Part shown: piece after piece, positions 1 to 64,000 of the stretch
How positions within the stretch are numbered: position 1 is the first letter of the stretch
Layout of the letters: the number at the start of each line of letters is the position of its first letter
Source: Stenotrophomonas indicatrix
GTDB taxonomy: Bacteria > Pseudomonadota > Gammaproteobacteria > Xanthomonadales > Xanthomonadaceae
Assembly (NCBI RefSeq): GCF_002750975.1
Contig: NZ_PEJS01000001.1
Location: 930,001-994,000 of the forward strand
DNA: 64,000 nucleotides
Reading direction: 5' to 3'
Notes under the pieces: model-generated
What the model was told of the DNA's origin: nothing
The model's input: the letters and a program-made list of their open reading frames with translations, nothing else
The model's database searches: none
Position numbers and translations under genes: made by a program

Positions 1-960
1 CTGGCCGAGCAGGGCGATGATGATGGCCTGCGCAGGCTGGCCGCGACCTACCGCGACAGCGTGCCGGTGTTCGCGCACTGGTGCGAGGTGCAGCGTGCAC
101 GGCGCGCGTCCGACTGGCCTGCACTGGAACAGGCCGCGCAGGCGTTGCTGGCGTTGTCGCCAGGCTCGAACGGCGCACGCGGGACGCTTGCCCGCATGTA
201 CATGGAGACCGGCCGCTTCAGCGAAGCGCAGGCCTGCTATGCGCAGCTGGTGGAACTGCTGGAAGAGCCCAGTGCCGCGCATTGGGACCATATGAGTGCG
301 GCCAGTGCGGCGCGCGACTGGGATGCGGTGCGCCGCTCGGCGGCAGCGATCGGCATGGAACTGTCCAGCCAGCAGGGCGTGGTCGAAGAGCCCTGGGGCT
401 GGGTGATCATCCGCAGCGAAGAAGGCGGCGAGCCGATGGAGTACTACGCCCGCCGCAGCGGCCCGGTGACCGCGCGCATCGTCGAGAACGCACCGGCCAA
501 CCGCGCGCAGCAGGTGGGGGACTGGGTGGTATTCGACGCCGGCCTGGTACACCCCGCACCAGAGGACGAAGCGGAGCGCGAGCACTTCATTCCGACCTAT
601 GCGCAGGTGCATGTGCTGGAGCGGGGTGGTTTCGCGCGCAGCTGGCTGGTCGACGGCGCGCACCCGGGCGAGGAGGCATGGAACGCTTTCGTGGAGGCAG
701 CCGAGGCACAGGGCTGGAAGGTGTGGTCGCACAGCCGTGCGGACTACACCGTGACCGATCCGGACGCGGAAGACGGGACGTTGCCGGGCCTGTTGTTCAC
801 CGTCGCCCAGCCGCAGGACCATGCGCCGCTTGCGCTGCACCGCTTCCTGCAGCAGGCCACGGCGGATTGGGCACATCCACACTGCTGGCTGCGCCTGGCC
901 GAGGCCTGCGACCAGGACCGCCAGCCGCATCTGGACGCGATCGAACGGTACGGGTTGTAA
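1..960 (+). CDS. tetratricopeptide-repeat protein, 5' end outside window
   Basis: The frame is open from the first base of the window, so this is the last 319 residues of a longer protein; the GTG at 61 is internal. Residues about 38-90 form helical repeat pairs of the TPR kind (…LARMYMETGRFSEAQACYAQ…). A C-terminal domain begins near W132 (WGWVIIRSEEGG) and contains a short stretch resembling small beta-rich regulatory-protein domains. No catalytic motif is visible and the substrate or partner is unknown. A SMAG-type palindrome follows the stop codon. Confidence is high that the frame is coding and low for function. Confidence 0.75.
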   Translation: MAEQGDDDGLRRLAATYRDSVPVFAHWCEVQRARRASDWPALEQAAQALLALSPGSNGARGTLARMYMETGRFSEAQACYAQLVELLEEPSAAHWDHMSAASAARDWDAVRRSAAAIGMELSSQQGVVEEPWGWVIIRSEEGGEPMEYYARRSGPVTARIVENAPANRAQQVGDWVVFDAGLVHPAPEDEAEREHFIPTYAQVHVLERGGFARSWLVDGAHPGEEAWNAFVEAAEAQGWKVWSHSRADYTVTDPDAEDGTLPGLLFTVAQPQDHAPLALHRFLQQATADWAHPHCWLRLAEACDQDRQPHLDAIERYGL

Positions 961-976
961 TCCCTGCCGCGCTGCG

Positions 977-1044
977 CGCGCCGGGCATGGCCCGGCGCTA
1001 CCGGGCAACACACATGGGTAGCGCCGGCCATGCCCGGCGTCCTT
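977..1044. repeat. pair of SMAG/REP-type palindromes
   Basis: Two inverted copies of a GTAG-headed hairpin with a gccggcatggccggc-like core lie head to head (about 977-1002 and 1016-1044) between two genes on the same strand. This matches the SMAG (GTAG) repeat family of Stenotrophomonas. It may stabilise or end the upstream transcript. Confidence 0.65.
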
Positions 1045-1064
1045 CCACCACCAAGGAACTGGAT

Positions 1065-1529
1065 ATGCGAAAGACAGGGATGTGGGTGATCATCGGCCTG
1101 CTGCTGGCCCCCACCGTGCAGGCCGCGCCGGCCTGCCAGCAACCGGCTGACGTGGCGCGGGCCTTCTTCGAAGCGACCACCGGCAAGGGCGACCTGCTGG
1201 AGCCGCCGCAGGCACTGGTCAGTGCGGCGTTTGCCAAGGCGCTGCATGGCGAGCGTGCCTGCCAGGTGCGCGAAGAGGGCATCTGCACGCTCGATTCCGA
1301 TCCGTGGCTGGACGCGCAGGACGGGGAGATCGACAGCCCGGTGCGCTACAGCTGGAAGCAGGCCTCGGCCACGGCCGGCCAGGTCGAAATGCGCTATCCG
1401 GTCTGGGGCAAGGCCTACGTGACCCGCGTGCCGATGGTGCGCAAAGGGGAGGGCTGCTGGCAGGTCGACGACATCCTCACCAACAGCGGTCGCTCGGTGC
1501 GCAGGATCCTGGCCCAACCGCTGCCTTGA
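1065..1529 (+). CDS. small secreted protein of unknown function
   Basis: This 154-residue protein starts at ATG 1065, preceded by a purine-rich stretch (aaggaactgg). Residues 1-20 form a Sec signal peptide ending VQA before APAC, so the mature protein is predicted to be periplasmic. The mature part has several cysteines (PACQQ, RACQV, GICTL, EGCWQVDD), consistent with disulfides. Its size and the closing pattern of strands (RYPVWGKAYVTRVPMV then GCWQVDDI) recall DUF3828-like small NTF2-fold periplasmic proteins, but this is only a resemblance. It sits alone between two SMAG repeat clusters. Confidence 0.7.
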   Translation: MRKTGMWVIIGLLLAPTVQAAPACQQPADVARAFFEATTGKGDLLEPPQALVSAAFAKALHGERACQVREEGICTLDSDPWLDAQDGEIDSPVRYSWKQASATAGQVEMRYPVWGKAYVTRVPMVRKGEGCWQVDDILTNSGRSVRRILAQPLP

Positions 1530-1539
1530 GCATCCGGGG

Positions 1540-1592
1540 CATCCACGCACGGCGTGGATCTACCGTGCTCCGATTGCCGGCCGCTGGCCGGC
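1540..1592. repeat. SMAG/REP hairpins at convergent gene ends
   Basis: A perfect hairpin (atccacgc / gcgtggat) with a GTAG end on the complementary strand lies at 1540-1563, and a second palindrome (tgccggccgctggccggca) lies at 1574-1592. They sit between the convergent ends of the secreted-protein gene and the ypjD-like gene and could act as a bidirectional transcription stop. Confidence 0.55.
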
Positions 1593-1598
1593 ACGCCT

Positions 1599-2393
1599 CT
1601 AGCGCGAATGCCCGAACACCAGCTCGATCACGAACTGGCTGCCGAAGAACGCCAGCAGCAGCAACAGCATCGCCGTCAGCGTCCAATGCACGGCCTTCGT
1701 GCCGCGCCAGCCATAGCGGCGGCGGCCGATCAGCAGCACGCCGAACACGATCCACGACAGCACGCTCAGCACCGTCTTGTGCACCAGCTTCTGCGCCAGC
1801 AGGTCGTCGACGAACAGCACGCCGGTAACCAGGGTCAGGGTCAGCAGGGCGAAGCCGACGGTGATCACCCTGAACAGCAGCGATTCCAGATCGGCCATCG
1901 GCGGCAGCGCACGCAGCCACGGACGGAATTCACGGCGCCGCAGCGCACGCTCCTGCAGCCACAGCATGATCGCCAGCAGCGCGGCGACGCTCAGCGTGGC
2001 GTAGGCCAGCAGTGCCAGCCAGGCGTGGCTGGCCAGGCGCCAGCCCAGCACCTTGCTCGGTTCATGGCCGTAGCCGTGGTAGACCACCAGCAGCAGCGCG
2101 GCCAGCGGGAACACCACTACGCCCAGAGTGGACATGCGCCCGCGCGCGCCCACCAGCGAGGTCAGCCAGGCCATTCCCAGGCCGACCAGCGACAACGCGG
2201 CGAAGAAGTGCATGTCCGGGCCGCCGGTCGTGCGCATCGCCACCAGCACGTGGTAACCGCCATGCAGCAGCATCGCCGGCAGCGCCGGCCACAGCCACGC
2301 GGGCGAGGTCACCCCGTCGTTGCGACCAAGGGCGCGCACCAGCAGGGCGCTGGCGGCCAGGTAGAGCAGGACGGCGATGAGAACGATTGTCAT
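1599..2393 (-). CDS. ypjD: YpjD-family cytochrome c assembly-like inner membrane protein
   Basis: This 264-residue polytopic membrane protein has about eight hydrophobic segments beginning with MTIVLIAVLLYLAAS. The order of segments, the HGYGHEPSKVLGW and HKTVLSVLSW histidine regions and the C-terminal LAFFGSQFVIELVFG are those of the CcsA/CcmC-like YpjD (CorE) family. In gammaproteobacteria this gene is the usual divergent neighbour of ffh, as here. The family resembles haem-handling cytochrome c assembly proteins, but its precise role is not settled. It starts at 2393 and diverges from ffh over 122 bases. Confidence 0.85.
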   Translation of the reverse strand: MTIVLIAVLLYLAASALLVRALGRNDGVTSPAWLWPALPAMLLHGGYHVLVAMRTTGGPDMHFFAALSLVGLGMAWLTSLVGARGRMSTLGVVVFPLAALLLVVYHGYGHEPSKVLGWRLASHAWLALLAYATLSVAALLAIMLWLQERALRRREFRPWLRALPPMADLESLLFRVITVGFALLTLTLVTGVLFVDDLLAQKLVHKTVLSVLSWIVFGVLLIGRRRYGWRGTKAVHWTLTAMLLLLLAFFGSQFVIELVFGHSR

Positions 2394-2468
2394 CGTTGAA
2401 GTTTCGCATACCCCCGCGGTGCTGGCGACGGGCGTGGCGTCGCAGTCCGGCGAGCGCGGTGGACCCGT

Positions 2469-2474
2469 TATACT
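2469..2474 (+). promoter_or_regulatory. probable -10 element of the ffh promoter
   Basis: A TATACT hexamer lies 41 bases before the ffh start codon in the divergent ypjD-ffh spacer. No convincing -35 box is visible at 17-base spacing, so the call rests on position and the -10 alone. Confidence 0.4.
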
Positions 2475-2515
2475 GTGGGCCTTATTGTCCCCCGCTTTCA
2501 GACAGGTTGCGCCGC

Positions 2516-3892
2516 ATGTTCGAGTCCCTGACCCAGCGCCTTTCCGGCACCATCGAGCGCCTGCGCGGCCGTGGCCGCCTGACCGAAGAGAACATCCGCG
2601 AGGCGACCCGCGAGGTCCGCATCGCCCTGCTTGAAGCCGACGTCGCGCTGCCGGTGGTGCAGGCCCTGATCGAACGCATCAAGGTGCGTGCGGTCGGCCA
2701 GGAAGTGCTGAAGTCGCTGACCCCGGGCCAGGCCCTGATCAAGGTCGTGCGCGACGAGCTGACCGCGGTGATGGGCGCCGAAGCCAGCGACCTGAACCTC
2801 AACGTTCCCGCGCCGGCCATCATCCTGATGGCGGGCCTGCAGGGCGCCGGCAAGACCACCACGGTCGGCAAGCTGGCCAAGCACCTGAAGGAAAAGCGCA
2901 AGAAGAAGGTGATGGTGGTCTCGGCCGACGTCTACCGTCCGGCGGCGATCGAGCAGCTGAAGACGCTGGCCGACCAGGTGGGCGTGCTGTTCTTCCCGTC
3001 CAGCGCCGAGCAGAAGCCGGAAGCCATCGTCCGCGCCGCCATCGATGACGCGCGCAAGTCGTTCGTCGACGTGCTGCTGGTCGATACCGCCGGCCGCCTG
3101 GCCATCGACGAAGCGATGATGGCCGAGATCAAGGCCCTGCACGCTGCGGTCAACCCGGCTGAAACGCTGTTCGTGGTCGATGCCATGACCGGCCAGGACG
3201 CGGCCAATACCGCCAAGGCCTTCGGTGATGCGCTGCCGCTGACCGGCGTGGTCCTGACCAAGACCGACGGTGACGCCCGTGGCGGCGCCGCGCTGAGCGT
3301 GCGCTACATCACCGGCAAGCCGATCAAGTTCGTCGGTGTCAGCGAAAAGCCGGAAGGCCTGGACGTGTTCCACCCGGACCGTATTGCCAGCCGCATCCTC
3401 GACATGGGCGACGTGCTGTCGCTGGTCGAGCAGGTCGAGCAGCAGGTCGACAAGGACAAGGCGCAGAAGCTGGCCGAGAAGGTCGCCAAGGGCAAGAAGT
3501 TCGATCTGAACGACATGCGCGACCAGCTCGAGCAGATGCAGAACATGGGCGGCATCGGCGGCCTGATGGACAAGCTGCCGGGCCTGGGCCAGATTCCCGA
3601 GCACCTCAAGCAGCAGGTCAGCCAGGGCAAGGAAGTGCCGCGCATGATCGCCATCATCGGCTCGATGACCAAGAAGGAACGGCGCAACCCGAACCTGCTC
3701 AATGGCTCGCGTCGCGCCCGCATCGCCAAGGGCTCGGGCGTGACCCCGGCCGACGTCAACAAGCTCATGAAGCAGTACATGCAGATGGAAAAGATGATGA
3801 GCAAGATGGCCGGTGGCGGCATGAAGGGCATGATGCGCAGCATGAAGGGCATGATGGGCGCCATGGGCGGCCGTGGCATGCCGTTCCGCTGA
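2516..3892 (+). CDS. ffh: signal recognition particle protein Ffh
   Basis: Ffh is the 54-kDa GTPase of the bacterial signal recognition particle. With 4.5S RNA it binds signal sequences of nascent inner-membrane proteins and docks on FtsY. The protein has 458 residues, the usual length. The helical N domain covers residues 1 to about 90. The G domain has GLQGAGKTTT near residues 107-116, DTAGR near 190 and TKTDGD. A methionine-rich M domain runs to the C-terminus (MKQYMQMEKMMSKMAGGGMK). ATG 2516 is chosen because MFESLTQRLSGTI is the conserved family start; the frame is open upstream without similarity. Confidence 0.98.
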   Translation: MFESLTQRLSGTIERLRGRGRLTEENIREATREVRIALLEADVALPVVQALIERIKVRAVGQEVLKSLTPGQALIKVVRDELTAVMGAEASDLNLNVPAPAIILMAGLQGAGKTTTVGKLAKHLKEKRKKKVMVVSADVYRPAAIEQLKTLADQVGVLFFPSSAEQKPEAIVRAAIDDARKSFVDVLLVDTAGRLAIDEAMMAEIKALHAAVNPAETLFVVDAMTGQDAANTAKAFGDALPLTGVVLTKTDGDARGGAALSVRYITGKPIKFVGVSEKPEGLDVFHPDRIASRILDMGDVLSLVEQVEQQVDKDKAQKLAEKVAKGKKFDLNDMRDQLEQMQNMGGIGGLMDKLPGLGQIPEHLKQQVSQGKEVPRMIAIIGSMTKKERRNPNLLNGSRRARIAKGSGVTPADVNKLMKQYMQMEKMMSKMAGGGMKGMMRSMKGMMGAMGGRGMPFR

Positions 3893-3947
3893 GCGCGCGC
3901 TGTATCGGACGCTTGAACAACCCACGGAATCAATCAAAGGAATGTGC

Positions 3948-4382
3948 ATGAACAAGTCGATCGTGGTGATGGCGCTGGCCCTGGGCCTGGTTGCCTGCAA
4001 GGACGACACCTCCGTGTCGCAGAAGGCCGGTAGTGCCATCAGTGGTACCGCTGCCGATTTCGTCGCCGGGCTGGGCGAGGGCGTGGACAAGCGCATGAAC
4101 GTGACGCTGCAGGCCGATCCGGGCCTGGCCGCGCAGGGCCTCACCGTCACCCTCGGCAAGAGCCGTGGCATGGGCTCCAAGGACGCGGCGGTGTACGTGG
4201 TGGCCGACAAGGCCTTCAAGGGCAAGCTGGTGGCGCGTGCGCTGGATGCCGAGGGCACCGAGATCGGTCGCGCCAGCGCCGAGGAAGAGTTCGCCGCTGA
4301 TGACGCGCGCTACGTGACGTTCAAGTTCAACGAAGAAATGGACAGCCAGCTGGTCCGCACCTACGCGGTGTCTGCACGCTGA
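3948..4382 (+). CDS. small lipoprotein of unknown function
   Basis: This 144-residue protein opens with a short lipoprotein signal ([17 protein letters not shown]), with lipobox LVAC followed by KDD. The mature protein is predicted to be lipid-anchored in the envelope, and the D at +2/+3 makes inner-membrane retention possible. ATG 3948 is preferred over 3942 because the AAGGA-type ribosome site sits directly before 3942, too close for that codon. The mature part looks like a single beta-rich domain with no known motif. It follows ffh by 55 bases and may be read with it. Confidence 0.75.
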
Positions 4383-4388
4383 GCCAGG

Positions 4389-4419
4389 CGGGAGCGGATC
4401 GCCCGGGGCGACGCTCCCG
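4389..4419. terminator. GC-rich hairpin after the lipoprotein gene
   Basis: Arms cgggagcg (4389-4396) and cgctcccg (4412-4419) pair perfectly, and the loop itself can fold (tcgcc/ggcga). No T-run follows, so it is at best a weak or factor-assisted terminator. Confidence 0.4.
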
Positions 4420-4470
4420 TCCACAGTGTCTGGCGTATGCTGGCAGCGACTCCTCCCACAGGTGCGTCGC

Positions 4471-5547
4471 GTGAGCCTTTCGCCGATTCTCGAACGCGCC
4501 GACGATTTCTGTCGGCGTTTTTCATTGCAGCTGCCGATCCTGCTGGCACCGATGGCCGGTGCTTGTCCGGTTCCGCTTTCCGCCGCGCTGGCCAACGCCG
4601 GCAGCATGGGCGCGATGGGGGCCGTGTTGTCGCCGGCGGCGGATATCGGTCGCTGGATGCAGGACTTCCGTGCAGCGTCCAGCGGGCCGGCGCAGGTGAA
4701 CCTGTGGTTGCCCGATCCCGCGCCGGTGCGCGATGTGGCCGCCGAGGCCGCCACGCGTGCGTTCCTGGGCCAGTGGGGGCCGGAGGTTGCGGCCAGCGCA
4801 GCGGATGCCACGCCTGCCGATTTCGAGGAGCAGTTCAGTGCGCTGCTGGCGGCACGGCCGGCGGTGGCCTCGACCATCATGGGCGTGCTGTCGCCGCGTC
4901 ATGTGCAGCAGTTGAAGGATGCGGGCATCGCCTGGATCGCCTGCGCTACGACGCTGGCCGAAGCGCGTGCTGCGCAGGACGCAGGTGCTGACGCGGTGGT
5001 CGCACAGGGCGCCGAAGCCGGCGGCCATCGCGGCGCCTTCGATCCGATGCGTGCAGAGCAGCAGCTGGTCGGCCTGTTCGCACTGCTGCCGCGGCTGGCG
5101 GACAACCTGGATATTCCGGTGATCGCTGCGGGCGGAATCGGCGACGGTCGCGGCATTGCTGCTGCCTTGATGCTCGGGGCCAGTGCCGTGCAGATCGGCA
5201 CGGCCTTCCTGCGCACACCCGAAGCAGCGGTGGCGCCGGCATGGGCCGATGCGTTGGCCCGCAGCGAACCCGAAGACACCTGGCCGACGCGCGCGTTCAG
5301 TGGGCGCCTTGGCCGCGGCCTGGCGACTGCCTACGTGCGTGCAGCTGCTGCCGAGGGCGCACCCGCGCCGCGCCCGTACCCGGTGCAGCGTGGCCTGACT
5401 GGACCGATGCGCAAGCAGGCCACGCAGGAAAACCGGCTTGCTGCGATGCAGGCCTGGGCCGGGCAGTCGGCGTGGATGGCACCGGCAGCGCCGGCCGCTG
5501 ACGTGCTGCGTGGCATGTGGGAACAGGCGCAGGCGCTGCTGCGATGA
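4471..5547 (+). CDS. nitronate monooxygenase family FMN enzyme
   Basis: This is a 358-residue TIM-barrel flavoprotein of the 2-nitropropane dioxygenase/nitronate monooxygenase family, which oxidises alkyl nitronates with FMN and O2. Family marks are [20 protein letters not shown] near the start, the [16 protein letters not shown] segment carrying the conserved His, and the phosphate-binding [23 protein letters not shown] 4471 gives the usual N-terminus ([13 protein letters not shown]…); earlier GTGs at 4426 and 4462 add residues not typical of the family. The last four bases overlap the next gene (ATGA), so the two are translationally coupled. The true substrate is unknown. Confidence 0.85.
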
Positions 5548-6326
5548 CGGTGACCTGCAACGGCGCAACGGCGCGGGCCGAAGACCTGCTGCCGGCGCTG
5601 ACCAACTACGGCCACTTCACCTCGTTGCAGGTGCGCGGCAACGCGGTGCAGGGTCTTGATCTGCATCTGCGGCGGCTGGCCAAGGCAACGCAGGAACTGT
5701 TCGGCAGCGGGCTTGATATCGCGCAGGTGCAGGCGTGGATGGCGCAGGCGCTGCAACAGGCCGGCCAGGTCGACGCATCGATGCGGGTCACCGTGTTCTC
5801 GCGCCGTTTCGATTTCCGCGCGCCGCTGGCAAGCGTGCCGGTGGATGTACTGGTTGCCGTCTCCGCGCCGGTCGCGCTGACCGCGCCGAAATGCGTACGC
5901 AGCGCGACATGGCAGCGAGAGCTGCCGCAGATCAAGCATGTCGGTACGTTTGGCCTGTTCGCCCAGCGCCGTGCCGCGTTGGCAGCGGGTTTCGACGATG
6001 CGCTGTTCGTGACTGCCGACGGGCAGATCAGCGAGGGCACCACCTGGAACCTGGCCGTGCATGACGGCGAACACCTGATCTGGCCACAGGCGCCTGCGCT
6101 GCGGGGAACCGCTGAAGCGCTGCTGCAGGCGGGCTGGGTGGGCCCACAGCAGACCCGGCCGTTGCGGCTGGATGAGCTGGCCGGCATGCGGGCGGCCTTC
6201 GCCTGCAACGCCAGCGGGTTGTGGGCGCTGGATGCCATCAATGGTCAGGCGCTGCCGGGTTCGCAGGCCCTGGCCGAACAGGGCAGGGCGGTGTTGGCCC
6301 GGGTGCCCTGGCAGTCGCTTTCCTGA
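5544..6326 (+). CDS. class IV PLP aminotransferase / aminodeoxychorismate lyase-like
   Basis: This 260-residue protein has the fold-type IV PLP enzyme pattern: the lysine of [17 protein letters not shown] is the likely Schiff-base residue, and the [16 protein letters not shown] segment matches the E-x-x-x-x-N core of PabC/IlvE/D-amino-acid aminotransferases. The start overlaps the stop of the upstream flavoenzyme gene. The family ranges from 4-amino-4-deoxychorismate lyase (folate) to branched-chain and D-amino-acid aminotransferases; sequence reading alone cannot choose, and no pabB or mltG is adjacent to favour pabC. Confidence 0.75.
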
Positions 6327-6344
6327 ACGAAGTGCGTTGGTGGA

Positions 6345-6415
6345 TGCTCGCCGGGCATGCCCCGGCCCTATCGTGGAGACCCATGGCGGGTAGCGCCGGG
6401 CCATGCCCGGCGGAT
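6345..6415. repeat. SMAG/REP palindrome pair
   Basis: Two GTAG-associated palindromes (gccgggcatgccccggc at about 6351-6367 and gccgggccatgcccggc at about 6394-6411) in opposite orientation fill most of the space between the aminotransferase gene and the next gene. Confidence 0.6.
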
Positions 6416-6452
6416 GCTTTCGCAGCACAGGACAGCAGGAGTTCCAATCCGT

Positions 6453-6911
6453 ATGGGCACAGTCACCGAGCAGCATCGCGCGGTAGCGATGCACGCGCTG
6501 AAGATCATGGGCGGCGACGCACGGCCCAAGGTCCAGGCCTTTTACGATGACCGTCGCCAGCGTTCGGTCGACATCCTGACGACACTCAGCGCTCCGGAAG
6601 CGGGCCTCAAGTCGATTTCGTCCATCGGACTATCTGATTGCGCTCTACGTCATTCGAATGGTCGTGAACTGGAAACGCACGTCGAGCTTTGCGCATGTGT
6701 AACTGCCTTCTTCTGGCGTGAGGGAAAGTTTGCGGGACTGCAGCTGCCATCTCTCGCGATAAACTGGCTCCAGTGCATCGCCATCCATGAATCTGAGCGG
6801 CGCCTGATCGAGCAGATTGGCGCGGACGTATTTGATGATCTGCTGCAACGTCACGAGGTCGACGTGTTCGACATGGATCGTATCGCGCTGCCTGCATCGG
6901 GCGCCGCGTGA
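6453..6911 (+). CDS. suppressor-of-fused-like protein, possibly internally shortened
   Basis: The frame encodes 152 residues from ATG 6453. The N-terminal half (VDILTTLSAPEAGLKSISSI, then GRELETHVELCACVTA) and the C-terminal end (INWLQCIAIHESE…, then DVFDDLLQRHEVDVFDMDR) resemble the two ends of bacterial SUFU-domain proteins, which are common as immunity proteins or stand-alone genes. The middle is shorter than I expect for the family (usually about 180-200 residues), so an internal deletion or a compressed version is possible. No frameshift could be demonstrated. Flanked by SMAG repeats; no toxin gene is adjacent. Confidence 0.5.
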   Translation: MGTVTEQHRAVAMHALKIMGGDARPKVQAFYDDRRQRSVDILTTLSAPEAGLKSISSIGLSDCALRHSNGRELETHVELCACVTAFFWREGKFAGLQLPSLAINWLQCIAIHESERRLIEQIGADVFDDLLQRHEVDVFDMDRIALPASGAA

Positions 6912-6975
6912 CGCCTTTGGCATTGGCCGGACGCGGGATCAGTCGCTGAATCCATCACTTTGCTGAATGAAAGCC

Positions 6976-6997
6976 GCCGGGCATGGCCCGGCACTAC
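6976..6997. repeat. single SMAG/REP palindrome
   Basis: A gccgggcatggcccggcac palindrome ending in the complement of GTAG lies 12 bases before a run of ten T (7010-7019). The hairpin and T-run may together end transcription from the upstream gene. Confidence 0.5.
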
Positions 6998-7024
6998 CGG
7001 ACAGGCCCGTTTTTTTTTTCGGGG

Positions 7025-7053
7025 TTGGCTCGGCCGGACTCTGCCGCTATAAT
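7025..7053 (+). promoter_or_regulatory. rpsP operon promoter
   Basis: A TTGGCT -35 box (7025-7030) and a perfect TATAAT -10 box (7048-7053) are separated by 17 bases. Transcription would start about 40 bases before the rpsP ATG. This is the clearest sigma-70 promoter in the window and suits a ribosomal operon. Confidence 0.8.
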
Positions 7054-7103
7054 CGCCCGCTTACCGCGCCATCCTGGCGACTGGGCAATAGGAAAAAACC
7101 ACC

Positions 7104-7364
7104 ATGGTCAAGATTCGACTGACCCGCGGCGGCGCCAAGAAGCGTCCGTTCTACCACATCATCGTCACCGACGTCCGCAGCGCCCGCGACGGCCGCAACA
7201 TCGAGCGCGTTGGCTTCTACAACCCGGTTGCACAGGGCGGCGAGAAGCGCATCGAGCTGGACCTGGCCCGCGTTGACCATTGGGTCAAGAACGGCGCCCA
7301 GCCGACCGAGAAAGTTCGCAACCTGATCAAGGAAGCGAGCAAGTCCCAGGCCGCTGCGGCCTGA
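7104..7364 (+). CDS. rpsP: 30S ribosomal protein S16
   Basis: This is an 86-residue S16 with the universal start [19 protein letters not shown] and the [20 protein letters not shown] block. S16 binds 16S rRNA early in 30S assembly. The ATG follows the strong ribosome site aggaaaaaacc. It is the first gene of rpsP-rimM-trmD-rplS, the standard gammaproteobacterial order, 45 bases ahead of rimM. Confidence 0.98.
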
Positions 7365-7409
7365 TCCTGACGGGCCGCGCCCTGGTGCGGCCCATCTGAT
7401 TGAACGCAG

Positions 7410-7922
7410 ATGAAAGATAACGAGCGCCGCATCCTGCTTGGCAGGATTGTCGGCGCTTTTGGTGTGCGCGGCGAAATAAAGCTCGAGTCCTGGACCGAGC
7501 CGCGTTCCGCTATTTTCCGTTACCAACCGTGGATCCTGCGCAGCCCCAACGGGCAGGAATCGACGCTTGAAGGCGCCCGTGGCCGGGATACCGGCAAGCA
7601 CCTGGTGGCCCGTTTCCCGGGCATCGAGGATCGCGACACGGTCGAGGCGATGCATGGCACCGAGGTCTTCGTGGCCCGCAGTGCGCTGCCGCCGCCCAAT
7701 GCCGACGAGTATTACTGGGTCGATCTGGAGGGCCTGGATGTGAAGACCGTCGAAGGCGTTGCCCTCGGCCAGGTCTCGCACCTGTTCAGTACCGGCGCCA
7801 ACGATGTGGTGGTCGTACGCGGTGACCGCGAGCGGATGATTCCGTTCGTCGTGCCGGAGTTCGTCAAATCCGTCGACTTCGAGGCCAATCTGGTCGTGGT
7901 CGACTGGGACCCCGAGTTCTGA
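7410..7922 (+). CDS. rimM: ribosome maturation factor RimM
   Basis: This 170-residue protein binds S19/16S rRNA and helps 30S head maturation. The N-terminal beta-barrel domain carries [19 protein letters not shown], the family signature. The C-terminal PRC-barrel domain carries [16 protein letters not shown] and ends [20 protein letters not shown], all typical. Length is normal. It ends a few bases before trmD in the rpsP operon. Confidence 0.97.
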
Positions 7923-7930
7923 GTGTGAGC

Positions 7931-8689
7931 ATGCGTTTCGACGTCATCACCCTGTTCCCCGATTTCCTCGCCCAGTCCGCTGGGCTGGGTGTGGTCGGCC
8001 GTGCGCAGGAAAAGGGATTGTTCAGCCTGCATGGCTGGAATCCCCGTGATTACGCCGAGGGCAACTACCGCCGGGTGGACGATCGTCCGTTCGGCGGTGG
8101 CCCGGGCATGGTGATGCTGATCGAGCCGCTGCAGGCGTGCCTGCAGGCGATCCGTGAGGCCGATCCGACGCCTGCGCGGGTGATCCATCTCAGCCCGCAG
8201 GGCGCGCCGTTGACCCAGGCCAAGGTGCGGGAACTGGCGGCATTGCCGCGCATGGTCCTGCTCTGCGGCCGCTATGAAGGCATCGACGAGCGTTTCCTGG
8301 CCGCCAATGTCGACGAGGAGATTTCCCTCGGCGACTACGTGTTGTCCGGCGGTGAGCTGGGGGCGGCGGTCATCATCGACGCGGTGGCCCGGCTGCAGGA
8401 AGGCGCCTTGAATGACGCCGAATCGGCCGCGCAGGACAGTTTCGAAGGCGACCTCGGCCTGCTTGACTGCCCGCATTACAGCCAGCCGGCCCAGCATCCG
8501 CTGGGGGACGTGCCGGACGTGCTGCGCTCGGGCAACCATGCCGCCATCGCCGCCTGGCGCCGGCAGCAGTCGTTGATCCGTACCGCACAGCGGCGCCCGG
8601 ACCTGCTGGATGAACAGGCGCTGGGCAAGGCCGACCGCAAGCTGCTGGCCCTGGCCCGCCAGGTCCCGGCGGAAAAGGGCAAGGTCTAG
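7931..8689 (+). CDS. trmD: tRNA (guanine-N1)-methyltransferase TrmD
   Basis: TrmD methylates G37 of tRNAs reading CNN codons, using SAM in a deep trefoil-knot site. This 252-residue protein has the conserved start [12 protein letters not shown], the [13 protein letters not shown] loop and the knot segment [13 protein letters not shown] followed by [16 protein letters not shown] 7931 fits the family N-terminus; GTG 7925 (two codons earlier) is a possible alternative and also lies just after the rimM stop. It is the third gene of the rpsP operon. Confidence 0.97.
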
Positions 8690-8840
8690 CGCCAGCCCTG
8701 CTTTATCGGCTATCATGGCCAATTACGCCGGCCCCGGCCGGTGCGCAGTACCCAAAACAAACGTGCAGCACAGTCCGGTGACTGCATGAGCCCACGCTGT
8801 CGAATGACACGCCCACCCGAACAATGAATCGGTGTAACCC
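8690..8840 (+). other. rplS leader, 151 bases
   Basis: The trmD-rplS spacer is long compared with the other spacers in this operon. It holds a GC-rich hairpin candidate (gccggccccggccgg near 8729-8743) and a TATCAT hexamer near 8710 that could be a secondary -10 box. No ORF is supported. Confidence 0.4.
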
Positions 8841-9242
8841 ATGAGCAAGCTGAACAAGTCCATCGTCGCGGAATTCGAATCCGCCCAGATCACCCGCGAA
8901 CTGCCGCAGTTCAGCCAGGGCGACACCATTGTCGTCAACGTGAAGGTGAAGGAAGGTACCCGCGAGCGCGTGCAGGCCTATGAAGGCGTTGTCATCGCGA
9001 CCAAGAACGGCGGCCTGAACTCCTCGTTCACCGTGCGCAAGATCTCGCACGGCTACGGCGTCGAGCGCGTGTTCCAGACCCACAGCGCCATCATCGACTC
9101 GGTCGAAGTGAAGCGCCGTGGTAAGGTCCGCGCCGGCAAGCTGTACTACCTGCGTGGCCTGGAAGGCAAGGCTGCCCGCATCAAGGAAGATCTGGCTGCT
9201 GCTGCTGCCGCCAAGGCAGCCCGTCTGGCAACCAAGGGCTGA
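8841..9242 (+). CDS. rplS: 50S ribosomal protein L19
   Basis: This 133-residue L19 sits at the 30S-50S interface. It has the family patterns [40 protein letters not shown] and [17 protein letters not shown]. An alanine-rich tail ([10 protein letters not shown]) after residue 120 is typical of Xanthomonadaceae. It is the last gene of the rpsP operon, followed by a strong hairpin terminator. Confidence 0.98.
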
Positions 9243-9265
9243 TAAACAACTTCGGTTGTTGCCGC

Positions 9266-9298
9266 GACGGCCGCCTTCGGGCGGCCGTTTGCGTTTGT
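9266..9298 (+). terminator. intrinsic terminator of the rpsP operon
   Basis: The GC-rich stem acggccgcc-ttcg-ggcggccgt, with a stable TTCG-type tetraloop, is followed by tttgcgtttg. It lies 24 bases after the rplS stop codon. Confidence 0.85.
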
Positions 9299-9323
9299 GG
9301 TGCCGCCTCGTTAGTTTCAGTGG

Positions 9324-9698
9324 ATGGATGAGACCGACCATCGATACCCGGCGGACATCCAGGTGGCGCTGCGCTTCCTGGACCGTTCCGGGGTGCCACG
9401 GAGGGAAGCGGCCCCCTTGCTGCACCGCATGCTGTGGCGGCTGGGTGTCGCGCTTCCGCCGCCGATACTGGCCGGTTTCCTGACCAATACGCTCCTGCAG
9501 GGCCTGCTGTTTGGCGTGTTCTGGACGGTACTGATGTGGCTGCTGTTGTGGCAGGGCAGGGCCCCGGCGCTGGAACTACTGTTGCTTGCCGGGGTGGCGG
9601 CAGGCGTGATGTTCGGCCTGGTGATGGCCACCCTGATGTGGTTCCTGCGCGGGGCCCGCAAGCTGCCCACCTGGCGGCAGTTCCGCAGCAGCCTCTGA
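9324..9698 (+). CDS. small two-span membrane protein, DUF6404-like
   Basis: This 124-residue protein has a soluble N-terminal segment (MDETDHRYPADIQVALRFLD…) and two strong transmembrane helices at about residues 50-72 (FLTNTLLQGLLFGVFWTVLMW) and 80-103. The short cytoplasmic helical start followed by a two-helix hairpin resembles DUF6404 proteins. There is no known activity. It starts 82 bases after the rplS stop, beyond that operon's terminator. Confidence 0.65.
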   Translation: MDETDHRYPADIQVALRFLDRSGVPRREAAPLLHRMLWRLGVALPPPILAGFLTNTLLQGLLFGVFWTVLMWLLLWQGRAPALELLLLAGVAAGVMFGLVMATLMWFLRGARKLPTWRQFRSSL

Positions 9699-9762
9699 GA
9701 CCATGGCGCAGTGCGCCGTGACCGCTGCCGGGCGGCGGCGTACGCTCGGGCCTTCACCCCTC

Positions 9763-10209
9763 ATGGCCCCTGCGATGCCCGCCAAGCGACCTGCCAGCAG
9801 TGCCGCGCCGAAGCTGCTGTCCGGCGGTAACCCGCAGATCGCCAAGGGTGAGGGCGACGCGCCCGTGCAGGCTTATATCGCTGCCATGCCGGACTGGAAA
9901 CGGGCCGTTGGTGAGCGTCTGGACGCCCTGATCGAACAGGCCGTGCCCGGCGTGCACAAGGCAGTGAAATGGAACTCGCCGATGTACGGCGTTGCTGCCG
10001 GCGAGGGCTGGTTCCTCAGCTTCCATTGCTTCGCCCGCTACATCAAGGTCGCGTTCTTCCGCGGCGCGCTGTTGCAGCCTGTTCCGCCTGAACCGTCCAA
10101 GAGCGCCGACACGCGCTACCTGCACATCCTTGAGGGCGAGCCGCTGGACGAGGCGCGGTTCCTCGACTGGGTGCGGCAGGCCAGCCAGCTGCCTGGCGAA
10201 CGCATGTAA
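9763..10209 (+). CDS. DUF1801 family protein
   Basis: This 148-residue protein is of the DUF1801 (YdhG-like) family: it has the AYIAAMPDWKRAVGERLDALI helix, then VHKAVKWNSPMYGVAAGEGWFLSF and YIKVAFFRG, the usual pattern of this small iron-chaperone-like fold. The basic N-terminal extension (MPAKRPASSAAPK) is common in this family. Start choice is uncertain among 9703, 9763 and 9775; 9763 and 9775 both give reasonable proteins. The next gene encodes a second member of the same family. Confidence 0.75.
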   Translation: MAPAMPAKRPASSAAPKLLSGGNPQIAKGEGDAPVQAYIAAMPDWKRAVGERLDALIEQAVPGVHKAVKWNSPMYGVAAGEGWFLSFHCFARYIKVAFFRGALLQPVPPEPSKSADTRYLHILEGEPLDEARFLDWVRQASQLPGERM

Positions 10210-10243
10210 TCCCCCAGGTTCTTTCCCCGAACGAGACCACGCG

Positions 10244-10651
10244 ATGGCCACGCAGAAGTCCGATCCCGCAGATGCCGCTCTCCCCGCTGCCGCCCTGATT
10301 GACGCCCGCATCGCCGAGCTCCCTGATTGGCGCGGCGACATCCTCGCCCGCGTGCGCGCGCTGATCCACGAGGCGCTGCCGGACGTGGAGGAAACCTGGA
10401 AATGGCGCGGCACACCGGTGTGGGAACACAATGGCATCCTGTGCACCGGCGAAACCTACAAGCAGGCAGTGAAGCTGACCTTCGCCCACGGCGCCGCGTT
10501 GCCGGACCCGAAGCGATTGTTCAATGCCAGCCTGGAAGGCGGCACACGCCGCGCGATCGACATCCACGAAGGCGGAATGCCCAACGCCGCGGCGCTGAAA
10601 GCACTGCTGCGCGCCGCCGCCAGGCACAACGCGGAAAAGAAAAAGCGGTAG
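10244..10651 (+). CDS. second DUF1801 family protein
   Basis: This 135-residue DUF1801 protein has IDARIAELPDWRGDILARVR, then VEETWKWRGTPVWEHNGILC and AVKLTFAHGAALPDPKRLFN, the same order of blocks as in the preceding gene. The upstream gene ends 34 bases before it, so the pair is likely one transcript and may be an old tandem duplication that has since diverged strongly. Function in bacteria is unclear. The stop codon lies at the edge of a SMAG repeat. Confidence 0.8.
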   Translation: MATQKSDPADAALPAAALIDARIAELPDWRGDILARVRALIHEALPDVEETWKWRGTPVWEHNGILCTGETYKQAVKLTFAHGAALPDPKRLFNASLEGGTRRAIDIHEGGMPNAAALKALLRAAARHNAEKKKR

Positions 10652-10723
10652 TGCCGGCCGCTGGCCGGCAACTGCGCGATGTTTGCGACGTCCATGGAGT
10701 TGCCGGCCAGCGGCCGGCACTAC
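10648..10723. repeat. inverted SMAG/REP pair
   Basis: Two identical 25-base units in inverted orientation, gtagtgccggccgctggccg… (10648-10672) and its reverse complement (10699-10723), overlap the stop region of the DUF1801 gene and end just before the convergent MATE gene. They could form a large cruciform and stop transcription from both sides. Confidence 0.75.
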
Positions 10724-10733
10724 CGGTGCATGT

Positions 10734-12206
10734 TCAACGCGGTGGAATGGTTTCCAGCGCCGCATCCGGGTCGGCCACCGGCGAAGGCGGACAGGCGGGA
10801 ATCTCCGAGGGCGTGGCGAGTTCTTCGGCATGCACCGGTGTACTGATCATCTTCGCCTTGCGCCAGCCACCCCAGCGGTAATACGCCAGCGACAGCAGCA
10901 TCGACACCAGCGAACCGGCCGGGAAACTCCACCAGATCGCATCGGCACCCCAGTACGGCTGCAGGAATTCGGCGAACGGCACGCGCACGCCCCACAGCGA
11001 CGCGGCCAGGATCAGCAGCGGCGGCAGCACCGCGCCGGTGGAGCGCACCACGCCGGAGATCACGAAGCTGACGCCGAAGAACAGGAACGAACCGATCACG
11101 ATGTGGTTCAGGTGCCGCGCGATCTGCAGCGACTCGCTGCCCTGCGGCAGGAACAAGGCCAGCGAATACTGGTCCAGCAGCACAAGCGGCAGGATCAACG
11201 CGCCGGTCAGCAGGAAGTTGAACGCGATGCCCTGGCGTGCGGTACCGCGCACGCGATCCCAGCGCTGCGCACCGACATTCTGCGCGGCCATCGACGAACA
11301 CGCCGCACCGATCGCCATCGCCGGCATCTGCACGTAGTTCCACAGCTGCAGCGATGCACCGTAGGCTGCGCCGGTGTCAGTGCCGTACTGGTTGACCATG
11401 GTCATCAGCATGATCACCGACAGCGAGATCAGCACCATCTGCAGGCCCATCGGCACGCCCTTGACCACCAGCGCGCGCAGGATGGTCATGTCCAGCTTGA
11501 ACAGGTGCATGTCGGCGCGGCCCAGCCACAGCGTGTGCCGCTTGTGCCGCATGTACAGCAGCAGGCCGGCCAGCGACAGCGTCTGCGACACCAGCGTGGC
11601 CCACGCCGAGCCGGCGATGCCCAGTTCCGGGAACGGCCCCATGCCGAAGATCAGCACCGGGTTCAGGGCGATGTCCAGCACCACCGAGACCAGCAGGAAG
11701 CGGAAGGGCGTGCGCGAATCGCCGGCACCGCGCAGCGCCGCACTGAGGAAGGCGAAGGCGTACAGCGTTGGCATCGCCAGGAAGATGATGCGCAGATAGG
11801 CCTCGGCCAACGGCAGCGAGGCGGCGGGCGTGCCCATCGCCGCCAGCAGCGGGTGGGCCAGGAACCAGCCGGCGATGGCGATGATCACCGACAGGCCGAT
11901 GAAGAACGTGGCGCTGGTGCCGACCACGCGTCGTGCCTGGGCGATGTCGCGCGCACCGATGGCCTGGCCGATCAGGATGGTCGAGGCCATGCCGAAGCCG
12001 AACACCGAACCGATCAGGAAGAACATGATGTTGTTGGCGTTCGCGGTCGCGGTCAGTGCCGCTTCGCCAAGGAAGCGCCCCACCCATACCGCATTCACCG
12101 AGCCGTTCAGCGACTGCGCGATGTTGCCTGCCAGGATCGGCAGCGCGAACAGCAGCAGGTTGCGGCCGATCGGGCCGGAGGTCAGGTCAAGCGGCGCTTT
12201 GGCCAT
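10734..12206 (-). CDS. MATE family multidrug efflux transporter
   Basis: This 490-residue polytopic antiporter has about 12 transmembrane helices in two homologous halves. Family patterns include GPIGRNLLLFALPILAGNIA, LNGSVNAVWVGRFLGEAAL and FGFGMASTILIGQAIGA in the first half, and GLQMVLISLSVIMLMTMVNQ and MPAMAIGAACSSMAAQNVGA in the second. Such proteins export cationic drugs using Na+ or H+ gradients. ATG 12206 (MAKAPLDLT) is the natural start; the open frame upstream is not protein-like. The C-terminal tail is soluble and proline-rich. Divergent from a small lipoprotein gene. Confidence 0.92.
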   Translation of the reverse strand: MAKAPLDLTSGPIGRNLLLFALPILAGNIAQSLNGSVNAVWVGRFLGEAALTATANANNIMFFLIGSVFGFGMASTILIGQAIGARDIAQARRVVGTSATFFIGLSVIIAIAGWFLAHPLLAAMGTPAASLPLAEAYLRIIFLAMPTLYAFAFLSAALRGAGDSRTPFRFLLVSVVLDIALNPVLIFGMGPFPELGIAGSAWATLVSQTLSLAGLLLYMRHKRHTLWLGRADMHLFKLDMTILRALVVKGVPMGLQMVLISLSVIMLMTMVNQYGTDTGAAYGASLQLWNYVQMPAMAIGAACSSMAAQNVGAQRWDRVRGTARQGIAFNFLLTGALILPLVLLDQYSLALFLPQGSESLQIARHLNHIVIGSFLFFGVSFVISGVVRSTGAVLPPLLILAASLWGVRVPFAEFLQPYWGADAIWWSFPAGSLVSMLLSLAYYRWGGWRKAKMISTPVHAEELATPSEIPACPPSPVADPDAALETIPPR

Positions 12207-12268
12207 GGAGTGGTGATCGATTCCCGGGAGGCGCACACTAGCATCAAGCCGGTTTGCAGGATGTGGCA

Positions 12269-12508
12269 ATGCATCAACCACAACAGGCGATGCGGATGAT
12301 CGTGGCGGCCTTGATCGCAGCGACACTGGCCGCATGTTCGTCGGGTGACCGGCTGGGCGATACCCAGGTGCGGCCGACCGACCGCCCCGAGTGCCTGGTC
12401 GGCAGCCAGCGCCAGGACCTGGCGGCCGGCACGCCGGCATTGATCGGGGGCAGCGGCTGCCGCACCGACCCCGACAATCCGCGCCCCCTGAACAAGCGAA
12501 CGGAGTAG
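12269..12508 (+). CDS. small lipoprotein
   Basis: This 79-residue protein has a lipoprotein signal whose lipobox is LAAC followed by SSGD. ATG 12269 is chosen because AGGA at 12258-12261 is well spaced; ATG 12290 is a possible later start. The mature part (about 55 residues) has three cysteines (PECLVGS, SGCRTD and the lipid Cys) and no known domain. It is followed nine bases later by hslR and may share its transcript. Confidence 0.65.
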   Translation: MHQPQQAMRMIVAALIAATLAACSSGDRLGDTQVRPTDRPECLVGSQRQDLAAGTPALIGGSGCRTDPDNPRPLNKRTE

Positions 12509-12517
12509 TCCCCACCG

Positions 12518-12925
12518 ATGTCCGAGCTTTCCCCGTTGGCGCCCAGCGTCCGTCTGGACATCTGGTTGTGGGCGGCCCGCTTCTTCAAGACCCGCAGCCT
12601 GGCCAAACAGGCGATCGAGACCGGCAAGGTATCCGTGGCCGGGCAGCGTCCGAAATCCTCGCGCGCAGTACGCGTGGGAGAGCAGCTGCTGGTCGATCGC
12701 GGTGAGGAACACTTCGAGATCCAGGTGCTGGGCCTGAGCGACCAGCGCGGTCCGGCGCCGGTGGCGCAGCAGTTGTATGCCGAGAGCGAAGCCTCCAAGG
12801 CCCGCCGCGCCGAACAGCGTGCGCTGCGCATTGCCGCGCGTGATGGCTACCAGGCACCGGAGCACAAGCCGGACAAGCGCGCACGCCGGTTGATCCGCGC
12901 ATTGGGTGATATCGACGCGCTATGA
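12518..12925 (+). CDS. hslR: heat-shock protein 15 / S4-domain RNA-binding protein
   Basis: This is a 135-residue Hsp15. The S4 RNA-binding domain runs from RLDIWLWAARFFKTRSLAKQ through AIETGKVSVAGQ to RVGEQLLVDRG. The basic C-terminal tail (HKPDKRARRLIRALGDI) is typical. In E. coli, Hsp15 binds free 50S subunits carrying nascent peptidyl-tRNA after heat shock and helps their recycling. The length fits the family. Confidence 0.9.
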   Translation: MSELSPLAPSVRLDIWLWAARFFKTRSLAKQAIETGKVSVAGQRPKSSRAVRVGEQLLVDRGEEHFEIQVLGLSDQRGPAPVAQQLYAESEASKARRAEQRALRIAARDGYQAPEHKPDKRARRLIRALGDIDAL

Positions 12926-12944
12926 CGGCGCCGCCCGGGCGCTG

Positions 12945-13086
12945 GTAGTTGCCCACCTCGGTGGGCGTTGCGCCATGTGCCGACCAAGGTCGGCATCTAC
13001 CGGGTAAAGACCCCGCAGCAGAGTCTGGTAGTCGCCCACCTTGGTGGGCGCAGTGCCATGTGCCAACCAAGGTTGGCAACTACCAT
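12945..13086. repeat. cluster of four SMAG-like hairpins
   Basis: Four hairpins of the form gtagttgcccacctcggtgggc or gtgccgaccaaggtcggca lie in tandem, in two divergent pairs, between the convergent ends of hslR and katG. Stem sequences differ from the gccggc type seen elsewhere, which indicates another SMAG subfamily. Confidence 0.65.
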
Positions 13087-13092
13087 ATCCGG

Positions 13093-15339
<2,247 letters not shown>

Positions 15340-15384
15340 CTACCTGTGGGCTGGCGAATGAGGGAATCAGATCGCTTACCCACC

Positions 15385-15438
15385 ATAGGCATCGCCTAAT
15401 GATGGGTAAATTCGATTGATTCAACCGATGCGATAGTG
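15385..15438 (-). promoter_or_regulatory. possible OxyR-type control region of katG
   Basis: The sequence ataggcatcgcctaat (15385-15400) has ATAG-N7-CTAA dyad symmetry with 11-base centre spacing like an OxyR half-operator, and a second ATAG lies near 15434. It sits just upstream of katG on the minus strand. The second half-site is degenerate, so the call is tentative. Confidence 0.35.
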
Positions 15439-15477
15439 GCCGCCTATGGCAGGCAGCGCTTGCATCGTTGTGCGCGA

Positions 15478-16101
15478 TCAGCGCTTGAGCAGGCCCGCGC
15501 CGAGCTTGAACAGATCGCTGGCGCCGAACTGGCCATCGCCGTCCTGATCGAGCGCACCGCCGAGCAGGCTGCCGATGCCGCCGCCGGATTGCTGTGCTTC
15601 CTGCCCCAGGGCCTGGCTGAGCTGGCCGGCGTTGCCGCTCTGGGCAAACCGCTGGGCCAGGAACGACATGACGATGGGGGCCAGGATCGCCAGCAGCTGG
15701 CTGGACCTGCCGCTGTCCAGGCCGGTCTTCTGGCCCAGCACTTCGGCCGCCTGCGAGGTCTGCCCACCGAACACGTGGCCGAGGATGCCGGCACCGTTGG
15801 TGGCGTTGCCGCCGCCACCGCCCATCACCGCGCCGAGGATGCTGCCGATGTCGAAACCGCCGCCAGCACCGCCACTGCCGCCCGAACCAAGGTGGTCGCG
15901 CTGCAGGGCATTGAGGAGGGACTGCGCACCCTGCGGCTCGCTGGCGTTCTGGCCCATCGCGCCGAGCAGCAGCGGCAGCGCGCTGCCGACGGCCTGGGTA
16001 GCCTGGCTGCTGTCCAGGCCGAGTTGCTGCGAGACCTGCTGCAGGCCTTGGCCCTGCTGCAGCTGCTGGAAGAGGGATGCAGCAAGGGATTCGGTGTTCA
16101 T
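15478..16101 (-). CDS. DUF937 family protein with EF-hand-like loop
   Basis: This 207-residue protein is rich in Gly, Gln, Leu and Ala. The first part (LFQQLQQGQGLQQVSQQLGL) and the segment VGSALPLLLGAMGQNAS match DUF937 (YidB-like) proteins, whose role is unknown. Glycine-rich linkers (GGSGGAGGG, GGGGG) separate helical blocks. Near the C-terminus DQDGDGQFG resembles a calcium-binding EF-hand/dockerin loop and is followed by a short amphipathic helix. ATG 16101 is preferred over the longer frame because MNTESLAASLF is the family start. It lies between katG and mutS on the same strand. Confidence 0.75.
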   Translation of the reverse strand: MNTESLAASLFQQLQQGQGLQQVSQQLGLDSSQATQAVGSALPLLLGAMGQNASEPQGAQSLLNALQRDHLGSGGSGGAGGGFDIGSILGAVMGGGGGNATNGAGILGHVFGGQTSQAAEVLGQKTGLDSGRSSQLLAILAPIVMSFLAQRFAQSGNAGQLSQALGQEAQQSGGGIGSLLGGALDQDGDGQFGASDLFKLGAGLLKR

Positions 16102-16220
16102 GGCGGTCTCCGGTCTGTGAAGGACGAACCGCCCGAGCATAACGCCGTGTACACGACGGCAATGCGAAGGCTTCATGGCGGGCGTCCGCCGGGCAGGGCC
16201 GGCGGAACCTGCGGCCTGCC

Positions 16221-18842
<2,622 letters not shown>

Positions 18843-18977
18843 TTGAGCTTCCTACGGTTGTAGCGATCGATCCAGGTCACTGACGGCGAGTAACGGGGTT
18901 CTTCGTTGCGCCACGGTTGCGGCGGTCACTCAAAGAGCATCAAATCGAAGTTGCGACGGATACACGGCGGATCGACC

Positions 18978-20171
18978 ATGGATACGGTTGTTGCGGCGCA
19001 GGCAGATGCCCCGCGCCGGCGAGGCACCAAGTTTAAGCTGACCTGCCGCCAAATCTGCGAACTGAGCGTGGCCAAGGGCCCGCTCGACGGCAAGCAGGGG
19101 AGGGGGGGGCATCGCCCCTCGACCACCCGCAGACCCCGGAAAGCCTTACCGCGTCTTGGACGGCAAATGGGTCGCTTGAGTGCGGTGAAGCTAAACGGCG
19201 CGGTTGCTACGGAATACCGCTACAACGATCTTGGTCAGCAGATTCCTCGGAAGGCCGAAGGTGCTTCAGCCCTGAATCTCTACGACGAGCGCGGGCAATG
19301 GATGGGGGAATACGACCAGACGGGTGTTGCGCGTCAGCAGGTAATCTGGTTGGACAACCTTCCCGTCGGATTGCTGAGCGAGAGTGCCCTTTACTATGTC
19401 CAGCCGGATCATCTGGGTACCCCTCGCGTTGTCGTTGACCCAGCCCGTGACGTGGCGGTTTGGAGTTGGGATATGAAGGGGGAGGCGTTCGGTGCAACGG
19501 CCCCAAATGAGGATCCTGACCAGGACGGCAGTCTGTTTGAGTTTGCGATGCGCTTCCCTGGGCAGCTCTATGAAGGTGTTTCTGGTCTTAGCCAGAACTA
19601 CTATCGTGACTACGATCCGTCTGCTGGACGCTATGTGCAGAGCGATCCCATCGGAATTGCGGGTGGCATTGGAACCTACGGATACGCCGAGAATTCGCCC
19701 ATCCAGCTTAGTGACAGATTTGGTCTCGCTAGCTGCTATTACTCGATCCGGGATGAGCGAATGGAGTGCTTCCCGTCGACAGAAGGAAAGCAATACCTTT
19801 CGATCAGGGTTGCCTCTGGAAACAATGGGGGCGGGATGCAGTGCAAGAACAACCTGGCTTGTACAAGCCTCCAAGGACGTGGCCCTATTCCGACAGGTAA
19901 GTGGAACTGGACAAGTACCTGGACCAGCAAGCCCAATGGCCGAGCTTTGGAGCCTGCTCCAGAAACCAATACCTTTGGCCGATCCCTGATAAGGTCGCAC
20001 AGCTGTGCAAACGCCTTTGGTCCGTCGCTGGGCCCGCACTTCTGTTCCGAGGGGTGCGTGACAGGTGCTGCCGCCGACCTGAAAAAGCTCAATGAGCTAA
20101 TCGACGATGAGCCAGGGAGTACTCTGCAGGTGATGGATCAGTTTACGCGTCTTCCCCCAAGATTCTGGTGA
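18978..20171 (+). CDS. truncated RHS protein with C-terminal Tlde1-like (DUF2778) toxin
   Basis: This is an orphan C-terminal part of a polymorphic RHS toxin (397 residues from ATG 18978). YD-type repeat remnants (YRYNDLGQQI, YDERGQWMGEYDQTG) are followed by the RHS core (QPDHLGTPRVVVD, RFPGQLYEGVSGLSQNYYRD, YVQSDPIGIAGGIGTYGYAE). The core ends at DRFGL, residues 246-250, where the variable toxin begins. Residues 251-397 carry GRGPIPTGKW, then SHSCANAF with H341 and SEGCV with C360. This spacing matches DUF2778/Tlde1, L,D-transpeptidase-like periplasmic toxins that cut or exchange peptidoglycan stem peptides. The first about 60 residues are not RHS and include a run of eight G at 19102-19109. 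The long RHS body is missing, so expression or delivery is doubtful. The next gene fits as its immunity gene. Confidence 0.75.
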   Translation: MDTVVAAQADAPRRRGTKFKLTCRQICELSVAKGPLDGKQGRGGHRPSTTRRPRKALPRLGRQMGRLSAVKLNGAVATEYRYNDLGQQIPRKAEGASALNLYDERGQWMGEYDQTGVARQQVIWLDNLPVGLLSESALYYVQPDHLGTPRVVVDPARDVAVWSWDMKGEAFGATAPNEDPDQDGSLFEFAMRFPGQLYEGVSGLSQNYYRDYDPSAGRYVQSDPIGIAGGIGTYGYAENSPIQLSDRFGLASCYYSIRDERMECFPSTEGKQYLSIRVASGNNGGGMQCKNNLACTSLQGRGPIPTGKWNWTSTWTSKPNGRALEPAPETNTFGRSLIRSHSCANAFGPSLGPHFCSEGCVTGAAADLKKLNELIDDEPGSTLQVMDQFTRLPPRFW

Positions 20172-20175
20172 GCCG

Positions 20176-20721
20176 ATGAAAACCACTGTGCTGATTTCGT
20201 GCTTCGTCCTTTGTGTTCTATATGGCTCCTCGGTGTCCGCCCGGCCGCTGGCAGAAAGACTTGCGGCAGACATGGAGATGGCCGAACACTCTATTCTTGC
20301 CTCGCTGGTAGTGCACAAGAGTTCCGAGAGCAAGTCACTGTGCTCTCAGACGCCATATGCATGTGTAGGAGCTGACGGTGCTGAGCTTGGTCTTGCCTTG
20401 ATAGGGGGCAGTAGGAGTCCGGCTGCCCCTCGGAACTTGGTTGAACTGTCCCGCTTCCGTATGGACGGAGCGCTCTCCGAAGACTACAAGTGCTACGTCG
20501 CCGCGCAGGGCAATTCAATGGTTCAGGCTGCGTCGAGGCTGGATGCCAGGAAGCTGGCAGGTCAATGCCTCTCCGAACTTGCTGCTTTCAAGCGTCGGGC
20601 GGGCGGGGCGAAATTCGACGTGGCGCCTGAGAACATCTGTAGCTCAGTCGCGGACATCCAGAGTTCCCTGCGTGACGTGGTCAGGCTCGCCAAGGCTGGT
20701 AGTGACTGCGATGGCGTCTGA
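20176..20721 (+). CDS. probable periplasmic immunity protein for the RHS-Tlde1 toxin
   Basis: This 181-residue protein has a clear Sec signal peptide (MKTTVLISCFVLCVLYGSSVSA, cleavage after residue 22). The mature part has six cysteines (SLCSQ, YACVG, YKCYV, GQCLS, NICSS, SDCDG), suggesting disulfide bonds in the periplasm. It starts four bases after the toxin stop, the usual toxin-immunity layout. Because Tlde1-type toxins act on peptidoglycan in the periplasm, an exported immunity protein is expected. I do not recognise its family; the role is inferred from position and export signal. Confidence 0.7.
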   Translation: MKTTVLISCFVLCVLYGSSVSARPLAERLAADMEMAEHSILASLVVHKSSESKSLCSQTPYACVGADGAELGLALIGGSRSPAAPRNLVELSRFRMDGALSEDYKCYVAAQGNSMVQAASRLDARKLAGQCLSELAAFKRRAGGAKFDVAPENICSSVADIQSSLRDVVRLAKAGSDCDGV

Positions 20722-20814
20722 ATCGGTCGTTTGACATGTACTACCACAACCGGTCGCGCTGTAACGGTTGGCGTGTTCCGCAGGCGGGATGCCGCAGGGG
20801 GGAGGGGCGCCACT

Positions 20815-21207
20815 TCAGGCGCACACCAGTGCAACGTTCGGGTGGCTGGCGAAGATCTCCATCACGATGTCGAAGTAGGTCTGCCCCTCGCCACGTTGCA
20901 GGGCGTCCAGCTGGCGGCCGATGGTTTCGGCATTGAACGTACCCGGCTGCCGCAGCTTGTCTTCCAGCCACGCGCGCGTGGCCTCCAATCCCAGTGCCTC
21001 GCGGCTGCGGTCGATGTCGCGCCAGACCAGCGTGGCGGTTTCGTGCCCGGCCAGCGCGCCGTAACCGCCGTACAGCAGATCGTCCAGCCCATCGAGACTG
21101 GGCCCGAGCTGCCAGGCTTCGCCGGCCATGAATATCCGGTTGATCTCCGCATAGAGGCTGGGGATATCAACAATGGCGGTGCCATTGATCTGCAGGAATA
21201 CGGTCAT
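20815..21207 (-). CDS. barstar family (ribonuclease inhibitor-like) protein
   Basis: This 130-residue protein follows the barstar pattern: an N-terminal strand with INGTAIVDIPSLYAEINRIF, then GPSLDGLDDLLYGGYGAL, where barstar has its inhibitory helix with an L-D-x-L-x-D/Y core. Barstar binds and blocks barnase-type RNases. ATG 21207 gives MTVFLQINGT, the natural start. No RNase gene is adjacent; it lies on the opposite strand between the RHS pair and the CDI locus. It may be an orphan immunity gene or a resident barstar-like gene. Confidence 0.75.
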   Translation of the reverse strand: MTVFLQINGTAIVDIPSLYAEINRIFMAGEAWQLGPSLDGLDDLLYGGYGALAGHETATLVWRDIDRSREALGLEATRAWLEDKLRQPGTFNAETIGRQLDALQRGEGQTYFDIVMEIFASHPNVALVCA

Positions 21208-21525
21208 GCGCCGACTGTAGCGTGGGCCGGCGAAAGGCGTTGTGCTGAACGCCGTTGCTTTGCGACGTGGCGCGCGCCCACGCATACTCTGGATCTCTGC
21301 CTGCGGTGTTCTGTCCCGTAGTCCTGGGCATTTGAAAATTTCCCTATAGAAATCCTTCGGGCGGCCGATAGCCTATGCGCCACTTCGCGTCGGGCGCGGT
21401 GGCATGCCGTTGCATACCCCCGGCGAACCTCGATTCAAGCCATTGGGTTGGCCCTTCTCCTTTCCGGGAGCAGGACCGCTGACGCGTGGCATCAACACGT
21501 GGAATTGATTGTGCAAGCAAGGAAG
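21208..21525. other. 318-base intergenic region before cdiB
   Basis: No gene is supported here. The divergent promoters of the barstar-like gene and of cdiB must lie in it. An AT-rich blip at about 21330-21354 (atttgaaaatttccctatagaaatcc) stands out from the GC-rich surroundings and is the best candidate for the cdiB promoter, but no clean -35/-10 pair could be fixed. Confidence 0.4.
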
Positions 21526-23253
21526 ATGTCTGTGCGCGGTGCGCGCCGCAGTGGTGGAGGGTTGGTGCTTCTGGGCATGGCCTTCAGTGTTGCTGCCCAG
21601 CAGGTGGGTGACCCGGGCGCGCAGGAGCTGCTGCGCCAGCAGGAACGAGAACGCGTGCTGCGCGAGCAGCAGGAGAGCCGGCCCGATGTACGCCTGGAGA
21701 GCCGCCAGGATGAACAGGGGGAGCGCCTGCCGACGCAGGAGCAGCCCTGCGTGCGTATTGATCGCATCGTGCTGGAGGGCGAGGGAGCCAAGGGCTTCCA
21801 GTGGGCATTGGCCGCAGCCGATCCGCGCGAAGATCCCGCCAGCGGCCGCTGCCTGGGCACTGAAGGCATCAACGTGGTGATGAAGCGCGTGCAGAACGCG
21901 ATCATCGCGCGCGGCTATGTCACCACCCGCGTGCTGTCGGCCCCGCAGGATCTGAATACCGGCACGCTGACACTGTCGGTGGTGCCCGGGCGATTCCGCG
22001 AGGCGGTGTTCACCGAGTCGGATGGGCGGCATCCGGCCATCGCCAATGCGCTGCCGATCCGCAGTGGCGGCCTGTTGAACCTGCGCGACATCGAGCAGGG
22101 GCTGGAGAACCTGCAGCGCGTGCCCACCGTCACTGCTGACATCAAGATCGCACCTGCGGACGGCGAAGGAGCCGCGCCCGGGCAGAGCGACCTGAACATC
22201 GACTGGAAACAGCGTTCGCCGGTGCGTGCCAGCCTGACCCTGGACGATGCAGGCAGCCAGGGCACCGGCAAGCTGCAGGCCAACGCCACGCTGTCGTTGG
22301 ACAACCCGCTGGGTCTGAACGAGCTGTTCTACGTCAGCGCGGGGCGCGGCGTGTTCAATGGCAAAGGCAAGGACACCAACAGCTGGACCGCGCACTACGA
22401 CGTGCCCTACGGCTACTGGCTGTTCGGCGCCACGGCCAGTGCCTACGACTACAGCCAGACCGTGGTGGGCGCGTACGAAAGCTATGACTACAGCGGCCGC
22501 AGCGGCAACGCCGAGGCACGCGTGGATCGCCTGCTGCTGCGCAATGCCAAGACCAAGCTGGGCATCTACGGCCGCGGCTGGCAGCGCACGTCGAAGAACT
22601 ACATCGACGATACCGAGATCGAGGTACAGCGTCGCCGTACCTCGGGCTGGGAGCTCGGCCTGACCCACAAGCAGTTCATCGGCGCGGCTACGCTTGATGC
22701 CACGCTGGCATACCGGCGCGGCACCGGCGCCTTCCATGCACTGCGCTCCCCGGAAGAGATGGCCCAGGCGTGGGATCCGACGCTGCCGTTGGAAGGCACC
22801 TCGCGGATGAAGCTGATCACGGCTGACGCGCAGTTCAGCGTGCCGTTCCAGCTAGGCAAGCAGCGCCTGCGCTACACCGCTGCCTGGCGCGCGCAGTGGA
22901 ACTGCACACCATTGTCGCCCCAGGATCGCTTTGCGATCGGCGGCCGCTACACGGTGCGTGGCTTTGATGGCGAAAGCTCGCTCAGCGGCGAGCGTGGCTG
23001 GTCGCTGCGCAACGACCTGTCGCTGGGTATCGGCGGAGGCCAGGAGTTCTACGTCGCCGCCGACTACGGCCGCATCGGCGGGCCATCGGCGCAATGGCAA
23101 TCCGGCCGGGATCTGGCCGGCATGGCATTGGGCCTGCGCGGCGGCTGGCAGCAGCTTTCCTGGGACGGCTTCGTGGGCTCGGCCCTGCATAAGCCCTCCA
23201 ACTTCCCGACTGACTACACCACCTTCGGCTTCAGCCTGGCGTGGCGCTACTGA
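21526..23253 (+). CDS. cdiB: CdiB/ShlB-type two-partner secretion outer membrane transporter
   Basis: This 575-residue Omp85-family transporter exports the large CdiA protein to the surface. A signal peptide (MSVRGARRSGGGLVLLGMAFSVAAQ) is followed by a charged helix rich in Gln/Arg/Glu (QERERVLREQQES, residues about 38-50), as in CdiB/HecB. Two POTRA domains follow; the first begins CVRIDRIVLEGEGAK and the second VVPGRFREAVF. A 16-strand barrel follows, with the conserved VRGF motif near residue 476 (RYTVRGFDGESSL) and a C-terminal aromatic (FSLAWRY). ATG 21526 is chosen for the signal peptide; GTG 21511 is an alternative. cdiA starts 21 bases downstream, so this is a B-A-I ordered locus. Confidence 0.92.
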   Translation: MSVRGARRSGGGLVLLGMAFSVAAQQVGDPGAQELLRQQERERVLREQQESRPDVRLESRQDEQGERLPTQEQPCVRIDRIVLEGEGAKGFQWALAAADPREDPASGRCLGTEGINVVMKRVQNAIIARGYVTTRVLSAPQDLNTGTLTLSVVPGRFREAVFTESDGRHPAIANALPIRSGGLLNLRDIEQGLENLQRVPTVTADIKIAPADGEGAAPGQSDLNIDWKQRSPVRASLTLDDAGSQGTGKLQANATLSLDNPLGLNELFYVSAGRGVFNGKGKDTNSWTAHYDVPYGYWLFGATASAYDYSQTVVGAYESYDYSGRSGNAEARVDRLLLRNAKTKLGIYGRGWQRTSKNYIDDTEIEVQRRRTSGWELGLTHKQFIGAATLDATLAYRRGTGAFHALRSPEEMAQAWDPTLPLEGTSRMKLITADAQFSVPFQLGKQRLRYTAAWRAQWNCTPLSPQDRFAIGGRYTVRGFDGESSLSGERGWSLRNDLSLGIGGGQEFYVAADYGRIGGPSAQWQSGRDLAGMALGLRGGWQQLSWDGFVGSALHKPSNFPTDYTTFGFSLAWRY

Positions 23254-23274
23254 TCTGGCACAAGGATTCGTGAA

Positions 23275-26200
23275 ATGAACAGCATCTATCGCCTGGTTTT
23301 CAACCGCGCGCTGCGCGTGTGGCAGGTCGCTTCGGAACTGGTGAAAGGCGGTGGCGGCCTGGTCGGCCAGGTCGCCGGCCGGCAGACGGCAGCCGTGTCG
23401 CCGCTCGGCTTCGCGCTGATGTGCGCGTTGGGATGGGTCAGCCTAGCGCCCGTGGCTGCAGCGCAATCGGTCGGCCACATCGTGTCCGATCCCAACGCGC
23501 CCGGCCGTGAGCGCCCCACCGTGGTCACCGCGCCGAACGGTGTGCCGATGGTCAACATCACCACGCCATCGGCCGGTGGTGTTTCGCGCAACCGTTACTC
23601 GCAGTTCGATGTCGGCCGCGAGGGCGTGATCCTCAACAACGCGCGTGGCCAGGTGCAGACGCAGCTGGGTGGCTGGGTGCAGGGCAATCCGTGGCTGGCC
23701 ACCGGCAGCGCCCGGGTCATCCTCAACGAGGTCAACGGCCCGGCCAGCCGGCTCAATGGCTACGTGGAAGTGGCCGGACAGCGCGCCGAGGTTATCATCG
23801 CCAATCCTGCCGGCATCCAGGTCAACGGTGGCGGTTTCCTCAATGCCAGCCGCGTCACGCTCACCACCGGCACGCCGGTGTTCAGCGGCAGCGGTTCGCT
23901 GGAAGGTTATCGAGTCAGTGGTGGGGCAATCGAGGTCAACGGTGATGGCCTCGATGCCAGCCGCGCCGACTACACCGACCTGATCACCCGATCGCTGAAG
24001 GTCAACGCCGGCATCTGGGCCAACCAGCTGCAGGCGACCCTCGGCAACAACGTGGTCAGTGCCGACCACAGCCAGGTCAACGCTGCGGCGGCCAGCGGTG
24101 AAGCGCCGACCTTCGCGCTGGACGTGGGCGCGCTGGGCGGCATGTTCGCCAACAAGATCTGGCTGGTCGGCAATGAACACGGCGTGGGCGTGCGCAATGC
24201 CGGCAGCATCGGTGCCCAGGCCGGCGAACTCGTGGTCACGGTGGATGGCCGGCTGGAGAACACCGGCGCGCTGCAGTCACTGCAGAACGTGCGCGTGCAG
24301 GCGAGCGGCGATCTGGCCAATGCCGGCACCATCGCTGCCACGCATGAAGCTGCGATCACCTCCGGTGGCACGCTGGACAACAGCGGCGGCAAGCTCAATG
24401 CACAGCGCCTGCAGCTGCAGGCACAGGCTCTGCGCAACCGTGGCGGTGCCATCGAGCAGACCGGCGTGCAGGCGTTGAGCCTCACCACAGGCAGCGTGAG
24501 CAATCGCAGCGAAGGCCTGATCGGTGCGCTGGATGCGGTGGCGTCGGGCGGCTCCGGCGGTACCCCCAGTGGCACCTCGCCGGGAAGCGGCGGAACGCCA
24601 GGTACCGGTGCGCCCGGAACCGGCACGCCCGGTACGGGTACACCGGGTACACCGGGTACCGGCACTGGCGGCGGTACGCCGGTGACGCCGGCTGTTCCGT
24701 TGGCCGCCGGTGTGCTGGACATCGCTGGCACGCTCGACAACGACGCCGGCAGCATCAGCAACGGCGGTCGTGTATCGCTGGTTGCGGGCAATGGCCTGGA
24801 CAACAGCGGAGGCCGCCTTGGTGTGGCCTCGCTGCGCGCCACGGGCGATCTGAACAACGATGGCGGCACACTGCAGGTGCACGGTGACGCTGCGCTGCAG
24901 CTGGGCACGCTGTCCAACCAGAAGGGCGCGCTGAGTGTGGCCGGTACCCTGCAGCTGCAGACACAGTCGCTGGACAACCGGGCAGGCGAGCTGCGCCATG
25001 CCGGCAGTGCCGAGTCGGCCTGGACAGTGCAAGGCGCGTTCAACAACGAGGGCGGCCTGCTGGCGACCAATGCCGAGCGCTTGACGCTGGGGGCAGGTCG
25101 GGTCTTCAACGCCGGTGGCCGCATCGAGCATGCCGGTAACGGCGGCCTGTTGCTGACCACCGGCGACTGGACCGGTGCCGGCGGTCGCCTGAGCACGCTC
25201 GGTCGCCTGGACTGGACGGTGGGCAATGCGGACGTGCGCAATGGCACGCTCACTGCAGCGCAGTTCCAGATCGCCGCCGGCACGCTGGACAACCGCGGTG
25301 GCAACCTGCTGTCGCTGGGCAACCAGGGCAGCATGCTGCGCGCCGGTACGCTGGACAACAGTGCTGGTGGCACCGTGGCCGGCAATGGCGAGCTGACCGT
25401 CTCGGCGGGGACGCTGGACAACAGTAAGGGCCTGCTGCAGCAGGCCGGCACCGGCGCGTTGCGTGTACACGCCGATACGCTGCGGGGCAGCGAAGGCCGC
25501 CTGCTCAGCAACGGTGACCTGTCGCTGACCGGTGGCCAGCTGGATGTGAGTGGCGGCACCACCTCGGCGCAGAGCGTGCATATCCAGGCCGACGGCGTGC
25601 GCAATGCCGGTGGCCAGATCGTGTCGCTCGGGAATTCCGAGTTGGCGCTGGAGGTACGTGGCACCTTCGACAACCAAGGCGGGCAGGTGCTTGGCAACGC
25701 GGGCCTGCGCATCGATGCGGGCCGCATCGACAACCAGAAGGGCACGCTGCAGTCGGCCGGTAGCCAGGGCGCGACACTGACCGTGCGCGACGCACTGGAC
25801 AACAGCGCCGGTGCGATCTCTGGCAACGGCCAGTTGCAGCTGCACGTCGGCAGCCTGCTCAACCAGGGCGGCAAGGTGCTTGCGGCGGGTAACAGCCTGT
25901 TGCAGGTGCAGGCCCGCGAATTGCTGGACAACCGCAACGGCGGCCGCCTGGCCGGCACGGGCGACGTGCTGCTGCAGGCGGCGCGGCTGGACAACCGTAG
26001 CGGTGCAATCGAGCACGCCGGCAGCGGCTCGCTGCAGATCCGTGCCGATGCGTTGCAGGGCGCAGCCGGGCGGATTCTCAGCCAGTCGTCGCTGATGCTT
26101 GACGGCGGCGAGCTGGTGCTGGGTGCCGGCAGCACCACTCAGGCCGAGCGCGTCGCGATCAATGCCGAACGCCTGGACAACGCCGGCGGCAACCTGAGCG

Positions 26201-29200
26201 CCACCGGCAGCGATGCACTGCAGCTGCGCGTGGCGCAAGCCGTGGACAACAGCGGCGGCACGATCGCAGGCAACGGCGCCCTGGATGTGCAGGCCGGTGA
26301 ACTGCTCAACCGCAAGGGTACGCTCAGTGCTGCCGGTGCAGCCGACAGCACGTTGCAGGTCAACGGTACGCTGGACAACCATGAAGGCACCATCGCCAGC
26401 AATGCCAACCGGCTGACCCTCACTGCCGCACAGCTGGACAATACCGCCGGTGCCATCCGCCAGGCCGGCAACCAGGGCCTGGATATCACCACGGCCCGCC
26501 TGGATGGCAGCAAGGGCACGTTGGTCTCTGCGGCTACGCTGACCCTGCGCGCGGATGAGGTAGACCATCGCGACGCAACGCTGGGGGCTGACCGCTTCGA
26601 CCTCGAGGCCGGAACGCTGGACAACGCCGGCGGCCGCATCATCGCAAGTGGCGAGGGTGCCAGCCGCATCCATGCCACCACGCTGGGCAATGCCGGCGGT
26701 ACGCTGGCCAGCAATGCTGACCTGACGCTGCAGGCGCAGACGCTGGACAACAGCGCAGGCAAGATCCAGCACGCCGGCAGCGGCCAGTTGCAGGTGCTCG
26801 CACAGACCCTGCTGGGTGCGGGTGGCAGCGTGCTCAGCAATGGCACGTTGGTGCTGGAGGGCAAGACCCTCGATCTGTCGAAGGCGACCACATCGGCGCG
26901 CCGCATCGACCTCACTGCCGATAGCCTGACCACGGCCGGCGGTGCGCTCACTGCAACCGGCGAAGAGGCACTGCGCCTGCGTGTGCAGGGGCTGCTGGAC
27001 AATCGCGGCGGGTCGCTGGCCAGCAATGGTGTGCTCGACGTTGCCGCGCGGCAGCTGATCAATGCGCAGGGCACCCTGCAGGGCGCCGGCAGCGGCCGTT
27101 CCACCCTGGCCATCGGCCAGGCACTGGACAACCAGAGCGGGCGCATCCTGCTGGGTGGCGCGGGCACGATCAATGCCGCCAGCCTCGACAACCTCGGCGG
27201 TACTGTCCATGCCGGCGGCAGCGAACTGGTGCTGGGCATCGACGGTCGTCTCGACAACGGCAGCCAGGGCCTGCTGTCCAGCGCCGGTGCGATGACCCTG
27301 GGCGCCGCCAGCCTCGACAACCGGCATGGCACGGTGGTGGCAGGCAAGGACCTGCTGCTGACCACGGTTGCAGGCGTGGACAACAGCGATGGCGCGATGC
27401 AGGCCGGCGAGCTGTTGCAGCTGCAGGCCACTGGCCTCGACAACCAGCGCGGCACGGTGCTGGGTGGGCAGCTGACCCTCGATACCCGCGGCCAGCGGCT
27501 GGACAACAGCGCAGGTACGCTGGGTACGCAGAAGGGTGCGCTGACGGTGCACAGTGGCGCGCTGCTCAACCAGGGCGGCCGGGTGCAGTCGGCCGCCGAT
27601 CTGCGCATCGATACCGCAGGACAGACCATCGACAACCGGGACACCGCCAGCAGTGGTGGCCTGTTGGCGGCGGGCACACTGCAGCTGGACGCTGGTGCGC
27701 TGGACAACCGAGGTGGCACGCTGAACGCACAGGGCGATGCGCGGCTGCTGCTCGCCAGTGCCGACAACAGCGCCGGCGGTACGCTTGCCAGCGCGGCGGG
27801 CCTGTCGCTGCAGGCGGCGACGCTGGCCAACGGCGCCGGGCGCGTGCAGGCCGGGCGCAATCTCGACCTGACCCTGAGCGGGCACCTGGACAACACTGCC
27901 GGCGCGATCGCCGCCGGCCAGTTGCTGACCCTCACCGCAGCCAGCGTCGACAACCGCAACACCCGCGGCGGCGATGGCACCCGCGGCCTGCAGGCAGGCC
28001 AGCTGCAGTTCGGAACGCAGTGGCTGGACAACAGCCAGGGACAGATCGTCACCGATGGCGGCGCGCGGTTGCAGGTCAACGGCCAGCTGCAGAACTACGG
28101 GGGTGTCATCACCACCGGCGGCAACCTCGACAGCAGTGCCGACAGCGTTGCCAACAGTGGCGGCCTGCTGCGGGCCGATGGCAGCCAGACCCTGGTGGCG
28201 CGCGCGCTCAGCGAGGACGGCCAGGTACACGCCCAGCGCGACTTGAGCCTGACCCTGCAGCAGGGCCTGAGCAACCGCGGCGAATGGGTGGCCAACGGCA
28301 CGCTGGCCCTGCATCTGTCCGGCGACCTGGACAACCAGGGCGTACTGCGTGGCGGCAACCTCGATCTCAACGCGCAGAACATCACCAACGCGGCCAACGG
28401 CGAGATCTCCAGCGAAGGCATCACCCATCTCAATGCACGCGGCCAGCTGACCAATCGCGGCCTGATCGACGGCAAGGTGACCCACCTCGAAGCCGACGTG
28501 CTGGACAACCTTGGCACCGGCCGCATCTATGGCGACCACGTGGCGATCTCGGCCGGCGTGCTGAAGAACCATGCCGAGGATGCCAACGGTGCCACCCGCG
28601 TCGGCACCGTGGCCGCGCGCGAGCGCCTGGACCTGGGCGTGCGCGAACTGCAGAACACCGGCAAGGGCCTGATCTACAGCGGCGGCGATGCGGCCATCGG
28701 TGGATCGCTGGGGGCTGATCGCATTGCTGCGGGCACGGCCGGCAGGATCGACAACATCGGTTCGATCATTGATGTGAGCGGCAACCTGGCGATCGATGCG
28801 GGCGCGATCAACAACATCCGTGAGAACGTGGTCATTACCCAGACCACCACGGTGAACGCGCCGGTGCGCATGGATCGTCCTGCATGGTGGCGCAACGGCA
28901 AGAACGGCACCGAGAACATCCGCAGTACCAGCCACTACATCGCCCAGGAGGTCTATTACCTCAACCCGGCCGATATCCTGGAAGATACGCCGCACATCAC
29001 CCCCGACGGCTTCACCGTACACCGGGCGGTGGTGCGCCTTACCGCGCAGACCAGCGCGTACTTCTTTGGACGTGGCGGCCTGTATGCCGCGCTGGGTGAG
29101 CGTTCGCGCCTCAACCTGCAGGATGGCACCGTAGTGCTGTACTACGTTGGGCGCCAGGACAACCAGGCCAACCCGGACCAGGCCGGCAGTGGCGCCGACG

Positions 29201-32200
29201 ATCCCTTTGCCGAGCTGACCCATCTGCACCCGGATTCGCCGGCATTCCGCTATGTCGATGACAAGCTGACCTATTCACCGGCCTATGGCACCTGCACCAC
29301 CAACTGCGTGCAGCTGTGGACCTACAAGGACTATGCCCCGGACCAGCACCTGACCAATCCGCGCGGTTCCGGCGGCAACAACGTCAGCAGCAACGAGCAG
29401 TACCGCATCGCCACGCAGACGGTGACCGAGGATATTCTGGGGCCAGGCGTAGGCGCCGATGCGGTCATCCGCTCCGGTGGTGCAATGCGATTGCGTACCG
29501 ATGATCTGCGCAATCACTACGGCAGCATTGCCGCCGGCGGCAATCTCGACATCGTTGGCCTGGGTGGCACCGCCAAGGTGGAGAACCTGGCTGCGACGCT
29601 GTATCGCACCCATGCTTTCAACAACGTGGGGCATACCTTCTCCGGCGACCTCGTCACCTGGAGCAACCCGGCGATCTCCGAAGTGACCGGGAAGATCGGC
29701 GGCAGCATCACCAGCGGCGGCACCCTGACCATCGACGTTGGCGATCTCAGCAACCTCAACCAGGGGCGCAACGCACCCAACGTGCAGGATGGCGCGGCAA
29801 TGGCCAACCTCAACGTGCAGGGGCCGAAGACGCTGCCGGACGGCCCTGGCCATAACGGTGCGCAGGGACCGGGCCACAGCGGAGGGACGGGGGCGGAACG
29901 CGCGCTGGCACAGGCGGCAGATGCCGCCGGCACGCAGCAGGGCGGCACGGTCGGGGGCATCGCCGGCAATGGCGCCGCATCCGGGTCGCGTGTGGTCGCC
30001 GCCGCCGGCGGCTCGCCGGACCGCATCGCGATGGGCGCGCCGGACACCCGTGCACCCACGGCCAGCCTGTTCAACGTCCAAAGCAACGATGGCAACTATC
30101 TGGTTGAAACCGATCCGCGCTTCACCGACCACAAGACGTGGCTGAGCTCGGACCACCTGCTGGGGCAGATGGGCTACTCGCCCGATACCGTGCAGAAGCG
30201 GCTGGGTGACGGCTACTACGAACAGAAGCTGGTGCGCGAGCAGATCGGCGAGCTGACCGGCCGCCGCTTCCTGGACGGCTACGCCAGCGATGAGGCGCAG
30301 TACCGCGCGCTGCTGGAAGCCGGCGCCACCGTGGCCAGCGAATGGGGCCTGCGCCCGGGCGTGGCGCTGACCGAGGCGCAGATGGCGCAGCTGACCAGTG
30401 ACATTGTCTGGCTCGTCGAGCAGACCGTGACCTTGGCCGACGGCAGTACCACCACCGCACTGGTGCCGCAGGTCTACCTGCGCCTGCGTCCGGGTGACCT
30501 GGATGGGCAGGGCGCACTGCTGGCCGGTGCCAATGTCGATATCAAACTGGCCAATGGCCTGGTCAACACCGGTGACATCGCTGGCCGCAAGCTGGTGACC
30601 ATCGATGCCGGCAACATCGAACACCTGGGCGGTAGCATCTCCGGCCAATACGTCGGGTTGGCGTCGGACAAGGACATCCGCATTGCCGGTGCATCCGTGA
30701 CGGCGACCGATGCGCTGTCGGTGCAGGCGGCGGGCAATATCACGGTGGCCTCCACGGTGGAAACACAGCGGGGCGGTGGTACCTACCAATACGAGACCAA
30801 CCGCATCGATCGCGTCGCCGGCCTGTATGTGACCAACCCCAGCGGCGACGGCATGTTGTCGGTGGTGGCCGGCGGTGACATCAGCCTGCAGGCCGCGCAG
30901 ATCCGCAATGCCGGCACCGATGGTCTTACCCAGTTGGCGGCAGGTGGGAATCTGGATGTCGGCGCGATTGCGCTGGACGAGCGCCGCGATGCCACCTTCG
31001 ACGACCGCAACCACCAGCGCAGCAGCAAGACAACGCACGCTGCCACGTCGGTACAGGGTGGTGGCGATGTAGTGCTGGCTGCTGGCAAGGACATCAACCT
31101 GGCCGCCGCGCAGATCAAGGCCGGTGGTGGACTGGCGCTGCAGGCCGGTGGTGACATCAACAGCCAGGCATTGGTGGACAGTGAGAGTCGCGACTTCGCC
31201 AATGCCGGCAAGCGCAGCTCGCTGCAGGTCAGTCAGAGTGATGAAACTGTGCGGGGCAGCACGCTGCAGGCAGGGGACAATCTGCTGCTGAGCGCTGGCC
31301 GCGACGTGAACCTGACCGCCGCACTGGTCGACAGCAGCGATGGCGCAGTCAGCGTAGTCGCTGGCCGCGACGTGAATCTGCTCTCGGCCAACGAGACGCA
31401 CGACTACAGCCTGGACAGCTACGAGAAGAAAAAGAAGACGCTCTCCAGCACCACCACCACGCGCAGCGTCGACAACAGCGACAGCTATGCCATCGGCACG
31501 GCGATCCAGGGCGAGAGCATCAACATCACTGCCGGTCGCGATCTGACCGCAGTCGGTGCGGTGGTCGATGCCACTGGCAACGTGATTCTGGGAGCGGGCA
31601 ACAATGTACTGATCACCGCCGCAGAGGACCATCACAGCAGTGAGTCCAGCGAGAGCAAAAAGAAATCCGGCATTACCGGAGGTTTTGGCAACGGCGTGGC
31701 GTCGGTGGGCTACAGCAGCGCGAAGAACAGCAGCACCAACGCCGAGCAGTCCACCACCCAGGTCGGCTCGGCCATCGCCTCACGCGAAGGCAATGTGCTG
31801 ATCAATGCCGGCAACCAGCTGACCATTGCCGCTTCGGACGTCGCCGCTGGCGAGAACCTGACGCTGGTGGGCAAGGACATCGCGCTGCTGGCGCGGCAGG
31901 ACACCACGGACAGCCAATCCAGCCAGGCGAGCAAGTCCAGCGGCTTCTCGGTGGGCGTGACCTACGACCCGACCAAGGCCTACCGCAGCGCCCGCGACTC
32001 GACCACCGACGGCATGGCCGACAGTGGCTCGGCGATGGGGCGGATCACCCGCACCGCTGAAGGTGCGGCCTCCGGCCTGCGTGCAGCCACCACGTCGACC
32101 GTGGTGACCGCCGGCAGCCAGCGGTCCAACAGCGAGCAGAGCCATTCGACCAGTGACGCGCGTGTCAGCCAGCTGGCTGCCGGAGGCGATCTTACGCTGA

Positions 32201-35200
32201 TTGCCAACGGAGGCTCGATCCTCAGCCAGGGCACGCAGATGTCGGCCGAGGGCAATGCCGTGCTGCTGGCCACCAAGGACATCGTGTTCGATGTGGCCCA
32301 CAACACCGAGCGCAGCGACAGCAGCAGCCGGGGCAAGGGCTGGGGCCTGGCCAACAACACCAGTGGCCTGCCGTTTGGCACCAACAACTCGCAGAGCGAC
32401 GGCAGCGGCAGCAGCGATACCATCACCGGCACTCAGTTGTCGGTGGGAGGTGGCGTACGCATGGCCACCACCGAGGGCGACATCAGCCTGACCGCGGCCA
32501 ACATCGCCGCCGAGAAGGACGTGAACATCCGTGCTGCCGGTGATCTGCTGGTGCGCAGTGGGCAGGACACGGTCAGCAATGCCAATACGTCGGACAGCAA
32601 GGCGATCGGCTCGGTGCAGATTTCTGATACCGAAAAGTTCTCCGGCTGGCACCGCGAGCAGCACCAGGACGACAGCGCGCAGGTGTCACAGGTGGCCAGC
32701 AGCATCGGCAGCCTGGGCGGCAACGTGAACCTGACGGCTGGCGGCAAGTACACGCAGACGGCCAGCAACGTGGTGGCCGCCAAGGACGTGAACATCACTG
32801 CCGCCGAGATCGAGCTGCTGACCGCCGATGAAAGCGGTCACTACTCGCAGAGCGACAAGGACCTGAAGATCGGCGTGTTCGCACGGGTGAAGTCGCCGCT
32901 GATCGACCTGATCAACAACGTGGACGCGGCCCGTCAGTCCGATGACCGCCTGCAGAAGATGCAGGGCATGGCCGCCGGCGCCAACGCGTATCAAGCGGCC
33001 AGTGCGATCTCGGCGCTGTCCGGCCGTGCCGGCAGCGGAGACCTGTTCAGTGCTGAAGCCGGCATCGGCTTCAAGACGGCCAACAGCAGTGCCGATGGCA
33101 GCAGCACGGTCTCGCGCGGCTCGACCATCCAGGGCGGCGGCAACGTCAACCTGACCAGCACCACGGGCGACATCCACGTGGTGCAGGGCAACCTGAGCGC
33201 GGGCAACACGCTCAGCCTGGATTCGGCCGGCGACATCCTGCTGGAAGCGGGCAAGGCACACGTGGCAGACCGCAGCAAGAGCAGCAATGCCGGCGCCGAA
33301 GTGGGCGTTGGCGTTGTCGTGGGCGCGCAGACGGGCGTGTATGTGTATGCCGAAGCCAGCGTGGGCAGCAGCAGGTCGAACTCGGACAGCAACACCTGGC
33401 AGAACACCACGCTGACCGGCCAGAACATCTCGCTGAAGGCCGAGGGTGACACCACGTTGCGCGGCGCGACCGCCACGGCCGACCGCATCGACGTCAAGAC
33501 CGGCGGCACGCTGACCATCGAATCGCTGCAGGACATTGCCGAGAGCATGTCCAAGAACAGCCAGGTGGGTGGGCGCGTGCAGGTGGCCTTCGGTAATGCG
33601 TGGAATGCCGATGGCTACGCCAGCGCAGGCAAGGCAGAGGGCAGCTACCAGGGCGTGGGCCAGCAGAGTGGCTTGTTTGCCGGCAACGGTGGCTATCACG
33701 TGGATGCTGGACACGTGAACCTGATTGGCGGCGCGATTGCCAGCACCAGCGCGGCCAACAGTGAACTGACCGCACAGACGCTGACCTTCAGCGATCTGCA
33801 GAACCAGATGGACTACTCGGCCAGCTCCGGCAGCATCAGCGGTGGTGCGGGCGGGCAGATGAAGGGTTGGGACCCGAAGGCGGGCACTACCGCCCCTCGC
33901 GGTGGCCCAGGCATGTCGATGACGGAGAACGGCAGCGACAGCAGTTCAACGCTTGCGACGCTGACCGAAGGCAACATCACCATCGGTGGCAAGCAGACCA
34001 CGGCGGCGGAGCTGGGTATCAATACCGATGCCAGTGCAGCGCATCGTGCGCTGGAGGCGATGCCGGATGCCACCAAGCTGCTGGCGGACCAGCAGGCGAT
34101 GGCGGGTGCGATTGGGACGGTGGTGGCTACCAGCAGGCAGGTTGCCAATGACATCCAGACCCATCAGAGCAACAAGGCCACGCAGGACTATTACGACAGC
34201 CTTTCGCCCGAAGAGCAGGTTGCGTTCGACAAACTTGATGCCAAAGCGAGAGACAAGCGGCTGAGTGACAACAGCCAGGCCTATAAGGATGCGAAGAAGT
34301 GGGGCAGTGGTGGTGACTACAGCCGGGCACTGGATGCCGTGACTACCGCATTAGTGGGAAGTGCAGGCGGACAGGCTGTCGGCCAGCTTGCGTCCAATGC
34401 GCTTGCACCTTATGCAGCCTTCTTCATTGGTAGCACATTTGATCCGAACCATGGCAAGGACCCCAACGCAACCATGCAGTTGCTGTCGCATGCGCTCTTG
34501 GGCGCGGTGTTGGCCGAGGTCAATGGTGCCGGCGCAGGGGCAGGTGCGGCGGCCGCGGTAGGTGGTGAGGTGGCAGCCAAGTTCCTGACCGACACGCTAT
34601 ATGGGGGCAATGCGTCGAAGCTGAGCCCGCAGGAAAAGGAGACGATCCTGGCGCTGTCGCAGGCGGTGGGTGCGTTGGCCGGCGGATTGTCGGGGCAGGA
34701 TCTGGCCGGGATAGCGTTGAATGCGGGAATTGCGAAGAATTCGGCTGAGAACAACTTCCTGGGGCAGAACGATCACGCGCGAATGATTCACCTGCGCGAG
34801 AAGGCCAAGCGGCAAGGTGGGTTGGACAAGCAGGAATCCCTGGAGCTTGTACTGCTGGATGCAGGGGATCAGATGAGTGCAGGGCTGCTACGGAAGGCGT
34901 TGGCAGGCGAGAGCCTGAGTGAGTTTCAAGCGGCTGACCTCGCGACCTACATCAGCCGATATGAGTCCCAGAACGGTCCTCTTGATCTGCCTGAGCTTCA
35001 AAAGCAGTTCCAGGAGCGCGCTGGAACGCTACGCCCGGGCGAACTGCAGGGAGTCAACCCGTCGCAGGTGTACGAGCGTCCATATGCTGGTCTGGGGGAC
35101 GACCAGAAAGCGTACAAGGATGCCAATTACTCGTGGGTTGAGGATATTTTCTACCGCAAGAAGGGCGCGAACGAACGGCTGTTCGAGAACGCTCTGCGCA

Positions 35201-36003
35201 AGTCGGGCCTGGAGCCCAGTCGCACCGAGGACTTGCTCCCATCGTCAATGCAGTTGCGGAATTACTTCGCAATCCAAGATGCACAGACGTCGAGTGCTAT
35301 GGCCAGTATCGCCTTCGTGGCTGCGACCGTGGGAGACATGAGCGAGGACAACCGTCGTGCGTTGACGTTAACGATGGGGGGTATCGCAAATATCGCTGGG
35401 ATAGCTATCTCAGGTAAGACGGGATTACTGCCGCAGACAGGCGGACTTGGCGTGACACGATCTCCTTCGAGAAGGCGTGTAAGTGAGGCGCCTGCGACCA
35501 ACGCATTGTCTGTAGAGCAGCCCAAAAATCAAGGCGGGGATTCGGGCGGAAGTAGTACGAAGAATTTCATTCCGCCAGGTCCAGTTCGCGTCAGTGATGC
35601 GCACAGCGTGGAAACAATTGGAGCGGGCACAAGATTTGGTGGCGGGAACAGGAATACTCTAAAATCAGTGTTGATGGGGGGGTATGACATTGATGGTGAC
35701 ATCAGGGAGATAAATTCAGGCCAAGGGATTCTGCTGCCTGACGGTAATGTTGCCGTGTCTTCTGGTCGAGTATGGGGTGCGCATCCAGGGAGTGCCACCA
35801 TGTTCCCACGGTCGGGGCCAGGTATCGTTCAACTCTCGCAGGCAGAGTTCCGTCTCTATAGAGATATGGTCCGTCAGAATGGTATGTCTTCATCTATTGA
35901 GAAGGCGTTGGATGGTATGATCTCAGTTGGTAACAATGGTGTTAGTTCGGAATCTCGTTCGAAACTGAATGAGCTATATAGGTCGCGAGATCTTGGTAAA
36001 TGA
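23275..36003 (+). CDS. cdiA: CdiA/filamentous haemagglutinin-type surface exoprotein with C-terminal toxin
   Basis: This 4242-residue exoprotein is secreted by CdiB. An extended signal peptide (ESPR, MNSIYRLVFNRALRVWQVAS) ends near residue 63. The TPS/haemagglutination domain follows, with ANPAGIQVNGGGF near 176-188. A Gly/Thr/Pro linker occupies about 423-476. FHA-1 repeats of the LDNSAGTIAGNG type run to about 1860. A non-repetitive stretch (about 1861-2190, with CTTNC near 2006) occupies the usual receptor-binding place. FHA-2 repeats run from about 2440 to 3600. A PT-VENN-like domain ends in AENN (3824-3827; canonical VENN), which marks the toxin-tip boundary. The last 150 residues, in visibly AT-richer DNA, form a toxin domain I do not recognise. 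The immunity gene follows 9 bases later. Confidence 0.93.
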   Translation: MNSIYRLVFNRALRVWQVASELVKGGGGLVGQVAGRQTAAVSPLGFALMCALGWVSLAPVAAAQSVGHIVSDPNAPGRERPTVVTAPNGVPMVNITTPSAGGVSRNRYSQFDVGREGVILNNARGQVQTQLGGWVQGNPWLATGSARVILNEVNGPASRLNGYVEVAGQRAEVIIANPAGIQVNGGGFLNASRVTLTTGTPVFSGSGSLEGYRVSGGAIEVNGDGLDASRADYTDLITRSLKVNAGIWANQLQATLGNNVVSADHSQVNAAAASGEAPTFALDVGALGGMFANKIWLVGNEHGVGVRNAGSIGAQAGELVVTVDGRLENTGALQSLQNVRVQASGDLANAGTIAATHEAAITSGGTLDNSGGKLNAQRLQLQAQALRNRGGAIEQTGVQALSLTTGSVSNRSEGLIGALDAVASGGSGGTPSGTSPGSGGTPGTGAPGTGTPGTGTPGTPGTGTGGGTPVTPAVPLAAGVLDIAGTLDNDAGSISNGGRVSLVAGNGLDNSGGRLGVASLRATGDLNNDGGTLQVHGDAALQLGTLSNQKGALSVAGTLQLQTQSLDNRAGELRHAGSAESAWTVQGAFNNEGGLLATNAERLTLGAGRVFNAGGRIEHAGNGGLLLTTGDWTGAGGRLSTLGRLDWTVGNADVRNGTLTAAQFQIAAGTLDNRGGNLLSLGNQGSMLRAGTLDNSAGGTVAGNGELTVSAGTLDNSKGLLQQAGTGALRVHADTLRGSEGRLLSNGDLSLTGGQLDVSGGTTSAQSVHIQADGVRNAGGQIVSLGNSELALEVRGTFDNQGGQVLGNAGLRIDAGRIDNQKGTLQSAGSQGATLTVRDALDNSAGAISGNGQLQLHVGSLLNQGGKVLAAGNSLLQVQARELLDNRNGGRLAGTGDVLLQAARLDNRSGAIEHAGSGSLQIRADALQGAAGRILSQSSLMLDGGELVLGAGSTTQAERVAINAERLDNAGGNLSATGSDALQLRVAQAVDNSGGTIAGNGALDVQAGELLNRKGTLSAAGAADSTLQVNGTLDNHEGTIASNANRLTLTAAQLDNTAGAIRQAGNQGLDITTARLDGSKGTLVSAATLTLRADEVDHRDATLGADRFDLEAGTLDNAGGRIIASGEGASRIHATTLGNAGGTLASNADLTLQAQTLDNSAGKIQHAGSGQLQVLAQTLLGAGGSVLSNGTLVLEGKTLDLSKATTSARRIDLTADSLTTAGGALTATGEEALRLRVQGLLDNRGGSLASNGVLDVAARQLINAQGTLQGAGSGRSTLAIGQALDNQSGRILLGGAGTINAASLDNLGGTVHAGGSELVLGIDGRLDNGSQGLLSSAGAMTLGAASLDNRHGTVVAGKDLLLTTVAGVDNSDGAMQAGELLQLQATGLDNQRGTVLGGQLTLDTRGQRLDNSAGTLGTQKGALTVHSGALLNQGGRVQSAADLRIDTAGQTIDNRDTASSGGLLAAGTLQLDAGALDNRGGTLNAQGDARLLLASADNSAGGTLASAAGLSLQAATLANGAGRVQAGRNLDLTLSGHLDNTAGAIAAGQLLTLTAASVDNRNTRGGDGTRGLQAGQLQFGTQWLDNSQGQIVTDGGARLQVNGQLQNYGGVITTGGNLDSSADSVANSGGLLRADGSQTLVARALSEDGQVHAQRDLSLTLQQGLSNRGEWVANGTLALHLSGDLDNQGVLRGGNLDLNAQNITNAANGEISSEGITHLNARGQLTNRGLIDGKVTHLEADVLDNLGTGRIYGDHVAISAGVLKNHAEDANGATRVGTVAARERLDLGVRELQNTGKGLIYSGGDAAIGGSLGADRIAAGTAGRIDNIGSIIDVSGNLAIDAGAINNIRENVVITQTTTVNAPVRMDRPAWWRNGKNGTENIRSTSHYIAQEVYYLNPADILEDTPHITPDGFTVHRAVVRLTAQTSAYFFGRGGLYAALGERSRLNLQDGTVVLYYVGRQDNQANPDQAGSGADDPFAELTHLHPDSPAFRYVDDKLTYSPAYGTCTTNCVQLWTYKDYAPDQHLTNPRGSGGNNVSSNEQYRIATQTVTEDILGPGVGADAVIRSGGAMRLRTDDLRNHYGSIAAGGNLDIVGLGGTAKVENLAATLYRTHAFNNVGHTFSGDLVTWSNPAISEVTGKIGGSITSGGTLTIDVGDLSNLNQGRNAPNVQDGAAMANLNVQGPKTLPDGPGHNGAQGPGHSGGTGAERALAQAADAAGTQQGGTVGGIAGNGAASGSRVVAAAGGSPDRIAMGAPDTRAPTASLFNVQSNDGNYLVETDPRFTDHKTWLSSDHLLGQMGYSPDTVQKRLGDGYYEQKLVREQIGELTGRRFLDGYASDEAQYRALLEAGATVASEWGLRPGVALTEAQMAQLTSDIVWLVEQTVTLADGSTTTALVPQVYLRLRPGDLDGQGALLAGANVDIKLANGLVNTGDIAGRKLVTIDAGNIEHLGGSISGQYVGLASDKDIRIAGASVTATDALSVQAAGNITVASTVETQRGGGTYQYETNRIDRVAGLYVTNPSGDGMLSVVAGGDISLQAAQIRNAGTDGLTQLAAGGNLDVGAIALDERRDATFDDRNHQRSSKTTHAATSVQGGGDVVLAAGKDINLAAAQIKAGGGLALQAGGDINSQALVDSESRDFANAGKRSSLQVSQSDETVRGSTLQAGDNLLLSAGRDVNLTAALVDSSDGAVSVVAGRDVNLLSANETHDYSLDSYEKKKKTLSSTTTTRSVDNSDSYAIGTAIQGESINITAGRDLTAVGAVVDATGNVILGAGNNVLITAAEDHHSSESSESKKKSGITGGFGNGVASVGYSSAKNSSTNAEQSTTQVGSAIASREGNVLINAGNQLTIAASDVAAGENLTLVGKDIALLARQDTTDSQSSQASKSSGFSVGVTYDPTKAYRSARDSTTDGMADSGSAMGRITRTAEGAASGLRAATTSTVVTAGSQRSNSEQSHSTSDARVSQLAAGGDLTLIANGGSILSQGTQMSAEGNAVLLATKDIVFDVAHNTERSDSSSRGKGWGLANNTSGLPFGTNNSQSDGSGSSDTITGTQLSVGGGVRMATTEGDISLTAANIAAEKDVNIRAAGDLLVRSGQDTVSNANTSDSKAIGSVQISDTEKFSGWHREQHQDDSAQVSQVASSIGSLGGNVNLTAGGKYTQTASNVVAAKDVNITAAEIELLTADESGHYSQSDKDLKIGVFARVKSPLIDLINNVDAARQSDDRLQKMQGMAAGANAYQAASAISALSGRAGSGDLFSAEAGIGFKTANSSADGSSTVSRGSTIQGGGNVNLTSTTGDIHVVQGNLSAGNTLSLDSAGDILLEAGKAHVADRSKSSNAGAEVGVGVVVGAQTGVYVYAEASVGSSRSNSDSNTWQNTTLTGQNISLKAEGDTTLRGATATADRIDVKTGGTLTIESLQDIAESMSKNSQVGGRVQVAFGNAWNADGYASAGKAEGSYQGVGQQSGLFAGNGGYHVDAGHVNLIGGAIASTSAANSELTAQTLTFSDLQNQMDYSASSGSISGGAGGQMKGWDPKAGTTAPRGGPGMSMTENGSDSSSTLATLTEGNITIGGKQTTAAELGINTDASAAHRALEAMPDATKLLADQQAMAGAIGTVVATSRQVANDIQTHQSNKATQDYYDSLSPEEQVAFDKLDAKARDKRLSDNSQAYKDAKKWGSGGDYSRALDAVTTALVGSAGGQAVGQLASNALAPYAAFFIGSTFDPNHGKDPNATMQLLSHALLGAVLAEVNGAGAGAGAAAAVGGEVAAKFLTDTLYGGNASKLSPQEKETILALSQAVGALAGGLSGQDLAGIALNAGIAKNSAENNFLGQNDHARMIHLREKAKRQGGLDKQESLELVLLDAGDQMSAGLLRKALAGESLSEFQAADLATYISRYESQNGPLDLPELQKQFQERAGTLRPGELQGVNPSQVYERPYAGLGDDQKAYKDANYSWVEDIFYRKKGANERLFENALRKSGLEPSRTEDLLPSSMQLRNYFAIQDAQTSSAMASIAFVAATVGDMSEDNRRALTLTMGGIANIAGIAISGKTGLLPQTGGLGVTRSPSRRRVSEAPATNALSVEQPKNQGGDSGGSSTKNFIPPGPVRVSDAHSVETIGAGTRFGGGNRNTLKSVLMGGYDIDGDIREINSGQGILLPDGNVAVSSGRVWGAHPGSATMFPRSGPGIVQLSQAEFRLYRDMVRQNGMSSSIEKALDGMISVGNNGVSSESRSKLNELYRSRDLGK
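24541..24702 (+). repeat. Gly-Thr-Pro coding microsatellite inside cdiA
   Basis: Imperfect tandem ggtaccggc/acaccgggt units encode a linker of GTPGTG-type repeats between the TPS domain and the FHA-1 repeats. The same short units recur many times in direct orientation, so copy number may vary between strains. Confidence 0.6.
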
Positions 36004-36012
36004 GGGGGCAGA

Positions 36013-36432
36013 GTGGAAGGTTTTGAATTTTCTGTGGGTCGAGTTGTTGAATTTTTGGAGTTGAAGCCAATTCTTGCAGCTAGGTTGGGCTTGGATGCGT
36101 CGTCGATTCTTACTGAAGATGATTATTGGGGGAGGTCGGATTCCTCTGCCTTTGCAGGGGTTTCTATTGAGTACGTGAACGGGGGGTTTCCGACATTTGT
36201 TAATGTTTATAGTGATGCGGAGTTCTATGGTGAAGCGCTAGGTGAATTGGCGGTAGGGCTCTCGGTCGATCTGGGTTCACCTATTCTTATAGGTGACTAT
36301 ATTAGTGGGATTGATGTTGCGTCAGGGCGTTTCATAGTGGTTCGGCCTGATGGTAAATTCGAGTTTGCTTATGAAGCCGAAGGCGGTGAAGTCGTGTTAT
36401 TCGATCCGCCGAGGATAAATGATGTCGGCTAA
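36013..36432 (+). CDS. cdiI: probable CdiI immunity protein
   Basis: This 139-residue protein starts at GTG 36013, preceded by the strong ribosome site gaggggg, directly behind cdiA. It has no signal peptide, so it should act in the cytoplasm, which suggests the CdiA tip works there. The sequence is acidic with alternating strands (GVSIEYVNGGFPTFVNVYSD, SGRFIVVRPDGKFEFAYE). No family was recognised; some polymorphic-toxin immunity families have similar length and acidity. The DNA is clearly AT-richer than cdiA's repeat region, as is usual for horizontally exchanged toxin-immunity pairs. Confidence 0.75.
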   Translation: MEGFEFSVGRVVEFLELKPILAARLGLDASSILTEDDYWGRSDSSAFAGVSIEYVNGGFPTFVNVYSDAEFYGEALGELAVGLSVDLGSPILIGDYISGIDVASGRFIVVRPDGKFEFAYEAEGGEVVLFDPPRINDVG

Positions 36433-36537
36433 ATAGGGTGGCGTCGTCGAATATTTGAAAAGCTGGTCGCTATGCTTGCTTGTTGAGTGGTTAAAATTTT
36501 CTATGGACATAGTCTGTGGATTATTTGGGTCGGGTTG

Positions 36538-37582
36538 AAGTGGCCGCGCGGACCGGTATGTATTTATGTGCCGAGGCCGGCGCAGGCAGCAGCAAGAGAC
36601 AGTAATGTCTGGCAGAACACCACGCTGACCGGCCAGAGCATCCCAGGGTGGCGGCAACGTCAACCTGACCAGCACGACGGACGACATCCGCGTAGTGCAG
36701 GGCAACCTGAGCGCGGGCAACACGCTCAGCCTGGATTTGGCCGGGGACATCCTGCTGGAAGCGGGCAAGGCGCACGTGGCAGACCGCAGCAAGAGCAGCA
36801 ATGCAGGCGCCGAAGTGGGCGTGGGCGTTGTGGTGGGCGCGCAGACGGGCGTGTATGTGTATGCCGAAGCCAGCGTGGGCAGCAGCAAGGCGAACTCGGA
36901 CAGCAACACCTGGCAGAACACCACGCTGACCGGCCAGAACATCTCGCTGAAGGCCGAGGGTGACACCACGTTGCGCGGCGCGACCGCCACGGCCGACCGC
37001 ATCGACGTCAAGACCGGCGGCACGCTGACCATCGAATCGCTGCAGGACATTGCCGAGAGCATGTCCAAGAACAGCCAGGTGGGTGGGCGCGTGCAGGTGG
37101 CCTTCGGTAATGCGTGGAATGCCGATGGCTACGCCAGCGCAGGCAAGGCAGAGGGCAGCTACCAGGGCGTGGGCCAGCAGAGTGGCTTGTTTGCCGGCAA
37201 CGGTGGCTATCACGTGGATGCTGGACACGTGAACCTGATTGGCGGCGCGATTGCCAGCACCAGCGCGGCCAACAGTGAACTGACCGCGCAGACGCTGACC
37301 TTCACCGATCTGCAGAACCAGATGGACCACTCGGCCAGCTCGGGCGGCATCAGTGTTGGTGCCGGCGGGCAGATGACTGGTTGGGACCCGAAGGCGGGCA
37401 ACGCTGCGCCGCGCGGGGGCTCGGGTACGCCGATGGCGGAGAAGGGGGGGGGGCGACAGCAGCTCGACCCTTGCCACGCTGACCGAGGGGAATATCGGAG
37501 GCAAGCAAATCGCGGCGGGGGAGGCCCCCACCAGCGGTCCGCGCGCTGGCGCGGTCACCACTTTTTCGTAGGGCTTCCTTGA
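36538..37582 (+). pseudogene. orphan duplicated cdiA segments, frameshifted
   Basis: Bases 36640-37523 repeat cdiA bases 33127-34010 almost exactly at both DNA and protein level. Just upstream, 36538-36638 is a second, decayed copy of cdiA 33317-33429 with a stop. The open frame (from 36695) leaves the cdiA reading frame at a run of ten G (37444-37453). With nine G the frame would read on as GGGDSSSTLATLTEG… to a stop at 37569. The copy has no PT-VENN and no recognisable toxin tip. It is a remnant of recombination within the FHA-2 repeats and a potential donor for gene conversion of cdiA. Confidence 0.85.
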
Positions 37583-37708
37583 TGGCGTCGTTCTCGAAGA
37601 CCTGCTCTGCCAGCTTGTAGGATTGCCTGTTCTCGGAGCATATCCAAGTGTTTGATGACGGACCTCGTGTATTCAGTGCCGTCGTACCGCTTTACTGATG
37701 AGGTTGCA
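37583..37708. other. non-coding remnant between orphan cdiA copy and immunity-like gene
   Basis: No convincing gene. On the minus strand a frame with protein-like composition (NRQSYKLAEQVFENDAIKEA) runs antisense here but has neither a supported start nor family similarity that I can name; it may be a fragment of a displaced gene. Confidence 0.3.
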
Positions 37709-38056
37709 ATGAAATTTCCAAGCGAAAGTGACTTTCTCGAAGCATTTGGTATCGAGCCCATCGAGGTTGATCCAACCTTAGCCCTGTGTCGCTATATAAA
37801 AAAATCAAGCAGGAGTGATGTTGAGGTTGATGTTTCTTTTAGCGCTGTGATGAAATCATTTCAGGTTGTTCTGAGGCTTGCCGCGCAGGAGATGGCTGTT
37901 ATTTCTTCAGAGAGCGTCAAGTCTATTGAGTTGGTCCGCGATGGTTCGGGGGCAGGAGTTCATGTTGTATTTGATATTTTCGAATCAATCTCCGAGGCTA
38001 GAGTGATGTTTGAACCCGACGTCTGCTGTCGATGGTGGACGTTGCGCAATGCTTAG
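37709..38056 (+). CDS. immunity-like protein, orphan
   Basis: This 115-residue protein starts at ATG 37709 with GAGG a few bases upstream; the in-frame codon at 37652 is too far upstream to suit. No signal peptide. The sequence is compact and acidic (EAFGIEPIEVDPTLALCRYI, then DVEVDVSFSAVMKSFQVVLR and a C-terminal CCRWWTLRNA). The family is not recognised. Its size, AT-richer base use and place directly behind a broken cdiA copy are typical of an orphan CdiI left after toxin exchange. The cognate toxin is not present in the window. Confidence 0.6.
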   Translation: MKFPSESDFLEAFGIEPIEVDPTLALCRYIKKSSRSDVEVDVSFSAVMKSFQVVLRLAAQEMAVISSESVKSIELVRDGSGAGVHVVFDIFESISEARVMFEPDVCCRWWTLRNA

Positions 38057-38128
38057 ATGGATGCATGCCAATGTTCCAAGGGGATGCTCGTGATCCCGTG
38101 TCAACCGCCGAAATCAGTAGGCTCATAA

Positions 38129-38197
38129 AGGTCTGCGTTCGACGATCCTTCGAGGTGGCAGGAGTACGAATCCATTTTTGATCCAGACTATTTCTGA
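38129..38197 (+). pseudogene. possible C-terminal relic of an immunity or toxin gene
   Basis: A short frame with a stop just before it encodes RSAFDDPSRWQEYESIFDPD and then YF before a stop. The composition is very protein-like, but it has no start codon or ribosome site. It probably is the tail of a deleted gene; support is limited to composition and context. Confidence 0.3.
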
Positions 38198-38261
38198 GCC
38201 TGTTTTGCGATAGCGCGGTAACGACTGTGTGTTCATAAAATTTACGACAAAGGGTCTATCT

Positions 38262-38699
38262 ATGGGTGATGCATACGAAGTGGTTATGGAGGATGTTCCG
38301 CATGACTGCGTGCTGATGGTTGTGTCTGAACTTCATGGGCTCGCTGGATCCGTTTTTCCCCTGGAAATTGACGGCATCGTCGTCGACCTTCACGCGTGGA
38401 GCCACAGCGCCCTCCGGTCCGAGGAGCGGCAGAGAAATTTCTGCCTGATTCAAAGGCTCGGCGACTTTTCTCTGGGTGGTTCTGCTCGTTTGAAAGTCCT
38501 GCTGCTCCGCGTCATCGGCTTCAACGGTGCCATTGACGTTGAGGTGTCGTTTGATGCGGAGCCTTCGGACGTCCAGATGCTGATGCAGGAGTTCCAAACT
38601 CTGTTTTTCTGCCTCAAGCGATGTTCTGGAGCGGGTGCCATCTGCGGAGGAATGGAGCCTGTAGCCGACTCGGCGACGAGAATATTCATGCATGGATGA
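38262..38699 (+). CDS. unknown protein, immunity-like
   Basis: This 145-residue protein starts at ATG 38262 with AGGG well spaced upstream; GTG 38229 is an alternative. No signal peptide or membrane span. It has alternating strands and charged loops (YEVVMEDVPHDCVLMVVSEL, GIVVDLHAWSHSALRSEER, GAIDVEVSFDAEPSDVQML). The family is not recognised. It stands between other immunity-like genes in the decayed 3' part of the CDI locus, so an immunity role is plausible but unproved. Confidence 0.5.
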   Translation: MGDAYEVVMEDVPHDCVLMVVSELHGLAGSVFPLEIDGIVVDLHAWSHSALRSEERQRNFCLIQRLGDFSLGGSARLKVLLLRVIGFNGAIDVEVSFDAEPSDVQMLMQEFQTLFFCLKRCSGAGAICGGMEPVADSATRIFMHG

Positions 38700-38843
38700 T
38701 CAGTTGGACCGCTGAGTCTGAGGGTCGCGGCGGTGAGGGGGACGTAAAGTTCCGCCTTTATTGCTTATGTATGCGAGCAGCACAGCGATGCTGCCACGAG
38801 GGCGGCTGCTCCCGCCGCTCCAAGAATCTGGAGGGATGTAGAT

Positions 38844-39467
38844 GTGAGGACTCTTCTGTCTGACTGGTGCGCGTTCTGTGAAGGGTCGGCTGTGTTTGAT
38901 AAGTCCCATTTTTTGGGGTTGTTGAAAGAGCACGGAACTGATGTTGAGCTTCGGAAGATATTTAGTTATTTTTCGTCATCGTTGGATTTGTATGCGAGGG
39001 CCGTTAGGGTTATTTCTTCCGGCAGATTGGATGGTTCGTTGTACCTGCGTCCACGATTTTCAACCTCGCGCGAGGAGATTGCTGCGCTCGGAAGTGCGTG
39101 GCTGAGAGGGCAGGAAGAGATATGCAGAAGGATAGGTGATGTTGAGATTGAAAGAACCTGCAGGCGCGTGAAGGTGGTCTTTGCTGCCGGGAGTGATCTG
39201 GATGCCGTGCTTCGAGATGATATTCCTCATCACTGGCTTTTTGATGGAATTGGTGATTCGGTAAGGCGGAGTAAAATATCTGAGTCCGACCAGGTGTATG
39301 CGTTGTTTGAAGCGCTTTATGGGTTGGCTGCCGACTATCATTTGTCATGGTATATTGGGGATTCATTGTTTGAATTGGATGTGAATTTTGATCCTTACTT
39401 TGAATTTTGGCGCATGGGAGGGCGGTGCGCGCTAACTGAGTCGGAATTTTTGGTTTCTAATCAATAA
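38844..39467 (+). CDS. unknown protein, immunity-like, low GC
   Basis: This 207-residue protein starts at GTG 38844, preceded by GGAGG. Base use is strongly AT-rich (for example gttgatattgagattgaaag-like runs) compared with the rest of the window, a sign of transfer. No signal peptide. The C-terminal part is rich in aromatics and acids (LSWYIGDSLFELDVNFDPYF). The family was not recognised. It is the third immunity-like gene behind cdiA and lies just before the orphan deaminase-like fragment. Confidence 0.55.
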   Translation: MRTLLSDWCAFCEGSAVFDKSHFLGLLKEHGTDVELRKIFSYFSSSLDLYARAVRVISSGRLDGSLYLRPRFSTSREEIAALGSAWLRGQEEICRRIGDVEIERTCRRVKVVFAAGSDLDAVLRDDIPHHWLFDGIGDSVRRSKISESDQVYALFEALYGLAADYHLSWYIGDSLFELDVNFDPYFEFWRMGGRCALTESEFLVSNQ

Positions 39468-39575
39468 TTGGTTGCGGCGAATGTGTTCATTTTCCCTGCC
39501 GCTCGCTACCCAACAGTGTGCTAGTTATGGCGCCTGCAATACTTCCCAGGCATAGCGCCTGATCAACCGTGGCAA

Positions 39576-40160
39576 ATGGGTTCCAACGGCGGCTCCATCC
39601 TCAGCCAGGGCGCGCAGATGTCCGCCGAGGGCAATGCCGTGCTGCTGGCCACCAAGGACATCGTGCTCGATGTGGCCCACAACACCGAGCGCAGCGACAG
39701 CAGCAGCCGTGGCAAGGGCTGGGGCTTTGCCAACAACACTAGTGGCCTGCCGTTCGGCACCAACAACTCGCGCAGCGAAGGCAGCGGCCAGAGCGATACC
39801 ATCACCGGCACCCAGTTGTCGGTGGGCGGCGGTGTGCGCATGACCGGTAAGATCGTCACCGTTTCGAGCGGCCCTGTTCCAGAGGTGATCGCTCCAGAAC
39901 TGGGAGCCTACGCTGATTCGCTTGGTGGTCTTGGGGTAAAGACTTCGTGTGGAAACGCTATTGTTCGTTGCGCGGAACTCAGGGCGGCAAACGAATTGAT
40001 GTTGGCAAACCCGCGCCTGAAGCTTGGAGATGTTAAATTCACTGGTGCCGTGAGGCCGAGGAACAATCAGACAGTCCCTTGGTGTGATAACCCGGTGTAT
40101 ATGGAAGCGTGTTTGAACGGATTCACCTTGATGAGGATTTCCAACGTAAAACTCCCTTAA
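39576..40160 (+). pseudogene. orphan cdiA FHA-2 fragment fused to a YwqJ-deaminase-like toxin tip
   Basis: Bases 39583-39843 repeat cdiA 32204-32464 (FHA-2). The frame then switches to an unrelated tip of about 105 residues: TGKIVTVSSGPVPEVIAPEL, then C-A-E at residues 132-134 followed by LRAANELM, and VPWCDNP with C170. CAE plus a later PxCxxC is the zinc-site layout of YwqJ-type polymorphic-toxin deaminases. Here the second Cys of CxxC is Pro173, so zinc binding is probably lost or shifted. There is no PT-VENN, no secretion signal and no immunity gene behind it; the next gene is a chemoreceptor. The start ATG 39576 is fortuitous. Confidence 0.65.
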
Positions 40161-40214
40161 AGTTTCCCCGGGTCGTGCCGCCACCGATATAGGGCCACGA
40201 TCAAGGGAATTGAG

Positions 40215-42437
40215 ATGCTCGCCTTACGCAACCTCCGTGTGGGATCCCGGCTTTCCGCCGGCTTCGGTCTGCTGTTGCTGTTCATCCTGGCCATTGTCGG
40301 CCTGGTGTTGTACGGAAACCATCTGAAGTCCGCCCAGTTCGAGAAAGTGGTGGGCGTGAACATGGTCAAGATGCGGTTGTTGAACGACATGCTCGATACC
40401 AACAACGCGGTGCTGATGCATCGTCGCCTGATGGTGATCAAGCGCGGCGAGGAGTTCGACAAGGATTACCAGCGGGCGCAGGAACTGAGCCGCACCTACG
40501 ACAGCATCTGGGACAAGTACGTCAAAATTCCCCGCGATGCCACCGGCGATACGCTGGTGGCGCAGATCGCGGCGGCGCGCAAGGCCACCGACGTCTCCAC
40601 TCAACAATTGCACGAGCGGATGAAGGCGGGCGACTACGACGGTGCAGCCACCGAGCTGCTGGCCGAGCACGGTCTGGCCACGGCCTGGAATGGAGCGATT
40701 TCCAGCCTGCTGCGGCACCAGGAAACCCTGACCGAACGCAGCCGTGAGGAATATCGCGCCACGGAAGCGTGGACGGGAACCCTGTCCATCGCCTTCGGTG
40801 TGCTCAGCCTGATTCTCGGCGCACTGGCCGCGTGGGCGATCACCCGCAGCCTGACCCGCCCCTTGGCGGGCGCGGTGAAGCTGGCCGATGGCATCGCCAA
40901 CGGTCGCTTGGACAACGTCATCGATGCCTCGGGCAACGACGAGGTGACCCAGTTGCTGAAGTCCATGCAGCGCATGCAGGGGCAGCTGCAGGCGGTGATG
41001 GCCGCGCAGGGCGAGATGGCGCGGCAGCACGATGATGGCAGCCTGGGTTATCGCATGGACGAGAGCGCCTTCCCCGGCGACTACGGGCGCATGGTGCATG
41101 ACACCAACGCGCTGGTGGGCTCGCACGTGCAGGTGCAGAACCGCTTGATCGAGGTGATGAAGCACTACGCACGCGGCGACCTGTCGGTGGACATGGATCG
41201 CCTGCCGGGCGAGAAGGCGGCGATCACCCAGGCCATGGACGAGACCAAATCGAGTCTGTCGGCCATCAACGGCGAGATCCGCCGGCTGGCCACAGCCGCG
41301 GCCGCAGGCGACTTCAGCCTGCGCGGTGACGAAGCACGCTTCGAGCATGATTTCGGCGAGATGGTGATCGGGCTGAACCGGTTGATGCAGACCACCGACG
41401 AGAACCTGGTGCAGGTGTCGAGCCTGCTGCAGGCGATCTCGCGCGGCGATCTGACCGTACGCATGCAGGGCGATTTCCACGGTGTGTTCGCCCGCATGCG
41501 CGACGACTGCAACGCGACCGTCGAGCAGCTGACCCAGATCGTCGGCCGTATCCAGGCCAGTGCATCCAGCATCAATCTGGCAGCGGGGGAGATTGCCTCC
41601 GGCAATACCGATCTGTCGCGGCGTACCGAGCAGCAGGCGGCCAACCTGGAAGAAACGGCAGCGTCGATGGAGGAGCTGACCTCCACGGTGAAGCAGAACG
41701 CCGAACACGCGCGCCAGGCCAACCAGCTGGCGATCGGTGCACATGGGGTGGCCTCGCAGGGCGGCGAGGTGGTCGGCCAGGTGGTGACCACCATGAGCGC
41801 CATCGAAGCGTCGTCGAAGAAGATCGCCGAGATCATCAGCGTGATCGATGGCATCGCTTTCCAGACCAACATCCTGGCGCTCAATGCCGCCGTGGAAGCG
41901 GCACGTGCGGGTGAGCAGGGCAGGGGCTTTGCGGTGGTGGCCAGCGAGGTGCGCACCTTGGCACAGCGCTCGGCGGGTGCGGCCAAGGAGATCAAGGGCC
42001 TGATCGAGGAGTCGGTGGGCAAGGTGTCCGACGGCTCGGCGCTGGTGCGTCAGGCCGGCACGACGATGGGCGAGATTGTCGCCTCGGTGCAGCGGGTGAC
42101 CGACATCATGGCGGAGATCTCTGCAGCCTCGCAGGAGCAGAGCTCGGGCATCGAGCAGGTCAACCAGACGGTGATGCAGATGGACGAAACCACTCAGCAG
42201 AACGCCGCGCTGGTGGAAGAGGCCAGCGCCGCTGCGCGGTCGATGGAAGAACAGGCCAACCTGCTGGCCGAGGCGGTGTCGGTGTTCCGCACCGGCGCTT
42301 CGGTGGCGGCGGCAGCGGTCCGTCCGATGTTGGCAGCGGTCGCTGCAAGCGTGCCGCCGGTGCGTCGCGTGACCGGGGTACCGCTACGGAATGCCCCGTC
42401 GCTCGCTGCCAACACGGGTGGGTGGGAAGAGTTCTAA
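40215..42437 (+). CDS. methyl-accepting chemotaxis protein with multiple HAMP units
   Basis: This 740-residue receptor has TM1 at residues 11-33, a periplasmic four-helix bundle, TM2 at about 185-210, then HAMP ([20 protein letters not shown]) and at least two further HAMP-like units ([32 protein letters not shown]). The kinase-control hairpin includes [20 protein letters not shown] near residue 545. The C-terminus GGWEEF resembles the NWETF-type pentapeptide that tethers CheR/CheB, suggesting full adaptation. RBS aaggga precedes ATG 40215. The ligand is unknown. A perfect terminator follows. No other chemotaxis genes are adjacent. Confidence 0.93.
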
Positions 42438-42452
42438 GCCGGGTGGGAGACG

Positions 42453-42490
42453 GCGCCCATCGCGATGCTGGTCGCGATGGGCGCATTTTT
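42453..42490 (+). terminator. intrinsic terminator after the chemoreceptor gene
   Basis: A perfect 13-base stem (gcgcccatcgcga / tcgcgatgggcgc, 42453-42465 and 42472-42484) is followed by ATTTTT. Confidence 0.92.
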
Positions 42491-42597
42491 GTTTCCTGAA
42501 CCGATGATGGCCGTTGAGCGCCTGGAGACGTGGATTTCACCTGCAGTTGCCACGTGCAGGCAGACACTTGCCCCATACCGGAGCACAGGAGATGGCC

Positions 42598-42960
42598 ATG
42601 AAGACCTCGACTCGATTGATGGTGCTGGGCACCCTGCTGGCGGCCTCGTCCGTTGCTGGCGCACAGAATTACGGCCCGCGTGATGAAGGGCGCAAGTTCA
42701 ACGATGGCAGCCGCGTGGTCTGCAAGAACGTGGAAGTGCAGCGCAATACCCGCGATCCCAACCGCATCACCGGTACCGCTACGGGCGCCGTGGTCGGTGG
42801 TCTGCTGGGCAACCAGGTAGGCGGCGGCAATGGCAAGAAGCTGGCGACTGTCGCCGGTGCCGTGGCGGGCGGTGCAGCTGGGCGGCAGATCCAGGGCAAC
42901 CATCAGCAGAAGACTGGCGACCGCGTGGTCGAGCGCCGTTGTGAGCGCGTCTATCGCTGA
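42598..42960 (+). CDS. glycine-zipper 2TM outer-membrane-type protein
   Basis: This 120-residue protein has a signal peptide (MKTSTRLMVLGTLLAASSVAGA) and then a glycine-zipper segment of alternating small residues (TGAVVGGLLGNQVGGGNGKK, VAGAVAGGAAGRQIQG) like the 17-kDa antigen/SlyB family. These are small envelope proteins that insert in or associate with membranes. ATG 42598 is preferred over 42592 because AGGAG (42586-42590) is then seven bases away. It ends with RRCERVYR and is followed by a terminator. Confidence 0.8.
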   Translation: MKTSTRLMVLGTLLAASSVAGAQNYGPRDEGRKFNDGSRVVCKNVEVQRNTRDPNRITGTATGAVVGGLLGNQVGGGNGKKLATVAGAVAGGAAGRQIQGNHQQKTGDRVVERRCERVYR

Positions 42961-42999
42961 TCCCTCCATGCGATAACCCCTTCCACACTGCTGTACCCC

Positions 43000-43031
43000 G
43001 AACGCCGGCCCTGTGCCGGCGTTCTTCGTTT
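43000..43031 (+). terminator. intrinsic terminator after the glycine-zipper gene
   Basis: A ten-base perfect stem (gaacgccggc / gccggcgttc) with a five-base loop is followed by ttcgttt. Confidence 0.8.
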
Positions 43032-43096
43032 CCGGACCCGTTCCGTGGGGCAGGGCGCATGCCTATACTGCGCCGACCTCCAGGGATGAATCGCCA

Positions 43097-44467
43097 GTGA
43101 ACAAGTCGAGCGCTGTAGACCGTCGGGAACCGTCCGATGTTGCTGATGCAATGCCTCGCACGACAGCCAGCTACTCCCGCGTGCGTGACCGCACCGACGA
43201 GCTGGAGCTGTTCATTTCCGGCCTGCTCGCCTTCGCACTGCTCGCCGTGCCGGGCTACCTGTTCGATGCGTGGGCGCGCAGCAGCCTGCATACCGAAGGT
43301 GTCTATTTCCAGGCGCTGTGGTTCGCCTTCAGCATCGGCGTCGGCATGTGCTACGTGCTGGCGGTGGCCTTGATCATCCACTTGGCCGTGCGCGGCTACT
43401 GGATCGGCCTGATCGGCCTGAAATCGCACTTCCCCAACGGTATCGACTGGGATCGGTTGACGATGCTGGGGCCGTTCTCACGCGCGTTCCTGCAGCAGCG
43501 CGACGGCGGCCTCGACGGCACCATTGAACGCGCGGACCGGCTTGCCACCATGCTGTTCTCGACCACGCTGTTGTGCGTGCAGACCCTGGCCGGCACGCTG
43601 GTGGTAGCCATTGTCTCGCTTGGCGTGGCGATGGCCATCGGCGCCGCCTTCGGCGATGTCGATCGCATCACGCTGGGAATCGTTGCGGTGTTGATGCTCT
43701 GTCTGCTCGGTCTGGCGATGGTGCCGATGCTGCTGGAAAAGTCGATCGCGCGGCGTCGCGCGCGGGGCCTGGACACGGCACGGCAGGAGAAGCGACTGCA
43801 GTCGGTGCTGGCTGGCCTGCAGCGGGTACCCATGCTGCGCCTGCTGCAGACCATGCAGTGGACCCTGCAGAGCAACCTGCGCGGCCGCTCGTTCACGGTG
43901 ATCTATATTTCGGCGGTGATGCTGGCGATGGTGCTCGCCGCCCTGCAGGTCTATGGCTCGATGACGTTCTCGCTGTTCAACCGCTACAGCGTGCTGACCG
44001 AGGAGGCAGTGAACCACGGCATGCTGGGCGCGCACTACGAATCGCTGCGCTCGGCGCACGACCAGTTGCTGCCTTATCCGATGATTCCGGCCGATACCAT
44101 CAGTGCATCGCGGTTGCGCCTGTTCATTCCCCATCGGCCGCAGCGTGACAACCCGGTGGCGCGACAGCGCTGCGCCGGTGGTGCACGCAACGAAGCGCAG
44201 GGCGCACTGGCCGCGACAGCAGCGGTGAACTGCATGGCCACGCTGTGGACGGTGCAGCTCGACGGCGGCAAGGTCGACCTGCACGATTTCGTGCCGATGG
44301 AACGCCGCGACCTGGACATGCGCGGGCTGGTGGGCTATCTCCCGATGGCGGACCTGAAGCCGGGCCGGCATGACCTGCGACTGGTCTGGAACGTGGACGG
44401 CGGCGAACGCGGCCCCAGCCGTCGTCGCGAATACAGCATCCCGTTCTGGTACGCGCCGGAGCCGTAA
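43097..44467 (+). CDS. integral membrane protein of unknown function
   Basis: This 456-residue protein starts at GTG 43097, with AGGGATG-type ribosome site upstream. It has two N-terminal membrane spans (about residues 37-58 and 72-98), two more in the middle (about 155-180 and 190-212) and one near 275 (VIYISAVMLAMVLAALQVYG), followed by a C-terminal extracytoplasmic domain of about 170 residues with two Cys (RQRCAGG, VNCMATL). The C-terminal part looks beta-rich (LKPGRHDLRLVWNVDGG). No family was recognised. A shared inverted repeat ends this gene and the convergent transporter operon. Confidence 0.7.
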   Translation: MNKSSAVDRREPSDVADAMPRTTASYSRVRDRTDELELFISGLLAFALLAVPGYLFDAWARSSLHTEGVYFQALWFAFSIGVGMCYVLAVALIIHLAVRGYWIGLIGLKSHFPNGIDWDRLTMLGPFSRAFLQQRDGGLDGTIERADRLATMLFSTTLLCVQTLAGTLVVAIVSLGVAMAIGAAFGDVDRITLGIVAVLMLCLLGLAMVPMLLEKSIARRRARGLDTARQEKRLQSVLAGLQRVPMLRLLQTMQWTLQSNLRGRSFTVIYISAVMLAMVLAALQVYGSMTFSLFNRYSVLTEEAVNHGMLGAHYESLRSAHDQLLPYPMIPADTISASRLRLFIPHRPQRDNPVARQRCAGGARNEAQGALAATAAVNCMATLWTVQLDGGKVDLHDFVPMERRDLDMRGLVGYLPMADLKPGRHDLRLVWNVDGGERGPSRRREYSIPFWYAPEP

Positions 44468-44542
44468 AAGGAGACGGAGGGGATTAAGTCGATTTCTCCC
44501 TCTCCGTGCCAGCTACGACTTAATCCCCTTCGTCCCCTTTGG
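44466..44542. terminator. bidirectional terminator between convergent genes
   Basis: A long inverted repeat has perfect core arms ggggattaagtcg (44479-44491) and cgacttaatcccc (44516-44528), extended by aaggagacgga / ttcgtcccctt. It lies at the convergent ends and the right arm is inside the last codons of the permease gene. Confidence 0.75.
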
Positions 44543-45640
44543 GCTGTGCAGACGCCAGAGGGCGAGGGCGCCGTACAGCACCAGCAGCACGGCCAGGGTG
44601 ATCAGTTCGCGGCTGACCTCGGCCAGGCTGGCGTCCATCTGGTTCAGGCGCACCATCAGGTTGATGCCGGAGGTGGTCGGCAGCAGCTGCGCCAGCCACA
44701 CCAGCGGGCGCGGGGTCATCACCGCCGGCCACGACAGGCTGGCCAGGAAGAACAGCGGGATCGAGGTGGCGATGATGTACTGGAAGGCGCGTTCGCGCGT
44801 GCGGAAGAAGCTGCCGACGAACAGGCCGAACGCCACCGTGGCAGCGATGAACAGGGTGCCGCCGAGTAGCTGGCCGAGCGGGTTGCCGCCACGCGGATAG
44901 TCCTGCACCCAGGCGGTGAAGCCGGCATACCAGAACAGCCCGAACAGCCCGATCAGGCCGAAGCCAAGGGCCATGCCGGTCAGGGTGGGCAGGTCGAACT
45001 GCAGGCGCCGGCCCAGCACCAGCCGGCGACCGCCGAGCAGCACGCCGATGCCCATCAGCAGCGTCTGGTGCACGATCAGTTCGGCCACGCCGGGCACGAT
45101 CGCGCTGCCATAGCCTTCCTGCGTGTTGAACAAGGGCCGCTGCACGAGGGTGACCGGTGGTGCCTGTGGCGCGCCCATGAACGCGGCCTGGGTGACCGCC
45201 GCCTCACGGCCGAACGCACCCAGTGCATCGGCCACGCTGCCCAGTACCCAGCTGGCGCGGCCAAGATAGGCGCCGTTGCCGAGCAGCACCAGTTTGGCCG
45301 GATGCCCGCGCAGGATGTCGCGTTCCAGGTTGGCCGGGATAAGCACGATGCCTTCGGCATGGCCGGCCTCCAGCTGTGCGCGAGCTTCCTGCAGGTCGGC
45401 CGGTTGCCCGACCACATGGGCCACGCGCAGCGAATCGAGCTTGCGCAGCAGCTCGCGGCTGGTCGCGCTGTGGTCTTCATCGACGACCAGCACGGGCAGG
45501 TTGCCGGCCACCTGGTGGCGATAGGCGGCGGGGTAGAAGAACGAGTACAGAATCACCGCGCCGACCATCACCACGATCGCGTAGCGATCGCAGAGCACGG
45601 CCAACAGGGTCTGTCGCAGGCTGTGCCAGATCCGGCTCAT
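44513..45640 (-). CDS. ABC-2 type export permease (second)
   Basis: This 375-residue ABC-2 permease of the YhhJ type has an N-terminal span (AIVVMVGAVILYSFFYPAAY), then a large extracytoplasmic domain (VLVVDEDHSATSRELLRKLD…) and five C-terminal spans with the ABC-2 signature region (ATSIPLFFLASLSWPAVMTP). The start overlaps the preceding permease by four bases (ATGA). It is the fourth gene of the TolC-HlyD-permease-permease operon. No ATPase domain is fused to it. Confidence 0.85.
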   Translation of the reverse strand: MSRIWHSLRQTLLAVLCDRYAIVVMVGAVILYSFFYPAAYRHQVAGNLPVLVVDEDHSATSRELLRKLDSLRVAHVVGQPADLQEARAQLEAGHAEGIVLIPANLERDILRGHPAKLVLLGNGAYLGRASWVLGSVADALGAFGREAAVTQAAFMGAPQAPPVTLVQRPLFNTQEGYGSAIVPGVAELIVHQTLLMGIGVLLGGRRLVLGRRLQFDLPTLTGMALGFGLIGLFGLFWYAGFTAWVQDYPRGGNPLGQLLGGTLFIAATVAFGLFVGSFFRTRERAFQYIIATSIPLFFLASLSWPAVMTPRPLVWLAQLLPTTSGINLMVRLNQMDASLAEVSRELITLAVLLVLYGALALWRLHSPKGTKGIKS

Positions 45641-46824
45641 GCGCCTGCCCCGGCCGGTTGCGCGGCCTGCGGCGTGCGCGCGAACGCCAGCAGGCGCCAG
45701 CCGCCGATGCCGCCAGCCACCACGATCATCAGCAGCAGCGTGGCCAGCGGCCATAGCGACACCGCCAACGGCGAGCCGATGAACTGCTGCTGGGTCTGCA
45801 GCTTGATGTAGGCGCTGAGCGGCAGCAGCAGGTGCCAGACGCGGGTGAACAACGGTGCGTCGATCACCGGGAACGTGGCGCTGGAGAACGCCAGCGCCGT
45901 GCCGATGCTCAGGCCCACGGCGGACAGGGCCGTGCCCATGTCGCGGGTAACGCCAACGAAGAACAGGGCATAGGCCGCGGTGGCCAGGTAGAACAGCGGC
46001 TGTGCGAGCAGCAGCAGAAGCACGCTGCCAGCGATGCCGTCGCCACGCAGCCAGGCCAGGTAGGCCGCGCCCAGCGCGCCGTACAACGAGAACAGCAGCA
46101 CGTAGGGCAGCACCTTGCCTGCAATGGCCGACCATGGTGCATGGCCCAGCCAGGCGGGCAGGGTACCGTCGCGGATCTCACGGCCGAGGCTGCCGGCCAC
46201 GGCCAGCGCCAGTACCAGCGACAGTACCGCCGGGAAGATCAGTGGCAGCAGGAACAGCTCGTAGCTGCGCGCCGGATTGAACAGGATGTCCGACTGCACC
46301 GCGATGGGTGCGGCACGCAGCTTGCCCGGCCCGACCTGCAGGCCGATGCGTTCGCGCAGCAACCGCGCGTTCCACGCAGAGACCGCGTCGCCGATATCCC
46401 GCGCGGCGGACTGGCCGGTGGTCATGTAGGTGGCGTTGTAATAGGAAAACACCGTGCCCTGCCGGCCGCGCAGCGCCTGGCGGGTCACATCGCGCGGCAC
46501 CAGCACCACCGCGAACACCTCCAGCCGACGCAGCTGCGCGCGCGCCTCATCCATATCGACCGGTTGGCTTGCGATGCGCACGCCGGGGCTGGCGTCGAGC
46601 ATGCGCAGCAGCAGGCGGCTGTCGCTGCTGTGGTCAAGGTCGACCACGGCAATCGGCACATCGCGCATCACCGATGCGGAGAACATCCAGGCCATCACCA
46701 CCAGCATCAACAGTGGCAGCACGGTGACCAGCGCCAGGTCCGCACGGCTGCTGCGCAACCGGCGCAGTTCGCGCTGCCATGAGCTGCCGAAGCTGCTGCG
46801 GCTGGTGTTCAGTGCTGCGGCCAT
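45637..46824 (-). CDS. ABC-2 type export permease (first)
   Basis: This 395-residue ABC-2 permease has one N-terminal span (ALVTVLPLLMLVVMAWMF), an extracytoplasmic domain beginning VPIAVVDLDHSSDSRLLLRM, and a C-terminal bundle of about five spans (LLPLIFPAVLSLVLALAVAG…). It is paralogous in layout to the next gene, so the two probably form a heterodimeric membrane core. It overlaps the HlyD gene's 3' end by 16 bases. There is no nucleotide-binding domain. Confidence 0.85.
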   Translation of the reverse strand: MAAALNTSRSSFGSSWQRELRRLRSSRADLALVTVLPLLMLVVMAWMFSASVMRDVPIAVVDLDHSSDSRLLLRMLDASPGVRIASQPVDMDEARAQLRRLEVFAVVLVPRDVTRQALRGRQGTVFSYYNATYMTTGQSAARDIGDAVSAWNARLLRERIGLQVGPGKLRAAPIAVQSDILFNPARSYELFLLPLIFPAVLSLVLALAVAGSLGREIRDGTLPAWLGHAPWSAIAGKVLPYVLLFSLYGALGAAYLAWLRGDGIAGSVLLLLLAQPLFYLATAAYALFFVGVTRDMGTALSAVGLSIGTALAFSSATFPVIDAPLFTRVWHLLLPLSAYIKLQTQQQFIGSPLAVSLWPLATLLLMIVVAGGIGGWRLLAFARTPQAAQPAGAGA

Positions 46825-47822
46825 GCGAACAGCACGCTCATGCCGGGGCGGAAGCCCTCGATGCGGCGTACCGGGCGCACGCGCACTTCGAAGCTGCGCA
46901 CGTCATAGCCCGATGACTGGCGGGTCGTGCGCCAGGTGGCGTAGTCGCCTGCGGGATTGATGAAGTAGACCTCGAACTCACCGTCCTTGCCGAGTGCCGG
47001 CACGCTGCCCTGCAGCTTGCTGCCGACCTTCAGGCCCTGCATCTGCGATTCGCGCAGGTTCATCGACACCCACATGCGGTCGATGTCGACCAGAGTGAAC
47101 ACCGGGTAGCCGGCTGGTACCAGTTCGCCCGGGTCGGCCATGCGCTTGTTGATCTCGCCGGCCACCGGCGCGCGGCCTTCCACTTCAACGCGCGCGGCGT
47201 TGACTTCCGCCACCGCGCCCTGGGCCTGCTGCACCTGGCCCTGCGCGGCACGCTTGTCCTGTTCGCGCGCGCCGGTCAACGCCATGTCGTACTGGGCGCG
47301 TGCGGCGCGGGCCAGTTCGCGCGAGCTGGTGGCCTGGGCCGCCGCTTCATCGCGCTTCTGCCGGGTCATCACCCCTTCGTTGAACAGGTTCTGCACGCGC
47401 CGGTAGGTGGCATCGGCAAGCGTGGCACCGGCCTCGGCGCGCTTCCAGTTGGCTTCGGCTGCGCGGATGTCTTCGCTGCGTGCGCCTTCGGCAGCCTTGT
47501 CGGCCACCGCCTGCGCCGCAGCCAGTGCGCCGTGCGCCTGCTGTTCCTTGGCTGCCACTTCGGGGCTGTCGAGCAGGAACAGCACCTGCCCGGCCTGCAC
47601 GCGATCGCCCTCGCGGACCTTCAGTTCGGCCACGCGCGCGGTGATCTTGGCGGACACGTTGAGGGTGTCGGCGTCGGCCATGCCCTGGATCTGGTCGGCG
47701 GGGCTGCGCCAGGCCAGCCACAGGCCCAGCGCCACCGCCACCAGCAGCACCACCAGCAGAATCGGCCCCAGCCGGCGCTTGCCCGGGGGCGTCGTTGCTT
47801 CGTCGTGCAACACATCACTCAT
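46809..47822 (-). CDS. HlyD/EmrA-type periplasmic adaptor protein
   Basis: This 337-residue membrane-fusion protein has one N-terminal membrane anchor (LGPILLVVLLVAVALGLWLA), a lipoyl half-motif (VSAKITARVAELKVREGDRV), a long coiled coil (about residues 85-205), the second lipoyl half (VEGRAPVAGEINKRMADPGE) and a beta-barrel domain. It bridges the inner-membrane permeases and the TolC-type channel. ATG 47822 is used; a TTG two codons earlier is less likely. It overlaps the TolC gene by eight bases. Confidence 0.9.
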   Translation of the reverse strand: MSDVLHDEATTPPGKRRLGPILLVVLLVAVALGLWLAWRSPADQIQGMADADTLNVSAKITARVAELKVREGDRVQAGQVLFLLDSPEVAAKEQQAHGALAAAQAVADKAAEGARSEDIRAAEANWKRAEAGATLADATYRRVQNLFNEGVMTRQKRDEAAAQATSSRELARAARAQYDMALTGAREQDKRAAQGQVQQAQGAVAEVNAARVEVEGRAPVAGEINKRMADPGELVPAGYPVFTLVDIDRMWVSMNLRESQMQGLKVGSKLQGSVPALGKDGEFEVYFINPAGDYATWRTTRQSSGYDVRSFEVRVRPVRRIEGFRPGMSVLFAWPQH

Positions 47823-49218
47823 GATCAATTACCTCGTCTGCACGCCGCCGATGGTCTTCGAAGCGGTCCATCTGTCCACTCACCTCGAGCAGTTGTGCCA
47901 AGGCGATATCGTATTGGTAGGCGGCCTGCGCACGTTCGACGCGGGCACCGCCAAGACCGAGCCGTGCGTCGATCACGTCCAGCGAGGTGGCCTGGCCTTC
48001 GCGGAAGGCCAGCTCCTGCAGGCGCAGGTTCTCGTCGGCCTGGACGATGCTGCTGTCCAGCAGCACGAACTGCTGGCGTGCGGTTTCCAGCTCGTTCCAG
48101 GCCTTGCGCACACCCAGCGCGACCTGGTTCTCGGCCTCGCGCAGGCCGGCCTCAGCCTGTTCCTGCTGCGCGCGTGCCGCACTTATCTGTGCCGGCCGTG
48201 AGTTCGGCGACAGGAAGGTGTACTTCAGGCCGATGCCGAACGCCCAGTCCGGATCGGTCAGCATTTCGTCGCGGCGGCGGAAGTCGTACTGGCCGAACAG
48301 GAATACCGTTGGCTTCAGCTTGGCCTGCTGCACGCGCACGCCCTGTTCGGCCTGCGCCACGATCGCCCGCAGGCGGGCGATCTGCGGCTGCCGTGCCTGC
48401 GCGGTACGCTCGAAGGTGGCGACCGGTTCCAGCGGCGCGCGCTGCACGAACAGCGGCGACAGCGGCTGCACATCGCCGCCACTGCGCAACAGCGTGGCCA
48501 GCGCAGCCTTCAGCGTGGCCAGATCATTGAGCGTCTTCTGATACTCGCGCTCGGCCTTGTCGCGGGCGACGGTGGCCTGCAGGCGCTGCGCACGCGTGGC
48601 GAAGCCTTCGCGTTCCAGTTTCTCGGCATCGGACAGGTGGCGGTTCAAGCCATCGCGCACGTCGCGGCGCACGACCACTGCCTGTTCGGCCAAGCGCTGA
48701 CCGAAGTAGGCCTGGGCCAGTTGCACGGTCAGCGACTGCCGCTGCGCTTCGCGCTCGGCGCTGGCCTGTTCGCTGGCCGCGCCGGCAGCACGCTGCGCGG
48801 CCGGGATCAGGCCGCCGGTGTACAGCGGCAGCACCGCAGTGACCACCGGCCGTGTGCGCCAGTCGCGCTCGGTGAACGACAGCGGTGAGTCGATGCCAAA
48901 GGCTTCGGCCACCGGCGCCAGCGAGCCCAGCGGCAGGGTCAGGGTCTTCTGGAACTGCAGCCGCCGCACTTCGCCGGTGATCTCCGGCAGGCGCAGCAGG
49001 CGGGTGGCCTCGTGCAGGTCTTCCTTGTTGCGCACGCCGGCATCAGCAGCGGCCAGCGCGTCGGAGACCTGTTCCAGACGCTGCCGCGCCTGTTCCCATT
49101 CCAGTGCAGGAGGCGCGCTGGTCTGTGCCGCTGCAGCCAGCGGCAGGCTGGCCAGCAAGGCCAGGCCGGCAGCGCCGAGCGCGCGATGCATCCTTGTCCG
49201 TGGGCAGCTCAGGCGCAT
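47815..49218 (-). CDS. TolC family outer membrane efflux protein
   Basis: This 467-residue outer-membrane channel has a signal peptide (about residues 1-31, ending AAAAQ) and two repeats of long amphipathic helices and short strands typical of TolC/OprM (YTGGLIPAAQRAAGAASEQA in repeat one; DPDWAFGIGLKYTFLSPNSR and GQATSLDVIDARLGLGGARV in repeat two). ATG 49218 has AGGAA well spaced upstream (on the minus strand). It is the first gene of the four-gene export operon. No lipobox, so not lipidated. Confidence 0.9.
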   Translation of the reverse strand: MRLSCPRTRMHRALGAAGLALLASLPLAAAAQTSAPPALEWEQARQRLEQVSDALAAADAGVRNKEDLHEATRLLRLPEITGEVRRLQFQKTLTLPLGSLAPVAEAFGIDSPLSFTERDWRTRPVVTAVLPLYTGGLIPAAQRAAGAASEQASAEREAQRQSLTVQLAQAYFGQRLAEQAVVVRRDVRDGLNRHLSDAEKLEREGFATRAQRLQATVARDKAEREYQKTLNDLATLKAALATLLRSGGDVQPLSPLFVQRAPLEPVATFERTAQARQPQIARLRAIVAQAEQGVRVQQAKLKPTVFLFGQYDFRRRDEMLTDPDWAFGIGLKYTFLSPNSRPAQISAARAQQEQAEAGLREAENQVALGVRKAWNELETARQQFVLLDSSIVQADENLRLQELAFREGQATSLDVIDARLGLGGARVERAQAAYQYDIALAQLLEVSGQMDRFEDHRRRADEVIDHE

Positions 49219-49302
49219 GCCGTTCCTGTAGTGAAGAAGTGGGCAAACGGTAGTGGTCCGCGCGTGAAGCCGGGGTCTGCGGTGGTCTGGATCATGCTCT
49301 TT

Positions 49303-50196
49303 TCAACGTAGGGTATTGCCCGCGGCGGTACGCAGCGCGTGGGTGATGTGTTGCAACGTGCTCGAACGCACGGCGGCATGCTGCCAGAACAAGGGTACGT
49401 CGAGCCAGCGACGCGGTTCCAGCACCACTATCTGTCCGGCCTCTGCCGCTGGCGTGACCAGGGCCTCCGGTGCCAGGCACCAGCCAAGCCCACGCGCGGC
49501 AGCATCGACGAAGCCGGTGGAGGAGGGCAGGTAGTGTACGGGCGGTTGCATTCGCGCGCGGGTGAGCCTGCGCAGGAAACGCCATTGCAGTTCATCCTTG
49601 CGGTTGAACACGATCATCGGCGCCGAGGCCAATGCTTCGGCCTGCATGCCCGCGCTGAAGTGGCGGCGCGCAAATGCCGGTGAGGCGATGGCGCGGTAGC
49701 GCATCGCGCCCAGCGAATGCACGTTGCAGCCCTTCAGCGGCCTGCGTTCGGCGGTGACCGCGCCAAGCACGCTGCCAGTGCGCAGCAGTTCCAGGGTGTG
49801 GTCCTGGTCGTCCATGCGCAGGTCGAACAGGTAGCCGTGGCGCTGGTGCAGCTCGGCGATGGCGGCGACGAACCAGGTGTCCAGCGAATCGTCGTTGACC
49901 GCCAGCGGAATCGGCGTACGGGTGGCATCGCTGCCGCGTTCCGGCAGCAGTTCGGCAAGCGCTTCAGCCTGCAGTGCCTGCATCGGCCGCACCCGCCGCA
50001 GCAGCACTTCGCCGGCAGCGGTAGGCCGGCACGGGGCCTGGCGCACCACCAGCACCTGGCCCAGCCGGTCCTCAAGCGCCTTGATCCGTTGCGACAACGC
50101 CGACGGGCTGATCGACAGGCGGCGTGCGGCGGCCTCGAAGCTGCCTTCTTCGAGCACGGCGGTGAAGGCGCTCAACTGCGGATGTACCAGGTCCAC
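49303..50196 (-). CDS. argP: LysR-type regulator ArgP
   Basis: This 297-residue LysR regulator starts at GTG 50196 (VDLVHPQLSAFTAVLEEGSF). The winged helix contains AAARRLSISPSALSQRIKAL. The effector domain has NRKDELQWRFLRRLTRARMQ and the STGFVDAAARGLGWCLAPEA block, both typical of ArgP (IciA), the lysine/arginine-responsive activator of argO. It is divergent from an argO-like exporter gene, the standard arrangement, so function is well supported by context. Confidence 0.92.
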   Translation of the reverse strand: MDLVHPQLSAFTAVLEEGSFEAAARRLSISPSALSQRIKALEDRLGQVLVVRQAPCRPTAAGEVLLRRVRPMQALQAEALAELLPERGSDATRTPIPLAVNDDSLDTWFVAAIAELHQRHGYLFDLRMDDQDHTLELLRTGSVLGAVTAERRPLKGCNVHSLGAMRYRAIASPAFARRHFSAGMQAEALASAPMIVFNRKDELQWRFLRRLTRARMQPPVHYLPSSTGFVDAAARGLGWCLAPEALVTPAAEAGQIVVLEPRRWLDVPLFWQHAAVRSSTLQHITHALRTAAGNTLR

Positions 50197-50300
50197 GCGG
50201 TGCCTCTTCAGTTTTTCTGCACAGGATAAAGAAAAACCAGCTGGCCTTAACGAGCCCGTTGGTCGCACCCTGCGCCTCTTTTCAAGGTGGAGAGCGTCGG
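50197..50300. promoter_or_regulatory. argP-argO divergent control region
   Basis: This 104-base spacer holds the promoters of both divergent genes and, by family knowledge, the ArgP binding site that recruits RNA polymerase to argO. An AT-richer segment (cagtttttctgcacaggataaagaaaaacc, about 50210-50239) is visible and is partly dyad-symmetric (gtttttct / agaaaaac). Confidence 0.55.
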
Positions 50301-50915
50301 ATGTGGATTGCTGCGGCATTGGCCGGCCTGTTTTCAGGTGCCGGCCTGATCATCGCCATCGGCGCGCAGAACGCCTTCGTGCTGCGGCAGGGGCTGCAGC
50401 GCCGCTACGTGGGCATGGTGGTGCTGGCCTGCATGGGCGCGGACATCGCGCTGATCCTGGCCGGGGTGGGCGGCATGGGGGCGCTGGTGCTGCAGTGGCC
50501 GTTGCTGTTGCAGGTGCTGCGCTTCGGCGGGGCCGCTTTCCTGCTGTGCTATGGGCTGCAGGCCGGGCTGCGCGCGTGGCGCGGTGGCAGCGCGCTGGCC
50601 GCGGCCGATGCCAGTGGTGGCAGCCGGCGGCAGGTGCTGCTGGCCTGCCTGGCGTTCACCCTGCTCAACCCGCACGTGTACCTGGATACGATGGTGCTGC
50701 TGGGCAGCCTGTCCACGCGCTACCCGGGTGACCTGCGTTGGGTGTTCGCAGCGGGCGCCTGCGTGGCCAGCGTGCTCTGGTTCTGCGGGCTGGGGTTCGG
50801 CGCTCGGTTGCTGCAGCCGGTGTTCCGCAACGCGGCAGCATGGCGGTTGCTGGATGCTGGCGTGGCGGCCTTCATGCTGTGCCTTGCGCTGCTGTTGCTG
50901 CTGCGCCCGCTCTAG
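50301..50915 (+). CDS. argO: LysE/ArgO family amino-acid exporter
   Basis: This 204-residue, six-span LysE-superfamily exporter has the family start (ALAGLFSGAGLIIAIGAQNA) including the AIGAQNAFVLRQG motif, and LLACLAFTLLNPHVYLDTMV in the centre. ArgO exports arginine (and canavanine) under control of ArgP with arginine or lysine as effectors. Divergent from argP. It converges on map, with stop codons overlapping (50912-50915). Confidence 0.92.
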   Translation: MWIAAALAGLFSGAGLIIAIGAQNAFVLRQGLQRRYVGMVVLACMGADIALILAGVGGMGALVLQWPLLLQVLRFGGAAFLLCYGLQAGLRAWRGGSALAAADASGGSRRQVLLACLAFTLLNPHVYLDTMVLLGSLSTRYPGDLRWVFAAGACVASVLWFCGLGFGARLLQPVFRNAAAWRLLDAGVAAFMLCLALLLLLRPL

Positions 50916-51700
50916 GCCGCATCCACCGCGCACAACGGGGTTTCACCAGGGCGCAGGGTCAGCACGCGCACGCCGTTGCCGGTTACTGCCACCGTGTGCT
51001 CGAACTGCGCCGACAGCTTGCCGTCGCGGGTGTACACCGGCCATTCGTCCGGCTGCTGGCGGATCGCCGGCTTGCCCTGGTTGAGCATCGGCTCGATGGT
51101 GAACACCATGCCTTCCTCCAGCTCCATGCCGGTGCCGGCATGGCCGTAATGCAGGATCTGCGGTTCCTCGTGCATCTCCTGGCCGATACCGTGGCCGCAG
51201 TACTCCTTGACCACGCTGTAGCCGTGGCTGCGGGCGTGGCGGGCGATGGCGTGGCCGATATCGCCCAGGCGCGCGCCGGGCCGCACGGCGGCGATGCCTT
51301 TCCACATCGCCTGGTAGGTCACCTGCACCAGCTTGCGGGCGGCGTAGTCGGCATCACCCACAACATACGTGGTGCTGGAATCGGCAATGTAGCCGTTCTT
51401 CTCCAGCGTGATGTCGAGGTTGACGATCTGGCCATTGCGCAGCACGTCATCGGCCGACGGCATGCCGTGGCAGATGACGTTGTCGATCGAGGCATTGAGC
51501 ACGTACGGGAACCCGTACTGCCCTTTGCTGGCGGGCCGTGCCTGCAGCTCGTCGACGATCATGCGTTCGACGATGTCGTTGATCTCCAGCGTGCTGCGGC
51601 CCTGCAGCGGCAGCGCGTCGAGCATGGCGAAGACCTGCGCCAGCAGTCGCCCGGACTCGGCCAGGCGGTCGATCTCGTCGGGGCGCTTGATCATGGCCAT
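50912..51700 (-). CDS. map: type I methionine aminopeptidase
   Basis: This 262-residue enzyme removes the initiator Met using two metal ions. Ligand motifs are visible: the D-x(10)-D pair in NLDITLEKNGYIADSSTTY, GHGIGQEMHEEP (His) and FTIEPMLNQG (Glu), and the final Glu in QFEHTVAVT. Conserved ASIDNVICHGMPS is present. ATG 51700 is chosen; 51694 is an alternative. It lies five bases behind a ParD-like gene, so both are probably one transcript under the same operator. Not next to rpsB, unlike the classical map locus, so it may be a second map copy. Confidence 0.93.
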   Translation of the reverse strand: MAMIKRPDEIDRLAESGRLLAQVFAMLDALPLQGRSTLEINDIVERMIVDELQARPASKGQYGFPYVLNASIDNVICHGMPSADDVLRNGQIVNLDITLEKNGYIADSSTTYVVGDADYAARKLVQVTYQAMWKGIAAVRPGARLGDIGHAIARHARSHGYSVVKEYCGHGIGQEMHEEPQILHYGHAGTGMELEEGMVFTIEPMLNQGKPAIRQQPDEWPVYTRDGKLSAQFEHTVAVTGNGVRVLTLRPGETPLCAVDAA

Positions 51701-51704
51701 TGGC

Positions 51705-51917
51705 TCAGGCCCGCCCGGGGGCAAGCAGCTGCGGCTGCACACCGGCGGCGCGCAGTTCACTGGCGACGACGTCCTGGAAGCTCAGGGTCGGGTTCATCTC
51801 GCACAGCATGCCGACCCGGATCCAGAACGTGGCCTGGGCGTTGATCGAGCGGTTGGAGACGGTGCAGGCACGGCGCAGCTGGTCGTGCAGGGTGTCATCG
51901 ATGTTGACGATGCCCAT
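51705..51917 (-). CDS. ParD-like small DNA-binding protein
   Basis: This 70-residue protein has an N-terminal ribbon-helix-helix-like segment (IVNIDDTLHDQLRRACTVSN then RSINAQATFWIRVG) like the ParD_like family. ParD antitoxins autoregulate their operons. Here there is no ParE toxin; the partner gene is map, a combination I have seen described for this family. Upstream are direct repeats that fit an autoregulatory operator. Its role in control of map or of a toxin elsewhere is inference. Confidence 0.75.
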   Translation of the reverse strand: MGIVNIDDTLHDQLRRACTVSNRSINAQATFWIRVGMLCEMNPTLSFQDVVASELRAAGVQPQLLAPGRA

Positions 51918-51941
51918 GGGCGTTCTCGATTGGGAATATAT

Positions 51942-51962
51942 GAAGCGTATACGAAACGTATA
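51942..51962. promoter_or_regulatory. direct-repeat operator upstream of the ParD-like gene
   Basis: Two ten-base repeats, gaagcgtata (51942-51951) and gaaacgtata (51953-51962), differ at one position and are 11 bases apart, one helical turn. A perfect cgtatacg palindrome lies within (51946-51953). This layout is typical of ribbon-helix-helix autorepressor sites. The gene start is 25 bases away. Confidence 0.6.
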
Positions 51963-51984
51963 TTACCGCTCAAGCGCGTGGCAT

Positions 51985-52344
51985 TCAGCCAGCGTCGGTG
52001 GCGAAGCGCAGGCGGTTGCCATCCGGGTCGACGATCAGCATCTCGCGGCTTCCCCAGTCGGTATCGTGTGGCGGCTGCTCGATGGGTACTCCCGCAGCGC
52101 TGAACGCGCGGTGCAGGTCATCGACGTCGGTGACGATGAAATACACCGCACCGCCCACCTCGCAGTCGCCGGTGTGTTCGGTCAGGAAGATCGTCTGGCC
52201 TTCGCGGGTGAGCTGGGCGAACAGCGGGAAGCCGGGTTCGAAGCGGTGCTCCCAGTCGACGATGAAGCCCAGGCCCTGCACGTAGAAGGGCAGGCTGGTA
52301 TCGGCATGGCGCATGCGCAGCTGCGGGATGACGGTCTGGGGCAT
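51985..52344 (-). CDS. glyoxalase/bleomycin-resistance (VOC) family protein
   Basis: This 119-residue protein is a single vicinal-oxygen-chelate domain pair: MRHADTSLPFYVQGLGFIVD opens the first beta-alpha-beta module, and VGGAVYFIVTDVDDLHRAFS with IEQPPHDTDWGSREMLIVDP and DGNRLRFA closes the second. The conserved final Glu of metal-binding members is absent or shifted (R-x-R in NRLRFA), which favours a binding role (bleomycin-resistance type) over a dioxygenase. ATG 52344 is used. Upstream is a SMAG cluster. Confidence 0.8.
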   Translation of the reverse strand: MPQTVIPQLRMRHADTSLPFYVQGLGFIVDWEHRFEPGFPLFAQLTREGQTIFLTEHTGDCEVGGAVYFIVTDVDDLHRAFSAAGVPIEQPPHDTDWGSREMLIVDPDGNRLRFATDAG

Positions 52345-52373
52345 GGCGAGGGCTCCTGGGGCAGACGTCCAGT

Positions 52374-52526
52374 GTAGTGCCGGCCGCTGGCCGGCATCTT
52401 CGTGAGCCCGGGAACAATGAGGTTGCCGGCCAGCGGCCGGCACTACCGACTCTGCCTGGGTCTGGCAGGTGCCAACCTTGGTTGGCACATCGTGGTACAG
52501 CTACCGGCCAGCGGCCGGCACTACAG
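52374..52526. repeat. cluster of three to four SMAG/REP elements
   Basis: Units gtagtgccggccgctggccg… (52376-52396) and its reverse complement (52422-52446), a gtgccaaccttggttggcac hairpin (52470-52489) and a further ctaccggccagcggccggca… unit (52501-52525) occupy the spacer between the VOC gene and the arginase-like gene. Both the gccggc and the ccaac stem types occur together. Confidence 0.75.
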
Positions 52527-52533
52527 GGCGGGG

Positions 52534-53418
52534 TCAGCAGGCCGTCGGAACGGCGGCCATCGCCGCCAGCAGTTCGCGGTTCACCTGCTGGTGCTGCTGC
52601 TGCCAAGCCGGAAGATCATCGGCGCTGACGTCGGGCTGCCCATCCAGCGATGACAACCAGCGCTTGAAACGGCTCTGGTAGTTGGCAAGTGACACCTCGC
52701 CGGTGATGTCGCTGCCCACCAGTCCACCGGTGCGCAGGGCCTCGATCACCATCAGCGCGTGTTCAAGCTGGAAGCGGCCCTGGTCCCAGTTGCTGCGCGC
52801 GACATCTTCAGCGAACACGTCCTTGTCGATCGACAGGTAGGTCGGTTGAGGGGCCTGCGCCTGTTCGGCGGCGAACGCGGCGACCAGGGCCTCGGGATGG
52901 TCGAAGTGGCGGAAGGCAGCTGCCATGCCCACGCGGCTGGCCCAGCCCACATCCACATCCATGCACCAGTAGGTCAGCCGCCGCCCCAGCAGCGGCCGCC
53001 AGTGGTTCTCCCACGCATGGCCCAGGCCGATATCGGCGGAGGTGATGCCCAGCACATGCACATGCGATACCTGCGGCAATGCGGCGGCAGCATTGACCCA
53101 GGAACCGCAGTGCATGCCGAAGGGAAAGCGCATGTTGTCCGGATGGTTGTCCAGCACCACCAGCTGGAACGGGGCACGCGTGTGCAGGTGCTGCAGCAGC
53201 GGCAGGCTGAGATGGTGGAAGTCGCCGCTGCCGAGCATGACCGTGCCGAGCTGTGCCGGCAGCGGCCGAAGAACTTCAGTGGCGAAGCGTGACAGCGTGG
53301 CGTTGCGGCAGGCAAAGCGCAGCGGGTCATGCCAGTGCTGCAGCGCAAGCGTGCGTGCCTGTGGCAATGGCAGTACGCCACCATCGAGGTCGAGGATCAG
53401 CGGCGCACGCAGTTGCAT
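52534..53418 (-). CDS. arginase-fold (ureohydrolase-like) protein
   Basis: This 294-residue protein has the metal motifs of the arginase/agmatinase fold: SGDFHHLSL (D66, H68, H69), DNHPD at residues 90-94 in the place of DAHxD, and SIDKDVF with D198 and D200 in the place of SxDxD, then GSDITGE. Overall sequence otherwise differs strongly from true arginases. It probably hydrolyses or binds a guanidino/amidino or related amide, or a C-N bond in the operon's product. It is the last gene of the eight-gene minus-strand operon (52.5-59.6 kb). Confidence 0.75.
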   Translation of the reverse strand: MQLRAPLILDLDGGVLPLPQARTLALQHWHDPLRFACRNATLSRFATEVLRPLPAQLGTVMLGSGDFHHLSLPLLQHLHTRAPFQLVVLDNHPDNMRFPFGMHCGSWVNAAAALPQVSHVHVLGITSADIGLGHAWENHWRPLLGRRLTYWCMDVDVGWASRVGMAAAFRHFDHPEALVAAFAAEQAQAPQPTYLSIDKDVFAEDVARSNWDQGRFQLEHALMVIEALRTGGLVGSDITGEVSLANYQSRFKRWLSSLDGQPDVSADDLPAWQQQHQQVNRELLAAMAAVPTAC

Positions 53419-53421
53419 CGG

Positions 53422-54486
53422 TCAGCCTCCTCCATCCGGCTCAGCCTGCAGGTGCGGGGCCAGCCTGCGCAGGACGGCGCGCAGCAGCGGCGAACGCGCA
53501 TGCACCGCGTGTACGGTGGAGGTGAAGCGGGCACCCAGTTCGGCCTTGATGCGTGAATCGGTCCAGCCGGCAACGTAGTGGCTGAGGCCGTGCTGCAACG
53601 CGTATTCCAGGTTGTGCATCCAGCTGACCGAGTACAGGTTGTGGTCGCGCGACTGCGGATAGGACAGGCCGATGTACTTGTCCACCAGCTTGCCGGCATG
53701 CACGTAGCACAGGTTCCAGCCGATCAGCTCGCCGTTGTGGCGGTAAAGGAACAAGCGCCCCTGTCCCTGCGTGTCTGCCAGCAGGTGCTGGAAGAAGGGT
53801 AGCTCGAGCCGGTCGAAATGCACGGCGCTCTGTGCATACACCTGCAGGTACAGCGCATGCAGTTCGGCCTGCAGCCGCGGTTCGGCAAGGGCAGGGTCAC
53901 CGGTGGCGATGCAGTCGATCTGCAGGTTGCTGCGTGAGCGCAGCTTGCGCCGGATGTTCTTGCGACGCGCTGCGGACAGGCGTGCCAGATAGGCGTCGAT
54001 TCCATCGAAATCGATCGCCACCCATGCCAGCGGCATGCCTTCCAGCGGGATGAAACCGCGTGCTTCCAGCGCCTGCAGGAAGGCATGGCTGTGTGCGTTG
54101 GCGGCATCGTCCAGCAAGGGCGAATCGATCGCCAGATCCTTGACCACCAGCAGCCGGCTGTCACCGACGCCATGGCGCAGCACGTCGTCGGCCAGTGCCG
54201 CCGCAGAAACATGCCCCGGCAGCGGCGTGTACTCGGTGCTGGTGGCACCGATGAACCGTGTCTGCCAGGTCAGCCAGGGCCGCCACAGGCGCGACAGCGG
54301 CAGCCCCAGCAGGCGCGAGCGCAGTGCATCGTCCAGGGTTGTGGTCAGATCCAATGGCGCACGGAAACTGGGCAGGCCGCTGGGCAGGCGGCTGGCATCG
54401 AACCCCAGGGGCGGGTGGGCCAGGAAGCCCTCCAGCAGCGCGGCCGGTTCCAGCGCGGTGCTGGATACACGCGGGATCACGTCCAT
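53422..54486 (-). CDS. GNAT/FemAB-like acyltransferase
   Basis: This 354-residue protein has a C-terminal GNAT-type region of the BioF2/FemAB-like group: LSAARRKNIRRKLRSR (basic helix), then RLELPFFQHLLADTQGQGRL, YRHNGELIGWNLCYVHAGKL and DHNLYSVSWMHNLEYALQHG. Such domains transfer an acyl or aminoacyl group to an amino group. ATG 54486 is preferred to GTG 54495. The N-terminal third is not recognised. It is the seventh gene of the operon, three bases ahead of the arginase-like gene. Confidence 0.65.
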   Translation of the reverse strand: MDVIPRVSSTALEPAALLEGFLAHPPLGFDASRLPSGLPSFRAPLDLTTTLDDALRSRLLGLPLSRLWRPWLTWQTRFIGATSTEYTPLPGHVSAAALADDVLRHGVGDSRLLVVKDLAIDSPLLDDAANAHSHAFLQALEARGFIPLEGMPLAWVAIDFDGIDAYLARLSAARRKNIRRKLRSRSNLQIDCIATGDPALAEPRLQAELHALYLQVYAQSAVHFDRLELPFFQHLLADTQGQGRLFLYRHNGELIGWNLCYVHAGKLVDKYIGLSYPQSRDHNLYSVSWMHNLEYALQHGLSHYVAGWTDSRIKAELGARFTSTVHAVHARSPLLRAVLRRLAPHLQAEPDGGG

Positions 54487-54518
54487 GCGGGGCACGGGAA
54501 CCGACAGCGCATTCCCGC

Positions 54519-55919
54519 TCAGCCCTTGGCCTTGGTCAGCAGCTGGTCCAGCAGGGTGATCGCCAGGTCGATCTCTTCGTAGCTGATGTTCAACGAGGGC
54601 GCGAAGGTGATCACGTTCTTGTACCAGCCACCCACATCGAGCACGAGGCCCATGCGCTTGCCGTCGTGCAGCAGGTCGCCGGCCAGGCCGATGTCGACCA
54701 TGCGGTCCAGCAGTTCACGGTTCGGGGTGAAGCCATCGGCAGCGCAGATTTCCGCACGCAGTGCCAGGCCGAGGCCATCGACATCGCCGATTTCCGGATG
54801 GCGCTTCTGCAGGCCGCGCAGGCCGTCGAGGAAGTAGGCGCCCTTCTCCGGCACGGTGCGCTCGTAGTCCATCTCCTTGCCCAGCTTCAGCACTTCCAGG
54901 CCCAGGCGCGTGCCCAGCGGATTGGAGTTGAAGGTGGAATGGGTGGAGCCCGGCGGGAACACGGTCGGGTTGATCAGCTCTTCGCGCGCCCACAGGCCCG
55001 ACAACGGGTTGAGGCCATTGGTCAGCGCCTTGCCGAACACCAGCACGTCCGGGGTGACATCGAAGTGTTCGATGGCCCACAGCTTGCCGGTGCGCCAGAA
55101 GCCCATCTGGATCTCATCGACGACCATCAGGATGCCGTACTTGTCCAGCACGCGCTTGAGGCCCTTGAAGAAGTTGCGCGGCGGAATGACGTAGCCGCCG
55201 GTGCCCTGGATCGGCTCGACGTAGAACGCGGCGTACTCGGCCTGGCCGACCTTGGGATCCCACACGCCGTTGTACTCGCTTTCGAACAGGCGCTCGAACT
55301 GGTGCACGCAGTGGTCGGAGTACTCGTCCGGGGTCATGCCCTTCGGGCGACGGAACGGATACGGGAACGGGATGAACATCGCGCGTTCGCCGAAATGGCC
55401 GTAGCGGCGGCGGTAGCGGTAGCTGGAGGTGATCGACGAGGCGCCGAGGGTGCGGCCGTGGTAGCCGCCTTCAAACGCGAACATCAGGCTCTTGCCGTTG
55501 CGCGCGTTGCGGACGATCTTCAGCGAATCCTCCACCGCCTGCGCACCACCCACGTTGAAGTGCACGCGGCCGTCGAGGCCGAACTTCTCGTGCATGTCCA
55601 CCGCGATGGTCTTGGCCAGCTGCACGCGCGTCGGGTGCAGATACTGGCTGGCGACCTGCGGCAGGGTATCGATCTGGTCCTTCAGCGCATTGTTCAGGCG
55701 CTGGTTGGCGTAACCGAAGTTGCACGCCGAATACCACATCTGCAGATCGAGGTACGGGGTGCCGGCGGCATCGAACATGTAGCTGCCTTCGCAGCGCTGG
55801 AAGATCTTCGGCGGATCAACGTAGTGCACGGTGTCGCCGAAGGAGCTGTAGCGTGCTTCGTCTGCCAGCAGCTGTGCATCGGTGATGGCGGCATCGGCGT
55901 TCTTGTCAAAAATATTCAT
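54519..55919 (-). CDS. class III PLP-dependent aminotransferase
   Basis: This 466-residue, fold-type I aminotransferase of class III has GGAQAVEDSLKIVRNARNGK (PLP phosphate site), FEGGYHGRTLGASSITSSYR, the Asp of MVVDEIQMGFWRTG (D268) that pairs with the PLP nitrogen, and the Schiff-base Lys in VFGKALTNGLNP (K297). Class III enzymes transfer omega-amino groups (for example from ornithine, GABA or diamines). ATG 55919 (MNIFDKNADAAIT) is the natural start. It is the sixth gene of the operon, between a HAD phosphatase and an acyltransferase. Confidence 0.88.
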   Translation of the reverse strand: MNIFDKNADAAITDAQLLADEARYSSFGDTVHYVDPPKIFQRCEGSYMFDAAGTPYLDLQMWYSACNFGYANQRLNNALKDQIDTLPQVASQYLHPTRVQLAKTIAVDMHEKFGLDGRVHFNVGGAQAVEDSLKIVRNARNGKSLMFAFEGGYHGRTLGASSITSSYRYRRRYGHFGERAMFIPFPYPFRRPKGMTPDEYSDHCVHQFERLFESEYNGVWDPKVGQAEYAAFYVEPIQGTGGYVIPPRNFFKGLKRVLDKYGILMVVDEIQMGFWRTGKLWAIEHFDVTPDVLVFGKALTNGLNPLSGLWAREELINPTVFPPGSTHSTFNSNPLGTRLGLEVLKLGKEMDYERTVPEKGAYFLDGLRGLQKRHPEIGDVDGLGLALRAEICAADGFTPNRELLDRMVDIGLAGDLLHDGKRMGLVLDVGGWYKNVITFAPSLNISYEEIDLAITLLDQLLTKAKG

Positions 55920-55967
55920 CGGTTCGATTCCGGAGAGGGCATTCAAAGGAAGCAACGGGCGGAGCGA

Positions 55968-56654
55968 TCAGGCGGTGGCGAGCAGCCGCGGAAGCGAGGG
56001 CTGAAGCAGGCTGCCGTCGAGAAGGCGCGGGAGCAGCGCAGTAGCGTCGTGGAAGGTGTCGATGGCGGCGTGGGGAATGCCGGCGTCGGTGCAATGGGCG
56101 ATCAGGCGACGCTTGGCGAACACGAAATCGGCGTGTTCGGACACGCAGAAATCGGAGGCGCCATCGCCGATCATCAGCACGCGGGGAGCTTCGTCAGCAC
56201 GCGCCTGCGCCGCGCAGGTGCACTTGCAGGTGCCGCTGCGGCAGCCTTCGGCCTGGTACGGAGATTCAAGCTGCCAATGGCCGTCAGACCAGCGCAGGTG
56301 GTTGGCCACCACAGGCAGCGGCGGCAGGCCGTGGTTGGCGAGGATGCGATGGATTGCGTAGTCCAGGCCGTCGCTGACGATGCGCAGTGGCAGGCCCAAC
56401 GCCTGCGCGCGATTGACGAAGGCGGCGAAGCCCGGATCGATCCGTACCTGGTCCAGGTGTGCATCGAGGGTGGCCGGATCCAGCTTCAGCAGGCGGACCT
56501 GGCCCTGCATGCATTCACGCGAACCGATCTCGCCCGAGCGCCACTGGTCTTCCAGCTGCTGCCAACCGGGCTGGCCGAAGTTTTCCAGCAGCGAATCGAT
56601 GACGTCCTCGAGGCTGATGGTGCCATCGAAGTCACACAGGATGCTCCATTGCAT
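55968..56654 (-). CDS. HAD-IB (MtnX-like) phosphatase
   Basis: This 228-residue HAD phosphatase has motif I CDFDGTISLED (nucleophile D8, acid D10), motif II near IVSDGLDYAI and motif IV MIGDGASDFCVSEHADFVFA. The overall layout matches the MtnX/phosphoserine-phosphatase-like HAD-IB group. An unusual Cys-rich insertion (CRSGTCKCTCAAQ) sits around residues 145-157 and might bind metal. It is likely to remove phosphate from an intermediate of the operon's pathway. Start at ATG 56654; the longer open frame is not supported. Confidence 0.8.
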   Translation of the reverse strand: MQWSILCDFDGTISLEDVIDSLLENFGQPGWQQLEDQWRSGEIGSRECMQGQVRLLKLDPATLDAHLDQVRIDPGFAAFVNRAQALGLPLRIVSDGLDYAIHRILANHGLPPLPVVANHLRWSDGHWQLESPYQAEGCRSGTCKCTCAAQARADEAPRVLMIGDGASDFCVSEHADFVFAKRRLIAHCTDAGIPHAAIDTFHDATALLPRLLDGSLLQPSLPRLLATA

Positions 56655-56816
56655 GGGCAGCTCCGTCGATGAAGAGAGGCCTTGGCACGATGCCGGCGAC
56701 GGGGTCAATGTAGGCAGGCCGTCTTTCTCGTTCCTTTCCACCTGAAAGCCCGAACGGAGGCACTCGGGAAGCGTTCAGCCAGTGAGCGCGAAGCAGGCTT
56801 TGCCCGGCTTCAGCCT
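56655..56816. other. 162-base spacer inside the operon
   Basis: This is the only sizeable gap in the eight-gene operon. No gene, hairpin terminator or clean promoter is evident, so an internal promoter for the three to four downstream genes is possible but not shown. Confidence 0.35.
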
Positions 56817-58019
56817 CTACTGGCCAGCCAGTACCTTCACGATCTCGCAGGCGTCTTCGTGGGTCAGCCAGGGGCTGTTGCCCACGGTCAGGGAGCGGGC
56901 GGCGAAGTCGCGGGCATTGGGTACGTCCGCGTCTGCGACGACGCCTCGCAGATAGGCATAGTCCGGCAGGGCGTGGATGAACATGCGGCTGACACCCAGG
57001 CCGCGCTGCCACAGCGATGAAAGCGCTTTGTCGCGTGCACGTTCGCTGGGCAGCAGCAGCATCAGCATCGGCCAGGTGCCAAGAGTGCCAGGCATCCCGT
57101 CCACCACTTCAACGGCAGGCAGCGATTCCAGCTGCACGCGCAGCTGCAGCGCGCGCAGGCGGGCGGCCTGCAGGAAGGCGGGCAGGCGCTGTGCAGCGTG
57201 CGCCCCGACGTTCTGCCGCCAGCGGCTGACGCGATGCTGCGGAATAGCCAACGGAAACACATCACCCACCGCAGCTTCCAGGTCGCCACGGCGCAGGGCA
57301 CGCCGCAGCGGATTTCCATACACCAACGACAGCAGGGAAGGGCGGTAGCAGGCCGCCAGGCCCAGCAGCTGCAGGCTGCGCCTCAGCTCCCAGCGCGGGT
57401 TGAAGGGCGTGTGTCCTGCGGCCTGCTCGATCAATGCCGCACGCAGTTCTTCATCACGTGTCAGCAGCAGGCCGCCCTCATGCAGGCTCAGGCCCTTGCC
57501 GGCGGCCAGGCTGAAGAAGCCGATGTCGCCGCGCAGGCCGACGCTGTTGCCGGCCACGCGTGCACCCAGTGCCTGTGCAGCGTCCTCGATCACCCACGCA
57601 CCGACGCGGTGCGCAATGGCACATGCGCGATCAACATCGGCGATGCGCCCGCCCAGATGCGTGGGCACGATCGCCAGCGTGCGTGCATCGGCTGCGGCGT
57701 GCAGCGCCACCGGGTCGAAATCGAAATGGTCGCGGCGGGTATCGCACAGGTGTATGCGCAGGCCGAGGCTGTGCACGGCAATCGGTACCAGCGGACAGGT
57801 ATAGGCCGGCAGGATCACGGTATCGCGCTGCGGCGCGCGCCTGCGCAGGGTGCGCAGGGCAATCAGCAGGGCATGGGTGCCCGAGCAGGTCAGCTGCAGC
57901 GGCGGCGTGCCCAGCTGCCCGGCGAGAATCGTGCACAGGTCGCCGCCACCGGGAAGGAAATCGCTGGCCTGCAGGGGCAGGCCAGCGGTGGGAGGCAACT
58001 CGCGCGACAGCAGGCTCAC
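56817..58019 (-). CDS. DegT/DnrJ/EryC1-type aminotransferase
   Basis: This 400-residue PLP enzyme is of the sugar-aminotransferase superfamily: TCSGTHALLIALRTL (phosphate site), LPAYTCPLVPIAV, EDAAQALGARVAG with D146 and FFSLAAGKGLSLHEGGLL with the Schiff-base K175. Family members aminate keto sugars (ArnB, DesV) or cyclitols. Some are PLP-bound dehydratases, but the Lys is present here. Its stop overlaps the two-gene EamA-like unit by four bases (58016-58019), so coupling is tight. Substrate unknown. Confidence 0.82.
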   Translation of the reverse strand: MSLLSRELPPTAGLPLQASDFLPGGGDLCTILAGQLGTPPLQLTCSGTHALLIALRTLRRRAPQRDTVILPAYTCPLVPIAVHSLGLRIHLCDTRRDHFDFDPVALHAAADARTLAIVPTHLGGRIADVDRACAIAHRVGAWVIEDAAQALGARVAGNSVGLRGDIGFFSLAAGKGLSLHEGGLLLTRDEELRAALIEQAAGHTPFNPRWELRRSLQLLGLAACYRPSLLSLVYGNPLRRALRRGDLEAAVGDVFPLAIPQHRVSRWRQNVGAHAAQRLPAFLQAARLRALQLRVQLESLPAVEVVDGMPGTLGTWPMLMLLLPSERARDKALSSLWQRGLGVSRMFIHALPDYAYLRGVVADADVPNARDFAARSLTVGNSPWLTHEDACEIVKVLAGQ

Positions 58020-58414
58020 GGGGCTGCTTCGGTAACTGCATGCGGATCATCCGCCTCGGCACGGCCCAGGCAGATGATGCCGGCCACGATCAGCACCGCA
58101 CCGATCAGGTGATGCAGCGTCAACGGTTCGTGCAGCAGCCACGCCGACAGCAGCAGCACGCTGATCACTTCCAGGTGCGAGGCCGCGAACGCAGGGCCGA
58201 TCGGCGCGTGCCGCAGAAGGCTCATCCAGGTGAAGAACGCGCCGACGTAACCGAGCATCGCGCCGTATACCCAGGGCTGTGACAGCACGCGCAGAAGCCA
58301 TGCGCTGTTGGCCTCGACCGGCAGCGCGGCGTCGCCGGCGTACTTGAAGCACAGCTGGGCGAGGGTGTCGAAGGCCATCAGCAGCGGAAACCCGACCAGG
58401 TACAGCCGCCTCAT
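58016..58414 (-). CDS. half-size EamA/EmrE-like transporter, second subunit
   Basis: This 132-residue protein has four transmembrane helices (LVGFPLLMAFDTLAQLCF… through LHHLIGAVLIVAGIICLG) of the drug/metabolite-transporter type. A half-size pair like this resembles ArnE/ArnF, the undecaprenyl-phospho-aminoarabinose flippase subunits. The start overlaps the first subunit's stop by four bases, and the gene is followed at once by the DegT gene. The soluble C-terminal tail is acidic (EADDPHAVTEA). Confidence 0.78.
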   Translation of the reverse strand: MRRLYLVGFPLLMAFDTLAQLCFKYAGDAALPVEANSAWLLRVLSQPWVYGAMLGYVGAFFTWMSLLRHAPIGPAFAASHLEVISVLLLSAWLLHEPLTLHHLIGAVLIVAGIICLGRAEADDPHAVTEAAP

Positions 58415-58770
58415 GTTCCGGCTCCGACCACGGCAACGCCAGCGCTGACCAGCAGCATGCCGGTCACCCGCAACGGCGTCAGCCGCTCGCGGAACAGGAT
58501 GCGGCCGGCCACCATCAGCGCGACGATGTTGATCGAGCCGAGCAGCACGCCCTGTGACAACGGCACCAGCGACAGGAAAGCGATCCAGGCGACGAATTCG
58601 AGCACATAGCAGGCGATGCCCAGCCACAGCCAGGGACGGCCGAACATGTGTTTCCAGCGCTGCAGGCCTTCGCCATCCTGCGGGTCGCTGGCGGCAGCCT
58701 TGAAGGCCAACTGGCCGCCGGTATCGAGCACCACGTTGACCAGCCACAGCAGGGTCGCAAGCGATCCCAT
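58411..58770 (-). CDS. half-size EamA/EmrE-like transporter, first subunit
   Basis: This 119-residue protein starts at ATG 58770 (MGSLATLLWLVNVVLDTGGQ) and has four transmembrane helices in EmrE order. The loop PLSQGVLLGSINIVALMVAG and the closing helix VTGMLLVSAGVAVVGAG match the DMT/EamA family. Together with the next gene it makes a probable heterodimer. Start codon is one base past the hydrolase gene's stop. The pair's place inside a biosynthetic operon suggests it moves the product or a lipid-linked intermediate across the inner membrane. Confidence 0.75.
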   Translation of the reverse strand: MGSLATLLWLVNVVLDTGGQLAFKAAASDPQDGEGLQRWKHMFGRPWLWLGIACYVLEFVAWIAFLSLVPLSQGVLLGSINIVALMVAGRILFRERLTPLRVTGMLLVSAGVAVVGAGT

Positions 58771-58771
58771 C

Positions 58772-59608
58772 TCAGGCGACCGCCTGCAGCACGCCCGCAC
58801 GTTCGCCGATGTCGCTGAAGAAGCGCGCGCTGCGGCGGATCACCTCGCGCCGTTCGCGATCGATGGTGATCATGTGGTAACTGTCTTCCAGCACCACCAG
58901 TTCGGTCGGGCCGCTGACGCGCGAGATCACCAGTTCGGCATTGCCCATGCTGGCCACGTCGTCCTCGCGGGCATGCATCACCAGGCATGGTGCCGTGACC
59001 TGATGCAGGTGACGGCGCGTCCAGGTGCTCAGTGCACGCATTTCGGCCAAGGCATGCCACGGGTTGCCTGGCAGGCCGGCAGCGGCACTGTCACCAGAGA
59101 GCATGGCGGCGCTGACCTGCGCACGCAGGCGCTCGTCGCGCAGGCCGTACGGCGGCTCTTCCATGAACATGCGGTCGCGGCCGATGCCCAGGCGCTTGAA
59201 CCACGGCAGCAGGAACGAGAAGCGTGCGACCGCCGGAATGTTCCAGCCGTCGTAGCGGAAGGTGGCGCCGTACACCCCCACGCCGGAGACCCAGTCCGGC
59301 CGCCGCGCGGCCAGCGCCAGCGCCAGCACCGCCCCCATCGACAGCCCGCCGACGAACAGCTGGTCGACCTTGCCACGCAGGTCCGCCGCCGCGTCTTCCA
59401 CGCCCTGATACCACTGTTCCCAACGGGTCTGCAGCAGGTCCTCGACGCTGCCGCAGTGGCCGGGCAACTGCACGCCATGCACGCTGAAGCCCGCGTTGTT
59501 CAGCCCTTTGCCCAGCATGCGCATTTCGGCGGGCGTGCCGGTCAGGCCATGGATCAGCAGGACACCCTGCGGGCCACCGGGAAGAAAGAACTCATGGGAT
59601 GCAGGCAC
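58772..59608 (-). CDS. alpha/beta hydrolase (carboxylesterase/thioesterase-like)
   Basis: This 278-residue protein has the oxyanion loop VLLIHGLTGTPAEMR, nucleophile elbow GGLSMG (S90), an acid in HAREDDV and the base in LEDSYHMITIDRER. This is the EST30/YvaK-like monoacylglycerol-lipase or carboxylesterase pattern. It is the first gene of the eight-gene operon, and its stop lies one base before the first transporter's start. It could release or transfer an acyl group. A promoter should lie in 59609-59687, but none was clear. Confidence 0.85.
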   Translation of the reverse strand: MPASHEFFLPGGPQGVLLIHGLTGTPAEMRMLGKGLNNAGFSVHGVQLPGHCGSVEDLLQTRWEQWYQGVEDAAADLRGKVDQLFVGGLSMGAVLALALAARRPDWVSGVGVYGATFRYDGWNIPAVARFSFLLPWFKRLGIGRDRMFMEEPPYGLRDERLRAQVSAAMLSGDSAAAGLPGNPWHALAEMRALSTWTRRHLHQVTAPCLVMHAREDDVASMGNAELVISRVSGPTELVVLEDSYHMITIDRERREVIRRSARFFSDIGERAGVLQAVA

Positions 59609-59687
59609 CAGTCGGCTCCAGCGCGGCAGTCGGGAAGGTCAGCATCGCAAGCGCGATTTTCGGCAACCTTTCAACGGTCCGTCTGGA

Positions 59688-61067
59688 TCAAGGGCCCTTC
59701 AGCAACGGTATGGTGATGGACACCTTCAGGCCACCGCCGGGACGGTTGAGGTAGCCCAGGCGTCCGCCCAGGTGCTCGACGGCCTCATGGGCGATGGCCA
59801 GGCCCAGGCCGGTGCCGCTGGCTGCAGTGCCGGGCGCACGGAAGAAGCGCTCCCCCAGCCGCGACATCACGTCCTCGGGCACGCCCGGGCCATTGTCTTC
59901 GACGTACAGCTCGACATCGTTGTCGTCCAGGGCCTGCACGCCGACGGTGACGGTCGCCTCCGCGCCGGCGTAGCGCAGGGCGTTGTCGATAAGATTGTCC
60001 AGCGCCTCGTGCAGCAGTGCGCCGTTGCCCAGTATCCGCACCGGCTGCTGCGGACCCAGGTAGCCCAGGTCGATGCCATCGCGGATCGCTTCGGGCACGC
60101 GCATGCCCACCCATTGCGGCACCAGCTCGGACACATCCAGCGCCTCCACCGTCTCCGGCACGGTCTGTGCCCGGCTCAACGCCAGCAGCTGGGTGCTGAC
60201 GCGGGCGGTGCGCTGGTTGAGCCGGCGGATGTTCTGCAGCGCTTCACGCACGGTCTCTGGATCGCCGTGCGCCAGGGCTTGGTCCACGTGCAGTGCCATG
60301 CCCGCCAGCGGCGAGCGCAACTGGTGGGCGGCATCGGCAATGAAGCGGTTCTGCAGCGTGATCATTTCCGCCTGCCGCGCGAACAGGCCATCGATGGTGC
60401 TGATCAGGGGCTGGATTTCCTCGGGCACGTCGGCATCGGAAATCGGTGCCAGCTCGCCGCGGCGCTGGGCCAGGCGCGAGGTCAGCGGGGTCAGGATACG
60501 CAGGCCGTGGGTGACGCCGAACCAGACCAGCGCGGCCATTCCCAGCGCCAGCATGGCCATCAGCGGAATGACGATCATCAGGATTTCGCGCGCACGCTGG
60601 CGGCGGTCGGCCATGCTTTCGGCCACGGTCACCGCCAGCTGGTCCTGCGGATCGTTCATCGCCTGGGTGCAGACCGTCGACATGCGCACCTGCTGGCCGT
60701 TCAACTCGCCTTCGTACAGCGCCGGGTGCGTGCCGCTGCAGTCCTGCGAGGGCGCATAGGCGCTGAAATCTGCGTTGCCGGCGATGGTGCCCAAGCGGCT
60801 GCTGTCGACGTTGAAGTAGCGATGACCGTCGGGGTCGTACTCGATCAGAAAACGTGCCTGCGGAGACAGGTCGCTGCTGACCGGCATCGTGCTGAGCATC
60901 TGTGCGAACGACACGGTGTCATCGGTCAGGTTGCGGTCGTGGATGCGGTTGGAGTAGTCCAGCGCCACGTAGTAGGCCAGCAGCGTGTTGAAGGTCAGCA
61001 GGCCCAGCATCGGCAACGCCAGGAAGGCGAGCAGGCGCCGGCGCAGGCTGGGCGGTCCGCTGATCAC
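59688..61067 (-). CDS. sensor histidine kinase of a two-component system
   Basis: This 459-residue kinase has TM1 (LLAFLALPMLGLLTFNTLLA), a periplasmic sensor of about 130 residues with a Cys pair (QDCSGTH, VCTQAM), TM2 (ILMIVIPLMAMLALGMAALV), a HAMP-like linker, an H-box (RFIADAAHQLRSPLAGM, His near 247), and the ATPase boxes NLIDNALRY, EDNGPGVPEDV and GTGLGLAIAHEA. GTG 61067 overlaps the regulator's stop (GTGA), so the two are coupled. It resembles QseC/TctE-type kinases. The signal is unknown. Confidence 0.92.
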   Translation of the reverse strand: MISGPPSLRRRLLAFLALPMLGLLTFNTLLAYYVALDYSNRIHDRNLTDDTVSFAQMLSTMPVSSDLSPQARFLIEYDPDGHRYFNVDSSRLGTIAGNADFSAYAPSQDCSGTHPALYEGELNGQQVRMSTVCTQAMNDPQDQLAVTVAESMADRRQRAREILMIVIPLMAMLALGMAALVWFGVTHGLRILTPLTSRLAQRRGELAPISDADVPEEIQPLISTIDGLFARQAEMITLQNRFIADAAHQLRSPLAGMALHVDQALAHGDPETVREALQNIRRLNQRTARVSTQLLALSRAQTVPETVEALDVSELVPQWVGMRVPEAIRDGIDLGYLGPQQPVRILGNGALLHEALDNLIDNALRYAGAEATVTVGVQALDDNDVELYVEDNGPGVPEDVMSRLGERFFRAPGTAASGTGLGLAIAHEAVEHLGGRLGYLNRPGGGLKVSITIPLLKGP

Positions 61068-61735
61068 GCGCTGGCGTCTTCCAGCATGTAGCCCAGCCCG
61101 CGCACCGTGCGGATGCCCATGCCGCCCGGCTGCAGCTTGCGGCGCAGGCGGTGCAGGGCGATGTCCAGGCCGTTGTCGGTCAGGTCCTGGCCCCAGTCGC
61201 ACAGGGCCTCCACCAGCTGCGCGCGCGAGACGATGCGCTCGGCACGCACCGCCAGGGCGGACAGCAGGCCGAACTCGCGCGCGGTCAGTTCCAGCGTCTG
61301 CTCGTCTATCCACACCCGGTGGCCGGTCAGGTCCAGGCGCAGCCGGCCGATGCGCAGGTCGGGGTTGCCGTTGCTGGTGACCCGGCGCAACTGCGCGCGC
61401 ACGCGTGCTTCGAATTCGTCCAGGGCGAAGGGCTTGACCAGGTAGTCGTCGGCTCCCAGGTCGAGCACGCGCACGCGCTCGGCCAGGCCATCGCGTGCGG
61501 TGACCACCAGCACGGCCAGGCCATCGCCGCGCTGGCGCAACCGCTGCAGCACATCGCGGCCGTCCAGCTGGGGCAGGCCAAGGTCCAGCACCAGCAGCGC
61601 GTACTGGGTGGAGTTCAGGGCGGCATCGGCATGCGCGCCGTTGTCCACGTGGTCGACCACGTGGCCCTGCCGGCGCATCGAGGCGCACAGGCCAGAGGCG
61701 ATGTCCGGATCGTCTTCTGCGATGAGTACGCGCAT
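61064..61735 (-). CDS. OmpR/PhoB-family response regulator
   Basis: This 223-residue regulator has an acidic pocket (EDD 7-9), phospho-acceptor D51 in LLVLDLGLPQLDGR, signal residues VTARDG and K101 in DDYLVKPFALDEFE. A C-terminal winged helix (LELTAREFGLLSALAVRAER … NGLDIALHRLRRKL) follows. It is close to the QseB/TctD group. The gene starts at ATG 61735 (MRVLIAEDDPDIA) and is followed by its kinase with a four-base overlap. Confidence 0.94.
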   Translation of the reverse strand: MRVLIAEDDPDIASGLCASMRRQGHVVDHVDNGAHADAALNSTQYALLVLDLGLPQLDGRDVLQRLRQRGDGLAVLVVTARDGLAERVRVLDLGADDYLVKPFALDEFEARVRAQLRRVTSNGNPDLRIGRLRLDLTGHRVWIDEQTLELTAREFGLLSALAVRAERIVSRAQLVEALCDWGQDLTDNGLDIALHRLRRKLQPGGMGIRTVRGLGYMLEDASA

Positions 61736-61866
61736 GCGCGGGGCTCCTGGGGGCGGATGGGCCGCCCGCTGGACAGGGCGGGCCTCTCGGCTGCCGAGGG
61801 TAGCGGCAAACGGGGTGGAGGTGGCAGGCGTGGGGGGGCCAGGCGCACCCGGCGCTGGCCGTTCGT

Positions 61867-63000
61867 TCAGTCCTGCAGGCCAGGCTGGCCCTTGGCCAGC
61901 GGCACCCGCGATCCGTCCAGCAGGCCGCGGCTGAGCGTGCCGTCCTCGATGAACAGCAGTTCGCCGTTCTCGCCATTCTTGATGCTGCTGTCGATGGCAA
62001 TCACGCGGCCGTCGTGGAAGCTGCTGACGTGTGGCATCGAGGTGTGGCCGACCACGATGCGCTTGAGCTGGAGACGGTCGAGCACCGCCTGCACGCCCTG
62101 GCTGTCCAGGCGCCCGTCGAAGTAGCCGCGGTACCAGATTGGGCTGGTCTTGCCGTCGTACAACGGTGCGGTGGCGGGGTCTGCCTTCACCTCGGCCTTG
62201 GGAATGCCCAGCGAGGCCTGGTAGGCGGCATTGGTGTGGGCCGGGTCCAATGCCATCTGCACCGCGTCGGGCGAGATGCCGCCATGCAGGAACAGGGTAT
62301 CGCCGATCTGCAGCAGCACCGGCCGCGTGCGCAGCCACTGGCCGATCACCGAGTCGGCACCATACAGCTGCGGATAGCTGCGACCGAGCAGCTGCGCGCT
62401 GCGCAGGTATTTCGGATTGACGTAACGCAGGTCGTCGTACAGCACCATGGTCTCGTGGTTGCCGAGCACGAAATGCACCGCGCCACCGGCGGCGGCCGCC
62501 TGCTGCTGCAGGCCATACAGCAGCCAGAACGCTTCGGTCACCTGCGGGCCGCGATCGAACACGTCGCCGGCGATCACCAGCGTATCCGTGCCCAGTGCCC
62601 AGCGGTCCTGCGTGTCGATCACCCGGTTGGCGCGCAGCAGGCGGACCAGCAGCGCGTACTGGCCGTGGATGTCGGACACGGCGACGATGCGTGGCACGGC
62701 CGGCAGTATCGATGCCGACGGCGCGTTCGGCGGCAGCACATGCACCGCATGCGGGTAGCCGCAGCGCGCGGCAACCTCAGTGCCATCGGTGCCGGCCTGC
62801 ACGCTGTGGGTTTCCACCTGGTCCTGGCAGATCCACTGCGCTTTCAGCTGCGCGCCCTCACGGAACAGGTAAGGGCCGTCGCTGTCCACGTGCTCTGCAG
62901 GTGCTGCCACGTCGCGGGCAGAGGCCAGTGGTGCGGCCAGCAGCAGGACCAGTGGCAGCAGGATCGACAGGGTTCGGGCGTGGTTCGGCATCGGCGGCAT
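61867..63000 (-). CDS. secreted calcineurin-like (Shewanella-type) metallophosphatase
   Basis: This 377-residue protein has a signal peptide (RTLSILLPLVLLLAAPLASA). The dinuclear-metal motifs of the calcineurin-like phosphatases follow: VSDIHGQYALLVRLL, IAGDVFDRGPQVTE, VLGNHETMVLYDD and later LFLHGGIS and VVGHTSMPHV. Layout and GDVFDRG/GNHE match the Shewanella-like PPP phosphatase group, which acts on phosphoproteins or phosphoesters in the periplasm. A Cys pair (WICQD, ARCGY) lies in the extra N-terminal domain. Start at 63000 or ATG 62991. Confidence 0.88.
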   Translation of the reverse strand: MPPMPNHARTLSILLPLVLLLAAPLASARDVAAPAEHVDSDGPYLFREGAQLKAQWICQDQVETHSVQAGTDGTEVAARCGYPHAVHVLPPNAPSASILPAVPRIVAVSDIHGQYALLVRLLRANRVIDTQDRWALGTDTLVIAGDVFDRGPQVTEAFWLLYGLQQQAAAAGGAVHFVLGNHETMVLYDDLRYVNPKYLRSAQLLGRSYPQLYGADSVIGQWLRTRPVLLQIGDTLFLHGGISPDAVQMALDPAHTNAAYQASLGIPKAEVKADPATAPLYDGKTSPIWYRGYFDGRLDSQGVQAVLDRLQLKRIVVGHTSMPHVSSFHDGRVIAIDSSIKNGENGELLFIEDGTLSRGLLDGSRVPLAKGQPGLQD

Positions 63001-63065
63001 CCAGCGGCAGGAGACGAGCGATGCTAACCCCCCACGAACGCCACCGGTGTGCGCGAACGGGCGGA

Positions 63066-63515
63066 TCAGGCCCGGCCGCCTCCCCCCTTGAGCTTGCGCA
63101 CGCGGGTATCGGCGGGGCGCACGGGCTGGCCGTCACGGCCATGGGGTTGCATGTAGGGCAGTGGCCGGCGGCTGCTGGATTCGATCAGTTGCGAGTGCGC
63201 TTCGCCAGCAGCGAAGCAATGCCGTTCTCCCCATTGGCGCAGGGCCACCAGCAGCGGGAACAGGTCCTGGCCGGCCGCGGTCAGCACATAGTCGTGGTAG
63301 GCGCTGCCATCGGCGGCGGGCTGCTGCACCAGCAGCCCCGCCTCGACCAGGCGCCGCAGGCGGTCGCTGAGGATGTTGCGCGCCGCGCCCAGGCTGCGCT
63401 GGAAATCGCCAAAGCGACTGACGCCATCGAAGGCATCGCGGATGACCAGCAACGCCCAGCGGTCGCCGAGCAGATCGGCGCTGCGGGCCACGGGGCAGGG
63501 GCTGTTGGCGTGCAT
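63066..63515 (-). CDS. HxlR-family transcriptional regulator
   Basis: This 149-residue winged-helix regulator starts at ATG 63515 and has the HxlR pattern CPVARSADLLGDRWALLVIR, RFGDFQRSLGAARNILSDRL and YVLTAAGQDLFPLLVALRQW. The C-terminal tail is basic and Gly-rich. HxlR members often sense redox signals or aromatic compounds through a Cys; Cys7 lies just before the DNA-binding part. It is divergent from an MFS transporter gene with a large inverted repeat between, which fits local control. Confidence 0.9.
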   Translation of the reverse strand: MHANSPCPVARSADLLGDRWALLVIRDAFDGVSRFGDFQRSLGAARNILSDRLRRLVEAGLLVQQPAADGSAYHDYVLTAAGQDLFPLLVALRQWGERHCFAAGEAHSQLIESSSRRPLPYMQPHGRDGQPVRPADTRVRKLKGGGGRA

Positions 63516-63532
63516 GGCGGACTCCCTCGATT

Positions 63533-63590
63533 GTGGTTGCAGTTTAAAACTAGTGGCGCTACTGTGCACCTGGTTTCAAAATGCAACCAC
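63533..63590. promoter_or_regulatory. inverted-repeat operator of the HxlR/MFS divergent pair
   Basis: Two 18-base arms, gtggttgcagtttaaaac (63533-63550) and gtttcaaaatgcaaccac (63573-63590), are inverted with 16 of 18 matches and a 22-base spacer. They fill the divergent spacer between the regulator and transporter genes and sit where promoters must be. Very likely the HxlR binding site or paired sites. Confidence 0.75.
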
Positions 63591-63597
63591 ACTGATG

Positions 63598-64000
63598 ATG
63601 CCTTCGCTGTCCCGCCCCGTGTTGGGCCTGCTCGCCATTGCTGCCGGTGCCAGCGTGGCCAATGTCTATTTCGCGCAGCCGCTGCTGGAGCGCCTGGCCC
63701 ACGATTTCGCCCTGGATGCCGCCGTGGCCGGTGCAGTGCTGGCTGCCACCCAGGCCGGCAGCGTGCTGGCCCTGCTCGGGCTGCTGCCGTTGGCCGACCG
63801 TGGCGACCGCCGTCGACTGCTGCGGGTGCAACTGCTGGCGCTGGTGGTGGCGCTGCTATGGCTGGCCGCCGCCCGCAGTACCGCGTGGTTGCTGTCGGGC
63901 ATGCTGCTGGCGGGTCTGCTGGGTACCGCGCTCACCCAGGGACTGATCGCCTACGCCGCCAACCTCGCTGCACCGGAGCAACGTGGGCGGGTGGTCGGCA
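63598..64000 (+). CDS. MFS transporter, 3' end outside window
   Basis: Translation from ATG 63598 (or 63595) gives an open frame to the window edge. It begins SRPVLGLLAIAAGASVANVY and FAQPLLERLAHDFALDAAVA, then the MFS loop LPLADRGDRRRLLRVQLLAL and TMs 3-4 (LLAGLLGTALTQGLIAYAAN), ending EQRGRVVG. This is the start of a drug- or sugar-type major facilitator (AraJ/YgaY-like) exporter. It is divergent from and probably regulated by the HxlR gene. Confidence 0.85.
   Translation, partial: MPSLSRPVLGLLAIAAGASVANVYFAQPLLERLAHDFALDAAVAGAVLAATQAGSVLALLGLLPLADRGDRRRLLRVQLLALVVALLWLAAARSTAWLLSGMLLAGLLGTALTQGLIAYAANLAAPEQRGRVVG

Follow-up and report, generated by a model that had tools for sequence, protein, structure and literature searches.

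A recurrent eight-gene block of Stenotrophomonas and its relatives that may make and export an amine-containing small molecule

Nod factors are produced with a NodFE acyl module, the N-acyltransferase NodA, and export by NodIJ, while DevBCA serves the export of heterocyst glycolipids. To our knowledge, the Arn system has no place for an acyl carrier protein (ACP) or a ketosynthase (KS). In the RtxA/serinol route, as set out in one account (PMC3222319), a DHAP aminotransferase acts first and dephosphorylation then yields an amino alcohol. An eight-gene block from Stenotrophomonas indicatrix, found in a window of 64,000 nucleotides (the whole stretch of DNA analyzed), invites comparison with each of these systems.

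The eight open reading frames (A to H; Table 1) lie on the minus strand within 52534..59608, with the coordinates that the preliminary description had given. The intergenic distances, in gene order, are 1 base for A–B, −4 for B–C, −4 for C–D, 162 for D–E, 48 for E–F, 23 for F–G with the GTG start of G (32 with the ATG start), and 3 for G–H; gene C shares 4 bases with B and 4 with D. The 162-base gap reported earlier is indeed the only one of its kind, but the 48 bases between E and F do not fit the accompanying picture of overlaps and tiny gaps elsewhere. The residues named in that description were recovered in their motifs: S90 of A (GGLSMGA), K175 of D (AAGKG), K297 of F (VFGKALT), the nucleophile D8 of E when numbered from the ATG start at 56654, and the H metal motifs DNHPD at 90 and SIDKD at 196. 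Its family calls agree with HMM profiles, every one above the curated Pfam cut-off (A to H: Hydrolase_4, EamA twice, DegT, HAD, Aminotran_3, FemAB_like/Acetyltransf_6, and Arginase). The block also reaches past 52534..59608, with a histidine kinase 79 bases upstream of gene A and a PmrA-like regulator next to it, both on the same strand. The kinase scores 180 bits on the QseC model, under the cut-off of 475. Rfam gave 0 matches at the gathering score within 50000–64000, and neither promoter predictions (0, with 0.9 expected) nor terminator predictions (4, with 3.7 expected) did better than shuffled sequence. A defence system was rejected, as a PADLOC search of A, D, E, F, G, and H found no match at E 0.001.

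Table 1. Genes of the block and the adjoining two-component system, in window positions
Feature	Positions	Strand	Profile evidence
A, alpha/beta hydrolase, 278 aa, Ser nucleophile S90	58772..59608	-	Pfam Hydrolase_4 77.7 bits, cut-off 27
B, EamA half-transporter 1, 119 aa	58411..58770	-	Pfam EamA 32.0 bits, cut-off 28.2
C, EamA half-transporter 2, 132 aa, ATG start	58016..58414	-	Pfam EamA 42.1 bits
D, DegT/DnrJ/EryC1-type PLP enzyme, 400 aa, K175	56817..58019	-	Pfam DegT 145.5 bits
E, HAD-IB phosphatase, MtnX-like subfamily, 228 aa, D8 (ATG start)	55968..56654	-	TIGR01489 99.0 bits, cut-off 81.55
F, class III PLP enzyme, 466 aa, K297	54519..55919	-	Pfam Aminotran_3 244 bits
G, FemAB-like tandem GNAT, 354 aa from ATG 54486 (357 from GTG 54495)	53422..54486	-	Pfam FemAB_like/Acetyltransf_6
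H, ureohydrolase (arginase/agmatinase fold), 294 aa	52534..53418	-	Pfam Arginase
Histidine kinase, 2CSK_N sensor domain	59688..60998	-	Pfam 2CSK_N, HisKA, HATPase_c
OmpR-family response regulator, closest to PmrA	61064..61738	-	PmrA model 225 bits, under cut-off 330

Gene F is more conserved than any other in the block. Among 398 genomes searched, 25 were positive, and F is 56–96% identical in the other 24. Its place among class III PLP enzymes is supported by the Pfam score and by the catalytic K297, which is invariant in 20/20 rows. In the glutamate-using members of class III (AcOAT, GABA-AT, and OAT), the Glu of QGEGG and the Arg of xIRxxPP switch between glutamate and substrate. F carries QGTGG and NVIT where its relatives have the usual Glu and Arg, with Thr at both switch columns (T240 and T438) in 20/20 rows and, among the 88 distinct rows covering them, in no fewer than 98%; its PDB relatives 7vno and 9wqz have Glu or Asp, plus Arg, at these columns. 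With the Glu/Arg pair absent, F does not fit the glutamate-using subgroup. Gene E reaches only the MtnX-like subfamily cut-off and falls well under those of the equivalog models for the MtnX methionine-salvage phosphatase (94.3 against a cut-off of 303.2 and 108 against 292 bits). Gene A is proposed to be a thioesterase/deacylase.

The predicted structure of gene G has a tandem GNAT fold that resembles the tRNA-dependent transferases Sba18/Sbb17, the MprF synthase domain, and FemX, despite identities of 8–17%. When G was run as a profile against PDB sequences, no relative emerged (4 hits, E 0.7 or worse), and the fold result therefore depends on the predicted model. K314 of G is invariant in 40/40 rows and is a candidate equivalent of FemX Lys305 and DhpH-C Lys329, for which a functional role is described in PMC12945691. 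On the nearest folds, aminoacyl-tRNA is the favored putative donor, preferred over acyl-ACP; G may yet be a Nod/OlsB-like acyl-ACP N-acyltransferase, although the fold search weakens the case. Gene H keeps an amidinohydrolase-like fold and the binuclear-metal ligand motifs. It differs from agmatinase, guanidinopropionase, and proclavaminate amidinohydrolase in having its own motifs (DNHPD, CGSW, and NWDQG), with identity below 20% in the rows shown, and it has no NCBIfam match. Its modeled fold suggests that it may act on a guanidino group.

The view that the operon serves a single pathway is supported because the block recurs in distant genera, the outcome that the preliminary description had named beforehand as favoring it. 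The eight genes recur in Xanthomonadales, Novimethylophilus, Rhodocyclaceae, Paracidovorax, and Pseudomonas luteola/asuensis; beta-proteobacteria and Pseudomonas are among the lineages with related blocks, and re-arranged blocks are found in further genomes of the same class and phylum. Relatives were retrieved with G as the query and their ORFs picked with a codon-position filter, and the best 80 of 181 were counted within the fetched DNA, where some loci end at contig edges. Among these 80, G is present in 80, H in 79, E and F in 69 each, B, C, and D in 68 each, and A in 67, while at the threshold used the histidine kinase matched in 44/80 and the response regulator in 26/80. Six full-length loci (L062, L063, L081, L095, L107, and L108) are without A–D nearby. 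Gene order and orientation vary between block types, and part of the set is absent from some loci. The set whose linkage recurs across types I, II, and III is E-F-A, with A joined to E-F in loci of each type, if not in every locus. Gene D was seen in type I blocks only, with no match in the type II loci L147, L148, and L190; the two-component genes adjoin blocks of types I and II. The best reading is that E-F-A forms the core and that G, H, D, and ACP/KS are tailoring modules.

Blocks of the relatives bring into view a dedicated ACP, a KS, and a DevBCA-like ABC exporter with its outer-membrane channel, as well as a two-component system like the one beside the operon here. ACP is found in 54/80 loci and KS in 55/80 (again the best 80 of 181). 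The KS sequences inspected contain the Cys and two His motifs, and KS adjoins E-F-A also in L183, L184, L188, and L189. Across 151 genomes of the order, 27 have both H and F, 1 has H alone, 2 have F alone, and 121 have neither. KS (E 1e-120 or better) occurs in 21 of the 151 and the exporter permease (DevC-like, at least 50% identity) in 24, each solely in genomes with F or H (counts for both, F or H only, partner only, and neither: 21/9/0/121 and 24/6/0/121). Of the genomes from the window's genus, 5/5 with H have the permease against 0/5 without H, though it is unlinked. The exporter of the window genome lies ~253 kb from the operon, and its permease nests in a clade of mostly block-linked permeases. 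This genome is without an ortholog of the relatives' KS, the best matches being 40, 38, 36, and 39% identical; by eye, the 40, 38, and 39% matches are a FabF beside acpP and fabG-like genes and a pair of KS belonging to a xanthomonadin/aryl-polyene-like cluster.

The three-part exporter is nearest the DevA/DevC models, and its adaptor also matches DevB. The L060 set, the sole set tested, falls under the Dev cut-offs (score/cut-off: DevC 71/290, DevA 217/296, and DevB 48/129), and the L060 outer-membrane channel scores 196.3 bits on TIGR01845 (NodT-type), just under the cut-off of 210.05. Judged by sequence, the exporter may work like DevBCA and is not filed here as DevBCA.

From gene content, recurrence, co-occurrence, catalytic motifs, and predicted folds we infer a set of chemical steps, their order, a donor, and a product. 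There is about an even chance that the block, the upstream two-component system, and the distant DevBCA-like exporter form one signal-regulated pathway in which an amide-linked, amine-containing small molecule is made and exported through the envelope. F would aminate a carbonyl intermediate with either a phosphate or a carrier-protein arm attached, E would remove a phosphate, and A, by thioester or ester hydrolysis, would release or edit the intermediate. H would free an amine by hydrolyzing a guanidino or amidino group, and in type I blocks D would add a second one. G could form an amide on that amine, drawing on aminoacyl-tRNA, which the nearest folds favor, or on acyl-ACP. In many relatives the acyl part would come from the dedicated ACP and KS; the S. 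maltophilia-type block, without ACP/KS, would use housekeeping acyl-ACP instead. B and C would act as a heterodimer to carry the product over the inner membrane, after which the pump (DevBCA-like) and channel (NodT-like) would take it outward. An amine-modified molecule moved across the inner membrane had been inferred earlier, and both parts of that idea survive. The product is probably an acylated or aminoacylated amino compound, as suggested by the two PLP enzymes, the tandem-GNAT transferase fold, and ACP/KS in relatives; inner-membrane transit is indicated by the EamA pair and extended toward the outer membrane by the co-occurring DevBCA/NodT-like exporter. Membership in Arn is not supported. 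Such a pathway would predict that a specific amine-containing metabolite or lipid is lost without F or E and that the product builds up inside the cell without B/C or the distant exporter.

The same chemistry might instead give a diffusible natural product (a toxin-like amine, signal, or antibiotic) that is not a membrane lipid and that leaves by the ABC/NodT-like pump, an alternative we regard as credible if unlikely. Sba18/Sbb17, among the nearest folds to G, act on streptothrisamine, and the top VIA match of H, level with agmatinase and others, is the proclavaminate amidinohydrolase of an antibiotic producer. The patchy distribution inside a genus and the dedicated efflux-type channel in relatives would also fit. 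However, none of the eight is an NRPS or large PKS gene, the lipid-aminoacylating enzyme MprF is as close to G in fold as FemX, and the DevA/DevB/DevC models nearest the pump carry heterocyst-export names.

Breakdown or salvage of guanidino amines or polyamines, with H cutting the guanidine, F and D deaminating, and E and A clearing phosphates or esters, is improbable as the role of the operon. While the amidinohydrolase fold of H and the matches of F to class III aminotransferase profiles for GABA or putrescine are in keeping with breakdown, F is without the Glu/Arg pair, no dehydrogenase is found among the eight, and exporter-type transporters, the transferase-fold G, and the relatives' ACP/KS are ill-suited to it. 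We give similarly little credence to an Arn-like route in which an amino sugar made by D is presented by a B/C flippase for lipid A or surface decoration under PmrA-like control. A DegT enzyme, a small ArnE/F-like EamA pair, and a PmrA-like regulator do occur together, as in Arn under PmrAB, and the preliminary description had noted the resemblance of the first two. Yet D scores 72.1 bits on the ArnB model against a cut-off of 631, and B and C score 31.6 and 34.3 bits on ArnE (cut-off 92) and 25.2 and 30.0 on ArnF (cut-off 99). Glycosyltransferase (including undecaprenyl-phosphate glycosyltransferase), formyltransferase, decarboxylase, and ArnA/ArnD/ArnT-type genes are absent among the eight, and the type II loci L147 and L148 keep the EamA genes with no match to D. 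Arn membership was rejected on the scores and the genes absent from these eight. That unrelated genes lie together by chance or a shared promoter is hardly believable: order and orientation do vary and some loci are incomplete, but the set is re-arranged yet largely retained across classes, co-occurrence is strict even where unlinked, and the co-occurrence tables, short of ancestry correction, contradict chance.

The preferred reading, one pathway that makes and exports an amine-containing molecule, points to conserved and probably signal-regulated synthesis and export across several proteobacterial lineages, for which targeted literature searches on the gene set or regulator found no description. 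Among the carriers are Stenotrophomonas maltophilia, an opportunist, and soil bacteria, for example Rhodanobacter. The analysis also names partner genes (ACP, KS, exporter, and regulators) whose link would not emerge from annotating any one genome.

Compared with known systems, the operon is Arn-like by analogy only; in place of the other Arn genes stand A, E, F, G, and H, joined in relatives by ACP/KS. The proposed roles of E and F parallel the RtxA/serinol route cited above in pairing an aminotransferase with a dephosphorylation step. The proposed pathway of the relatives may be likened to Nod logic in its optional ACP and KS, amide-forming transferase, and ABC exporter. A more specific proposal, speculative and on balance unlikely, is that these blocks make undescribed envelope amino-lipids or lipid-like natural products: an ACP/KS chain would be aminated by F/E, joined by the FemX/MprF-like G to a tRNA-borne amino acid, unmasked by H, and exported by the split EamA flippase and DevBCA/NodT-like pump under an envelope-sensing two-component system. 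If true, this would add to Arn and MprF a third way of giving the outer surface positive charge.

The eight minus-strand genes (A, a hydrolase; B and C, EamA halves; D, a DegT enzyme; E, a HAD phosphatase; F, a class III PLP enzyme; G, a FemAB-like tandem GNAT; and H, a ureohydrolase) very probably form one functional unit. Their reading frames lie where the preliminary description placed them, with intergenic gaps from A to H of 1, -4, -4, 162, 48, 23, and 3 bases, and every residue it named can be read in the proteins (S90, K175, D8, K297, and the motifs DNHPD and SIDKD). Its family assignments also hold, with all eight proteins above curated Pfam cut-offs. With NCBIfam, the matches listed for A–D and F fall below cut-off, E belongs to an MtnX-like subfamily, and neither G nor H is matched. 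A short minus-strand gene lies downstream of H; it is glyoxalase-like by eye, lacks an NCBIfam match, and is matched in 17 of 80 relatives, exclusively of the Stenotrophomonas maltophilia type. Elsewhere in the window, one tract has a GC content of 0.54–0.57 and a strong GC skew, against roughly 0.63–0.69 in its surroundings, which suggests foreign or mobile DNA.

Recurrence was followed in the best 80 of 181 loci with a G relative, from a collection holding one genome per species and biased to near relatives of the window. By bit-score thresholds chosen in this analysis, G is present in 80/80, H in 79/80, E and F in 69/80 each, B, C, and D in 68/80 each, and A in 67/80, counts affected by several contigs that stop within the block. 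Six full-length loci (L062, L063, L081, L095, L107, and L108) show no match to A–D in the 21 kb retrieved; in L060, H and D are unmatched over the DNA retrieved. The window's gene order (regulator, kinase, A–H) is found in 19/80 loci, of the S. maltophilia type, and most others carry E-F and G-H opposite D-C-B-A. Between F and G, most non-maltophilia-type loci have an acyl carrier protein (ACP; 54/80) and a FabF-like ketosynthase (KS; 55/80), with a Cys and two His motifs present in the KS sequences read. The G relatives at 80–86% identity are S. maltophilia-group records and one labelled Bacillus subtilis. In a locus with that label (L045), the complete eight-gene Stenotrophomonas-type block is present at 71–93% identity, which points to probable mislabelling or contamination of the assembly.

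In more distant members of the phylum the block is rearranged and only partly retained. Among 398 genomes, F relatives (E 1e-150 or better, 56–100% identity) occur in 25, and the 11 genomes with G relatives of at least 49% identity (out of 61 that match G at E 0.001) all fall within these 25. Two type II loci (L147 and L148) each have E, F, A, G, H, and two small EamA-type genes, with D unmatched; in L147, queries with B and with C both hit one EamA-type gene, and the second was recognised by eye. Another type II locus, L190, has E, F, A, and G, with B, C, H, and D unmatched within 19 kb. The low-GC loci L183, L184, and L189 read KS-E-F-A, with an ACP gene ahead of KS (by Pfam in L184, by eye in L183 and L189) and about 1 kb separating E and F in L184. 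L188 is also KS-E-F-A, and L182, L185, and L187 carry E-F-A with KS unmatched in the stretch fetched. L181 combines F, C, B, A, and E with the exporter; G, H, D, ACP, and KS are unmatched there, and G has no match anywhere in its genome. This comparison leaves E-F-A as the smallest set shared by the block types. The variability of G, H, D, ACP/KS, and exporter argues against every lineage making the same end product.

Two further loci were noted. In L186, F is the only block gene matched in 19 kb; this distant relative (56% identity), which has a Sulfotransfer_3 gene immediately after it, is possibly an additional lineage of F chemistry. In L156, a weak G relative adjoins a pair of small EamA-type genes close to an argD-like gene, a hint that FemAB-like and EamA genes are paired outside the block as well.

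The KS ortholog is absent from the window's genome at the threshold used (E 1e-120), and from 5/5 block-carrying genomes of its genus. In a tree, 27 block KS grouped apart from the three window-genome KS kept for it. One locus of this genome (L115) contains two ketosynthases in what is, by eye, a xanthomonadin/aryl-polyene type cluster.

In relatives, a three-gene ABC exporter, with DevA/DevC as closest models, and a NodT-like outer-membrane channel lie on the far side of A; in L107 and L108 they are past E-F instead. In the 80 loci, the MFP adaptor is found in 40, the ATPase in 38, the permease in 36, and the channel in 34; three loci from Pseudomonas luteola/asuensis and Paracidovorax (L104–L106) have the exporter and no ACP/KS match. 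In the L060 set, the sole one tested, every DevA/DevB/DevC/NodT-type model scored below cut-off, hence the names DevBCA-like and NodT-like. The window's genome (4.56 Mb) has an unlinked permease with adjoining ATPase and adaptor genes; no NodT-type channel was seen beside it. In a midpoint-rooted FastTree of 33 permeases, judged by topology, this copy is nested in a clade of mostly block-linked permeases, nearest to the copies from L105 (Paracidovorax) and from L149 and L150, which belong to two other genomes. A geranylgeranyl-reductase-family flavoprotein gene about 2 kb upstream of the exporter is a possible further partner.

Coordinates of features in the window (C1:930001-994000) and in other loci (C1, contig NZ_PEJS01000001.1)
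Feature	Coordinates	Remark
Glyoxalase-like gene	window 51985-52344	
Low-GC tract	window 34001-40000	
Unlinked DevBCA-like exporter, window's genome	L114:6811-9597 (C1)	~253 kb from block
Permease of this exporter	C1:1242810	
Flavoprotein gene	L114:3271-4560	
Two ketosynthases	L115 (C1:4020000-4036000)	
F relative and Sulfotransfer_3 gene	L186:8911-11231	
Weak G relative and EamA-type pair	L156:9064-10993	

Co-occurrence was counted in 151 genomes of the order, the same set serving for H, F, permease, and KS. H is found in 28 and F in 29 (together in 27, H without F in 1, F without H in 2, and neither in 121). The permease at 50% identity or more occurs in 24 genomes; E 0.001 alone gives 59, of which the additional 35 are no more than 39% identical. 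KS occurs in 21 genomes at an E value of 1e-120 or better. Against "H or F," the permease gives both 24, H/F only 6, permease only 0, and neither 121; for KS, these are 21, 9, 0, and 121. Against H alone, the permease counts are 23, 5, 1, and 122 (Fisher 2.6e-21, a p value that ignores common descent). A partial answer to this caveat comes from the window's genus, where the permease is present in 5/5 genomes with H and 0/5 without; in all five H-positive genomes it lies more than 200 kb from the block or on another contig.

The upstream response regulator best matches PmrA, at 225 bits against a cut-off of 330. For the kinase the best match is QseC (180 bits against 475), and PmrB reaches 115 against 314. 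No promoter-like site was found. A sigma-54-type response regulator adjoins the genes in L147 and L148 and A-F-E in L185, and sits between E-F and the remaining genes in L191/L152. The different regulator classes near type I blocks (the type in which D is seen) and type II blocks suggest that an external signal turns the pathway on or off.

No account of the gene set or its regulator was found among the matches listed in the open-licence full-text literature; subscription journals mostly lie outside this coverage, so the novelty of the block is provisional. As a whole, the account of the block as a pathway for synthesis and export of an amide-linked amine product has about an even chance of being right; that product may be an envelope lipid or a diffusible compound. 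The likeness of the block to the Arn system is one of analogy only.
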